A DNA stretch of 64,000 nt, taken from contig CM040090.1 of the NCBI GenBank assembly GCA_022496805.1, positions 8,054,001 through 8,118,000 on the forward strand, in the 5' to 3' direction. Source of the DNA: Pohlia nutans (taxonomy: Eukaryota > Streptophyta > Bryopsida > Bryales > Mniaceae). The translations under genes and the position numbers were made by a program. Positions within the stretch are counted from its first letter, which is position 1; every line of letters begins with the position of its first letter. A model generated the notes under the pieces. The model did not search any database. It saw only the letters and a list, made by a program, of their open reading frames with translations, and was not told where the DNA came from. Positions 1 through 64,000 of this stretch are shown in pieces.

Positions 1-1197
1 TCTCCACATCGATGACTACAATTAGTCACTGAAATACCCAAATCTTTATTTGTTGATATTTTCACGATATTCACGTCAGCAGGAAAAGTTGAAGACATCG
101 GAACCAGTACAATGGGAAGTAAGAAAGCGTCCCTTTCCGTCCACGAATCAATCATTCAAGGTGCCGAAGCGTGTGACCCTAGAATTGGCAGGCTCGAAAA
201 GCGCACCCGTCGTGAAGATGTCGCAGGCATCATGGCCTGGCGAGTCGGCGGAGCACGATTTCTATGCAGATGAACCGCTTATGGACGATGTGGCGATTCC
301 ATCTTCAAATATTGATGATCACCACAGTGATTCAGAAAGTGACGAGGGCGATTTGGAAGCCAAGTCCCTGGAACTGGAAATCAAGAAATTGGAGTTAAAG
401 AAGGCGAAGATGTTAGTCGCACAACGTCGTCTTCAAGGTGGACAGCCTGCGGAAAGACAATTGCGTGGAGGTACTACGCAACAAAGCCAGGGACATGGCG
501 GTGACAGACGAACGGAGGACTCAGAGCAACGTAGTCGCAGACGACAAGTAGAGCGGCAGCTGTTGTTGGGGGCTTCGGAAAGAGAGCACCGTGGCAAGAA
601 GAGGTACGTAGTGGAGGTTGACATGAAGGGCAACCCCTGCGGTCAGAACCGGCAGCTTTGGATGTCATGCTTGCGAGGCCATTCCCAAGATGTGGACTTC
701 AACGTTGACAACTATAACCATCATAGCACGACGATGTTGCTCGCCATCAAGCAACGGGTCGACAACACCTTTGATTATGAGGGGGGACTTGGCCGAGTCA
801 CGGAGGAGGCCTTCCACTCGTTGTTGAAGAACCAGCTGAAGACTAAGAGATATCAGCTGAAGAAGGCATTAGTAGCCGATAAGCCCAAGCCTAAGCACAT
901 TCGTCAAGACCATTGGCTGAACCTCTCCACGTTGATCTCGGAAGAGAGAAAGATAAAGGAGGCACAGAAGCTACGAGGGAATCGGGCTCAGTTGAAGAAG
1001 GCTTCCACATCAGCACAACTTTCAGATGAGGTTGCAGCAAATCTGGTAGAGCAAGGAGGAAGCAGATATGATCGCGGCTCTCTGTCCAGCAGGCAGTCAA
1101 AGATGGGGTCGGATAGAGACATACACAAACGCATGGATGGGTTAGAAGAGAATATGAAGCTGATTCTAGCTGCCTTGAAGATTGAGCAGGGAGGCAG
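1..1197 (+). pseudogene. Truncated second copy of the CACTA TNPA-like gene (intron 2 end and most of exon 3)
   Basis: The segment equals the reverse complement of 11387-12583 with no length difference, and overlapping frames on both strands translate identically, so nucleotide identity must be near 100%. It begins in an intron (palindrome at 13-28), passes the acceptor at about 79 and reads exon 3 of the TNPA-like protein from position 80. The frame breaks from the full copy at 1197, where unrelated AT-rich DNA starts and a stop follows at 1247-1249. The part kept includes the acidic stretch and the Transposase_24-like basic domain; exons 4-6 are absent. The window cuts its upstream end, so a larger inverted element copy may lie to the left. 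It could also be a very recent rearrangement or an assembly effect. Confidence 0.85.
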
Positions 1198-3772
1198 AAG
1201 TGTATTAAATAGACTTGGTGTACTTTCACAATTTAACACTAACAAATGAAATACATGGTTGGCCAAAGCTGTGGCAATTGTTCTGCTTGGTTTGCCTATT
1301 TGTTTCATTAAGCTCTCAATTGCATCTCTATGTAATGTTTCATTTTCTGATGCCCATTTTAATTCCATCATTACTTGACTCAAAGTGGCATTTTAATGCC
1401 ACCTTAATGCCTTCTATAGAAATTAACAATTTGAGACAAAAATTAGTTTAAATTAAAATAAAAACTGAAATGAAAATAGACAAGAAGAAACTCATATAAG
1501 AGAAAATGTAATAATGATAATGACAATAATAATAATAATAATAAAAATAAAAGATACATAAACTCCTTTAAATAAATGCTGAAAAGGTAAAAGATGAATC
1601 ACATCAATATAATGTAAAAGGTAAAAGAAAAAGAAAAATGTAAACGAATGTAAACAAATGTAAATGTATTGTAAAAGAAAGTAAAAGAAAGTAAAAGAAA
1701 GCAAAAGAAAGTAAATTAAAATAAAAGAAAGTAAATGAGAGTAAATGAATGTAAATGAATGTAAATAAATGTAAATGAATGCAAAGGATGTCAAAGAATG
1801 TAAAAGAAAAATCATTATGAAGTAAAAGGTAAATAAAATAAACATTGACAGCATGTTATTTATTTTGAAATGAAAATGAAAATTGCATAGATTATAAAAT
1901 AAAATTAACCAAGAAAATTAATGTATTTTCTTTTACATGTACAAGGAAAATTAAATTAAAAAATGAAAATAATCAAGCCTGGGTAGAACTGATACAAATG
2001 ATTAATTTGAAATTTTATTTCGTATTTTTATTTTCCATCTTTTATTTTGATATTGTTCCATGATACAAATATTAAAATAGAGTGTTGTTCTTTAGATGGG
2101 TTTTGTAGAAGAAGTTAAAAAATTTATTGATAAAAAATATAATCCAATGTCATTAACCTTAAAAGTTTTTCAAGATTTTCTTTTTAAAATCCCCTTTTAA
2201 AACAATGCTAAAATTTATTTCAACTATTTGCTATCTTAGTTGATTTGTTGGATTATATTCTTTTGGAATTTCAAGTTCCACCAATTGCAAGTCACAATGC
2301 TTACTCTTTTAAAACATGTGTTCTTTTTAATCTTTCAAAGACGTGAAGTCTCATCTTTCAATTTTTTTAAGGAAAACGATTGAGTTCCACAAATTATGAC
2401 TATTTATATTGTCTTGAGGATTCAAAGTAAGAATTTAAGAAAACACTCAAGGAAAGATTCACTTACTTTCATCTTTTAAAATCATTGCGTGGAAAGAGAT
2501 ACAAGATAATGGGAAAAGGACAAAAATAAAATAAAAATCTTAATAATACTAACATAGAATTGAATCATGGCAATCCCAAGGTGTAAAAATGCTTTTGTAA
2601 GCCATTTTCACCCCTTTCACTTTTAGTTTTTGGAATTTGTAAAAATTGAATTAAAAAACATCTTCATTTTTCTTAGAGATATCCTAAATTTTGCGTAAGA
2701 AACAAAACTGTCTAATTTTCACTGCACTCATAAAATAGAATAAATCAAATCCTTTTCTATATATCACTCTATATATAGACATATGCAATGAAAATAATCA
2801 GTTTGTAATAAATATAGCTTATTCTTTTAAAAGTTGTTTGCATAATGCAAAAATCACTTAAAAAATAAAGCAAATCAATTATTAAAATAATTCAAAAATA
2901 TTTAACTTCATGTTTTTGAATTACTTTTATTCTTGTTCCTCATGAATTGAACTGCGTTGAATTCATTCTTAAGGGATAACAAATAAACTGCACTTCAAAT
3001 CACATTGCTAATCCAAATAGAAGTGTTATCGCTACACAAAAAAAGTGTTAGTTTTCAATGCTATTTTTGACATTGTTTTCAATATTTTAGTGTCAAAAAG
3101 TAAATTTTAGACACTAAGGGTCACTTTACATGACGGGCCAAGGTTAATTTGTAATAAGAGTCCTTGTATGTGATATTTTAATGCACAAAATCAACCGCAA
3201 GACTTTTTCATAATGAAGTCAAGGTCATCCCCTGAAATTCATATTTTAACGGACTCAAATTCATATTCTAATGAAGTGAAATTATATTCTATTGCATTAA
3301 AAACAAAATCTGACACTCCCCAAAAAAGAGAATTGGGTTGACAAAAATGAAATCCCAATTCATCTCCTCTAGGGTCATGTTAGAGCTTCCTCCTTTCTTG
3401 GCTTGAGCCACTATTTCATGTGAATTGGCTTTGGCATTGGCCTATCATGTAAAGCGGCCCTAAAGTGTTGAAAAGAGTGTTGAAAATGACACCCTTTCTT
3501 GGTAATGGTTCGAAATTATGGGTATGGTGTGTTTGGTAGTGTTTTTTTACATAAATAGACCAATTTTGGATGCATGTACCTAGTGCTATTGAAGTCATTA
3601 TTGAAGTGTTTGATTTTGAACAAAAATTTTTTAATGAAAAATAAGTGGGACCATACACATTTTAGCAACCTTATAGTTGTGAAAAGCCCTTTGGTTTTTT
3701 GTTTTGGCTTGGAGTTGCAACGGTGGTATTAATGGACCAATTTATAAAGGAAGGCATCTCATTATTAACCCT
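1198..3772. other. AT-rich intergenic DNA, no gene seen
   Basis: Very AT-rich, with no reading frame that looks like a protein. The open frame on the minus strand at 1492-1854 is low-complexity F/Y/I/L sequence made by the adjacent simple repeat and is not a gene. Confidence 0.6.
1640..1815. repeat. Degenerate GTAAA(A/T)GAA(A/T) microsatellite/minisatellite
   Basis: About 18 imperfect tandem copies of a 9-10 bp unit of the form GTAAAAGAAA or GTAAATGAAT. An ATA trinucleotide run lies just upstream near 1520. Confidence 0.8.
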
Positions 3773-5129
3773 TTAACCCTTTAGTGCCCAGCTGACCACA
3801 TTATCGTTACTACAACGTTCCAAATGCAAATTGCAGAGAATCCGTGAAGAATTGGAACTTCAGTTTTGAAGTTCAAATTTTGCCATATACATTACACACC
3901 TTCCTGAAAAAAGAAATTTTCAATTTGGAATTGTACAACTCTCAAAATACCTATCAACAGTATGCAAAAATACTGCAAATACTTGAAAATACAGCAAATA
4001 TTTACAAATACAACACATGTATTAACCCCTAAATGACGGAGGGGGTAAGGGCAAAACATAAATGTGTTATAAAAAATTACTTCTTCAACTTTGATGAAGT
4101 TTGGTCCAAAAGAGAAAATGAGGAGCATGATGTTTAGTAATTATTCATACGGTCAAATTTCAAAAAATAGCTTTTTATTCTCTCATAATGAATATAGAAG
4201 CCTTTAGCTTCAAATATTTATCAAAATTACAAATTTTATTTTTAGAATTTGAAATTTGATATGATTGGTTAAAACTAGACATTCTATTGTAAAACTAAAA
4301 ATTGCACATTTTTCAATGGAGAGAACATCATTACTTTCCCCAAATAGTAAATTTTCTAACACTAGCCAATGTAGAGGGTGTTTGTCTTTGAAAATTTCTC
4401 CCCAGTGGAGTTTAACTCGGATCGACATGATTCAAATTGGGTTGGAAAGTAGACTTGATTTCCTATTTGAAAATATTTTTTATTTTCTAAAAAAATATTT
4501 TTTCCATCTCGGGCAGCCCGTAAGAAAAGGGCAGCGACCATAAAATGGTTGATCTGTCACTTAGGGGTTAAGCAATATTTCTTGTGTTTGGAAGTTTTTT
4601 ATTTTGTTTTATTTTTTTGGATTGTGTTCTCTTCTTCATCTTTCATTAGTGTGTGTAATCCGATTTTGACTAATGTATCCACTCATGTCAATTTTTTACG
4701 TATAAAATTTTGTCCTAAACCGTATATGTATAAGTTACTTTCACTTATAAAATTCACAATAATTATGTGTGATTTATTCTTAATATAAAAGATTGCAACG
4801 GAGAGGTGTTGACATAGGGCATAGCTGAACTTCTTTACTTTCATTTTTGAAAATTTAACCCAAATTCTATTTAACTTTGAAGTCACACACCCCCCAAAAA
4901 CTCATTTTTGAGCATGCATTATATAGTTCAAATACACATTATAATCTTCTAATCCCACCATTGGATGATTCTCAAATTTTAATAATATGTGTGCTCTCCA
5001 ATTGAGAATAGAATTGTACAGTTACTTTCTAATTTAATCCATTCTATTTCTGGTAGACTCAATCACAGTGGAGAAATTAACTGAAATCGAGTGCTCTTAG
5101 CTACAATACCCTAGGCACTAAAGGGTTAA
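3773..5129. mobile_element. MITE-like element with TTAACCCTTTAGTGCC ends, carrying a nested element
   Basis: The left end TTAACCCTTTAGTGCC matches the reverse complement of the right end at 5114-5129. TTAA is at both outer edges, either as target duplication or as part of the terminus. There is no coding capacity. A second element of a related end type sits inside at 4022-4571. Confidence 0.7.
4022..4571. mobile_element. Nested MITE with TTAACCCCTAA ends
   Basis: Bounded by TTAACCCCTAAATGAC on the left and the inverse (GTCACTTAGGGGTTAA) on the right. Its body resembles, in reverse orientation, the stretch at about 6360-6895 and, directly, that at 55642-56190. This defines a family of roughly 550 bp with shared internal sequence such as the AATTTGAATT and GAGTTAAACTCC stretches. 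Confidence 0.7.
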
Positions 5130-5788
5130 AGGACCAGAGCTTTTCCTTGATTTCAAGCATTGATTTTACCCTTTTATTTTCATTTTCATTTTGAGAATTT
5201 TATTTTTTTTACATTATAATGTAAACCAAAATGAAGCGTAATGTTTGATGTATCACTTCAATTGATCAATTTAGTATTTTTTTTCATTGGTCCAACTCCT
5301 CTAACTAGACCGTCATCAAAACTTGGGCATCAAAAAATGCTCCAAAGACTATTTTTTGGTTTTTCCTCAATTTAGATGACCAGATGAACTTAAAATTAGA
5401 AACTTAAAGGTGACTGAAACAAAGAAATACTCATTTGACACACTTTGAAAAAAAAACCACAACTATGATTCAATATAAACTCTTTAATTTATGAATGTTC
5501 AAAGTTTTTTGGCTTTCAAATTTTCAATTCTTATTACGTAAATGTATATCCCACATAATATTGGCATTTTTCAAAACTTAACTTCGCCAAAGTGATTTTG
5601 GAAGGGGTCTTCACAAAAAAAATCCAATTGAATTTGTTTTCAATTAAAAATTCACTTCGAAGGGTCGGAGTGAAAAGCCCCTTGGGGGCCTTACAAAGTC
5701 CCTCGTTGAGGCATAAGTGCCAGCCAGGGACGAAGGGACAAAATATCTCATCCATCCATACTGGAAGCAAGTGATTAAAAATTGGCAC

Positions 5789-6097
5789 CATTAGAGTTAA
5801 CCAAAAAGTTAGCTCAAAGAGAAAAGTCTTAGCAAACTCCTCTTGAACTCATGTTGAAATATGAATAGAGCAAAATTTAGTTCATGATGAGTTGGGAGAC
5901 AATGTAAAGCAAGCCACTGCCATTATTCTCCACACCTAGCAATGACTTTCACACCTCCTATCAAAGCTCCAAGCCCATGGCCCACAAGGGGACAAGTTAT
6001 GACACGACACTATTCAACCCAAGTATAGCTCAAAAGAGAGGTTAGAAGGAGGGCAAAAAGGGAGGTTAGATGGGCTTCTTTTCGGTTAACTCTATTG
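5789..6097 (+). mobile_element. MITE family B, copy 1 (CAWTAGAGTTAACC ends)
   Basis: A 309-bp non-coding element whose ends are CATTAGAGTTAACC and the inverse of CAATAGAGTTAACC. Two other copies lie in the window: 49741-50051 (inverted) and 25895-34345 (split by the Mutator-like element). The shared internal core includes AGTTGGGAGACAAT and CCATGGCCCACAAGG. I could not fix a target-site duplication; a TA just inside the ends is conserved. Confidence 0.8.
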
Positions 6098-6141
6098 ACT
6101 CCACTTTTTTGAGCACTAAAAACTCGCACTAAAAACTCTAC

Positions 6142-6895
6142 TTAACCCCTAAGGGCGAGCTTCCATGTGAGGATCGGTCCGGTAGAAGGCAGTAGAAGAG
6201 AAGAAATGAGGTCTCAACAGTCACCGATACTCCACTCATTTCGGTGGAAGTAAAAATTATACTCCGGATTTTCACTGATTTTCACCGATTTGGTGGAGCT
6301 CCCCTCTTCTGCGGCCCGATCACCGATCACTTACTCCACATGGAAGTCGGTCCTAAGCTCCCAAGAGACCATTTTTTGGCTGCCCGTTTTTAACGGGCTA
6401 CCCTAAACCAAAAAATAAGTTTTTGAATAAATAAAAAATATTTTAAAATACTTCATCAAGTCTACTTTCCAACCCAATTTGAATTATATATGTCAATCCG
6501 AGTTAAACTCCACCCGGGATAATTTTTCAAAGTGAATCACTTCAACTTTGTCTTAGTGTTACAAAATTTGCTATTTGGGAAAGTAATGATGATCCCTCCA
6601 TCATTTCTTTAGCTTTTTTGAAGTTTACAATATATAAACCAAATTTAACCAATCACGCTAAATTATAAACTCTAAAAGTGAAAATTAGAATTTATACAAA
6701 TTTTCAAAGGTTAATGCTTTTAAATTCATTAAAAAATGATCTAAAGTTATTTTGGGAAGTTCACCCGTACATATAATATGTACAAATGATGCCCTACATT
6801 TTTTTTATTGAACCAAACTTCATCAAACACATGGAAGGCACATATTATAACACATCTATGTTTTGTCCAATACCCCTCAGGCTTTTAGGGGTTAA
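6142..6895 (-). mobile_element. TTAACCCC-type MITE with an apparent inner insertion
   Basis: Bounded by TTAACCCCTAA at 6142 and TTAGGGGTTAA ending at 6895. The right two thirds are a diverged reverse-complement relative of 4022-4571. The left part (about 6152-6355) has its own inverted ends around a CTTCCATGTGAGGATCGGTCC-like stretch and its inverse, which suggests a second small element inserted near the end. Confidence 0.6.
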
Positions 6896-6939
6896 TAACT
6901 GGCACTATTACTCCAAATAATGAAAGGTGCCTTGTGAAA

Positions 6940-7306
6940 GAGGCACCACGGGCCTTGGCTTGGTGGTTGGGGCTCATGTCCCCCAATGAGGAGGTTGTGG
7001 GTTCTATTCCCCATGCCGGCGTGGTGCTCACTACCATAGTCCACCCAACTATGGTGGGGGGTCCTTGGACCTTGTTGTATGGGTACCTCAAAGCCCTTTG
7101 GGGGGATACCATGTCCGGTATCTTCAAGGCACTAGTGGCTAGCTAGGTAGTAGCTTAGTGTGTCACTATAGTGTCCATCCTCGAAAGGGGAGAGTAGTAT
7201 TGTCCCAATTTCCCCTTGTCCGGTGGGCATCGGATCATTGGCATTACGAACGGACACTTCATTCACGCCGGCCTTGTAGAAGGGTCGGAGTTTCTATCTA
7301 TCTATC
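6940..7306 (+). mobile_element. tRNA-derived SINE with 12-bp target-site duplication
   Basis: The 5' part has polymerase III-like box A (GGCTTGGTGGTTGGGG) and box B (GTGGGTTCTATTCCCC, compare GGTTCGANTCC) at tRNA-like spacing. The 3' end is a short (TATC)n tail. The 12-bp direct repeat TGCCTTGTGAAA flanks it exactly at 6928-6939 and 7307-7318. Short open frames across it are incidental. Confidence 0.85.
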
Positions 7307-7318
7307 TGCCTTGTGAAA

Positions 7319-9189
7319 ATGATCCTAAAAATGTGAAAAATCTCATGTCATGAGGTCAACAAATTAAATATTTGTATGCCACTGCTGGGTTTGTTGAGTT
7401 CTTTGCCCAAAAGTGCATTACACTAGCAGGCGGTCAACCTTCAGTGATCCACTTTAGAGCAGCTTGTCTGAATCTTATTTCTTCACCAGGCCGGATGAGA
7501 AATCCACTTTAGTCAGACAGACTGTCCGGTGCCAAGAAGCTCATCAATTGTCAAGGTTCCTTGGCACAAATTGAAAGAATCAATTGCAAGGAAATAAAAT
7601 ACACATAACATTCAGTAGCCTTTGGTATGGCTGCCTTTCCCTGACAGATTGATGTGGAATATCCCACATCATTTCATCCCCCAAATGAAATGATGTGGGA
7701 TATTCCTCATCACATCAGTAGCTACGAGGACATGTGGCATTAAGCAAGAGCAATCAACCATGGTGCACAGGAACTGAAACCACTCCTCAATCACAATTCA
7801 ATAGTGTTCTATAATTATTTACTTGATTCAATAGTCCATTCAAATACAAATCACTGCTCACTCTATAAATTAAGGTGGATGAAACAAAAAGGCACCCCTC
7901 TTGAAGACTACTGAATGTTATGCAGAGCCACCGAACCAGCCGGGGTAAAGAACTCAAAATCCAAGTATCACTGGTATCCGCACTCTGTGACATAACTTCC
8001 TTTCATCACAAAAGATAGAATGGCAAAGTCTCAGAGCATGCCCATCAGCAACAATTACCTTGACCCAACGTCAAAAATCAAAATGAAGGGCAATTGCTCC
8101 CTTGTTCACCCCAACAATAGTGATGCCAACCTCAAGATGATGCTCAATACCATTGAATTTTATTTCTCCATGCCAAGACTATTGTCTTGGTAGGTTCTTT
8201 TTTTCTTGCACTAAACTTAATTAAGAGTTGTGGGGGATTTAATAACCAACAGTTGATTGATAGCATGATGGGGCGCAATTTACGATGCTCTGACAACGGG
8301 GAATAAGGTGTTGTTTACAACATAATATTGGGTGTTGTTGGGACAAGCATACAGACCCCTCCCCTTATGTTCATGTTCTCCCAATTTAAAATGGCATTGT
8401 TCCCATAAATTCATCAAAACTGCTAGGCTTGCTCTTACCCGCCCAATGAATCATGTAAATTCTCTAACCACATTCCATCTTTATATAAATAGGCTATAAG
8501 CTCATTTCATGATATATTTATGTATCTTCACGTAGTTACAAGTTGTAGAGACTAGACTTACTAGAAAATTGAGTGGTAAAACACATGTTTTAAGCAAATG
8601 TACTCCCTCCAATTTATTATACTTGATCATTTTAGTTTATTTTGGTCCCAGATTCATGAAATTCCTCCAAGTGTACAATAAACTAGAGAGTAAATATATC
8701 TAAACTTTGACCCTCAACATTTTGCATATTTTTTTGGCCAAATGATACAAATAAACACAAAATTATGTGATTCATTTTGAAAAAAATTCAAATAATTTAA
8801 GCTCATCTTCCAACTTCAAACTCTTTTTGGAGCTATGAACATTGTGGTGTTTAGCTGGTCTAAGAAGAGGCTAAAAGATTTTCTCTTGTTGGGCCTCACA
8901 AAATATTAAATATGTATCTAGTGCAATATTTATTGCATATATATAGAAAAATTGGAGGATTATAGAAACTTTCTATAATTGCATACAAATAGAATCTTAA
9001 AGATTTTTGTAAGGTTGTCCATTGAAATAATTTCCTCTAAACTACGAAGAAATGAAACCCTAAGTTTGGAACGTGACTAATAAGTAATGGAATTTCTAGT
9101 ACCTCTCAAATTTTCACTAAAATTTGTATCAACAATGTAATCTAAAACCTCTATACCTTCTTCCATCAACATGATTCTTGAAAAGGCTT
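7319..9189. other. Intergenic DNA, no gene recognised
   Basis: Moderately AT-rich, with no convincing coding frame. It includes the perfect hairpin at 7656-7706. Confidence 0.5.
7656..7706. repeat. Perfect 22-bp stem, 7-nt loop hairpin
   Basis: GGAATATCCCACATCATTTC (20 of 22 bases shown) is followed after a short C-rich loop by its exact inverse, ending at 7706. Either strand would fold into a near-ideal short hairpin. Role unknown. Confidence 0.8.
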
Positions 9190-9219
9190 CACTACTAGGA
9201 AAACATACAAAATATGACT
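9190..9219 (+). repeat. Left terminal inverted repeat of the CACTA element
   Basis: Starts CACTACTAGGAAAACATACA and continues to TATGACT. It matches the inverse of 21818-21847 at 28 of 30 positions; the two differences are at positions 12 and 14. Confidence 0.95.
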
Positions 9220-9405
9220 GGGGTTTATGACTAAAAACGGGCATAAAGTGACCTGATGACTAATACCATTTTCAGTCAGCAATCTAGTCGTAGCGGACAA
9301 CGAAAATTACTAAAAATACTCTAGTCATATCTGCGGTCATACGTTCCCTGTGGCGCGTTCCCAAATTTTTTTTTGGGACCTCGATTATGGGCAGCCCGAC
9401 AAATA

Positions 9406-9932
9406 TGACTATGTTTAGTCATTTATGTGACTAGGAATAGTCAGAAACATCTGACTAGATTTAGTCATTGACGTCAATCTAATGACTAATATGCATAATT
9501 TTATGACGTCATTATATGACTATCATTGTGGTCCAAATTTGGTAGTGATGACTAGATTTAGTCATCATTTTGGTTTAAATATTCGTGAAGGCTCGTCAGT
9601 CATTCACATCCACTAGTAAGCATTCGAGATGTGATGACTATATCCAGTAGTCAGGGATGACTAAAATTAGTCATATGTTAAATCAAACGACTGGTTTCAA
9701 ACTAATTCTCCACGGTTTTCATTCATGGCAAATGACTAGTTCTAGTCATAAACTTAAAACATTCCACTACGGTTTCTGATCACTGGTAGTTATCGTTCCC
9801 AGATACCTTACTACAAAATCTGAGTAGCTGTAGTCAGAACTGTACATACTTTCAAACTTTTGCCCAAGGATATGACTGGAAAAAAGCTTTATTTGCGCAC
9901 AAAATTGTACAAAAATTGACTATGCATAGTCA
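9406..9932. promoter_or_regulatory. Left subterminal array of TGACTA-N4-TAGTCA palindromes
   Basis: Exact 16-bp palindromes start at 9406, 9428, 9452, 9549, 9658, 9733 and 9917, with many half-sites (TGACTA or TAGTCA) between. In maize En/Spm, TNPA binds short repeated sites in the subterminal regions. By position these are the likely binding sites of this element's own TNPA-like protein (inference). Confidence 0.85.
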
Positions 9933-10008
9933 TGACTTTCAAGAACGTGACTACACCTAATGACTACTTACAGTCATGAGATCCTGAAAAATTAAGGATA
10001 CTCCAAAA

Positions 10009-13000
10009 CTAAATATGCTTTAAGAATTGGCTGGGCCACAATATAAAGCTCTTTACTGCACGTCCCATTGTGCTGATGGGAGGGTCGTCCAAATTTACGC
10101 TCTTATAGATTTCGTATTTGTCGTTGTTGCTCTCCTGCACTTCCACGGAGACGCACCCTTCTTGAATTGTTTCCCTATGCAATGATGCCCCTTCCAAGTT
10201 CATCACCTTCCCAATACCAACTACTAGTTCTTCTTCCCCGACTGCAATACCCATGATTTGCACAACATCGAACATCTTGAATTCCGGAGGCGATGAGGCT
10301 TCCTCCTTTTCTCCACTTGTCTGCAATTCCACAAACACTAGTAAATAATGGAATGAATGAGGACTGCCACGACAACTAATCATGAACATTAAGGAAGAAC
10401 CGAGTGGGTTTAGGGTTCGGGTGCGCTTACCTTTGATGAGCTCTTGTCCTGATGAGCCCCCACTTTGTCTTCCTTGCTATCTTTTGCCACGACAGCCTGA
10501 TTGCTTGACTTCTTCTGTTTAGGAGCCTTTCCCCGTGCCTTCTTTTCTGTAGGAATGGAAGGCTCCTTCTCCACCGCTGGCTGCTCCCGCTCATCCCCGG
10601 ACCCCTTCTCTCTCATCTTGTAAACGCTGCCGGTACCCTTCTCTGTCCGGGGTAGCTTCTGCGATCCCCCGCTGTTTTTGAGCTTCTGCACCTCAGTAAC
10701 CCTCTTCCTCTTCTCAGCAGTTGGACGATGCTTCGGCAGCGATGGCAAGGCAGTGTCCGCCTCGACTTCCTTCCCTGTGCGTACTTCTACTATTTGCACA
10801 TCGTCTCTTCCTTCATGCTCCTATTTACCGCAGTATAACGTACCACAGTTAGACATGAAAACATATAGTTAATGGCTGCTCCTTACTACCACTAGTCAGC
10901 AATGTAGAGAGTGTGACTAAATTTAGTCATAAATTCTAATACAATGACTAGAACTAGTCATTTCACGGCGGGTACCTCGGTAATTCTCCTCTTCTCCTCA
11001 CTAGGCGCAGGGATCTCCAGCAGCGTCTGCAATGCAATCTCCTCTACCTCTTTGTCTCCTTTGCTGTCTGAGTCCAACTGCACGGTGTCTCTTCTTGCAG
11101 GCTTCTGTTCCAACACCCCAGCCCCGGTCATAACAACCACAGTGAGTCACAGCAACATTCACAGTGAACAGGGGACTTTCTGACTAATTCTAATCTAAAG
11201 TGTTAAGAACATGACCTTGTTTAGTCATACGTTTCTTAAGCATGGCTAACCTTTTTGGCGCTGATAACATCAGTACGAACCTCCTTCATTGTGATCCCCC
11301 CGCTGTCACCTCCGCATCCTTTCTCCACGTTCTCCGCTGAACTACTCGTAGCTCCGGCTCCTGGCTCTACAGTTGGAGGAGGTACGCTGCCTCCCTGCTC
11401 AATCTTCAAGGCAGCTAGAATCAGCTTCATATTCTCTTCTAACCCATCCATGCGTTTGTGTATGTCTCTATCCGACCCCATCTTTGACTGCCTGCTGGAC
11501 AGAGAGCCGCGATCATATCTGCTTCCTCCTTGCTCTACCAGATTTGCTGCAACCTCATCTGAAAGTTGTGCTGATGTGGAAGCCTTCTTCAACTGAGCCC
11601 GATTCCCTCGTAGCTTCTGTGCCTCCTTTATCTTTCTCTCTTCCGAGATCAACGTGGAGAGGTTCAGCCAATGGTCTTGACGAATGTGCTTAGGCTTGGG
11701 CTTATCGGCTACTAATGCCTTCTTCAGCTGATATCTCTTAGTCTTCAGCTGGTTCTTCAACAACGAGTGGAAGGCCTCCTCCGTGACTCGGCCAAGTCCC
11801 CCCTCATAATCAAAGGTGTTGTCGACCCGTTGCTTGATGGCGAGCAACATCGTCGTGCTATGATGGTTATAGTTATCAACGTTGAAGTCCACATCTTGGG
11901 AATGGCCTCGCAAGCATGACATCCAAAGCTGCCGGTTCTGACCGCAGGGGTTGCCCTTCATGTCAACCTCCACTACGTACCTCTTCTTGCCACGGTGCTC
12001 TCTTTCCGAAGCCCCCAACAACAGCTGCCGCTCTACTTGTCGTCTGCGACTACGTTGCTCTGAGTCCTCCGTTCGTCTGTCACCGCCATGTCCCTGGCTT
12101 TGTTGCGTAGTACCTCCACGCAATTGTCTTTCCGCAGGCTGTCCACCTTGAAGACGACGTTGTGCGACTAACATCTTCGCCTTCTTTAACTCCAATTTCT
12201 TGATTTCCAGTTCCAGGGACTTGGCTTCCAAATCGCCCTCGTCACTTTCTGAATCACTGTGGTGATCATCAATATTTGAAGATGGAATCGCCACATCGTC
12301 CATAAGCGGTTCATCTGCATAGAAATCGTGCTCCGCCGACTCGCCAGGCCATGATGCCTGCGACATCTTCACGACGGGTGCGCTTTTCGAGCCTGCCAAT
12401 TCTAGGGTCACACGCTTCGGCACCTTGAATGATTGATTCGTGGACGGAAAGGGACGCTTTCTTACTTCCCATTGTACTGGTTCCGATGTCTTCAACTTTT
12501 CCTGCTGACGTGAATATCGTGAAAATATCAACAAATAAAGATTTGGGTATTTCAGTGACTAATTGTAGTCATCGATGTGGAGAAGCTGACTAACTATAGT
12601 CATATAGTTCATAAGCATGACTAGCTATAGTCAGGTATTCCATAAGCATGACTAGCTATAGTCAGGTATTCCATAAGCATGACTAGCACTAGTCATTACG
12701 TGCTTGCATGACGTGAAGATCAAATACATTCAATGTTTAGAACCAAGCACTTGTAGTTTTCGGGCAAATACCTTGGCCTTTGGCTGCGGTGGCACTACAG
12801 CCTCCTCCTCCTCTGCAGACTCCTCCTGCTCTGACTGAGTGTCCTCGTCCTCTGTCTCCGTCTTCTCGTCGTCAAAAGAAGACTCTGAATCTGAGGCCTT
12901 CTTTTTGGATTTTGTGCTCGACCTTGTTGTCCGCTTACTGGGGCGTGGGTTGGACGGCTGGGTAGACAGTACGGCAAGCCGAATGGACCTTCGCGTACTT

Positions 13001-14126
13001 GGAACAGGCACCTCCCTGGATTCCTCAAACATGTCAGACATTAGGTTTGCCATGCGATTCAAGACACAACTCGTTATCTGTGGCATTCTACCGACTCCTT
13101 GGAATACCTCTTCCACACGATCGTCCGGTAAGTTTGCCACCAACGTCATTATTTTTTCTACAGAGGTAGTATGGGGATCACACATTGGCTTTCTATACAA
13201 AAAAATTTGGTGCTGGAGTAAGAGGTAGAGAAAGAAAAAGGGACATCAATAACGAGGCCCACGTACGAAGTAGAGCTGCGGCGGCTTTTCTTCTTTGCAG
13301 GCTGTGAGACCTTCTCTGGTGCCTGAGGAGACGTGGTGATCTGTCCAGCCGTCACCTCCGTGGCGATGCTGCTGATGCCCAAGGTGCGAAACACCTTGAG
13401 ATTACGCTCGATGTTCTTCTGTCTCTCAAGCTCGTACGGGGTTAGTTTGGCGGTGGCAGATAACTTTTTGGCTGCAATCCGCTTGCCATTCTTCTTCCCC
13501 CTTGCTTCAGAGTTGTCGTTGTCGGTGTCCCCGTCGCTGCCCTCTTCCTCGTCGCTCTCCTCCCTGTCGCTCTCCTCCTGGTCGCTCTCCTCCTCGTCGC
13601 TGTCCTCTTCCTCAGACTCAGCCTCCTCGTCGCTCTCCTCGCTGCCCTAGTCGTCGACCTCCCCGCTCTCCTGCTCCGACCCTAAACCCTTGCTCGCGAT
13701 CGCCGACGCAGTCGACTTCTTCCCCGACTTCTCCGACTTCGCCGACTTCTCCCCCACGATCGGCGACTTCGCCGACTTCTTCAACACGATCGCCGACTTC
13801 GCCGCCCGCGCAGCTCCGGTCGACGAACTCAATTGCTTCCCCGACTTTGCCGCCCTCGCAGGCGCAGTCGACGGAGTCGCCTTCCGCGTTGACTTCCTCT
13901 TCTCCGCGATCTCCGCAAACCCTAAACCGATTTTGCCGCTGCCGAACTCCAACTTCCTCGCCGCCGTATCGTACGCTTCGGAATCCTCGCTACCCCCGCT
14001 CTCTTGCTCCTCGTCAGACTCAGCCTCCTCCGACTCTTCCTCCAAACTCACTTCTTCTTCACTAGATTCTTCCTCCGTCGACGGCTCCTGCTGCTCAGAC
14101 ACTGTGGGCTTCCGAGATTTGGCCAT
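10009..14126 (-). pseudogene. TNPA/TNP1-like CACTA protein, six exons, one in-frame TAG
   Basis: Exons in coding order: 14126-13263, 13212-12772, 12504-11251, 11104-10976, 10820-10431, 10320-10009, with all introns phase 0 (about 1,129 codons). Start chosen at the ATG at 14126 (GCCATGG context, MAKSRKPTVS). Exon 1 encodes acidic Ser/Glu/Asp tracts, an Ala/Lys/Ser-rich stretch and the motif LTPYELERQKNIERNLKVF. Exon 3 holds a basic region (LLKNQLKTKRYQLKK, then DHWLNLSTLISEERKIKEA and NRAQLKKAS) that resembles the plant Ptta/En/Spm transposase domain (Transposase_24). Exon 6 resembles the TNP1 C-terminal domain (Transposase_23) and ends ILWPSQFL. A TAG at 13647-13649 interrupts exon 1; the frame continues open and still acidic on both sides, so the gene is broken there. 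The probable role is binding element ends during transposition. The exon 1 donor (GTGGGC) is weak. Confidence 0.85.
12556..12695. repeat. Five palindromes at 31-bp spacing in TNPA-like intron 2
   Basis: TGACTA-N4-TAGTCA starts at 12556, 12587, 12618, 12649 and 12680, exactly 31 bp apart. The later spacers are variants of GGTATTCCATAAGCA. The array fills much of the 267-bp intron. Confidence 0.92.
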
Positions 14127-14525
14127 GGCGACAGAGCCTCCAAGCGCGCCGACCAGGAGCAAGTGAAAATCTCGCAAGCGCCGCCATCTTTCTAACCACA
14201 GCAAGATTAGGGTAAGATCACCTGCAAATCTTACGCAATTATGATTGAAGAGATCTGCAGAGGGAGTGGGGAAGTGGAGTGAAAGTGAAAATCACAGGCA
14301 TTAGGGTTTCGGAATGAAGGGGTGGCGGCTGCGGGAGTTATAAGTTCGCGCCGACTCTGCCCTAAACCTTCGTAGGCTATTTATAGCGTTTAGGTCATCC
14401 ATAGATGACTAGGTGTAGTCAGCCTTTCTGCTTCGATGACTATTCGTAGTCAGATGTTCTGCATACATGACTAGATTGAACTGAAAGTTGTGTTTATTCT
14501 TTTTAGGTGGACCACGGAATTGCTA
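14127..14525. promoter_or_regulatory. Divergent promoter region of the CACTA genes
   Basis: About 400 bp separate the two divergent start codons, so both transcription units must start here. Two exact palindromes lie at 14406-14421 and 14437-14452, with a TATTTATAGC AT-rich box just before them (near 14378) and a CTTTTTAG tract just before the plus-strand start. The layout suggests that the TNPA-like protein could regulate both genes by binding the palindromes (inference). Confidence 0.6.
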
Positions 14526-15412
14526 ATGGATCCTACATCCCGAGAGGATCTTCTGCATTTGCAACTGTGGGAAATCGAAGAGAAAGAAGCAGACAGACAA
14601 GGTCTTAAAAGTTACCCTTGCCCATGTAAGAAATGCATGGGTGCAAAAATAGTATCAAGGACAACCATCCGCAAACATCTCCAGAAGCACAAGCGAGATC
14701 CTGAATTCAAGACATCCATCCTGGTATGTTATCCACCAGTTTAGTCTGATATCTTGGTTATTAAATATGTGGGTGCCAATGCGCTTGCCTTACTTTGTTG
14801 CGATGATACATGTAGGAAACACAGAGATATGTTGTTCTGGCCGCAGCAGCTGCTGCATTAAATTCAGTAATTTCAGCTCCTCTACCACTTCAAAGGAGCA
14901 CAGTGAGTAGTTTGTATCCCAACCATCAAGCATCTGTGGATACTGTTCAAACACATATCGATTATGGGCAGTGGCGCATAGGCACGATCCCGAAGCTCAA
15001 AATTTTCACATTTTGGGAAAGAAAGTGGGAGGTTAGGGTGTCAACACATCCGCACATGGGATGGGGCCTATATGCCATGGAAGCAGCCAAATCTGGTGAT
15101 GAGTTATTGCCATTTGTTGGGAAGAGATTCTCAAAGGCTGAGTTCCACCGTCATTGTGAGGCAGACAAGCGTTTTGTGAAGTATGCAATACGTGTGAAGA
15201 AAAATGTGTACCAAGATGGAGATGTGTTGAATGGAAATGTTGCAGGGTTTATTAACAGTTCCATTGGAAGAGAGCATATAGGGAATGCTATTTGGGAATA
15301 CGTGTCATTGCCTGCCCCATGGAACCCGAAAACTTGGGGGTATTTTATGACTGTAGCAACACGTGACATTGAAGTGGGAGAGGAACTTTTCACATATTAC
15401 CCTCTCAATTGA
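14526..15412 (+). CDS. Transposase-associated zinc finger fused to a SET domain (CACTA-encoded)
   Basis: Two exons, 14526-14723 and 14816-15412, joined in phase 0 (donor CTG|GTATGT, acceptor ATGTAG|GAA), give 264 residues ending in TGA. Residues about 30-60 hold YPCPCKKCMGAK, then RKHLQKHKRD, like the transposase-associated domain that starts ordinary tnp2 proteins. Residues about 125-262 form a SET domain: MGWGLYA (GxG motif), NGNVAGFINSS at the RFINHSC position, and DIEVGEELFTYY with the terminal tyrosine pair. His and Cys of NHSC are replaced and no pre-SET or post-SET cysteines are present, so it is a minimal or altered SET. The SET family methylates lysines, often on histones; activity here is unproven. 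The reading frame is undamaged, unlike its neighbours. No SET domain is usual in CACTA elements that I know of. Confidence 0.85.
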
Positions 15413-15779
15413 CAGGTCTCTTAGATTGCATCTAGGAAATGGGTAACAATACAAGAAACCGCTGTAATACTTTAGTGATTGATTGTCTGTCAAGGAAGAA
15501 CCACGACTAAATGTAGTCATTGTTTTTGTAGAGAGGACTAGCTGTAGTGACAACTTTTGCAGATATGACTAAACCTAGTCACTGTGCGTGCAGAGATGAC
15601 TACATCGTACTCACTATTTGTCTTGAGATGACTATTTGTAGTCATAGTTATCAGATACATGACTACTGTACATATGGATGAGCTACAATTATGAAAGTTT
15701 GTTTACATACTTGTAAGCTATGCAAGAAACGTGACATACTAACATATAATTGGGGGGGTTGTGAATATCATTTGTGTAG
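15413..15779 (+). other. Spacer/intron between SET exon and transposase core exon
   Basis: Holds exact palindromes at 15566-15581 and 15629-15644 plus near-matches at 15504 and 15533. A perfect TACTAAC branch-site-like motif lies at 15737-15743, 35 bp before the AG at 15778-15779. It is therefore an intron when the transposase mRNA is made. Confidence 0.65.
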
Positions 15780-18700
15780 TCTGGTTTTGTGTACGAAATT
15801 GAGCAAGATTGTCCAATCCTTCCTGAATCCAACGAAGCGCACGAGGAAAACCCGACAATGCGAACCGGATCAGAAGAATTTGATGTTGCCCGAATGATCA
15901 CAGACTGCCTTGGCAGATACGACAATGTCCCTCCCGCTACTGATGACGTCTCCGATGAGGATGAAGATGACATTGGTTTCAACGACGACGACTTCCATAA
16001 TGTAGGCCGTGCGAAATTCTTTGAAGAATCAAATATCCCACTCTACGAAGGTTGTCAGACAAAGCTTTTAGTTGCAGTGCTCCTCCTGTTCAATTGTTTC
16101 ACGGTATTTGGAGTCACAAACTCAGCCGCAGATGAAATCTTGAATGTGATCAACGAACTTCTTCCCGAGGGTAATAAACTCCCCAAATCTCACTCGGCTG
16201 GGAAGAAATTCCTACGCCACTTGGGGCTGAATTACAACTCAATCCACGCCTGCAGAAACGGGTGCTGTTTGTTTCGAGGAGAGTTAGCAGATGCATTGAC
16301 CTGCCCAAAATGTGGAGAGCTGCGATACACTTCGAACAGTAGTACAAGGGCAGTGAAGATACTAAGGCATTTTCCACTTATCCCCCGACTATTGCGAATG
16401 TATCGATGTACGAGGATTGCAGAGTTAAACAAGTGGCACACATCGAGAAAAGACATCAGCGGTAAAATGGAGAGTGTTCCAGACTCAAAAGCTTGGAAAC
16501 ACATCAATGAGCTCTATCCGGAATTTGCGTCTGAGGAGAGGAACATACGATTGGGGATGGCTCTGGACGGTGTGAACCCTTATTCAAACCAATCATTAAG
16601 CCACTCAACATGGCCAGTAATATTGTTGAACTACAACCTTCCTCCCTGGCTAATCACGAAATGTTTCTTTCTAATGTTGGTTCTCCTCATCCCAGGAAAA
16701 GAAAGCGTCACATCGGAAAATATAGATGTGTACTTGGCCCCACTTATTGAAGAGTTGCAGCAACTCTGGCACGGAGTCGATGCCGTTGATGTCTCCGATG
16801 ACAGTGAAAACCAAAATTTTGTACTCAAAGCAATATTGATGTGGTGCATCCACGATTATCCAGCGTATGGTCTTGTTTCTGGGCAAGTGACAAAGGGTTA
16901 TAGAGGATGTGTTGAATGTGGCCCTAATGTTACTACTCGTCGATCAGCCGCACTGGGTAAAAACGTATATTTGGGACATCGGAGATACCTACGAAGGAAT
17001 CACCCGTATCGACGACTCCGAAGAGCATTTGATGGCACGGAGGAAATTAGAGCACCTCCTTGCTCTCTAACTGGTCGAGATATCGTGCGGCATGCTAAAG
17101 CGAGGGAAAAATGGCTAGATACCTCTAATGAGAACAGACCAGGGGGGGAGAATGATTTAGTGCACCAAACTGGAGTGAAGAGGTTGTCAACCCTGTACAG
17201 TCTTTCGTATTGGCAGGTTAGTCTACCATTTCAACAGACCCCTTCTCACTCTTGTTTACCATGTTGTTGTATTGTGTGCCTACTGAGTAACATGTATGAT
17301 CAATAAGTTTGAGAATAAAGAGAATATGACTAGTTTTAGTCATGAAAACCGAATGTACGACTACATTTTGTATGCTGTAGTGAGCGCATTTATAAGTATG
17401 TTCTAACATGGGATGTGCACCACTGGCAGTGTCTCATGATCCGCCATGTGCTGGATCCAATGCATTGCGAAAAAAACCTGTGCGAAAACATCATGAAGAC
17501 AATATGGGGATTGAAAGATACTCTAAAAGTGCGACAAGACTTGGAAGAGGCGAACATACGTCCCGAACTCCACCCAAAACTTGTTGGAAATGATACCATC
17601 GCACTACCGGTTGCTCCTTATGTGCTGTCAAAGGTGGAGAAGGCAAAATTCATCAAAACCATCCGGAACCTAAAGACTCCCAGTAATTACGTGGGGCAGT
17701 TGTCCAAGAGGATAACCGTTGACGGAGACCTTCGTGGGCTTAAGTCACACGACTACCACATAATGATGCAGCAGATTCTTCCTTTATGTGTGCGAACACT
17801 TCTACCGAAGGATGTTCGGGCAACAATAATCCAGATTAGCAGAGTGTTCCAGCGTTTATGTGCGAAGTCTGTGGATCCATCAACAATGCAAGACTTGATG
17901 GAAGAAACAGCAGTAACTATGTGTATGATGGAGAAGGTATTCCCACCGTCATTTTTTGATGTCATGTCACATCTTCCGATCCACTTAGTGCAACAATTAG
18001 CCATTTGTGGTCCGGTCCACACACGCTGGATGTACCCAGTGGAACGGTATCTGAAAACGTTGAAGGGCTACGTACGACAACGAGCACAACCGGAAGGGTC
18101 GATGGCAAGAAGGTACATCATGGAGGAGGCGATTGGATTTTGCACTGAGTACATGCAAAATTGTACTATGACAGCACGCTGTGTTTGGGACGACAAAGAG
18201 GAGCCCAGTATGAATGACAAAGTGTTGCAAGGGAAGGGGAGACGACGCATGCATATTGTCGCCGGAACTGCAACAGTGGATTCATGAGTTCGTGATTAAC
18301 AACGCTGAAATCCTTCAAGATTACAGAGAGTAAGCTTTTTTGCAATATGATTTCCACATAGCTATATAAAATAACCAAAGCACTACGTCTGGTCATCATT
18401 TTAGATTAAAAGAGTAGCTATTAGCACGAGACAGAATGTTTAGTCAGAACAGTGGAAAAAATGACTAGGTGTAGTCACCATTCTGGAAGCACTTACTAAC
18501 TTCTGTGCACACGAGGTTGTCTTCTAAAAATTTAGGAACAATGACGGACTGGAGGTGATGTGTATATTGCAGGCGGTACGCGAGTGAAATGAGTCGACGA
18601 GAAGAGGCCAGAAAAGAATTCCGAAAACGAAGCAGGAGAAAACTTCCAGATTATCCCATGGATATACGACATGAATCCTTCAATACGTGGTTCAAAACTG

Positions 18701-19431
18701 CTGCATCTGAAGATGTTGCCATGGGCATTGATGTCTCTGGGGATATACTCGCACTGTTACTGCCTCCTAGACGAGAAGCGAAGGGATACAAGGCGATGTA
18801 TGCATACGGCAATCATATACGAGTACGCTCTGCAGAAGTAGATATGTTGACATGCGATAGTGGAGTAGCGGCTACGTTTCTGCAATCGTGTCGCGCTAGC
18901 TCTAGTGACAGGAACATGAGGACAGCAAATCTGGAGTATGTGGGGTGGGTGGACGAAATTATCAGCGTAGACTACGGCAAATTTGAAGTGGTGGTGTTGT
19001 ATTGCACATGGGCCCAAGCAAACAAGAGGGGAGCTCGCGCTACAATGAAATGTGACGAATATGGGTTCACGTTGTTCAGATTTGATCGATTGATTCCATA
19101 TTCAGCGGACTCCTTTGCATTCCCTCTTCACGTACAACAAGTTTTTTATGTAGACGACGAGGACAGCAGTGGATGGAAGATTGTGTTACGACGACAGCCG
19201 CGTGGCGCAAGAGTCGAGTCAAGTGATGGCGGAAGAGATGATTTGCAGAGTGTGCAGTTAGGTAGAGATGAGGAGCATGTAGGCCTACGGCTTGAATACA
19301 CTACCGTGGAAAGGGAACTAGACACTCCTGATTTGAGAAGCTGTAGGAGACTAACCACAGAAGATGTAAACCAAGTTTTGGCCGCTGCAGAGGAGGATCT
19401 AGAGGTGGGACATGATTTGCCATCACAGTAG
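15780..19431 (+). pseudogene. CACTA transposase tnp2/TNPD-like, with a 1-nt frameshift
   Basis: Core exons 15780-17216, 17385-18329 and 18573-19431. The first acceptor is phase 0 and would join the zinc-finger exon at 14723. Exon 1 matches Transposase_21: the CRNGCCLFRGE and CPKCGELRY cysteines, HFPLIPRLLRMYRC, LGMALDGVNPY, LPPWL and IDVYLAPLIEELQQLW. Exon 2 is the DUF4218 region (VLDPMHCEKNLCEN to GPVHTRWMYPVERYLKTLKGYVR). Exon 3 resembles DUF4216 (YGKFEVVVLYCTW to HVQQVFYVDDEDSSGWKIVL). A one-base excess in or near the GGGAAGGGG tract (about 18232-18242) shifts the frame. Past it, the next frame (SPELQQWIHEFVINN) leads correctly through the phase-2 intron into exon 3. With that base ignored, the protein including the zinc finger is about 1,145 residues. 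It would cut and join the element's ends. Confidence 0.9.
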
Positions 19432-19592
19432 GAAATGAGGCCAAATGCATGGCATAGCCCATTGTATTAGCAAACCAAGTACGAACCATAATATGTAGTA
19501 GTTGTGGTATCGGTAATCTTGATGACTATACATAGTCAGTGATTCTACATGCACGACTAATATGAGTCATTCGCTCGTGTTTACCGTCTACA

Positions 19593-20030
19593 GGGTTTTG
19601 GGGCCTTCAGGCTTTGATTCGATGGTAAATCAGATAATGCACCAACTAGCCTAGTACTTGTAAGCTGCTTCATTTGAAAAAAAAACATCAAAGATATGCT
19701 AGTAATTAAGAGGAAAATAAACCATAAAAAGATTCCTCGTGTAGAATCTGTAGCAAAACTATGAACAGAAGTTAGCAATCCAGAACGTACGAAAAAAGTT
19801 CCTAAAACACGACATAGAGAAGTGACCATATTAAGAAACAAAGTCCAATAATTGAATTTAGGTAAAATTACTGAATGAATACAAGCTGTAGCTAATAGCC
19901 AAGGCATAAAAGAAGCATTTTCTACAAGATCCCAAAACCACCAAACCCCCCACCCTAATTCATGATAAGCCCACCAACTTCCTAGCAAGATGCCTACAGT
20001 TAGAAAACATGCGTAAGAGTATTTTTTTAA
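19593..20030 (-). pseudogene. ccmF: Nuclear insertion of mitochondrial ccmF (cytochrome c maturation) fragment
   Basis: An open frame encodes about 145 residues of a multi-pass membrane protein with the CcmF tryptophan-rich motif ([16 protein letters not shown], then ENASFMPW). It continues [20 protein letters not shown] and ends at the NQSLKAPKP region of plant CcmFN. The family moves or attaches haem in mitochondrial cytochrome c maturation. No start, N-terminal part or targeting sequence is present, and the fragment lies in the 3' part of the transposon. The usual WWFWDPVEN is LVEN here, and one Gly of the motif is Val, which suggests decay after transfer or the state of the mitochondrial donor. 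It is not expected to be functional. Confidence 0.88.
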
Positions 20031-20254
20031 CTGTAGCAAATGGCCAATTCCACATTGCAAACTCTACATTGCCATGGTATACAAAGCGATCTGCCATGTA
20101 AATATCTTCAACTTCACTGATGGACGCTAGAACATGCATGCGCACTACCCTCGTGGGGTGCACTGTACTAAAAATGTACGAGTATACGTGAGTGCACAAA
20201 AGGGGTATTAATTTGAGTTACATTGCCGTATAACGTACACAAACAATAAACACA

Positions 20255-20817
20255 TTAACCCTTAAACGTACCAGTCCTTTCTGGAAAAGTCAAACTACAG
20301 AAATATATAGATTTAAGCCTTGAAGAATAATCAAAGTATATTTTATAATATTTTCATGCATGAAATTAAGTGTTTCCTAAAAGTCCTGAAATTTTCAGAT
20401 TTTTTTAATTTAACATGATTTTTTTACAAATTTTTAAGTGAAATGCTTCACAAATTCATTTTAATTACAAAAAGACTTCAAAAAATTGATTAATTTTTGG
20501 ATGAGATGCAAATCACAATGGAGAATCACATGATATCATTGATATGTTTTCCATTAAAAAAAAACTAGTTAAATTTTGAAATTCGAAAAGTAATCATCCC
20601 ATGTAGTGTATTCGGAGCTTGAATTACAAAGCTTGCAAAAGAGATAATTTACAGTATACATGAAATTTTTAAGATTTGAAAAGTGGAGTGCAAACTAGAC
20701 TTGATAAACTTCATTTTCTCTGTTGAGTGTAGTAGCAAAAGAAATCATCTTCGAGATCAAAATTGGGTTTGACCAACAAACATCCCATAACTGGATGCGT
20801 GGACGTTTAGGGGTTAA
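20255..20817. mobile_element. TTAACCC-type MITE inside the CACTA element
   Basis: Ends TTAACCCTTAAACGTACC and the inverse of TTAACCCCTAAACGTCC, with TTAA at both edges. Non-coding and AT-rich. It was inserted after the transposon had its present structure. Confidence 0.75.
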
Positions 20818-21595
20818 GAACTAAAAGTGTTCACGTATACTTACACTAAACATATATTTAGAACAAAATACATTTGTATATAAAGGTATTTAGACATAGA
20901 ACCTCTCATGTGCGATGGGGTTTTAGAAGGGGTCATGAAGGCATGTGATTCTCAAACATAATGTAGAGTGAACTTTCCAAGGCACTACCTCAAATTATAA
21001 TTCACGATGAATACCAAAGCAACACTAAACCGCTGATTGAGAAAAAAGTCAGCATGGACGTGAAACGGGCACAAATTGAAAGAGAAAGCTGATAAAAAAG
21101 AGGGAGAGGTAGAGTAAACAAAAGTGGAAAGAATACGTGAGGGGAAGAAGCGCTGTAGTCAAAATAAAACTATCCTAGTCAAAAAGAGAAAAACAATACA
21201 TCAATGCAAAATCGATAAATGACAAGAATTTGAACAAGGTGCAAAGAGAACTCATAAGAATATGGACAGTAAGAAGGGTATCTGGAATAAATATCCATGA
21301 TAGATGAATTGCAAAAGTGATATAAATATGTATGACTTCGAAAAAAAGTATGGAACGAAAAAATATGAAAAACAAAAGCAAATAATGCCAACTTGTTTTT
21401 GAATAAAAAGTTAAAAAATACAATGTATAAAATGTTAAAACCTCGAAGGAACAAAAGAAATTCAAAAGAAAACCCATAATCAAAAGGAAGGAAAGTGAAA
21501 TTGAAATAATATATAGATCATTAAACAAAGGATATAAATTTGAATTAAAACCATGAAGGCCACACTCAAAAACCCATTTACAAATGGCTGCCCGA
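20818..21595. other. AT-rich 3' non-coding part of the CACTA element
   Basis: No coding sequence recognised. The open frames on the minus strand at 21175-21528 are F/I/Y-rich and read like AT-rich noise. Confidence 0.5.
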
Positions 21596-21847
21596 AACTG
21601 TAGTCACATAACTACTAAATCTAGTCATATCGCTGCCCATGCAAAAAGTCATATGGCTGCCCACGGAAGAATACGTTCCCCAACTACGTTCCCATTGAGG
21701 TCCCATGTAAATATGACTAGAATCATAGTCATGTGATGACTATGGACTGTTCTAGTCACCAAAGTAGTTTATTTTGAGTCATATCCTCCCGATAGTCATA
21801 TCTAGTCATATGGCCGTAGTCATATTTTGTATGCTCTCCTAGTAGTG
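21596..21847 (-). promoter_or_regulatory. Right subterminal repeats and terminal inverted repeat
   Basis: Many TGACTA/TAGTCA half-sites, including TGACTAGAATCATAGTCA with a 6-bp spacer. These run into the right terminal repeat at 21818-21847, which ends CCTAGTAGTG. Confidence 0.85.
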
Positions 21848-22300
21848 GACAGTGTTGGGTTCCCAGAAGAGAGCTCAGATTGGTGTCTACTTAACGACAC
21901 GACGTGGACAACATCCGTAGTTCATCAGGTATGGTGTCCATACTGCATTGAATGTGGCATTGTTCTATTGTAACATGCATTATTTTGCTTGCATTTTGAA
22001 TTGTGAAATGGAGGTGTACTGTTTCTTGAAGTTCTACTGCATACTAATGTGTTTTCTGTTTGTGTAGGGCTAAATGCAGCAGGCTAGGTGGAGGGTGGTG
22101 CGGGAGCCTGCTTTGTTTCGTAAGTTGCTCATTACAGGTATGCCTCCATCTCAAGTGAATGTGCTTCACGGCCAAGTCAATTGTTTGTCAGGTTTTCTGT
22201 AAAATAACTAAGTTTCACTCCAAATACGTGACTCGAGGTCAATCTCATTACATAAATTGAAATTAACATGAAAACATAAGCAAGTACATATGCCTTGCAT
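21848..22300 (+). other. Flank of the CACTA element with a possible orphan exon
   Basis: The first 81 bases read DSVGFPEESSDWCLLNDTTW and on to VVHQ, ending in CAG|GTATGG, a good splice donor. No matching upstream exon is seen left of the transposon at 9189. I do not recognise the product. The rest shows nothing. Confidence 0.3.
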
Positions 22301-22953
22301 GCACTACACGTTCCTAACAGCTACGTTGTTCATACAGGAGGGAGATTTCGTGATGCAACATGTACGGTGCAGCATATCAGGAAGGTTAGATGCTGCAGTT
22401 CTTGCGTGGTTTTGATTAGGTAGCTGCAGGTCCTGATACAACAGTTGTGGCAGTAGTTGTGGTAGTCTTGGCAGCCGTGTTTTCTGTAGGGCCAACAGTC
22501 TGTGTAGAATCGGGGCAGTGATGGGCTTCGTTAGGGTGCTCGCTGGTCCTTGTTGTGCTGAGTGTGTTGTCTGCAGGGAGTGGCATGTTGTGGGCCTGCC
22601 AGATTGGTATGGTTTGGCCTGGAGTTGTGAAGCTATGCCCTCCTGGAGTTTGGAAGCTTTGGCCTCTTGGAGTTGGGAAGCCTTACCCTGCTGTAGTGAA
22701 GTTCTGAGGCCCAACTGGAGCCATGTTCTCAAATCCATGTGTGTTTGCCATTATTAAACCCCGGCCTAAAACTGTTGAAAGTTGCAATAAACATGCCACC
22801 ATTTCTCCTTCTTGATGATGGCTAGCCGCGCGTTGTATTTCGCGATGCTGGCATTCTCGTACATACGGCGGTCCTTGTCTCTCTGATATGCCATTTGTTC
22901 GGTGAAGAGCTTGAGTTGCACTTCAATCGCTCCAACTCTCTCGATGCATCAGC

Positions 22954-23219
22954 CACTACTAGAGAAATGAAGTTCCTGACACGCACAAAATCAACAGAAA
23001 TTCTGTTGGTTCTATGCGGGTTAGGAACAGTTGATTCCGGAAAAATCAACACAAACTTGTTAGTACCAATAGAAAATCAACAGGAACTTGTTGGTTCCAA
23101 CAGAAAACTTGTTGGTTCTGTGCTGATGACTTATTGTTTGCTACATTAAACCCATTCTCTGTTGGTTCCAACAGATGTGTGTTGGTTTTGTCTTGGTTTT
23201 TACGCACTCTTTAGTAGTG
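22954..23219. mobile_element. 266-bp CACTA-type MITE with AGC target duplication
   Basis: Ends CACTACTAGAGA and the inverse of CACTACTAAAGA, flanked by AGC at 22951-22953 and 23220-23222, the 3-bp duplication typical of CACTA. Inside are repeated inverted units of the type GTTGGTTCCAACAGA. It interrupts the trihelix-like frame just after MQEIA. Its ends match the large CACTA element's first eight bases. Confidence 0.88.
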
Positions 23220-23468
23220 AGCGATTTCCTGCATTTGGGTAGCCATTACTGCTCCAGTGGCTTTTGTTGCCTCGGCAATGACCGAGTGACCGGATAAGTT
23301 TTTACGTCTTACCGCCGTGTTGCCGGGACGTCTATGGCTAGTATACTGTGTGTTTTCCGAGGAGCTTAGGACGTGCGGAGTAATGCCGGGGGGCAGACCT
23401 GTGAAGGGCCGAGCACTTGGGCTGCCTGTAGCTGATGGAGTTCTGGCTTGTTGGGCTGGGGTGGAGAT

Positions 23469-23487
23469 GCTGCGGGGGGGGGGGGGG
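23469..23487. repeat. Poly-G/poly-C run
   Basis: About 20 consecutive G on the plus strand, coding polyproline in the trihelix-like frame. Run length is error-prone, so the downstream frame cannot be trusted. Confidence 0.85.
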
Positions 23488-24209
23488 GGGGGGGGGCGAG
23501 CGCGGCAGCGACGAAGCGTTTGTCGACTCGAACGTGTCTTGCAGTGAGATCTCATAAGGGTCTTCTTGGTCTGGTTCGCTATCCTCCTCCCCTTGTTGTT
23601 GTTGTTGTTGTTGTTGTTGTAGCGATGGTTGGTAATTAGCATCATTTGGGGCTAAGAGGTCGTGGATGTGGGGCGGTTGAATTCGGGGCCTGCTGCTGTA
23701 CCATTCGTGAATGGCATCGTAGAACTCTTGTGCAAATTGTCGTGGAAGCCCCTCCGCTTTCCATTCGGCCGCCGTGAGTTTCCAGTAGTCCGGTATGTTT
23801 CTTCCTGTCCGACTCAGATAATCCGCAATTCGCTTGTAGTCAGGGATCAGCTAGTTCCACTTTGCTTTGCACGAAGGACCGTCTCGCAAGCTGGGGGAGA
23901 AACCGGCACGCATAATGTCTTGCGAAATTCGTATCCACTTGGTATTATCCGGAGTCATGAAGTCGCGTTCGTCAATCGTGTCTAATTCTTCGAAGTACAT
24001 GTCGCGTTTTGCACGAATCAACACGAAAATCTCATGTGGGAGCCAGTTGGAGCCGCGATCCTTCCGCGCACGTTTGGCCTGAGTGCCTGACTAGGTCCTA
24101 GTGGAGTGGTTACTGGAGCAGCCCGTGCCACTCCGACAGTGCCTCCCATACGATGAAGTGGGTGATTGTGAGCATATTGTGGTGGAAAGCTTGACCCTGC
24201 CATTCTCAC

Positions 24210-25894
24210 AAAACCTTAGAACGTTGTTGGAATGAATGAATATAACTACATAGAAATGCAGAATTTGTGATGAACAAAATGAATCTTAAGATAATGGCTG
24301 AGTGGCAAAACATTCTGAGTAGTAATAACTTATCCTGAAAAGCTTCTTGGGATTTAGAATGGAACGTATAGGTATACGAAATGTTAATTGAACATAAAAA
24401 ACCATATGAACATGACTATCCGGAAATCAAATGTGAAAAACCCTTAAGAAATCACATGCACATGAATATGAAGAAGTAGAATGTGAACAAACCTTGAAAT
24501 TTATGGTTTGAATAACGTAAACCGTTCATCAAGTAAAAGTAAATCAAATAAACGTAGTACATGCTGTGAGTCTTTTCGAAAAATAAAACCCATTCTTAAC
24601 AGCTTTAAGAACCTGACGCACTGAACTAAAATTATAATGCTCATTGTTAACTTCTTATGCTCCACGACATCACAATCTGATAGAAATGGAAGTCATGATA
24701 GAAATGATAGAATAAAAGATGTTTTGTAATGAAATTCCTTTTTTCATACACGTACTCATTTAAGCATCGGAGTGTGGTTTGTTTGTGTGCAGGTCCATTG
24801 TCTATTACAAAATACTGCTAATAACATTCGTGAATTCTATGCATGCCAGTGAAGTGATGAAGTTACATTTTTCATACACGTACTCATTTAAGCATCGGAG
24901 TGTTGTTTGTTTGTGTGCAGGTCCATTGTCTATTACAAATGAATGCTAATAAAATTCGTAAATTCTATGCATGAATGTGAAGTGATGAAGTTACATTTTT
25001 CAGATACGTACTCATTTCAGCATCGGAGTGTGGTTTGTTTGTGTGCAGGTCTATTGTATATTTCAAAATAAAATGAATGTGGTAAGAATTCGAATCATGT
25101 ATGAGAAGGAACAGTGAAATAGACACGAACCATCTACATGTAGGGCAGTGGGCCTAATGGGTCTGGCGTATTGATCAACTTCTGGTCGGTTCTCCATTGC
25201 AATATCTCCTGAATTCTATACTTTAATAATCCACAATGTAGCATCAGAATGGATAGATCCAATCACACAAAAACAAAGGTGTTGTCTGCTGTGAAACACA
25301 TGGATGTCCTGAAAGCTCTATCACATGAACAAACAATGTATTGTTGAGCAATGCTGAGAAGGAGGGTAATGTCATTTTCCTGCATCATGCAGTGAATCAG
25401 TGGTTCCCCAGAAACCAGAACTCATACATTGGTCACTACCATGATCCAGGAAGTTCAGAGTCTGAGGTGACATTGGAGACATCTATTTTCACTATGATGA
25501 ATCCCTTGTCTGGGATTCATGACTTCTGTACTCTAAAAGATTACAAGGGATTCCAGAACCCTATCAAAAACAAACCCAAATTGGAATTGCCAAGTGTAAT
25601 CTACTGAACTGCAGGAACTGATTGAGACATGCAAAGATTAGAAGAAATTCAAGACAATGCAGGTCAATGCAAAAATTTACAATGCAAAGAACATGTCAGC
25701 AGAGCAACGTACCTGCGAGGAGCGTCGTACTCAAGAATTGAAGGTTCGTTTCCGTCCCCTCTCCGTTTTGTGTCGAGTCCCTGCTGTTGCAACGTCCTCA
25801 CCTTTCCGATTGTCATGGCTCGCTTTTCTAAAACCTCGGCCCAAAATCAGACGCTGCTATTCTTAACAACTAGTTAACGTGTACTTATCTTTTG
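24210..25894. other. Intergenic DNA with 128-bp tandem repeats
   Basis: No gene recognised. A short open frame at 25341-25607 has no family features that I know. Confidence 0.5.
24741..25075 (+). repeat. Three tandem copies of a 128-bp unit
   Basis: The unit CATACACGTACTCATTTAAG begins at 24745 and 24873, and at 25001 as CAGATACGTACTCATTTCAG, so the period is exactly 128. Each copy keeps GCATCGGAGTGT and TTTGTTTGTGTGCAGGTC; the third is incomplete. Confidence 0.9.
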
Positions 25895-26085
25895 GACGGA
25901 AAACTAGTTCAACATGAGTTGGGAGACAATCTAAAGCAAGCCACTGTCATTATTCTCCACACCTCGCAATGACTTCCGCACCTCCTACCAAAGCTCCAAG
26001 CCCATGGCCCACAAGGGGACAAGTTATGACACGACACTATTCAACCCAAACATAGCTCAAGGGAGCTCAAAAGAGCGCTTGAAAG

Positions 26086-26345
26086 GGTTTTGAGTAAATC
26101 CCCCCCGCGAACTATTTCAGCGGGGGGGGGGCCCATTTGCTGCGAGTTGCCCGGGCAGCTCACGCTGCCGCGGCCTTGCCCGGCCCCGGACGCTGCCGCA
26201 TCCCGCCGCGGCTGCGCCCGGCTCCCGCTGCGGCCCTGTCCCGGAGCCTGGTCCGGCCCGGCCCCTGTTGCCCGTCGCTCGGCCCCCGTCGCCCAGCCCG
26301 TCAGGCGCCTGCCGCACCCGGCCCGCCCCGCCCGTCGCCACGTGT
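26086..26345 (+). repeat. Left terminal inverted repeat of the MULE
   Basis: GC-rich (well above its surroundings). Starts GGTTTTGAGTAAATCC and includes GCGAACTATTTCAGCGGG, CTGCCCGGGCAGCTC-like and CCACGTGTCCGC stretches that recur inverted at 34120-34287. Confidence 0.9.
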
Positions 26346-26553
26346 CCGCATTAGGATTTAGGGTACCCCCCCCCATCCCCCTCATCACCACCCCATCATT
26401 TTCAGTACTGTACCTCACCTCAATCCGTCTCCATCAATCACTTTAGGGATGATTAGGACTCAGTAGGAGTACTATGAGGAGTATGCATTATGCGCTGTTT
26501 CGCAGGAACGAAATCAGTGTACGGACTACTCTTCTTTATGCATCAACATCACC

Positions 26554-29500
26554 ATGGGCTCTGAAATCCATGATTCTGATGTTATTTTTGATCCAATGTT
26601 GATTGAGGACGCTGTAGACTTGTCCAAAGACGATGGTGAGAACTGGAAGTACACGGAATCGACGTCTCTTGTAGCAGACGTAGATGCAGAAGCAGCGGTA
26701 CACCTTGTTCCATACGGTTTAGCTAAAACGTATACGCATACATCATGTCACGCTGTAGACGTCTTGTCAGGGTCTGTGGTACAACTGCAGAACGTAGGGG
26801 ACAGCGTTGTAGGCAGAGGTTTAGTGTCAAACGTTGTCTCAGAAGCGTTGGGTGATGTCGTCAAAAGTGACAATCCTCCCCCTACTGTACAGGTTGAACG
26901 CTTGATTGCCGAAACTGCCTGTGAGAAAGCGAAGCCCAAGCTCACTGTTTTGCAGCAAGTTCGCGCTAGAGTCCAATACCTAGACCCAGGACCGTTTGAT
27001 AGAACCGCTCTGAAGTGGGACGATCAGCGAAACAACGGTGGTAGTGGGAGGGTCCGGTATACCAAAACTGCCATTTTTCCCTGGGATAGGCTCCAAGACT
27101 TTGTGGAAGGGGAGTCTAATATGCGAGACTTCCCCTGTACCTTTACAGAAACAGTGCATCGGAAGGTGAAACCTGGAGCCATAGCCGTGGTAAAGAGGAG
27201 TACAGCTGAGCGCGTCATACGGTACGCCTGCGAGTTTGGTCCAGAGGACAACAGTGGACTCGTCAATCAGGAGATCGAATCGCTGTTTGCGAGGACCTTG
27301 GAAACTCGCAAGAGCCGCACGGCGAAGAAGTCCAAAACCGCCATTCCCGACATTGAAAGTGCCCCCAATGCGAAACAGGCGAGGAAACGCACCAGCCCAA
27401 AGACAGCCGTAGCCTCTGCATCTTCTCCAAAATAGCTGCAGCCAAAAAAGGGTGGGCGGAGGAAGACGGCCGGCGCCGCCGCTGCGACGGGCGCTCATAA
27501 GAAGGGGAGAGGCCGTTCCAAGAAGACAGCCTCCAGCGCAGTCGGGGAGCAGGGCGAAACCGCCGCCAATACGGCGTTCCTAGATCTAAACGTCGTACCC
27601 GATGTGAACAATGCTGAAGCTGTTCTGGAAGGGCGAGGAGTAGTTCCAGGTGTTGACGGGGCCCAGGACATCGCGGTTTTTGGTTCTGAGACTGCGTCTG
27701 AACGTCCACCTCTGCAGGAAAGCAGCGTCGCTGTTCCGCAACAGGGAATCGCTAAAGCCTCTGCAAAACCAGTCCAAACGCAGAGGGTGACGAAAAAACA
27801 TGCAGGAATGTCTCAGAAACGAGGGTGCCAGTGTAACTTTGTTGCGAAACAGGTATACGTTGATAACACGTTGTGTGAACTGCAGTATCACTGTTTTGAT
27901 CACGTCAACAGCGCTGGTGAAGTTTGTCACGGGAGTTCTTTCGGGGGATTCCGCCACGCCTTTGGTACTCGTCTGTCAACTACGACGAAACAGTGGATTG
28001 AAAGCTGTATCCGGGCCGGGCAGTCCGCAGCTCAGGTCATGGCTGAGCACAAATGGCATGTCTTGCAGATGTCTATGGCAGGACAAAAGCCTAATCGAGA
28101 CACATTCATCATGCCGTCCGACGTCCAAAATGTAGCCAAAAAACAAGCGCAAGAATTGTGGGAGAAGCATCGGCGCGATGCAATGAGCGTGAGCATGTGG
28201 ACGGAAGAAAATGCGGATTTTGTTTTTTACTACACATAGCATGAGAGCATTGATTTGAACGCCGCCCCCAAGGATGAGTGCACCTACACTCTTGGCATTC
28301 AAACACAATGGCAGCGTGAGGTCATGGCGCTCCATGGTCACAGGAGGGCGTTATCGATTGATGCAACCTTCGGAACAAATTAAATGATTCCCGGGTATGA
28401 ATATTCGTTGTTTCGACTTCACGCTGTTTCTATTTAAAATCTGCAGTGCTGTACTTGTGCAAGGGTCGTCATGTTTTGCTGCCAATGTGTGCAGTACCCA
28501 TTGTACACTGTCATGGTTTTTGATGAGTGGCAGAATGGCATTCCAATCGCGTTCGTCATTACTAACCGCTGCAAGGAGGAGGATTTGCTGCCCTGGATGA
28601 CAAAGCTGAGGGACAGCGTTGAAAAGCAATCTCCGGGATGGTGCCTGAACGCTGTTATCGTAGACTGCGCTCAAGCAGAGTTGAACGTCATAGGGTAAGC
28701 GTCGTTTAGTTCTACTTGCATTGTGTTATGCCATTCACATTTCAAGAAACTAGTTTCTTACAAACGGTCACTAAGTGGTATGGTTTGCAGGAAGGTGTGG
28801 CCTACTGCAACAATAATGCTATGTTTGTGGCACGTTCGTAAAGCATAGGCAGAGAATCTTGTCCAAAAGATAAATTCCCCAGAGCTTCGCTTGGAAATTC
28901 ACAAAGGGTTGGCCGACCTCATGTACAGTTCCGATCTCGTTTCCGGTGCGGAAGCCGTCGAGCATGCTGTTCGCAAATTTGAAGAACTGAAGCGAAAGCA
29001 TACTAGCGCTGCGGCGAAGGATTTTTTTGCATACTTCCAGAAACAGTGGATGGGGAAGGCTGAGATGTGGGTGACAGGGTTCCGCAACCTCCCCCACGCA
29101 GGACAGGACACAAATGATGCCATTGAGTCTTACCACGGGAATATGAAATCGATTCTCTTTACGTCGAGACAGCAAGTTTTTGTCGACGGATGGATTGGCT
29201 GATATATCAACTCTTAGGTGATATACTCACCAACTACTCGTACGCTGTCCAATGCAAATTGTATGGGTTTGTTATGAACAATGCTGCAGAGAGAGTTGTG
29301 GCAAGTGCTGTTCTTCGTGCACGTTCAATCTCGGATAACTTTATGAAGCTGTATCCGGAGGGGTACGATTTAGCTTTTGGGACGTCTGTGAATCATTTCC
29401 CGAAGGTTTGGACCGTTCTAGGGCCCAACAAAGACTACGCTCAGTGCGATTGCCCCGTTTCGCAAAGGGGCAACATATGTAAACATACGGTGAAGTGTTT

Positions 29501-29921
29501 CAAGATGCTGCACCCGGAGATAGAAGACAGCCTCATCATACGCGTCAGAGGGACAACAAGGGGTATGTTGGAATCTGGTGAGACACGATCACCGTTGGAT
29601 GCGTTCGGGGCGGGGCGGCTTGTCACCACAGCTAAAGATTTCGACGATAAAGAGAATGCCCCAGGGAACGGCCTGTCTACGGCGGATAAAATGCTGAAGC
29701 TGGCGACGCTATTTGATGACATACTGAAGATGGTGGAGAACGACGAGCTCCTGCAATCCCAAGCTATATCGCAAGCGAAGTCCGCCAAAGGGAAATTGCT
29801 GGATATGAAGGCGAGGAGGGCTGCATGGATTATTCACCCTGCTTCACAATCTGTTTTCAAGCCTAATGAAGGGGACAACAGTCTAAAGCGCCGTAGAAGT
29901 ATGTTGGAGTTGAGTCGTTAG
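26554..29921 (+). pseudogene. MURA-type transposase of the MULE, multiple in-frame stops
   Basis: Start at the ATG at 26554. The N-terminal part is unrecognised. Then come a cysteine/histidine stretch (GCQCNFVAKQ to YHCFDHVN) and the DDE core: RRALSIDATFGTN (first Asp), CLNAVIVDCAQAE (second Asp), TNDAIESYHGNMK (Glu). A SWIM zinc finger follows (QCDCPVSQRGNICKHTVKCF, C-x-C-x8-C-x-H) and the frame ends at TAG 29919-29921. Introns are likely near 28400-28487 and 28695-28790. Damage: TAG at 27433 and 28237, TAA at 28381, TAG at 28846, and a frameshift near 29185. Each stop lies in a frame that stays open and family-like on both sides. The family cuts and pastes Mutator elements, creating 9-bp duplications as seen here. 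Confidence 0.9.
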
Positions 29922-30055
29922 GAAGGGTTTAGGCGCACTCAGAAAGACAAGATGTTTTTTGTATTTCCCATGTAGTTTATACTTTGTCAACAATACACTA
30001 GCCCATGCAATTCAGAACATACACCTTCTACTAGTGTCCTGTTGTTATCTACAAT

Positions 30056-30275
30056 TCAGAAACAGCAAAACAGCTACGAGAAACAGCAAAACAGCTACGA
30101 GCCTAACAGCGAAAGAGCTACAAAGCAACAGCAAAACAGCTGCAAGAAACATGAAAACAGCTACAAGAAACAGCCCAGTAGTTTCTAGGAACAACAAATC
30201 AACTAATAGGAACAGTAGAACATGTACTAGGAACAGCAAAACACGTATTAGGAACAGCAAAACAGCTACGACGCA
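30056..30275. repeat. AACAGC(A)AAACAGCTAC tandem repeat between the convergent MULE genes
   Basis: Imperfect tandem copies built on GAAACAGCAAAACAGCTAC, with variants such as AGGAACAGCAAAACA. It lies in the intergenic stretch where the two transcription units end. Confidence 0.8.
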
Positions 30276-33119
30276 CAGCTTAGAGTGACGAGACACAGCA
30301 GAACAATTCCCCTGAGACAACAAAAAATTTCATGCACATAAAAGGGCGATCATGCAAAATTCCCCCGTATTACAATGTCAACACCTATGGAGGTCTAGAG
30401 ATAGCGCAGAAGAGACTGCGAAGTATCAAAAGTCCCAAGGAGACTCCGAAGTATCAAAACGAAAATATGTACAACTCTACACATATACTACGGCGCCGGT
30501 GAACACCCCTGCCTCAGCCTGCTAGAGGGAGTATCCTGGCTAGGGGCTGCGTCGCCAGGACAGTGCTCCGGCAAGCGCATCCCGCTCCCTCCTCCTAGCA
30601 AACCTGATCCCAATGCAAGGTCAGCGTCGTTCACGGCGGACGGATGCGACGGCAGCGACAAGCCGTCTAGATCGTCGAGACCTCCATCCACAGTTTCGCC
30701 GCCGTCCCGTTGCGTCTCCTCAGCGGACACCGACATCTCTTGACCTTGCTCCTCTACAACGACAGGTCTTATGTCCTGCCCAGGCGACGCCGTCCCGCTA
30801 CTGCCCGCCTTCCAGTTTACACTCAGCATCGCCCTGCAATCAACAACACAATCCGGTATAGTCTGCTTTGCAGCGGCAAACAGTTGGTCGAACTGAGAAG
30901 GCAGATGTGGGCTCAACGTATCAATGTTTCCAAAGAGCCAACCACACGCAACGCTCTCTCGCAGCAAGGCGACCTCGGACATCGCCTGCAGCGCTGCCGC
31001 CTGGCTAGGACCCGGTCCATTCAACCAAAGACGGCGAAGATGGTCCTCCCAGCCGGTAGAGACCATATCCAAACAGGCATGTGCAAATATGCCCCTAAAC
31101 CACTTCTCCGCGTACCGCAGAATGTGGTACTCGTCCTTCCTGATCCCCTCGTCGCTCGAGAACACCTCCCGCAGTGCCACAACATCCCCACTTGTACAAT
31201 TTAACCCGTCGAAGAACATCGATCCGAATGCAACGATGTCTTCCAGCGTGACCTGTAATCTGCGTGTTTCGCCCAGCACGTGATTCGTCGTGATGCCGTT
31301 GACAGGGCACGAGACCGGAACAGGCCCCATGCTGTTTCGCCAGAAAAGCTTGAGGACGGCGCACACTACATAGCAAGCAGACTTTGCCAACTCCGTCTCC
31401 CCAATAGCCCGCACAGCCTGCAGAACGGCGAGGAATTCTTGATCATCGTGAGTATACGGGAGTAGCAGTTCGTCAGGGCCAAAACCGCCAGGACATACGA
31501 GCCGATAGAGCGGCGACCACTGCCACTCCAAAAAGTCCTCCTCTTGGGCTACATCCCGGTCGTACTGCCTGATATTCTTCTTGATGTATGCCGCCCGGTC
31601 CGCGCGCATCCGCTACCGTGCTTCTCTCTGCGCCCGAGTCTCCTCCTCGTGCTTCACCCGCGCGGAATGATGCAACCTGAACTTCTCTAACTCCATCATG
31701 ATGACAGAGTGGATGCCCCTCTGAAATATGTCCTGGGCTGCCTTCATGAGGTCCTTCTCCGCCGTGGTCTGCGAAACAGCGAAACAGCGGTTAAATTCAC
31801 GGAACTGCAGAACAGCACAAGAAGCCTTCAAAGTACAGGACAACAACGAGTAGGCCATGAAAGAGGAGGAAGAGCTCACCAACGTACGAAGAGGTCCACA
31901 AAGAGCTACCCCTAAAGCCGCGTAAACCTTGCGGGCCAGCGTTTTACTGGCCAATAGTTCATGTAAATGCTTGCTCGCAGCAGCGGTGTCTTGGAACAGC
32001 ATCGGGTCCATGAGTTCCTGTGTAACCTCCTGTAGCACGTATAAAGCAGAAGGCACCTCGATCTACAGCGGGCGGCGGGGTGGTAGTGCCGTCGCTCGGA
32101 AATTTGTACTCCGCTTCTCGCTGCAGCTGTCGGAGGTACACGTCGCGTTCCGAGGGTTCAGGCTGTCGCTCACGCCTGGCCCGCAGCTTGATCTTCCGTG
32201 AAATAGGGCTGAGAGATGCAGTGTGGCTGCGCTGCTCCCGTTGCCGTTTCGTGCCCTGCACCGCCTGCTCCCGTCCAAGCTATTGCAGCCCTAAAACCGC
32301 TGTCGCATCTGCATCCTTGGAGCGCTTGGAATTTGCAGCATTCCCTCGCGTCTCCCGTGTTCGTGTGTAAGGCGGGGCGCTGTACACTAACGCTGCCTTA
32401 CCCTTACCTTTGTCGACCCGCGACATCTCCTTGCCACGGCCTTCATCCTAGGCCGAGGACAGCTCGATGACGTCACCGGGACACTTCTTCACCAACCGCC
32501 TCCGCCGCGGCTGGCTGCTCCCAGAGGTATCTTGGAACAGCTTCTTCGCGAGTGGTGACGCACTGTCCTCGTCCTCCTCCCCGCTGAGCATGTCAGGTGT
32601 CTCGCCCTTCTCGCTGTCACTGTTGGAAGGTAATCGCTGCGATGCCTTGCGGTGCCTCGCGTTGGTCTGACAAGCATTGGGGAGAGGGATGTTAAGATTT
32701 CTGAATGTGTCCGTAAGGATGCGCTGCCCCCTACATTGCCCACATATAGGAAAAAAATTTGGCTTTGGTTTCCTTGCGTAATCAAAGGCGGGGCACTTCT
32801 CCGCCACGAGGTGCAGACCCAAGTCTGCCTTATCTTTTTTGTCCTGATTGCAGTAGTGGCAGAACCAGGGATATCTGCCCCTTTTTCCATCGGTTCTGGG
32901 TTTAGGCTGGTCCCGCCGCCACAAGAGATTGACTTCCACGAGTAACCATTCAAACTCACACTGTGAGTAGTACTCAACGTATGGCAGATCATGGTTGAAC
33001 GCTACCTGGCATTTCCAGATGGCTTCTGGACCATTGTTTCCAGCCCAGGACACCTACACCGGGATGACAAAACAGCGTTAGGGTACAGCCTAAACAACTG
33101 CTCACAACCCAGCACAGGT

Positions 33120-33235
33120 ACATTCTAAACCCTAAAACACATAACAGCGGTCCTAAACCCTAAACTGCTATACTTTGCGTTGTTTGGCGAAACAATGCTG
33201 TTTCGCCGAGCCCTAAACCCTAAACCTAAACCGGT
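33120..33235. repeat. Short telomere-type CCCTAAA repeats
   Basis: Several CCTAAACCCTAAA units, with more at 33660-33780. These are plant telomere-type (TTTAGGG) motifs in the intron and upstream part of the second MULE gene, too few to be telomeric. Single telo-boxes act as promoter motifs in plants. Confidence 0.75.
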
Positions 33236-33419
33236 GAAACATCGCACATTGTGAAAGTCTGCGCTAACCCTAAAGTCGCGCCTACCGTCCCTGAGAAACG
33301 ACACCTCTTAGATTTAAACTATGCGTAAATTTGCGAGCGCCTACCTACACACTCTCAGTCTTAAACTAGTGCCTAAACCCCTTCAGGACAGCGCGATGAC
33401 AAACGGAAAACAAAAACAG

Positions 33420-33439
33420 GGGGGGGGGGGGGGGGGGGG
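33420..33439. repeat. Poly-G run
   Basis: About 20 consecutive G in the first intron of the second MULE gene, just past its donor. Confidence 0.85.
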
Positions 33440-33844
33440 TGGTGAGGCTTACCCCGTCTACAATGTCGCCGGCCTCAGCGCGAAGAAGGCGGTCCTGTAC
33501 GGCGGCCGACGCTCTCTCGAAGGAGAACACCGCGGCTTTCTTCGTCAACTGCTTGCAGATCCTCATATTCTCTGAGTCCGCCGGGTCCGAGCCGGTCGAG
33601 AATCCCTCGGAGGTGGTCCTCATCGCCCTGAATCTGCAAACACAAAACCTGTAGCGCCGGGAAGGCCGCGCAAACCCTAAACTCTAAAAGCCCTGCGCTC
33701 TAAACACTAAAAAACAACGTTCTTTGAACACTAAGAACACAGCGGTCCTAGCGCCTAAACCCTACACCCTCTACCTAAAGTCAGCAGCGTCTACCCAAAA
33801 CACTAAACCGCGCGCGAGAGAGAAGAGAGAGCGGAGGGAGAGCG

Positions 33845-33982
33845 GGCTAAACACCAGGAGACAGCGCGGAGGAAGAGCGGAGGGAGAGCGGCCTAAACAC
33901 CAAGAGACAGCGCGGAGGAAGAGCTGAGGGAGAGCGGCCTAAACACCAGGAGACAGCGCGATAAAAGAGCGGAGGGAGAGCG
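33845..33982. repeat. 46-bp minisatellite, three copies
   Basis: Three units of exactly 46 bp starting GGCTAAACACCAGGAGACAG or GCCTAAACACCAAGAGACAG, then a partial unit. It is purine-rich on this strand and lies upstream of the second MULE gene. Confidence 0.9.
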
Positions 33983-34119
33983 AGGAGACAGCGCGGAGGG
34001 AGAGCATGGAGTGAGAGGAGTGAAGTCCAAAGTGAGGGGAGAGAGAAGGAAGGGGGGGTGACTCAAACCCTAGCGAGAGAGGAGGAGGACACGCGTCGCG
34101 CCTTCACTGGTCAGTGGAC

Positions 34120-34287
34120 ACGTGGCGCGCGGACACGTGGCGTGGGCAGGGCGGGGCGGGCGACGGGGGCCGGGCCGGGGCCGCGGCGGGAGCCGGGCGA
34201 GGCCGCGGCAGCGTGAGCTGCCCGGGCAGCTCGCAGCAAACGGGCCCCCCCGCTGAAATAGTTCGCGGGAGGGATTTACTCAAAACC
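34120..34287 (-). repeat. Right terminal inverted repeat of the MULE
   Basis: Inverse of the left repeat, ending GGATTTACTCAAAACC. It is shorter than the left arm through loss of internal GC-rich segments. Confidence 0.9.
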
Positions 34288-34669
34288 GCTTGAAAGAAGG
34301 TTGAAAGGGGAGGTTCCATGGCCTTCTTTTCGGTTAACTCTATTGCCTGTAACTTTCTGTAAAAGCGCTCTTATCCCATACCGTTAACTCTGACACGTAG
34401 CCTACGTAGGCTCGGCATTTACGTATGCATGCAGGTGGGAACGCTCATTACTTTACTGGCCCCTAATACCCGTAAGGCCGTAACACCGGCGGCCAAAGGC
34501 CAGGTGGGAACATGCTTTTAGTGATTACGTTAAACGCAGGCCAGTCTTATTCTGCCTTGTTCACGTCCCTGTTAGATCGCAGAATCTGCAACGATTTGAA
34601 GAACCGGCAGAGGGTACCGATTCTGCAAATTGGTACCGATTCCGACAGACTGGCTTGCCTTTAATGCTT

Positions 34670-34783
34670 GAGAGCGGGCAGGGAGTTGCCTGTTCTGCCG
34701 CGCGCGCGGCTACAGGTCTCGCTCTGCCGGGCTCGACCTGTAACCGCTTGCACGGCAGAACAGGCAACTCCCTGCCCGCTCTC
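34670..34783. repeat. Foldback with perfect 31-bp arms upstream of HISN1
   Basis: Arm 34670-34700 (GAGAGCGGGCAGGGAGTTGC onward) is exactly inverted at 34753-34783. The 52-bp loop contains a second stem, TACAGGTC with GACCTGTA. A transcript would form a long two-tier hairpin of miRNA-precursor size, or this may be a small foldback transposon. It ends about 515 bp before the HISN1 start codon. Confidence 0.88.
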
Positions 34784-35298
34784 TAGTACAAAATCTCGCC
34801 TCACAGGCTCACACTCTGGCTGACTGCAGCACGGCAGCACCCCCATTGCAGATTTTTCATCCAAAATTTGCGGATGATGTTAGTTGGGGTATCAATTTCA
34901 GTTGCCGCACTGCTGGAGATGCTGTTCCATGGACAGAAGAATCCCAAAACAGCATCTTCCAATTGCCAGTTCTGATGCTGATCCCCTTTTGGCACTGACT
35001 GACTCGTTTCTCATCACTTCACTTCGGTGCTGCAGCAACTCGTGCACTGAATTCTTCTTCTTCACTTTCTGCCACTTGATGCTCACTGAGCTCCGCATCC
35101 ATCGTTGCCACAGACTCAAACTGAGCTTGGAGCTAACTTAGGTGAGAGCCATTCTGCTAAGCATTCGGACATTGATGTGTGGGTTTCTGTTCTCCTGAAT
35201 CTCCTGGAGTTCTTTCTGCAGCTGGCGATGGATGTGGTGCGTTTTTGGAGCTGAATGAGCGGAGTGAGAGTGTGAGTTTGTGCAGAGCTCTTGCGGCG

Positions 35299-38200
35299 AT
35301 GGCGGTGGCCCCTCCTCTCACAATGCAAGGAGGGGCGGCAGGATTACTGCAGCAGCAGCAGGCCGTGTTGCTTCGAAGCACGTCTTATTTAGGGTTGCAG
35401 CTGCCTAGTTCTCAGTCCGGAGTTCCGGTGCCTCGCAGCAGCAGCAGCAGCTGCTTCAATCTTCGTTGCCAAGTGAGCTCAAGCTCAACCACCCTGCCCC
35501 ACTTCAATGTCGACATCTCTGGTCCGTCACCTCTCTCTGTACCCAAAATCTTTCCCTTCAAAATGTGACTTGCTTGGCGTCAGCATTGGTGTAACAATCG
35601 CTTCACATGTTAAGTGGAAGTGTCATAGTAACTGGACGAATGTGAAGCTTTCTCTGGAGGTTGAAGTTGAAGTGTTCGCTGCAAAAAACGAAGAACTGCA
35701 AGATGCTTGTTGGAAAATCTAAGGCAGGATTTGAATTTCATCAGGGATTATCTGTATTAGTATCTGTCAATATATCTCTGTAGAATTGTAGCAGCTGTTT
35801 GTGAATTCTCCATCCGTTTAGATCTGTTATCATCGTAGGGCTCGTATTGGTATTCTCTAATACTGCTCAGCTCGATGAAGAGACGGGCTATTTTAGGGTT
35901 TTGGAGGAGACGCACCTCATTAGCGTACAATCATGGGCATGCTTCTTCGTAGGACAGAGGAATCCAGATTTTGATTTGAAGTCCACTTACTGACTAGAGT
36001 GGCTTCTATTCTTCACTCTTTGATACTTGCACCCAACCATTGATGCTCCCTCTGTCCCAAAATTATTGTCATACAAATTTGTTTGGTATTTTTTTTAGCC
36101 AATTTCATTGATCATATTGTAAGAAACATGATTAAAAAAGGCTCCAAATTATGTCACTAGATTGATTGAAGAACATTGCATGTGTTCATTGCAACCTAAA
36201 TAAAATTAGCCACAAGGAAGTATTTTTTTGACCTACTTAAAAAAGCACTTTCAAACATGACTTTCAAACATGACAATAATTTTGGGTACGTTTCTAGTGC
36301 TTGTGTGCATGAGCTGAGCATTTTCTGTGGTATTGCAGGTCCTGGCAAGCCATTACGGCCTGTGGAGCGTACAACTATTCGCCTGGCTCTCCCCAGCAAA
36401 GGGCGAATGGCAGAAAACTCACTCGGTCTGATGAAGGTCGCCATTTTCTGAGGCTCTCCAGTCACGTGCAATTTTTCTGAATTTTAAGATATATATGCAA
36501 AGCTTCAGCGTTTTTGATGAGGGGTGAGGGGTTTTGCATTTGCAGGATTGCCAGCTTTCCGTGCGCAAGCCGAACCCTCGTCAGTACATAGCAGACATTT
36601 CGGAGGTGAGTTTTCTTCATATGAGCTTAACCCCTAAAGGACCAAGGATTCATGGGTTTAAATGACAGATTCAATAGATCGTATTGTGAAAAATATAATT
36701 CAGATAGGACCAGATTTTATATCACCGGAATCAGTAAAGAACATTGCATGTGTTGGTCAAGTGACAAATAAATTTGAACAGAAAGAAGACCACATAGGAC
36801 CTACTCAAAAGTGATAAAAAAGACAAGAGGCTCAATTTGGGCTTCTTGGTCCTTCAGGGGTTAAGATCATGTTCAATGCAGGATAGCTAAGGTTCGGGGT
36901 CTTCTTGGTGCAAATGAGATTCTTCTGTTGTAGGCACTTTTAGTGCTTATATTATTAACAAATTTGCTTGTGTTTGCAGCTCAAGGATGTCGAGGTGTGG
37001 TTCCAAAGAGCATCCGATGTTGTGCGGAAATTGAAAACTGGGGATGTGGATATGGGCATTGTTGGCTATGATATGCTTCGGGAGTATGGGGAGGTACGTG
37101 TTTTTGTTTTCTGTTTTTTTATGCCAAAAAAGTTCTAAGGATGATTAGCCCTTAAAAGGACATGGCTTTCCTAATTCCCACACCCAAAATCTCTTTTGAA
37201 CTCCATTTTAAGGATGATTCTCTTTTTAATTCACATTGGTTCTATTTTGAAGAATTATAGATGCCTTAAATATGTTTGTTTGGCATTTAAAAAACCCCGT
37301 TTTGGGTCAACGGAGTAGAAGTTATGAGCAAGATTCTCCTCCCAAAAAAGTAAGCCCGTGGGGCTTAGTATGTCCTTTTAAGGGTTAAAAAATCATTTTT
37401 CCTATCCTTTGTATGCCTGGTCATATGAAGGCATTTATACACGTCAAAGCTAAGAGACTTTCCTCTAAATTGTTTGGCCAGGATTCCGAGGACCTCATCG
37501 TAGTGCACGACGCTCTGGGATTCGGAGAATGTCACCTTGCCATTGGGGTGTGTATTCTCTCCTGATCTAAAAGCATTTGACTCATTTTAGACTTTCTAGA
37601 CTCTTTAAACAGTGGCCCGTCGTTTTGTAGTTCTTACTTCCTACATTTTGAGTTCTTAAGAATGTTATAATCTTAAGAACATGAGGTTTTTTTAGAGAAT
37701 GCAGAGAATTGGATACATCAGTCAGCTGCAACAAATATGGGTCCAAGCCATACTCTAGAATCTGCTGGAATGTGTGGGGCGACCTAATATCTGATTATTA
37801 CCTTCATTTGTATGCCGATATAGTTCCAGGTTTTGCCGATTCAGAAAAAACTTGGCTTCTAAACGGAAATGTTCATTGTATTGCAGATTCCAACTTATGG
37901 CATCTTTGAGAATATCAATTCTTTAAGCCAGCTAGCTGCCATGCCATTGTGGACTGAAGAGAGGCCTTTGCGTGTTGTCACGGGCTACACATATGTAAAG
38001 CTACTTCCCCTAATATACATATATACACATATATACACATATGTCTTTCACTGTGTGCAATTTCATGTCTGCTGGAACACATGCTTTTTTAAAGGTTTAC
38101 CAAACGAGGGTACTTATGCAATGAATCCCGTTGCAACGCAGTTGGGCAGGAAATTCTTGGAAAAGAATGGGTTTAAGCATTTCCAGCTCTCAACTGCTGA

Positions 38201-40767
38201 TGGTGCTTTGGAGGCTGCACCAGCTGTGAGTAATTACGCCGGCCTTCTGTTTCTTTTGATCTAGTTTTGCAACGATTTAGGGTTTAATTAGGGTTTCTTT
38301 CTTTGAGAGTAAGTGCCTTTTGAAATATGCAGTGTCTCATGGGTGGAATCTGCACAGATGGGGACTGCTGATGCCATATTGGATTTGGTGAGCAGTGGAA
38401 CCACTTTACGTGAGAACAATCTGAAGGAGATTCCTGGTGGAGCTGTTCTCAGCAGTCAGGTAGCCAACAAAATGTTCATATGGAAAGAAGAAGTCATACC
38501 TTACAATTTTTGAACAATGGAAACATGTTTAGAAAGTTCCTATAGGACTTTCGGATTTGAGCTTGGGTGAACGTGTGAAAGAGGAATGCCATGGTTTTTT
38601 TTAGCAACTGCAGACATCACTTATTAGAGTTATCCGTAAACTAAAGAGTTGAGTAGCGTTTGTCTGACTAAAATTTGGAGAAACAAAAACTATTGAGAGA
38701 AGTTATAGGAAATCAAAGAAATGGGTGAGTGGGGACGGTTTAGGTATATATAGCGAGAATCTATTGACAGAAAAGGGGTTAGCAATGACCTTCTTCATGT
38801 GTGAAGGTGAATAATAGAAACTTGGGTGAGAAGTTTTTTAGCACCGATTTTGATGCTTTCAAAGTTTGCATCCACAGTTTTTTTTAGTGCCCGACACATG
38901 TTTTTTTGAGGATTAATGTCACTATTCACTCAAACTACAATCCACTCACCCACTTTTGAGGGACTTTATGGATAACTCTATTATTGATGAGGTGTTGGTG
39001 GTTTTTGTTTGAAGGGTGTGTTCGTAGCCAATAAGAAAGCGTTGCTGGAACGCAAGGAGGTGCTGGATGTCGCTCATGAGATGTTGGAGCGATTTGAAGC
39101 TCATCTTGCTGCTCTTGGTCAATTCACAGTACGGAATTGACACTCCACTCCTCTCTGCCTTTTGAAAACCGAAATCCTGAAAGAGCAAGTAGAAATTGAA
39201 CACACGGGCTCAGAAGTTCCTACAGTCAATGTTAGTATCCTATCTTGTAGACTGGTTCATTTACTTTAAAGTAGAAATACCTAAAACCAGTCACTTTAAG
39301 CAATTTGGAGGCACTTTACTCAAAGTAGAATATTTTAGTAATACTAGCAACTGAAAATGATGATTTAAAAAAAAAAGTAATTTTTTTTGGACAAGTCACC
39401 TAATTGCAATGAATTTTTAAAGTGAAAGAAGGTACGTAGACTATTGAAACTGTCTCATTGAAATCAATACCTTTAAAATCCAACCTGCATAATTTAATGA
39501 AAATAAAATATGGGGACGGTTTCAATGGACTTTAGACGGACAATTTGAAAATAATCCTACATGTCAGGAATGGATGTAGGGACGGTTTTAGGTGCTGTAT
39601 ACACCCCGATTCTAAATCCCCCTCGATGTTAATGCATGTGGACAAAAACTGCCCCCTATTTTGTGCATGTAGGGGCTCACCTTAACCCCTAAAGGACCAA
39701 GAGCTCATGGTTTCAAAATGACAATTTCAATCAATCATGTTGTGAAAAATATACTTTAGGTGAGACGAGATTTTCATATCACGAGAACACAAATAAATTT
39801 GAAAAAAAGGAAGTTCACATAAGACTTGTTTAAAGATGCTAAAAAAAAATGATTTGGGCTTCTTGGTCCTTCAGGGGTTAAAAAATAACCCCCTCTTCCA
39901 AGGGTTTAAAATTCCAAGGGTCCTCTTAGACTAACTTGGGACTATAGGCCCCAAATTTGCAAAACAATTTGCCAAAAAAAGACCCTAGGGTGCCCAAAAT
40001 GGAAATTTCAAAAAATGGGGCCCATGGGAGAATAGTGCTTGCATTAGGGGAATTTAGAGTCGGGGCTGTATACGAACGTCAGTATGTGCACTGATGCAAG
40101 ACTTTTCACATGAATATGCACAGGTGGTGGCCAACATGAGAGGTGACTCTGCAGACGAGGTTGCTGACAGGATACTCAATAATACCAGCTATCCGGGCTT
40201 GCAGGTTTGGTTTTCTCTGTATCACGTCTTTGCCCTTATTATTTAGGTACACTGTAGTTGCTCACCTTTGACCTTACAATGTTCACTATTGGTGTCTTAC
40301 TGTGCTAAATTATTCCTTTCGTGCAGGGCCCTACGGTCAGTCCAGTTTACATCAACAGAGGCGGTAAAGCAGAGTTGCACTACTTTGCAATCACCATCTG
40401 TGTTCCAAAGCCTCAACTATACCATGCCGTCCGGCAGCTACGAAAGGTACTATGGCCTTGAATTTATTTTTCTTTGATTTACACATGTCTCTGGGAATCT
40501 CTGACTTCTGCGTGAATTCTTTCCATATGCGTTCATTCTATCTTTTAATTAACCCCTAAATGCCCACAACCCTCTCCAAATTGGGCAGTTTTGCAAATAA
40601 AATGCAACTGAGAGGGATATCCGCAACAAAACTGAACAATATGTATACTGAATACTGGTGCTTTTTGACAGGCTGGTGGTAGCGGTGTACTCGTGTCACC
40701 CTTGACGTACATTTTCGATGAGGAGACGCCCAGATATAGACAACTTTTGGAGAATTTGCAAGCATAG
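35299..40767 (+). CDS. HISN1: ATP phosphoribosyltransferase, plastid (first step of histidine synthesis)
   Basis: Twelve exons: 35299-35521, 36339-36436, 36546-36605, 36980-37093, 37482-37547, 37887-37994, 38142-38225, 38358-38459, 39015-39128, 40124-40204, 40327-40446, 40672-40767. They total 422 codons with consistent phases. The enzyme joins ATP and phosphoribosyl pyrophosphate. Residues 1-75 are Ser/Gln-rich and look like a plastid transit peptide ([12 protein letters not shown]). Then come the HisG core ([78 protein letters not shown] with the PRPP-binding region, DLVSSGTTL) and the C-terminal regulatory region of the long form, ending [20 protein letters not shown]. The first donor (CTG|GTCCGT) is weak but is the only phase-compatible one I see. 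MITEs occupy three introns. All exons look intact, so it should be functional. Confidence 0.97.
36627..36864. mobile_element. TTAACCCCTAAAGGACC MITE in HISN1 intron 3
   Basis: 238 bp, ends TTAACCCCTAAAGGACCAAG and its inverse with one change. Closely similar to 39682-39881 and 46680-46899. Confidence 0.88.
37145..37388. mobile_element. Related MITE in HISN1 intron 4
   Basis: Ends TTAGCCCTTAAAAGGACATG and the inverse, CATGTCC-type, of TTAACCCTTAAAAGGACAT. One base of the left TTAA is changed. Confidence 0.75.
39682..39881. mobile_element. TTAACCCCTAAAGGACC MITE in HISN1 intron 9
   Basis: 200 bp with inverted ends TTAACCCCTAAAGGACCAAG, the same family as 36627-36864. Confidence 0.85.
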
Positions 40768-41143
40768 AAATGCACATCAGAAGGTGTTCAATTACAATGG
40801 AAATAAAGCATCCATTTGTTTCCAAAAAATAAATAAAAATTGTTCAGTTTTGTGCCTGTCTGGAAAACTATCACTCAATTCATCTAATGAAGAATTGTTG
40901 CTACACCCGATTCTAGATGCTCTGAACTTCATTTGGAGTCATCTTCTTAGCATGCACTTTGATTCAAGTTGAGAGTTCCTGTGTCCAACTCTTTGAGACT
41001 TTTGCCAACACAATTGTGGCACTATTACATGCAAAGTAACCAGTTAAAACAAGTTTTACTTGCATGGTGCACTTCAAAGGCACTCTGCAAGGAACCAATG
41101 ATCTTCCGGAAATCATTTCTTGTCTATGGACTCCATAACAATC

Positions 41144-41810
41144 TTAACCCCTAAGAGCATCATCAATCACCCACAGAACGTGACGCAGAGCATCATCAAT
41201 CACCCGCAGAACGTGACGCAGGATCGCTACCTTTTTGCGGCGGAGCCTTTTCACCGTTCCAACGCAGGAACGGAACCGTGAGGTGCGGACTTGGCCCCGC
41301 CAAGCCGATGCTCTTGGCCGTTACTTCCTCCATTTCTCTTGTGCCCGCTACAAGCGCAGTCAACGTGACACGATGGCAAGGTCAAGGAAAACGCCCCGAG
41401 TGAGCTACAGAGAGCGGTGGAACGGCTATGCAGACGATGAGTTGGCACATTTCTTGTGCGCGTTCCGGAGCGAGGGTTGGATTTAATGCATCAAGATGCG
41501 GGACGGCACACAGGCCGCCCCGGAGCATCGTCTAGAAATGAGATATACAGGGGTTTTTTAGCGGGGCTGGATTGATGATGCTCTAAAGGACCAAGTACCC
41601 AAATTGGGCCTCATGTTTTTTTCAACAGTTTTGAGTAGGTAGTCCTAGATGGACTTCTTCAAATTTATTTGTTGGTTGACCAATACATACAATGTTCTTG
41701 ACTCATTCCAGTGATATAAAAGTTGGTCTCATCTGAATTATATTATTCACAATATAATGAATTAAAGTTATCATTTTAAAACCATGAATCCTTGGTCCTT
41801 CAGGGGTTAA
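41144..41810. mobile_element. TTAACCCCTAA MITE split by another MITE
   Basis: The outer ends are TTAACCCCTAA and GGTCCTTCAGGGGTTAA. If the nested element (41155-41583) and one TAA are removed, the family start CCCCTAAAGGACCAAG is restored, proving the order of insertion. Confidence 0.85.
41155..41583. mobile_element. Harbinger-type MITE with TAA duplication
   Basis: 429 bp with inverted ends GAGCATCATCAATC, flanked by TAA at 41152-41154 and 41584-41586. A three-base TAA/TTA duplication is typical of PIF/Harbinger elements. Near its left end a unit of about 33 bp beginning with the terminal sequence is repeated in tandem. Confidence 0.88.
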
Positions 41811-41811
41811 G

Positions 41812-43870
41812 CTAAGGACTTGGGAAGACTGGGAATTTGAGCAGTAAAAGAAAAAGCAATCTGGATATTATGTTGACTTCCTTTTGTGCAATTGGATTTG
41901 CTTTTTTACCAACACATGCAATGTTCTTCGCTGATTCTGGTGATATAAATCAGGGTCCTATTTGAATTACAATTTTCATAATATTATTGATTGAATGTCA
42001 TTTTAAAATTGTGAGCCCTCTGTCCTTGAGGGGTCAAATTGCAAACGAGTAACTTATCGCAATGTGAATATCGTCAGCACCCTCGGGTTTCAAAAACCAT
42101 TGTAGGTCTATAGCAAATGTCTCGGAACATAAAAATAGCCAGGCATGCAGGTTGCGCATATTGAGCTTACATGCAATCCCAGGCACCAGCTCGCATATCA
42201 TGAGACCGGGGTTCGATTCGTCCATGACAACATATGTGCACCTACAATCTTCACTATCTGACAAAACTTACTTCAATTGAGGCTTTTTGGTAAGTGAAAC
42301 AGGATTTCAACGCAATCCATGTGTTATTTAGGAACGGTATGAATAAATCATGAATTTTTAAAGCTTATAGATGCACCCAAAATCGACCCTACGCTCTCAT
42401 AGGCTGATCATGTAACTAATAATTATGTTGTTTTGGATTCAAATGTAGAGGGTAAGTTCCTCTTGGATCATGTTCTGATTATGGGAGCACACAGCTTAAA
42501 ATCATTTAATATTGATTGAATGGGTATGACAGAGAGGTATTCCAAGACAGTCATCAAAATTGTGACATAATTCAAGGTTAGTGCACAAAGCTCTAGAAAG
42601 TACTAAACCTGGTATACATCCAATTTTTATTTTATTTTATCGTCTGGACGACACAGTCACTTATTATGTAGTATTACATCGTTTTATCTTTGATTATCGA
42701 TCTTGTAATTTATTTCAAAAATTGTGATTGACTGGTTCCTCCTGTGAGTCCCATCCATTCAAGTCGATTTCTCACATCGCTCGTTGGTCCTCGGTGACGA
42801 ACTTGGTGACGGCCTTGGTGCCCTCGTACACCGCATGCTTGGCGAGCTCCCCGGGCAAGATGAGGCGCACCGCCGTCTGGATCTCGCGAGACGTGATGGT
42901 GGCCTTCTTGTTGGCCTTCGCCAACTGCGCCGCCTCCTGCGCCAGCTTGTCGAAGATGTCGTTCAGGAACGAGTTCATGACCACCATCGCCTTCGATGAG
43001 ATTCCAGTCCCCTCTGCCGTGACCTGCATATATAGTTACGCATGCATTTTTCAATCCATTCAACCGAGTGACCCACTGACAGGAAAATCCAACCGACGTT
43101 TCTCATCGCTAGCAGTATTCAATTCAAGGGTTTAATTAATTTCTCCAAGTACGTACGTACTCTGCATGCATTGATTCAATTCCACATGAATGCAGCAAAT
43201 AAGTGGCTGAGAATGCCATAGATACCTGCTTCAACACCTTGAAGATGTAAATGTTGAAGCTCTCAACGCTCTTCTTTGGCTTCTTCTTCGTCACTTGGGC
43301 ATTGATTCTGGTGTGCGCTGGCTTCTTCTGGGCCCTGGACATGAAGGACTTCTGCTCCTCTGCCATTAGAACGAAAAAACAGCGAAGGATCAAGTACTTA
43401 GGATGCTTGATCACGTACAGGAGGCTCAGGGAATGAGTAGCTAGGATATCCTGAGACTAATGACAAGAGAGTACAATTGAGGGAGCTGGAGCGAATTGGT
43501 CGGCTTAAATACCCGATACCGATCTGTGGTCCAACTACCGAGATATCGATCGAATTCGTGCTTGCCAAGGCCACGCTCTTTCAAAACCAACTAAATAATT
43601 ACTGTCGAGGCCAGATCATCGCTACCGAGGCTCCGTCCCGGAGATCTTGACGAGGTTGTACACGATGGGAAACCTCAGGGACCTTCAATTGTGACTTCGA
43701 CTTATTGTGAATTTCGTGAATTTTGTGAATTTTTGTGACTACGAATAATTTCTGCACCGATTACGTAGTTTAATACTCTACGGTGGGATAATGCACACTA
43801 AATACTAGGGGGTACTAAGAGGACCCATACTAATTTATCGATTTTTCACACTATATAAATATTTACCCAA
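41812..43870. repeat. Left arm of a 2-kb inverted duplication (H2B region)
   Basis: Resembles the reverse complement of about 57665-59870 across the H2B gene and both flanks. Examples are the box near 43790 (GGGTACTAAGAGGACCCATA) and the one near 42200 (ATATCATGAGACCGGGGTTC). It is diverged by substitutions and indels. Exact edges are approximate. Confidence 0.8.
42772..43366 (-). CDS. Histone H2B, intron-containing variant
   Basis: Two exons, 43366-43226 and 43023-42772, joined in phase 0, give 130 residues ([20 protein letters not shown] start). H2B packs DNA in the nucleosome with H2A. The plant fold is clear: [54 protein letters not shown] and [17 protein letters not shown]. The tail is short for plant H2B, and the usual VHPD before TGISSKAM is VTAEG, exactly at the exon junction. 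Canonical replication-dependent H2B genes usually lack introns, so this looks like a replication-independent or tissue-specific variant (inference). The reading frame is intact. A TTTAA-type box lies about 140 bp upstream. Confidence 0.95.
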
Positions 43871-45640
43871 GTTGTTGCACAAAAAACATAATAACTTTTT
43901 AAAATTTTATTTTTGTTCTACACACATAACATCATTACATTCTATAACAATAGGGTTCATCCCCCATTGTTTGATTTGATTAATTTTTTACTAAGAGAGT
44001 AACTTTCCTTGAAACTAGGGTGTAAAGATGGCACTTGTCATTCTATAAGGGAATTTAGTAGGAGTCAAGCAAATAAGACAAACTTAAGATGTAGTAACAA
44101 AAAGAATCAGAGAACATCAAAAAAAATCTTGGAAACTTTGTAAGGGTATTGTACAAGGTATTGTAAAGTCTAGAGCTTAACAATGTTATGAACTTTAGAA
44201 CTAAGAATTTGATTTAAAAAATTCAATGATTTAGTACTCTGAACTATAAACTTTACGTTACGTTCTTTGGAAGTGCAGTGTTGTACTTTCGAATCTCAAG
44301 CATTTGTGAGGCGATCAGAGGAATCATAGAGAATTTTCTTTAGCTTCAGGTAGTTCAAGTAATGAGCATAGGAGAATTGGACTATTTTATTCGTAGTAGC
44401 ACTGTACAAAAGTGGTGTGGTCAAGCAAGGGCTGAAGAATGTTATGTACAAGGTAAGTTAAGTCCCTCTTTTTTCTAAGTTTCTCAGTCCGTTCAATACC
44501 CTCAATTTAGTGTAGTTACTCTTGTATACGTCATATGTCAAAAAGATCTTGTTCTCACTGAAATATATGCCCGGGATGCACTCTACATTATATTTGAGAA
44601 TCACGTGCATTCATGACGCCTTCTAGAAACCTTCTTGTATACAAGAGGTTATATGTCTAAATATCTTTGAATACAAATATATTCCGCTTTAAATATCTGT
44701 TTAATGTAAGTATACATGAATATTTTTAGTTCTAAATGTGTTTATTGTATGTATATGTAATACGGCAGTGTTCAAATTAATACCCTTCTGTGCAGTCACA
44801 TATACTTGTATATATTTAGTACAATGCAGCCTCCGGTAATATATAGATTAACCTAAACTCCATAATTATAGAGGGAATAAGTTGATTGTGATGCAAATCC
44901 ATGGATTAAGTGAGTACAGAGGAAATATTTCGATTGCCAGAAAGAGTATACACAACCAATATCCACAATAATATTTCATGGTCACTATGATCAAAATGAT
45001 TAACACAATTAACATTGGAAAAATCCATGGATTAACGTGCCAGATTGTTTGCAATGTCCAAAAGTAGTTGTCAAATGTGTACGAATCTTAATTGCTGGTA
45101 GTAAATGAGTATAGTTGGAAATCTTGGTTCTATTTTAGACAAAATATAACCCCTAAACGTCCAACCATCCAGAAAGTGAACAATGTACAAAATCAAACGC
45201 AGTTTTTCATCCGTCATTAATTTTCTGCAGTGCGGGTGTTTTACTATATATTTTTATGGGAAGCTAGTTTCATATATGTATGATCTGATTAGAAAGGGGA
45301 CAATTTCAACCAATCACAACAAATTTCATGTTCAAATTGTCAATATCTTATTTGTTATCAAATTACAAAAGAATTTGAAATTTTATGTTTTAAATTTTAT
45401 ACAAAAATATTGGTGACAACAATCATAAATCTAATTGTATGGATAAAATCAAAAATTCACAATGTACAACTTTTATTCATATATCAAATTCAAACTATTC
45501 CTCTTAGTTACATTTTATAAGACATCTTTGAAATTCTCCAAATTTGGAGAGGGGCGAGGACGTCTCTTTTTGAGGGACCCAGATGATTCCATGTTCTCAA
45601 TCCGGATATTATCCCGGATATGGGGTTCCGGGTATAAGCG
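43871..45640. other. AT-rich intergenic DNA
   Basis: No gene recognised. A TAACCCCTAAACGTCC end of the common MITE type lies near 45147, but I did not find its partner. Confidence 0.5.
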
Positions 45641-45746
45641 GTTTAGGGTTTTCCAAAGGAGAGACAAAGCCCTAGTCTGCGAAGTCTGAAGTCCTTTCCT
45701 GGCGCTGCTTTCGGTTTCACTGGGCCTTCCATAGCCATCGCTCGCA
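45640..45746 (+). promoter_or_regulatory. 5' region of eL37 with telo-box-like motifs
   Basis: Contains TTTAGGGTTTTCC and AAAGCCCTAG just before the first exon. Telo-boxes (AAACCCTA) are common in plant ribosomal-protein promoters. Confidence 0.5.
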
Positions 45747-46988
<1,242 letters not shown>

Positions 46989-48003
46989 AATGGAAGCAAG
47001 TTTTGCTACTTGATGAAGTAAGTAGTCCGGCTGTATTATTTCCTATGTGGAGAGGCCTCCTTGTGATCCAACAAGCATGACATCAGTGAAGGAATAAATG
47101 CTCATCAAACAAGTTAGTCTTTGAGTGTGGTTTGGTGGATTCTGATGTCTCTTTTCTCCGTCTCCTTAGACCCCGCTGCTTTGTTGGAACACACTGTTCA
47201 AAGCAATAGCATTAGGGGCTGTCAGACTGCCACTGGATTCAGTAGTTTCTTTCCACTGAGCCCCAGAATTGCATGTCAAAGTTCGAAGTTGTAGCCCCCT
47301 AGTAGAAATTCCAAATCGCTACATTCTTGGATTTCTCGTTTTGAACCTTGACACCCCTAAAACGTACTCCCGTGAACAATTTTAATTTCGTCGGTGAGAT
47401 TGACAACTCTACGATGCTCAGGAAAGTGATTGCCGATGCTCCATACAGTTTTGTTTACTGTCTTCACCGAGTTGAATCAAGACGAACAGCTTCAATAGTT
47501 CTTGGCCTGGGTTGAGGTAGTTGGTAGCATCGAAGTCACCCCAATTATTCGAAGCCCTGGAACGTAACAGTTCTGTAGGGGGAGTAGCAAAATTGGTAGA
47601 GCGGCTCGTGGGAATGCTCTGAAGTGGCAAAGGGAGCTCTTGCATTTTATGTTATTTGCTTGGCACACGAAATGAATCTGGATTGCATTGAAGCAATCAA
47701 GATGGACGCTATAAAGCCTGCATAGATGGTGAGCACCCAACATAAGGTTTACCGAGTATGAGACTCGGTGAAAACCTGACATTTGCTCGACTCAGTTAAG
47801 GTGTAACTGAAGACAATGTTGTCACCGACACATGCTCAACTGCAGCTGATAATGTCATATATCAATGCACGAATGGTAACGATGAGGCATAGGTTGAACC
47901 TATAAATGGCGGTTTCATAAGATAAATAAAGAGCCCGCTTGACCTGGTAGCATGAAGATGCGGGCCAGTGATGTCTGGCATCTGTCCAGAAACCTCGGGC
48001 AGT
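46989..48003. other. Intergenic DNA downstream of eL37
   Basis: Probably the eL37 3' untranslated part, then unrecognised sequence. Nothing further supported. Confidence 0.45.
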
Positions 48004-48076
48004 GGGGGTGTAGCTCAAATGGTAGAGCGCTCGATTCGCATTCGAGAGGTAACGGGATCAATGCCCGTCTCCTCCA
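48004..48076 (+). tRNA. tRNA-Ala (anticodon CGC)
   Basis: 73 nt that fold as a cloverleaf: D arm GCTC-AAATGGTA-GAGC, anticodon arm CTCGA-TTCGCAT-TCGAG with CGC, and T arm ACGGG-ATCAATG-CCCGT with the ATCRAT loop common in plant tRNA-Ala. The acceptor 3' strand is CTCCTCCA. The acceptor keeps G3:U70, the alanine identity pair. One T-T mismatch lies in the acceptor, and box B has GATCAAT for GATCGAT, so activity is likely but not certain. Confidence 0.8.
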
Positions 48077-49280
48077 AGTACAAATTTAGATGATGCTTCA
48101 TTTGCTGTGTACGTTTTTGGCTATGGACAATCTTTGAGCGTTCGATACCGTCTTGCTTGAGCGAGCAGCGGGGCCGTAAACCCTAATCCCGTTTTTCTGG
48201 ACCGGCTCCCCAGCTTATCAAATTAATTCTCCAATTCTTTGCTCTCTACTCTCTGCTCACCGCTCGTCTGGTAGCTATGTTGTTGATGACAACTAAGTAG
48301 GGATTTTTTTACAGATAGTCAGAGAAAAACATCTCTAAATTGAAGCACGTGTGGTTCATCAGACATGGTTGGACACAATAGTTTTTCATACTCACGATAT
48401 CACGCATTGTAAACTCAATCCATCAAGATATCATCCACTCGGTCCAGTGGAGCCATATCGCAGAACAACCCCCCACAAATTGGTGAATGGCACACATTGG
48501 ATGAGCCTCTGAGAGACCTTATGCAAGAATTCTACTTTATCAAGAATATAGATGAACCTTGTATGTTGAGGTCTTTAACTCTTACAGCTCACTGGCCAAA
48601 TGAATGATCTCCGTCATATTGAAGACCCTCCTACCTTGAATGATAAGGTGAACATGCTTCTGGACTTACCTGATGATCTTCAAACTCCTGAAGACCTTCA
48701 GCTCCAACCTCGGTTCTGGACTGCTGATTCTCAAGGTCGAGGTGCTTCTTCTCCAACCTCTGGTTCAACCTACTACCACCGACACTCAACGGCCCGGCCT
48801 CATCACTGGTCGTGGCGCGCTCTCCTTCAATCTGGCCTGCTCCGACTTTCAAGCCACAGTCATTGCTTCTGGCGCAGCTCCCACTCCTGCTCGTCTTATG
48901 GGGGTGTTCAACCTTCTCTTGTTGCCAAGTTCGCTTCTCAAACTTATCGCCATCCTGTGGATTTTTATTTATCTCCTTTGACTACTCTTAGTAGCTCTGA
49001 CTCCCTTGGTCTTTTCCCATTAGATCCTAATTAGGATTTTAGTTTGGCTCTAGAGCTCCCCTGACTGGTTCATTTGCTGTTTGGTGTTATCTTTTTCCAT
49101 CGCGACTGAACCTTGATTTCTCTTGATTTTCTTGGTTGTTTTATCTTCCCCTTCTTAGTCTCAGTGACTTTGGTTGCTTAGGCTTTGTGGATTTGCTGTG
49201 TGCGTCCTGGCCGTGAGGGCCTTCTGATGACGCTTGCGTTGCCTCGTTGTTTTCCCACTCTTTTTAATTCCCCGGATTTC
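48077..49280. other. Intergenic DNA between the two tRNA-like sequences
   Basis: An open frame at 48600-49034 (MNDLRHIEDPPTLNDKVNML) resembles nothing I know and has no domain features. It may be spurious. Confidence 0.35.
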
Positions 49281-49353
49281 GGGTTTTCAACTCAAATGGT
49301 AGAGTGCCCGTTTCACATATGGGAGGTAACAAGATCGATGCCCGTCTTCTCCA
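49281..49353 (+). pseudogene. tRNA-Ala-derived pseudogene with CAC anticodon
   Basis: The same 73-nt length as, and clearly related to, 48004-48076 (CTCAAATGGTAGAG, GAGGTAAC, GATCGATGCCCGTCT). The anticodon arm CCCGT-TTCACAT-ATGGG reads CAC (Val). The acceptor 5' strand no longer pairs beyond the first three positions, so it is probably not functional. Confidence 0.7.
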
Positions 49354-49740
49354 GATCCTACTTTGCAGGGGATTGTAATTTTAGAGATCTCAAGTTACTC
49401 GACTTTTCTCCGTCTCAATGATGTGACTGACCTTCTCGAATGGTTGTAGGATAGACCATCAAAATTTTCTATTGTAGGGAATCCTCAGTACATGGGATGT
49501 ACCTTCTGTAACTCCACTGTAACTGCAAATTGCAATCTGCATATATCTGCTGAGAATTCCATGGGATTTTATTTTATAGAGCGCATGGTGCGAGAGCAAA
49601 ATGTCCTTGTGACATGTGCAAATAATCCCTTGCCGAAAACATCACTGCCGTGAGAGGAGAGAAAGTTGTCATTCGCATGTAAATAATATACTACATACTG
49701 AAGCACTGTAGCTCCATGTTTTAGGTCTTTCCATGTATGA

Positions 49741-50051
49741 CATTAGAGTTAACCGAAAAGAAGGCCGTGGAACCTCCCTTTCCAACCTCCTTTCAACCTC
49801 TCTTTTGAGCTCTCTTGAGCTATGTTTGGGTTGAATAGGGTCGTGTCATAACTTGTGCCCTTGTGGGCCATGGGCTTGGAGCTTTGGTAGGAGGTGTGGA
49901 GAATAATGACAGTGGCTTGCTTTAGATTGTCTCCCAACTCATCTTGAACTAGTTTTCGGTCTATTTATATTTCAATATGAGTTCAAGAGGAGCTCAAGAG
50001 GAATTTGCTAAAACTTTCCTCTTTGAGCTGACTTTTTGGTTAACTCTATTG
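49741..50051 (-). mobile_element. MITE family B, copy 3 (inverted)
   Basis: 311 bp, ends CATTAGAGTTAACCGAAAAG and the inverse of CAATAGAGTTAACCAAAAAG. It reads as the reverse complement of the copy at 5789-6097 and is the most complete of the three. Confidence 0.88.
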
Positions 50052-50338
50052 TTTGATCATAAGTCCAAGAACGTGCTTGCCAAATTGAGCAATGCTGGTA
50101 CCCCAGTTCCATTGTTTCAAAATTCCATAAATATTATACATTGGAAGTAGAATCTTTACTTCATCTACTCTATATTTCAGTATATGTATTTCTGTTTACA
50201 ACATCTACTTACATTACTAAGATTCTGTTTCTATGTGTGCTGCATATTCTACTATTCTTGTATACACTGAAGTACAAGTATATGGCAAACTTGTGTCTCC
50301 ATCTGTATGTAACAAAAACAAAAGGATTTGACTTAATC

Positions 50339-52870
50339 TCAGTACCTATTTGAGCCAGCCTTAAGCTGAAACTTGGATACCATAGATGGAGGCATGCCTT
50401 TTTTCATTCTCACTCCACCACAGTTGGCACACTACAAAAACACAAGAATGAGATCAGTTATTTTCACATGATATGCAAAACAATGACTGTTTCATGGCCA
50501 AGAATGATGATATCGAGAAGATCCTGCGTAAGTACCTTTTTCAAACAACTTCCGAAGCAGAGTGGGCAAGGGTCAGTGTGCCGAAGCTTCCCCTCCCAAG
50601 TAAGAACACCTCGGCCTTGACAAACATGACACTGTTGCACTCCATATCCTTCACACTTTTCACAAACTTTCTGCATGACCAAAATTCCCATGTCAGGACT
50701 CATAGGCCATGGACTATCGAGGAACATTGAATGTTCGGTCTCAAGGTACATAGCATTCTGGAGTAGCTACCTCAACAATCATGGAAAAGGAGGTAATCAT
50801 TTCTATGTGTATTAGTGTAAATAAGAGGTGTCATGGCGCTTTTGAGAAGTTGATTCTCTGAAATTGAGAACCTAGGGAGAGAATTCAAGAGCCAGTTGTG
50901 ACCATTCTCCACAAACCATGCCGTGACAACTCTTGAATGTGCATGAAGAATGAGAACAATAGTGAATTTACCTTTGGCAGTCAAACTTCTCTACGGAGGA
51001 TGAAAATCACGTCCATTCTTCACCTTAGGAGGAAAGGAATGAAGCTTCTTAATCTTCAGTGAATGGGTCCTCCACAATTTAAGGAGAGAATGTCACATAC
51101 CCATTCTCTGAAGATTGCAAATGGGGAGAAAGCGCCGTGACACCCCTAATGGTTTTGCCTAAGGAGACGGGGGGCCTACTTGGGCACAAAATAGGGGCAA
51201 GCTGACACTGGAGAGTATACTCTGTCCTTCTCAAAAGTGCTAAAGAATGTTATGTATGACATGACTTGGAGTGACTGAACAAACCTGTGGCGTGCTAGTC
51301 AGAAACCCTTGCTTGGTCACCGCAGTTTTCAATCCCAAGGCTGCAACTGCAAACGCCATCACAAATCCCATGGGCTCTGCAAAAACAGGCAAAATATAGA
51401 TACCAGAATGTCATTCTTTAGCTGTGGGTAGGATGTCCATAGCTCTCATTTAAAATAAATTGAAATCAAGAAGCCCCAGATCTTTGCAATGTCAGACTAC
51501 TGTGGAATCACTCATTGGTTAATTGCCTTTCTTTTTTATGCATGGTGGTACTTGCTCTCTCTTCAGAACACAGCTCATCATCAAATTGTTCTAAAAACAT
51601 TATAAGACCCATAATTCCACTTCTGAGCATGGTTTCTGATTCCCAAGGCATGTTCTAAACTGAAGTGATTAGCTATGACTCCAATAAGGGGAAGCGAAAT
51701 TATCAAATGGAACACAACTCATACCTGGGAGTTTCGCCGTGTTGAGGGGATGCCCAACTGCGCCTACTGTGTGCGACACCGAACGCCTCCCATGAGGTGA
51801 GAAACCTTGGGATAATGACATGGACGGTGGCCTGGCTCTTGCACTCCTCCTCATATCAACATTATCATGTCCAAGATCTGAAAAAACAGAGCTTAGACCA
51901 TCAATTCCAGAAAGTGGGTTAATAGAAACCATCCAAAGATATTCAGACCTGCAGAGTACCTGCTTACTGGAAAAGTTATTAGTCACTAACCTGCAGCAAC
52001 AACTGGATCTTGGCTGTTCTTTCCTCGTAGTGCATTAGCAGCCGCCCCAGATTGTTCCTGAGAAGTTGTAGGGTTGTTTAGGTTACTAAAGGAAGTATTC
52101 AGGTCATAAGAGAAAGTACGTGGTGTACTCCCAAAGCTCTCAACTAGCGAAGAGTACAAGGACCTGTTCAACAGGCAACAAAACTGTCAGCACCTAAATT
52201 TACTGTACATCAATCAATGGTACGTATACACCAGCTTGTAGTGCACGAGAAATTGTAACATTAAAAGGTGAATTAACTTATTGCATAATTATTCTGGCAC
52301 CCTTTGAGAACAATGCAAACTAAGAATTATTTAGAGCAAGGTCAGAGCAATTTGAGCTCAGGTGTCAGGGTTTCCTTTTCATTCCAATTCAGAGGTCCTT
52401 AACAAAGGGTTCTGTAAAATTATGTTGTAACTAGGATCTCAACTTTGGAGGAAAAAGAAAAGCAAAAATCAGTTGGCACCGAAACTTTTGTTTATGTCAT
52501 CAATCTTCAGTTGACTACTCTTTGGCTATGTAGATAGCAAATGCAATTGATATCTAGGTCCGTGGTACATGATATTCAACACAATGACAGAAGCAGTACT
52601 GCGACTAAGCTCCAATTCTCCCCCAAGATATGAGAAATGTGAGAGCGAGCACCGCCGGCGCACATACGTGTCGACAAACTCCCAACGTCATGGCGGAACA
52701 ACGAACCTTGTCAGTAGCTGTTTTTTCTTTCTCTGAATGGTAAGCTTCGGTAATCGGCGAAGACTCTGCCCCGCCATCTCCGAGAGCTCAAAGCTGCCAC
52801 TGCACGCTGGACCACAAGTGCAGCACATTGTACATCTTTGCACGTCCAAGGCACCTGCTGCCATAGCCAC
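50339..52870 (-). CDS. DnaJ-type cysteine-rich zinc-finger protein, probably organelle-targeted
   Basis: Six exons in coding order: 52870-52707, 52163-51991, 51877-51725, 51376-51285, 50670-50536, 50431-50339. All phases agree and give 269 residues. The N-terminus (MAMAAGALDVQRC, then basic and Ser/Arg-rich) could be a plastid transit peptide. A hydrophobic segment, MGFVMAFAVAALGL, may span a membrane. The C-terminal third has four CxxC motifs as in the DnaJ zinc-finger domain (CEKCEGYG, CHVCQGRG, CPLCFGSC, CANCGG), with no J domain. Plant proteins of this type act as thiol or protein-folding factors in plastids; the exact function here is unknown. The last CxxC is made only by splicing across intron 5. 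A copy of exon 1 lies at 61783-61965. Confidence 0.88.
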
Positions 52871-53390
52871 AACTCAATTGCTACTAGTGCACACTCACAC
52901 GTCCTCAATCTCCTCACAGAAACGTTGCAGGGATCGAATTCTTTCGGCTTGTACCAACCCAACTTGAAACCAAAACTGTAACCAAAGAGGTCATCGATCA
53001 GTAGGACTCTCTAGAAGAAATGAAAGTAAAGTCTGCGTCGATTGTCACAAACACGGGGTTGGATCCCAAAAGCGTGGACGTGAGGACATGTTGCAGATTT
53101 TTGTTGGGTCCAAAGAAGCAAAGAAAAAGGATTCGTGCATAATATATCGTTTAGATGTGGAGGATAGGATAGAAAATTAAGAATGTCCAATAGTCCGAGA
53201 AAACGTGACCGAACTGAAAGGCTCTGGTGCCACAAGTGTCTGGATTCTGGAATCACGAGAATGGTTGTGGACCGCAATGAAAGCAGAATGATCAAAAGCC
53301 AGCAATGACTGGGAAATAAAATGTGACTACAGTCCGTCCTGTAACTCGGGACTTTTCTTTCCTCTTTAGTCACTCTCTAGTTTCCATATC
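52497..53390. repeat. Segment duplicated at 61637-62450 (exon 1 and upstream region)
   Basis: Both copies share the sequence from intron 1 through exon 1 and several hundred bases upstream, in the same orientation, with small indels. The copy to the right is further split by insertions. Confidence 0.85.
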
Positions 53391-53534
53391 AAAGGTCTAC
53401 TTTTGATCTCCTTGTTGCACTCATGAATCGATGGTGGCCATGGTTCATTCCAGTGGTGTGAGACTCATGGCCCATTGATTTCACACCTAGCCCCTGCCGC
53501 ACTTGCATCGTAAAACCGAGAAACAGAAAGATTA

Positions 53535-54089
53535 TTAACCCTTAGCCCCTGCCGCACTGGCGTCCAGATCCTGGACGATGAATGAATTCTGACGCGTCCT
53601 TTCACCACATGCGTGTTGTTTTTCATCCATCCAAGTTTTTGACTTGATTCTTGTGCTAGTTGACTACCATTTGTACGGTATGGATTTTCAAAATAAGATA
53701 ATGTGAATTTTTGAAAAATTACAAAAGTGGTTTATGTCAAGTTTCAATCTTAGTTCAAAAAGTGAGACCTTAAACATGATTTTCCATAATAAGTAGAATC
53801 AAATAATGAAATCCATACCATCTTGTAGTGCATGTTTTTCCATTTTCATTACAGTATTTTTTTTAAATTTTGTGTTAATTTTGGATTTTTAATTGAATTT
53901 CAAGAGAAAACCTTGCAAAATTAATATAAAAATATTAATAATAAATATGATGAATCTGACCGTAGAGATGTTATCTTCACATTGACATTTACAACTTTGC
54001 TTTGTACATCAACTCGATTTTCGTTATTCATCAACCATTTTATAACGAGTCTTCGAAAACAGTGTTGAATCGGGACCTTAAAGGGTTAA
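53535..54089. mobile_element. TTAACCCTTAG-type MITE
   Basis: Bounded by TTAACCCTTAGCCCC and AAGGGTTAA (54081-54089), with TTAA at both edges. The body is AT-rich and non-coding. Confidence 0.55.
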
Positions 54090-55641
54090 AAGCCTTGTCT
54101 TTTCTTGTTGCAACTACTGTTCAACCATTGTGCAACTGTATTACAGTGCTGCAAGTAGAGCCATGTTCGTTTTTTGCGTTGCATTCCTTTATGTCATGTA
54201 TTAGAGTAATTTCTCATTGCATATTTTGTATTTCTTGGTTGACAACAGATTCCCTCAAAGTTACCTGATGCGGCAACATTGGTTTATGTGAAGACCGTGG
54301 TTCTATGCCGTATTTTAGTAAGAGTGGTTCATCTATTATCAAATATACACAGTGTCACAATACCATGTCACTACCTGCCCTAATATTCATCACAAGACCA
54401 TGTCACAAATCCATCCAAAATTTACATCCATATCTTTCATCCAAAATTTACATCATGTTCCCAACTTGTTCTCCAGAGTTTCATTCTATTCTCCAAAGGT
54501 TCCCATCATTTTTCCTAGTGTTTCCATCGTTTTCCTTAATGTTCCCATCATGTGCTCATCATGTTCCTATGTTCCTTTCATGTTCTAAATTGTTTCCCAT
54601 GTTCCCAATGGCCAATGCGATTTTTTCGCTTTCATTTGTTGTTGCATTGCAATAGGGTGTTTGCTAGTATAATTATACTTGCACATATGCATAGTAGTCT
54701 TTCTTAATCCCTAATGACTAGTACATATGCATACTCCTCGCTTGGAGAGAAGTATCTCTACAATACTATTCTTTTTCCTATGGATACAAAGCTAGGGTGT
54801 AGCGAGAAATGACGCTACATTTTCAATGGTTGGATGTCATCATCCTTCTTCTACTAAATATGCATATTTAATCCTTAAGTACTTGCACAGATACGTAGTA
54901 ATCATTTTGTTGTTGATGCAACAAATTATGGCCAGTTTTAATTTTAGTGTTAAAATTTTATTATCAGAGAGATATATTGTACCCAACAGTCAAAGTGGGT
55001 AGTTCATGTCTAATATTTATTTATTTTGCTAAAAATATTCTTTAAAATGTTATGGATATTTTTTAAGATTCCTTTTTTACTGTAGAAAATGGATCCTCTT
55101 TTTAAAAAGTTACTAAGAATTTGGGTTTGTTTTTTAAATACAATTACTTTTTGCTGACCTTGGTATGCTAGCACTGCGGCTTCCGACATTGTTAGTGGGC
55201 AGCGACCTTCACTAATGGGTTTACAAAGAGAGGGATGTTTGGGCAACTGGTTCACCTAACACGGGCTATCTTACAGAGCCCCTTTGGGACCCTAGATTTC
55301 TCCTAATGGTATGATAACAATGCTTTCATGATTTGATTTTTTACTTTTTGTTAGTAAAAAAAAATTAGTTAAATTTACATTTTTTTATGAATTTATATTT
55401 AGTTTCAATGAAGTGATTTTAGTTCAATTCCACGTCTTTAATCTTCAAGGATAGGATACGGAATTCTATGCAATGGTGATCACCAACCAAGTATTCTGTT
55501 CCAATTTTTTAATCATTTTCAAATGGCAATTTATTAGAATTTATCACTATTCTAACAAATCCAGCAACTTATACCTGACTTATGTTGCCATTGTAGCTAA
55601 TGATCGCAAACCATTTTGTAACCATTGATGTGTAAATAGGT
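54090..55641. other. AT-rich intergenic DNA
   Basis: No gene seen. The Phe/Ser/Pro-rich frames at 54305-54655 come from a degenerate GTTCCCATC/GTTTCCATC-like repeat (54450-54610). Confidence 0.5.
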
Positions 55642-56190
55642 TTAACCCCTAAGTGACCGAAAGATCGTTTTATGGTTGTTGTTCCTTTTTCTATGGGCTA
55701 TACAGGATGAAAAATATATTTTTATCAAAAAAAAAAAAAAAAAAAAGTATTTTCAAACAAAAAAGCAAGTCTATTTTCCAATCCAATTTGAATTATATCA
55801 ATTCAAGTTAAACTCCGTCGAGGAGAAGTTTTTAAAGACAAAGACCTCAATATTGTTCGAATGTTATAAAATTTACTATTTGGGAAACAAATGTTCTCTC
55901 CTTTTTTTTAAATCTTTAAAGGTTTTTTAGAATAGAATGTTTAGATTTGATCAATCATACCAAAATTCAAACTCTAAAAAAGAAAAATTGTAATTTTTGA
56001 GAATATTAAATGCTAAGTGCTTCTAAATTCGTTAAATAATTATTTAAAACACTTTTTGAATGTTTGATTGTATGGAAAATTACTAAACATCATGCTTCTC
56101 ATTTTCTCTTTTAAACTAAACTTCATCAAAGTTGTAGAAGTAACATTTTATAACACATCTAGGTTTTGCCCTCGGGGGGTCAGTTTGTTA
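55642..56190. mobile_element. TTAACCCCTAAGTGACC element, related to 4022-4571
   Basis: The left end is clear and the body shares AAGTCTATTTTCCAATCCAA and GTTAAACTCC-type stretches with 4022-4571 and 6142-6895. The right end near GGGGGGTCAGTTTGTTAA is degraded. Confidence 0.6.
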
Positions 56191-57664
56191 AAAAGTTAAG
56201 GATATAGGTGCGAACAACCACTATTTTATAGCAGGGTGTTACTTTTTTCTTTTTTTTCACATGCTATCATTATGTAATTTTCTACTTTGTATTAATAGAA
56301 AAGGGGCTCGCATTACTTATAATTCCAAATTATCTATTGTTCCATACCCTATAGTACTTTAAAGATGTCCAGTGCCATTTTTGATACCCTATATTACTAC
56401 CCCCCACGAGGTTTTGCCCTTACCTCCTATGTCATTTAGAAGTTAAATACGCTAAAATTTGGGAGTTTGGGCAATTCATTACAAAATTGTTTTTAAATCA
56501 AGATTTTCACAATATTTTTTAATAATAGGTATTTTTAGAACAAACATGAAAATATAATTTCCATCTTGGGCATATTTGGGGATCAAAAATTATATAGCTA
56601 CAAAGGTCAAAATTCTAATTGCAGGTAAGAGTTGGCCAAATGATCCCAATGGCCTCTTCCACTCTAACTTTGTACTAAGGTTAGTCATTTCATCTGTAAT
56701 CAACATAGGAAGAACGGAAAGGGGATACCGGGGGGGGTACGCGGGAAGCCAATGCAGATTTACCCCCCCCCCCCCCAAACTTTCTAAACAAGTAGGTGGG
56801 AGGGGGGGTGAATCTGCATTGGCCTTCGGCGTATCCCCCCGGGTATCCCCCTCCCGTTCTTCCTGTGCAAAAGACAATATTGCTTCCATAAAAACTAAGG
56901 TTTAAAGTAACGATGTCAATCATTTCAATGAAAATTCCCCCCGATCAAGAGCAAAAAATCCAAATTAACCAACTTTGGAAAGTATAATCTCCTCGGGGAG
57001 GTCACTAGCATGTATTTAGTGTAACCACGTGCATTAAGAGGGTATTTCAATGGGGGTTATCACATAAATGGAATATTTGAAGCATATTCTAGAATATTCT
57101 ATGTATATTCTTGATATATTCTCAAACTATTCCTTACTTGAATTTAAAGTATTCTTTATTACATATAAAATTTTATAATTAGGTAGAATTTTTTCCTCCA
57201 ATGAATAAAAGAGGACCTTATAGTTAACTCACATGCGTGGTTTTTTACTTTTTGCATAATGATCTCCCCGAGATAATCTCACTAATGACAGACTTTCAAC
57301 GGTTGGATTTTGCTTTATTATTCATATTCAAAGTTAGTTTGAAGATCATACAATTTAAGTGAAGTAAAAAGACTTATATTTGTTTTTAATTATGTCTTAC
57401 TCCAAAAAGGTTTATTTTTCACAATTTTGGAATCCTTCTAAATACACTATTTTTGGAATTCTTCTAAAATAATTATTATCATATTAGAGTTGAAATTATG
57501 GTTATTGTTGAATCTTCTAATTACTAAGCATGCACTACTAAAAAATCTTTCGACTGTATCAACAAGAAAATGTTGATTGCAGCAGTTGATTAGAACGAGT
57601 TATCTCGAATGTTTTTTAGCTGAAGTGTGTTGTTCGAGATTGTTGTTTTGGTCAAAAATAATAT
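56191..57664. other. AT-rich intergenic DNA
   Basis: No gene seen. It includes the foldback at 56707-56864 and, at 57534, a CACTACTAAAA sequence that could be one end of a lost CACTA MITE. Confidence 0.45.
56707..56864. repeat. GC-rich foldback with poly-C/poly-G
   Basis: AGGAAGAACGG, GGGGATACC, GTACGC, GCCAATGCAGATT and a C run are followed, after about 25 bp, by a G run and the inverse of these blocks. This makes an imperfect hairpin with arms of about 65 bp. Confidence 0.82.
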
Positions 57665-59870
57665 TAAAAAACTTATTATACTTTTTGTGCAACGACTTGG
57701 ATAAATATTCATATAGTATGAAATATCAATAAATTCGTATGGGTCCTCTTAATACCCCTATTTAGTGTACATTATCCCACCGTCGAGTATTAAACTACGT
57801 ATTTGGTGTAGCAAAATTTATTCGTAGTCAACAAAATTCACAAAATTCACGAAATACACAAAAAGAGTCGAAGTCACAAAGGTCTGTGAAGTTTCCCATC
57901 GTGTGCGCAACCTCGTCGATCAAGATCTCCAGGACGGAGCCTTGGTAGCGTTCATCCGGCCGGAGGATCGATCAAGCCTCGACCGTATTTAGTTGGTTTT
58001 TGGGAGACCGTGGCCTTGGCAAGCAAGAATTCAATCGATATCTACCTTGGTAGTTGGACCGAAGATCGGTCTCGGGTATTTAAGCCGACCAATCCGCTCC
58101 AGCTTCCTCAATTGTACTCTTGTCATTCTCTGGTTATCCTACTCATTCCCTGAGCCTCGTGTGATCAAGCATCCTAACTTAACTTGATCCTTCGCTTTTT
58201 TCCGTTCCAATGGCAGAGGAGCAGATGTCCTTCAATTCATGTCCAGGGCCCAGAAGAAGCCAGCGCACAACAGAATTGATGCCAAAGTGTCGACGAAGAA
58301 GAAGCCAAAGAAGAGCGTTGAGAGCTTCAACATTTACATCTTCAAGGTGTTAAAGCAGGTATGGCGTTCTCAGCCATTTAATATTTGCTGCAATCATGTG
58401 GAATTAAATCAATGCATGCAGTGTACATACGTACGTACGTGGAGAAATTAGTTAATTAAACCCTTGAATTGAATATTAATCCTGGGAGATCTAGCTAGCT
58501 AGCTGGCGATGAGAAACGTCGGTTAGATTTTCCTGTCAGTGGGTCGGTTCAATTGATTGAAAAATCAATGCATGCGTAACCATATATGCAGGTGACGGCA
58601 GAGGGCACTGGAATCTCATCGAAGGCGATGGTGATCATGATTCATGAACTCGTTCCTGAACGACATCTTCGACAAGCTGGCGCAGGAGGCAGTGCAGTTG
58701 GCGAAGGCCAACAACAAGGCCACCATCACATCTCGCGACATCCATACGGCGGTGCGTCTCATCTTGCCCGGCGAGCTGGCCAAGCACGCCGAGTCCGAGG
58801 GCACCAAGGCCGTCACCAACTTCGTCACTCAGGACCAACCATTGGGCATGTGAAAATAAAATATCGACTTGAATGAATGGGACTCACGTACAGGAGGATT
58901 GACCAGTCAATCACAATTTTTGAAATAAATTAATTACAAGATCGATCTAATCAAAGACAATACGATGTACATTTGCAACATAATAAGTGACTGTGTCCAG
59001 ACTATAAAATAAAATAAAAATTGGATCTATACCTGTCCAGGTTTAGTACTTTCTAGAGCTTTGTGCACTAACCTTGAATGTCACAATTTTGATGACTTTC
59101 TTGGAATAATTTACCTCTCTGTCATACCCATTCAATCAATATTAAATGCTTTTAAGCTGTATGTGTGCTCCCATAATCATCCATTCATGATCCAAGAAGA
59201 AACCTCTACATTTGAACCCAAAACAACATATTCATTTCATAATGATCAGAACATGTGAGCCCTATGATCGAGAAGCCTAGGATCAATTTTGGGTACATCC
59301 ATAAGCTTCAAAAATTCATGATTTATTCATACAGTTTCTAAACAATACATGACTTGAAATCCTCTTTCACTTGCCAGTAAGCCTCAATAGAAGTAAGTTT
59401 TGTCTAATAGTGAAGATTGTAGATGCACATATGTTATCATGGACAAACCCCGGTCTCATGATATGCGAGCTGGTAGCCTGGGATTGCATGTGAGCTGATC
59501 AATATGCGCAACCTGCATACCTGACTATTTTTATGTTTGGAGACATTTGCTGTAGACCTACAATGATTTTTGAAACCTGAGGTTGCTGACGGTAGTTATA
59601 TTGCTGTACTCGTTTGGAATTTGACCCCTCAGTGACTGAGGGCTCAGAGTTTTAAAATGACATTCGATCAATCATATTGTGAAAATTGTAATTCAAATAG
59701 GAACCTGATTTATATCACCAAAGAACATTGCATGTGTTACTTCATTAAAAAAACAAATTTAATCGAACAGAAGAAAGTCATCATAATATCTTGATTGCTC
59801 TTTCTTTTCCTGCTCAAATCTCTATTATTTAGAAAATCCATCCTTTTAGAGCAAGGAATGTTTCCAAGCA
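57665..59870. repeat. Right arm of the inverted H2B duplication
   Basis: Reverse-complement relative of 41812-43870, including upstream, gene and downstream sequence. Edges are approximate. Confidence 0.8.
58210..58853 (+). pseudogene. Histone H2B pseudogene
   Basis: Copy of the gene at 42772-43366: exon 1 58210-58358, exon 2 58592-58853, with both splice sites kept. Five extra bases after MAEEQMSF and seven extra bases after SKAMVIM shift the frame. Translation could restart at ATG 58239 ([12 protein letters not shown]), but the second insertion still breaks the histone fold. After it the frame resumes [16 protein letters not shown] to the stop. Changes such as AKHAESEG and [10 protein letters not shown] are otherwise conservative. 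Confidence 0.88.
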
Positions 59871-60844
59871 TCTTATCTTAGGGGCGGTTTACACTAAGGA
59901 CCAAGAGCCATGACCATGGAATTCTAAAATCTGTGATTGGCCCAAAAAGAGCTCTTGGTCCCATTTGGCTTTACACTACCTTGAAAAAAGGAGAATGACC
60001 ACTAACTTTGAGGTCCCCAAAAACTACTAAAATCTGCTGTGAACCGTTGAAACGGCTCACTTAGCATTGAATTTTTAGCTCGATAGTTTTTGGATGTTTA
60101 GTGATTTATATTTGTCTAACCGGGGCATTTTAGCCGGTTAGACAAATTCCCGGATGTATGTACCTTGGTGTCCGGTTTTGATCGACAATTATTAGATTCC
60201 TTTTCATCTAGATAAATTAGTGTGTTTAGTTACGTTTACCGATTTAATTTTGTGATTATGTGCAATTGGGCCGTTTGCCCTTTTGTTTTATTCTATGATT
60301 TTATTCTATGAGGTTTGATTATCATTTTAGTTCGTGAAGTTTAGTCTAGTTTACTAGATTATTCTACGAGTTATCCTAGTTAGTCCTTTTGGTCCGTTAT
60401 TTTGGTCCTTTAAATCCCTATCGGTTTAGTTCTATCTTGTAGGCTATTGTTGAGTTTATTCTTTGGTTGATTAGACAGGGCTTATTATTCGTTAATTGAT
60501 TAGTAGAGTGAGTGTGTATTAAGCTCCCGGTTGAGTGAGAGTGAAGTGGTAGTTTGGGATGTAGATGGAAGTGGATGGATGTAGTTTTGGTGGGATGCAA
60601 AGTCCCACCCGGTCGCTTCTGCTTGAGCCGGTTAATTGTGTCTGCACGGTGAGAGTTGGAGAGAGAGCTCCAGTTTTTGAGAGCTCCGTTTTGAGATCTG
60701 TTTTTTGGAAGAAGTTATTATTGAGAAAAATACAAAAGAAAATTAGGGTAGAGATTATTGAGACTTAATTGAGTGATTAGCTTTGTGAGTTTGGATGAAT
60801 TCAGATTTTTTGAGAGAATCGGAATTTGGATTGAGAAGTGAAGA
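59871..60844. other. Intergenic DNA, possible MITE
   Basis: 59880-60000 has loosely inverted GGTTTACACTAAGGACCAAGAG and CTCTTGGTCCCATTTGGCTTTACACT-like parts (about 20 bases each). No gene recognised. Confidence 0.4.
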
Positions 60845-61560
60845 TTGAGATTTGGGTGGATTAGGGAAGAATTGTTGGGTGTTTTCCGGGTTGCTGGACA
60901 GAAGAACCGTGAGGGAACAGGGCCACGAGAAGAAGACGGCTTCGAAGTAGGGCCGGATTTTCCGGCGGCGACCTGCTGTGAAGGGGATTCGGCGAAGAGC
61001 ATTCGGCAGCAAGGGCTGCGGCAGGGCCAGAGATCACGGCTAGCATCGAAACGACGACCACGAGACGGCAATTCGGCAGCCGGCCAGGCGCCGCGAATTA
61101 CGGCGTGGGTACACGGCAGCATCGACGGAGACGGAACCAGGTCACGAGCACGAACGCGAAGGAGACCTGCAGCGACGCATTCAAGGGCGACGATCACGAA
61201 TTCGATAGGACGAGCTGAAGAAGACGACGAGCGAGGGCAGCAACGGCCAGAGATTCACGGCTGCAGGAAGGGCTGCGCCGATCGACGGGGATTAGCGCCG
61301 GGAAATTCGAGCAAGCAGCCGCGAATTTCGGCGGAGCTGCAGAAGACGACAACGCGATCAAGAAGACGAGGGCTACGAACGAAGACCAAGGCGATCGCGA
61401 GACCAAGACGGGGACGACGGTGTTGGGTTCGGCGTTGATCGACAACAGAAGAGGAAGACGACGGTCGCCGAAGACGCCATCGCCGCTCCATTCCCTGTCT
61501 CCCTCCCGTGTGATAATACGGAGGGAGCCAGGGTGCCATTATAGAGGGAGGCAATCCCTT
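60845..61560 (+). other. GC-rich segment with an Arg-rich open frame
   Basis: Much richer in G and C than its flanks. The frame 60845-61438 (197 residues, starting MRFGWIREELLGVFRVAGQK) is dominated by Arg, Ala and Thr with no domain, and other frames are also open, which is expected in GC-rich DNA. It could be a 5' leader, an LTR part or a gene fragment. Confidence 0.35.
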
Positions 61561-61782
61561 CTTGTTCTTGCATGCTTTGGCTTTGAATTATGTCGAATGA
61601 ATTTAGGATTTATTAGGAGGTTAGGAGGTTTAGCTATGTCATCAATCTTGACTACTCTTTCGGTAAGTAGATACCAAATGCAATTGATATCTAGGTCCGT
61701 GCTACATGATATTCAACACAATGACAGAAGCTGTACAGACGAAGTGAAAGCGGCGGACATACGTTTCGACAAACTCACAACG

Positions 61783-61965
61783 TCATCGCAGAACAACGAA
61801 CCTTGTCAGTAGCTGTTTTTTCTTTCTCTGAATGGTAAGCTTCGGTAATCTGCGAAGACTCTGCCCCGCCATCTCCGAGAGCTCAAAGCTGCTACTGCAC
61901 GCTGGACCACAACTGCAGCACATTGTGCATCTTTGCACGTCCAAGGCACCTGCTGCCATAGCCAC
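61783..61965 (-). pseudogene. Orphan duplicate of exon 1 of the DnaJ-type zinc-finger gene
   Basis: Encodes the same first 54 residues with three or so changes (CCSCGPACSSSF for CCTCGPACSGSF) and keeps the donor CTGACAAG|GTTCG. No later exon is found in the 20 kb or less available on the minus-strand side before the original gene. It is either dead or now feeds an unrelated downstream transcript. Confidence 0.82.
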
Positions 61966-62452
61966 AACTTAATTGCTAGCTACTTGTGCACACTCACTCA
62001 CACGTCCTCAATCTCCTCACAGAAACGTTGCAGGGATCGAATTCATTCGGCTTGTACCAACCCAACCACCAACTTTGAAACCAAAACTGTAACTAGAGAG
62101 GTCATCGGAAAGACTCTCCTAGAAGAAATGAAAGTAATAAAGTCTGCGTCAATTGTCACAAAAAGAAAAGGGGTTGGATCCCAAAAGCGGCATGGACGTG
62201 AGGACATGTTGCAGATTTATGCATAACAGAGAAAAAGGATTTGTGCACGATCAATTGGATGTAGAAGATGGGATATATAGAAATGCGTTTGGAAGAATGT
62301 TCAACAGTTCTGCAAGGCGTGACTGAACTGAAAGGCCAGGTGTCACAAATGTCTGGAATCACGAGAATGTTGTGAACCGCAATTGATGAAAGCAGAATGA
62401 TCAAATGTAACGGAGGCAAGCAAATGTAACTGATGATCAAATGTAACTCCCA

Positions 62453-62757
62453 GGGAGTGCACTCTCCAAGTACTATAATTATACACGTGTGTGCACAACA
62501 AGGGTATTATTTAGAACAAGCATGTACAAAATGTACTTATGAGAGGCATATTTCAATTAAACGGAAAGTAGATATACATGGGGCTTGGAATTGAATTTCT
62601 CATTTTTGGCCCTTGTGTATATGGAAATGTATTTTGAGGTTGTGAGATTTGTACATATATTTGATTTTAGCCAAATAGAAAATGTATACAAGGGTGTTTG
62701 TATAAGGGGGATGCACGCACATGATTCATGGCTTTATTGAATAGTGCACTCCCTAAG
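62453..62757. mobile_element. Small MITE in the duplicated segment
   Basis: Ends CAGGGAGTGCACTCT and the inverse of TTAGGGAGTGCACTAT. The flanks on both sides are the GCAAATGTAACT(A/G)ATGAT motif of the duplicated region, so it interrupts that segment. The CAGGG start is hAT-like, but I could not define an 8-bp duplication. Confidence 0.6.
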
Positions 62758-64000
62758 ATGTAAATGAGGCAAGCAAATGTAACTAATGATTGAAAATAAT
62801 GACTGTTTGTCCTGTGGCTTGGAATTTTTCTTATTAGGGAGGTCACTCTTTGTATCTTTTGAACATCTTTTGTGAATAAAGGGTATTTAAAAGTACTCTA
62901 AAAATTAAAAGTAAATTTTACTATAATTAGTAATATGTGAGAATATTCTCATTTCATTCTTGTAATCAATTTTGAACATCCTACATATTATTGCAATTCA
63001 TTTATAAAATTTACCTTCAAAGATTTATTTGAACCCTATCTTTGTTTGCATGTTGTTACGTAATATTTGAAAGTGACCTCCCCAACCTTTTCTTTCCCCT
63101 TAAGTCACTCTTTGGTTTCTATGTCTTAGGGCCCGTTCGCACTATGGTCGAAGGTCAAGAGGCCGTCGAATTTGACCAATCATATTGCAAAAAAACTCAA
63201 AGGCAACGCACCTTTGGACTCTCGATGGTTCACACTAGAGGCAAAAGTCCAAAGGCCGTTGCCTTCCAAAATGCCTACATGGCAATACTTTTTGACTGTT
63301 TGGTTTTAAGGTGACAACCTATCAACCATAGTTGGGTCAAACAAGAATAGAAATTCAAACTATGGTCGAGAGGCCGTCAAATTCTTTTGATAAACTAATG
63401 GGATTTTATATTTTTTTAAAGTCTTGAACTTTGAATTAGGTTTTTGGAGGCTTCACACCATGGCCATTCAAATTGAGAGGCCGTGGGAGTTTATAGCACG
63501 GGGAGGTTACATAGTTACTACATACTTTTGTAAACCACGTGCGGTCGGGGATCAATTATAGGTGGGCTATTTATCTAAATTTCTTAAATAATTTGCACCC
63601 TATTAGTAGATAAAATGGTACTTTGAGGTATTTTTCAAGACCCTATAGGTAAATATAATTTCCACTATTAAGTTATTTTATAGACCCTATTTTATTTATA
63701 AATTGGACCATCTATCAAAATCTTGGAATTTCAGCATAAATTGAACTTAATTGGACATAACAAAACGACAACAATACATGAACGTAACTTTCAAAGAATA
63801 ACGACTGTGCTTAGTGCCTAAAATGTTTGAAGGTAGGTTTAAGTGAGAAAAGCATGTTGTCAGAGGAAGCATGCGGTACTACCACCCCGCCCTAGCCTCG
63901 TGAATCTCATTGGTCACCTAATGCTAAAATTCATCATGAGGACACTTTCCCATGAAGCCAAATAATTCAACCTTCATTTGTGGTTTATTCCTAACCATTG
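62758..64000. other. AT-rich DNA, no gene recognised
   Basis: Parts near 62770-62840 and 63070-63120 continue the duplication of 53300-53390 in broken form. A repeat with GGTCGAAGGTCAAGAGGCCG-like units lies at 63129-63500, probably another MITE. Confidence 0.4.

Follow-up and report, generated by a model that had tools for sequence, protein, structure and literature searches.

A SET-domain exon between the zinc finger and the transposase of a CACTA element lineage in the moss Pohlia nutans

Introduction

Why should a transposon carry a SET domain, and could such a domain work on behalf of the element that encodes it? In plants, transposons are kept silent by methylation of DNA and histones, and to our knowledge few transposon proteins that counter silencing are known. 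The question is raised by a 64,000-nt stretch of the Pohlia nutans genome, which we analysed as a whole and call the window. A sequence-only reading of this DNA had proposed that a complete open SET frame is spliced in phase to the zinc finger of a CACTA transposase gene, and that the fused protein might act on chromatin at the element's own DNA. A SET enzyme tied to a zinc finger makes it testable whether a transposon writes chromatin marks, beyond erasing or recruiting them, and if the idea is true the protein would be a natural, compact, targeted methyltransferase fusion. DNA transposons are reported to make up 23.68% of the Pohlia nutans assembly (PMC9247546), and a SET-bearing CACTA family might help explain that share.

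Results

The element spans 12,658 bp on the forward strand (9190..21847) and has inverted repeats at both termini, CACTACTAGG... on the left (9190..9219, +) and ...CCTAGTAGTG on the right (21818..21847, +), which are 30 nt long and 93% complementary. Its 3-bp flanks differ (CTT vs GAC), so that this copy shows no target duplication. We sought the ends of three further copies, and two of the three have both terminal repeats together with a perfect 3-bp target duplication, TTG/TTG around a copy of 12,672 bp and AGC/AGC around one of 12,420 bp; the third (L066, L067) showed no terminal repeat in the 501 bases examined per end. The CACTA inverted repeats of the window copy and of two other elements identify the family as CACTA/EnSpm.

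Downstream of SET, on the same strand, lie Transposase_21, DUF4218 and DUF4216, each scoring above its curated Pfam cut-off. The tnp2 (Transposase_21) exon (15780..17218, +; PF02992, E=1.6e-74) has a phase-0 acceptor and a putative 3' donor at 17218. A frame with the DUF4218 exon inside it (17346..18287, +; PF13960, E=7.5e-40) stops at 18287, and the next frame, that of DUF4216 (18559..19431, +; PF13952, E=6.1e-8), opens only at 18559. A divergent 440-aa frame on the other strand (11236..12558, -), which the sequence-only reading had called TNPA, matches no Pfam family. The SET exon thus sits between the zinc finger and Transposase_21. The ORF1 domains of seed-plant CACTA elements are the transposase-associated domain, Transposase_21, DUF4218 and DUF4216, and the moss element shares the last three, with a candidate for the first. 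A basic set of four domains is what the survey of seed-plant CACTA elements describes for ORF1 (PMC8978399). Near the right end, the element also holds part of a ccmF-like cytochrome c assembly gene (19581-20063, -; PF01578, E=7.6e-19), probably mitochondrial DNA that the element captured.

An inverted duplicate of the element adjoins the window copy, with window positions 1-1197 matching 11387-12583 at 99.9% over 1197 bases. Around SET this neighbour is identical at 5894/5894 bases (G000:C6:8046575-8052468 vs 8068116-8074009), and the right flank is also common to both; because of this identity and the shared flank, the window copy must lie either in an inverted segmental duplication or in an assembly fold-back. 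Two more inverted pairs occur among the matches listed below (C10 near 19.97 Mb and C23 near 8.02 Mb), and such pairs are either segmental events or fold-backs of the assembly.

Is the arrangement peculiar to this copy? Searching the 697,796,988-base assembly (332 contigs) with the SET exon gave at least 150 matches (150 of the 150 scored among 356 candidates). Among the matches listed, 98 form a clade A with at least 68% identity to the window SET and 52 a clade B with 45-54%, inverted duplicates being counted twice. We fetched 52 copies, 40 of the 98 in clade A and 12 of the 52 in clade B, taking the first twenty of clade A by rank and then favouring stop-free frames, so that intact copies are over-represented. 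Other copies with SET at the same place, which the sequence-only reading had named as a check on its idea, are therefore present, and in two clades. The SET frame is free of stops in 32 of the 40 clade-A and all 12 clade-B copies. As 8/40 clade-A copies have a stop in SET and 7/18 of those examined have one in tnp2 exon 2, the contrast that had been drawn between an intact SET and damaged neighbouring frames is weak evidence.

Two observations concern how clade A is distributed and how it decays. A shortened sub-lineage (L028, L031, L032, L034-L037, L039-L044) keeps SET; its zinc-finger ATG has become CTT or TTT, and tnp2 is absent or cut in the fetched stretch. Three of its members (L035-L037) share a stop at codon 113. 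One contig, G000:C23 (16.7 Mb, 2.4% of the genome), holds 24 of the 98 clade-A matches listed, against 2.3 expected. As the genome paper counts 22 chromosomes (PMC9247546), C23 may be an extra, sex or unplaced-sequence scaffold.

The zinc finger belongs to exon 1 (14526..14723, +), which begins with an ATG and carries the pattern CxCx2C ... H. The profile check proposed for the spliced product gave a clear match for SET and a weaker one for the zinc finger: PF00856 scores 36.5 bits on the SET exon, above its cut-off of 22.4 (E=6.8e-9), while PF13963, the transposase-associated family, scores 25.1 bits on the zinc-finger exon (E=2e-5), under its curated cut-off of 27.7. Two clade-B copies score 21.9 and 21.3 bits with PF13963, also under 27.7, and 18.5 and 21.1 bits with U-box against its own cut-off of 21.4, which is a near-equal score in one of them. 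A genome-wide family scan gave no matches to PF13963, but its controls were equally silent and the scan is uninformative. The residues C32, C34, C37 and H51 do not vary among 12 rows selected from the two clades. For a model of the zinc finger (mean pLDDT 76), no PDB entry matched with E <0.001, so that the fold lends no support to DNA binding.

Intron 1 (14724..14815, +) is in phase 0, with the donor ATCCTG/gtatgt after 14723 and the acceptor atgtag/GAAACA before 14816. The zinc-finger exon lies upstream of SET in 51 of the 52 fetched copies (all except L060). The donor GT immediately follows the exon in 49 of these 51 (it is shifted by one base in L016 and L031), and the acceptor AG directly precedes SET in 50/52, the exceptions being L039 and L042. 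Both sites are kept in the two clades, while the intron body is dissimilar: in two comparisons between clades its similarity was 0.54 and 0.51 vs 0.51 and 0.49 for shuffled sequence, and the coding exons in the same comparisons gave 0.53-0.59. Splice position and phase that persist around an intron no more similar than a shuffled one are the pattern of a used junction. The proposed phase-0 splice thus held up, and splice-site conservation in two diverged clades strongly supports the zinc-finger–SET fusion as a gene model.

The SET exon (14816..15412, +; PF00856) has 198 codons and its own stop, which bears out the complete open frame described from the letters. A chance open frame was rejected in view of the 198 codons, the SET match and the many copies. 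In 43 rows, G82-W-G84, N147, N157 and Y195 are invariant or at least 90% conserved; the Asn aligns with that of Set1, and the Tyr does so in a weak alignment piece only. Row L058 is left out of the structure alignment. A His after Asn (the NHS motif) is common, though not universal, in SET enzymes; here Ser stands in its place in at least 90% of the 43 rows. Opposite the initial Tyr of YDY in Set1, most rows have Thr or Ala, and the protein ends just past the SET core, with no post-SET cysteines. Given these three features, methyltransferase activity could be altered or lost.

A SET fold is predicted, and the best 50 rows from Foldseek and VIA are all SET proteins. Rows within 1 Z of each other are tied, with SET8, Set1, ASH1L and EZH2 among those tied; in the profile search Set1/MLL, ASH1L, SETD2, EZH2 and EHMT2 all score, and the best sequence matches are weak ones (E=1e-7) to H3K4-type enzymes. 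The predicted structure and the sequence comparisons do not choose a substrate among SET enzyme types. In NCBIfam, the SET of a Legionella effector matches distantly (19.2 bits vs a cut-off of 550), which is taken as reflecting the common SET core.

To measure selection, we estimated omega by pairwise codon maximum likelihood between groups set by identity and indels rather than by a tree; clade A against clade B was saturated and was left out. For SET within clade B, omega is 0.186 between B1 and B2 (2dlnL 59.3 against omega=1), 0.182 between B1 and B3 (2dlnL 67.2) and 0.285 between B2 and B3 (2dlnL 18.3). Between young and old clade A it is 0.332 (2dlnL 6.3), or 0.310 (2dlnL 8.1) with slightly different members. 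The tnp2 exon 2 gives 0.252 (2dlnL 19.0) across the clade-A split, and, the omegas being comparable, the constraint on SET is about that on the transposase. The zinc-finger exon gives 0.21-0.22 within B and 0.478 within A, the latter not significant (2dlnL 0.9). Comparing the shortened copies, which have lost the ATG and most of tnp2, with the rest gives SET omegas of 0.42 and 0.50 (2dlnL 2.3 each) that are indistinguishable from 1, and the mean dN/dS by counting within clade A is 0.44, as expected of young copies. Neutral evolution, by which the original proposal could have failed, is thus contradicted, unless the choice of groups has distorted the estimates: between groups, the SET exon is under purifying selection with omega 0.18-0.33.

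How could one gene encode both a SET protein and a transposase? The SET stop sits 367 bases before the tnp2 frame. The tnp2 acceptor (gtgtag/TCT at 15780) shares phase 0 with the 14723 donor, and its TAG closes the frame immediately upstream. A TAG directly precedes the first tnp2 residue in 31 of the 40 clade-A copies; among the others, L043 has a TAG before that residue's place, L023 has undergone a rearrangement, and in seven the fetched stretch shows no match to tnp2. In clade B an in-frame CAG/GA(C/T)GAGTAC occurs at the matching place in 6/6 copies examined, the acceptor having been picked by hand among several AGs. Judging from these sites, one donor could serve two phase-0 acceptors, giving either zinc-finger-SET or zinc-finger-tnp2. 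The interval from the SET stop to the tnp2 acceptor (15413..15779, +), which has palindromes inside, would be intronic if SET is skipped. Alternatively, tnp2 translation might start inside the frame, where codon 27 is an ATG.

The palindrome TGACT-N6-AGTCA occurs 23 times in the window vs 0.13 expected, 22 times in the element and once in the neighbouring copy. Eight copies are subterminal (9406..9976), two lie 31 bp apart at 10914..10960, five follow in 31-bp steps at 12556..12695, two lie upstream of the zinc-finger ATG (14406..14452) and two between SET and tnp2 (15566..15644), and single copies stand after tnp2 (17327..17342), between the DUF4218 and DUF4216 frames (18462..18477) and after the DUF4216 frame (19523..19538), none being assigned to a strand. 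Steps of 31 bp are the spacing in many copies. Within the element there is no TGACT/AGTCA pair at a spacer of 0-5 or 7, and spacers of 8, 9 and 12 occur 1, 1 and 2 times. Half-sites number 68 in the ~4.9 kb of non-coding vs 3 in the ~7.7 kb of coding element sequence, a split marked by hand from the frames, and 25 in the 51 kb outside. The six-base spacer is kept in clade B (5 in three representative copies vs 0-1 for each other spacing), with the inner bases changed. As sequence patterns, these arrays in non-coding parts are compatible with targeting. In ordinary En/Spm, subterminal motifs are bound by TNPA, and by analogy the palindromes may belong to another protein than the zinc-finger fusion, for example through TNPA-type binding.

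A search of public proteins matched 13 of 303 candidates to the spliced product and 92 of 5686 to the SET profile, none of them with an informative name. In one of them, P0091, a SET piece with 30/50 residues identical to the window is joined to a stretch with 62/87 identical to the window DUF4216 frame. P0091 has no Pfam match at E 0.1, and its halves were placed by direct comparison with the window; on that comparison it is an independent CACTA context for SET. In a tree of 35 rows the two moss clades are placed apart, and each groups with environmental sequences: clade A with P0002 and P0004 (support 99/99) and the B group (93/99). Some of the environmental sequences are almost the same as moss copies and may come from Pohlia nutans or a sister moss. 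A distant clade (P0089, P0094, P0095, P0098-P0100) stands outside the A and B groups. It belongs to a distant environmental SET family (P0089, P0094-P0102), which shows a similar GxV-GNV(A/S)G-INS signature in the rows examined; P0089 shares 29% identity with the SET of the window copy. Pattern scans of viral_contigs and of 84,980 prokaryote species found no confirmed relative, and on these scans a viral or prokaryotic origin was rejected.

Discussion

The anatomy of this SET-bearing CACTA lineage and the purifying selection on its SET exon we regard as almost certain. What might the arrangement do for the element? We propose that a long-lived CACTA lineage acquired a SET exon that now serves its transposase gene as an alternative last exon. 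Two products would then share one promoter and one zinc-finger exon: splicing to 14816 would give a zinc-finger-SET protein of 264 residues, and skipping to 15780 would give the usual zinc-finger-tnp2 transposase. The former would most likely bind the element's own DNA at the TGACT-N6-AGTCA palindromes and methylate lysine there, on a histone by preference, and the mark would oppose host silencing, by analogy with VANC, which frees VANDAL elements from silencing.

Production of both splice forms, a zinc finger that binds DNA, an active methyltransferase, its substrate and the anti-silencing direction are steps that we infer, and we hold the whole mechanism, from alternative last exon to a self-targeted zinc-finger-SET protein opposing silencing, only tentatively, at somewhat under an even chance. 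Its most specific form seems doubtful: that one gene makes two proteins sharing a DNA-reading zinc finger, a transposase and a self-targeted histone methylator at the palindrome arrays, and evades silencing by it. Of the chromatin idea as originally put forward, the fusion thus stands as a gene model through splice-site conservation in two clades, and the deposition of a histone mark where the element itself lies would be a further step. If the proposal is true, element and writer would have co-evolved for long, since both clades have environmental relatives.

What else could keep a SET exon in place? It might be catalytically dead and retained within an accessory zinc-finger protein for binding or dimerisation. 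The Ser for His after Asn, the Thr or Ala at the aromatic position and the missing post-SET region would fit such a role, but GWG, Asn147, Asn157 and Tyr195 hardly vary, if at all, across the 43 rows, and we think this unlikely. An active enzyme might methylate a non-histone protein, for example the transposase or the divergent TNPA-like protein, and so regulate transposition; against this stand the tied structure rows (Z within 1), which include SET8, Set1, ASH1L and EZH2, and the reading is again an improbable one. The sign of the mark might also be reversed, a repressive mark damping the element's own or competing copies or silencing host defence genes. A parallel is the minimal SET protein vSET, encoded by a chlorella virus and reported to act in this manner with H3K27. 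The moss domain, too, is minimal and without post-SET, and the scores of Set1/MLL, ASH1L, SETD2, EZH2 and EHMT2 do not distinguish a substrate. Yet a self-damping factor would be harder for selection on the element to maintain, and the best sequence matches, though weak, are of the H3K4 type; we therefore judge a repressive role quite unlikely.

Lastly, the exon might be a piece of a host SET gene that travels along as a neutral passenger. Gene fragments are frequent cargo of CACTA elements (PMC8978399), and the cytochrome c assembly fragment (PF01578) in this same element shows that capture happens. But the same exon, in the same phase and place, occurs in two clades at 45-54% identity, and the conserved exon and splice layout across copies together with the low SET omega led us to reject this explanation, whose probability we consider close to nil. 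An anti-silencing zinc-finger-SET protein thus remains the reading that we prefer.

How does the moss element compare with known systems? SETMAR (Metnase) of primates likewise joins SET to transposase sequence, but there a host SET gene gained the transposase, whereas in the moss a transposon gained a SET exon and stays multicopy. That a DNA transposon can encode a SET-domain lysine methyltransferase is already known from the SET-bearing Harbinger (HarbingerS) and MuDR transposons of Phytophthora (Kojima and Jurka 2014, as cited in PMC12730594). Those elements belong to other superfamilies and an oomycete host, while the moss element is a CACTA in a plant, its transposase matching Transposase_21 (E=1.6e-74) rather than that of Harbinger or MuDR. 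What is new here, as far as these accounts go, is a CACTA with a zinc-finger-linked SET exon; no SET-bearing CACTA element was found in the open-licence PMC literature (titles and abstract openings among the matches listed), which is without Repbase Reports and most subscription journals. Domains gained by seed-plant CACTA elements include Peptidase_C48, Transposase_24, SANT and a few others, SET not being among those named in the relevant text of PMC8978399. Fungal TET/JBP-bearing DNA transposons, EnSpm among them, are like the moss element in that a CACTA-type transposon carries a chromatin-modifying enzyme, but as described in PMC12730594 the enzyme acts on DNA 5-methylcytosine, with no SET and no plant host.

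A functional parallel may be drawn with VANDAL elements of Arabidopsis. In the accounts of PMC10398659 and PMC5735166, the target regions of VANC are tandem short motifs in non-coding parts that differ among families, and the moss element also has tandem motifs in its non-coding parts. VANC is an element-encoded protein that acts on the element's own copies, with its anti-silencing effect shown, whereas for the moss element both are only proposed; nor do these accounts describe VANC as a SET protein.

Other features of the window

Outside the CACTA element, a 2.2-kb inverted pair (41835-43915 vs 57653-59819) has 83% identity, and a 128-bp tandem repeat runs for about 2.7-3 copies at 24726-25109. 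A frame at 29127-29921 has a weak SWIM zinc finger (E=0.0056, under the cut-off) and adjoins two long frames without families (26467-28239); from its sequence, this region is perhaps a Mutator-like element.
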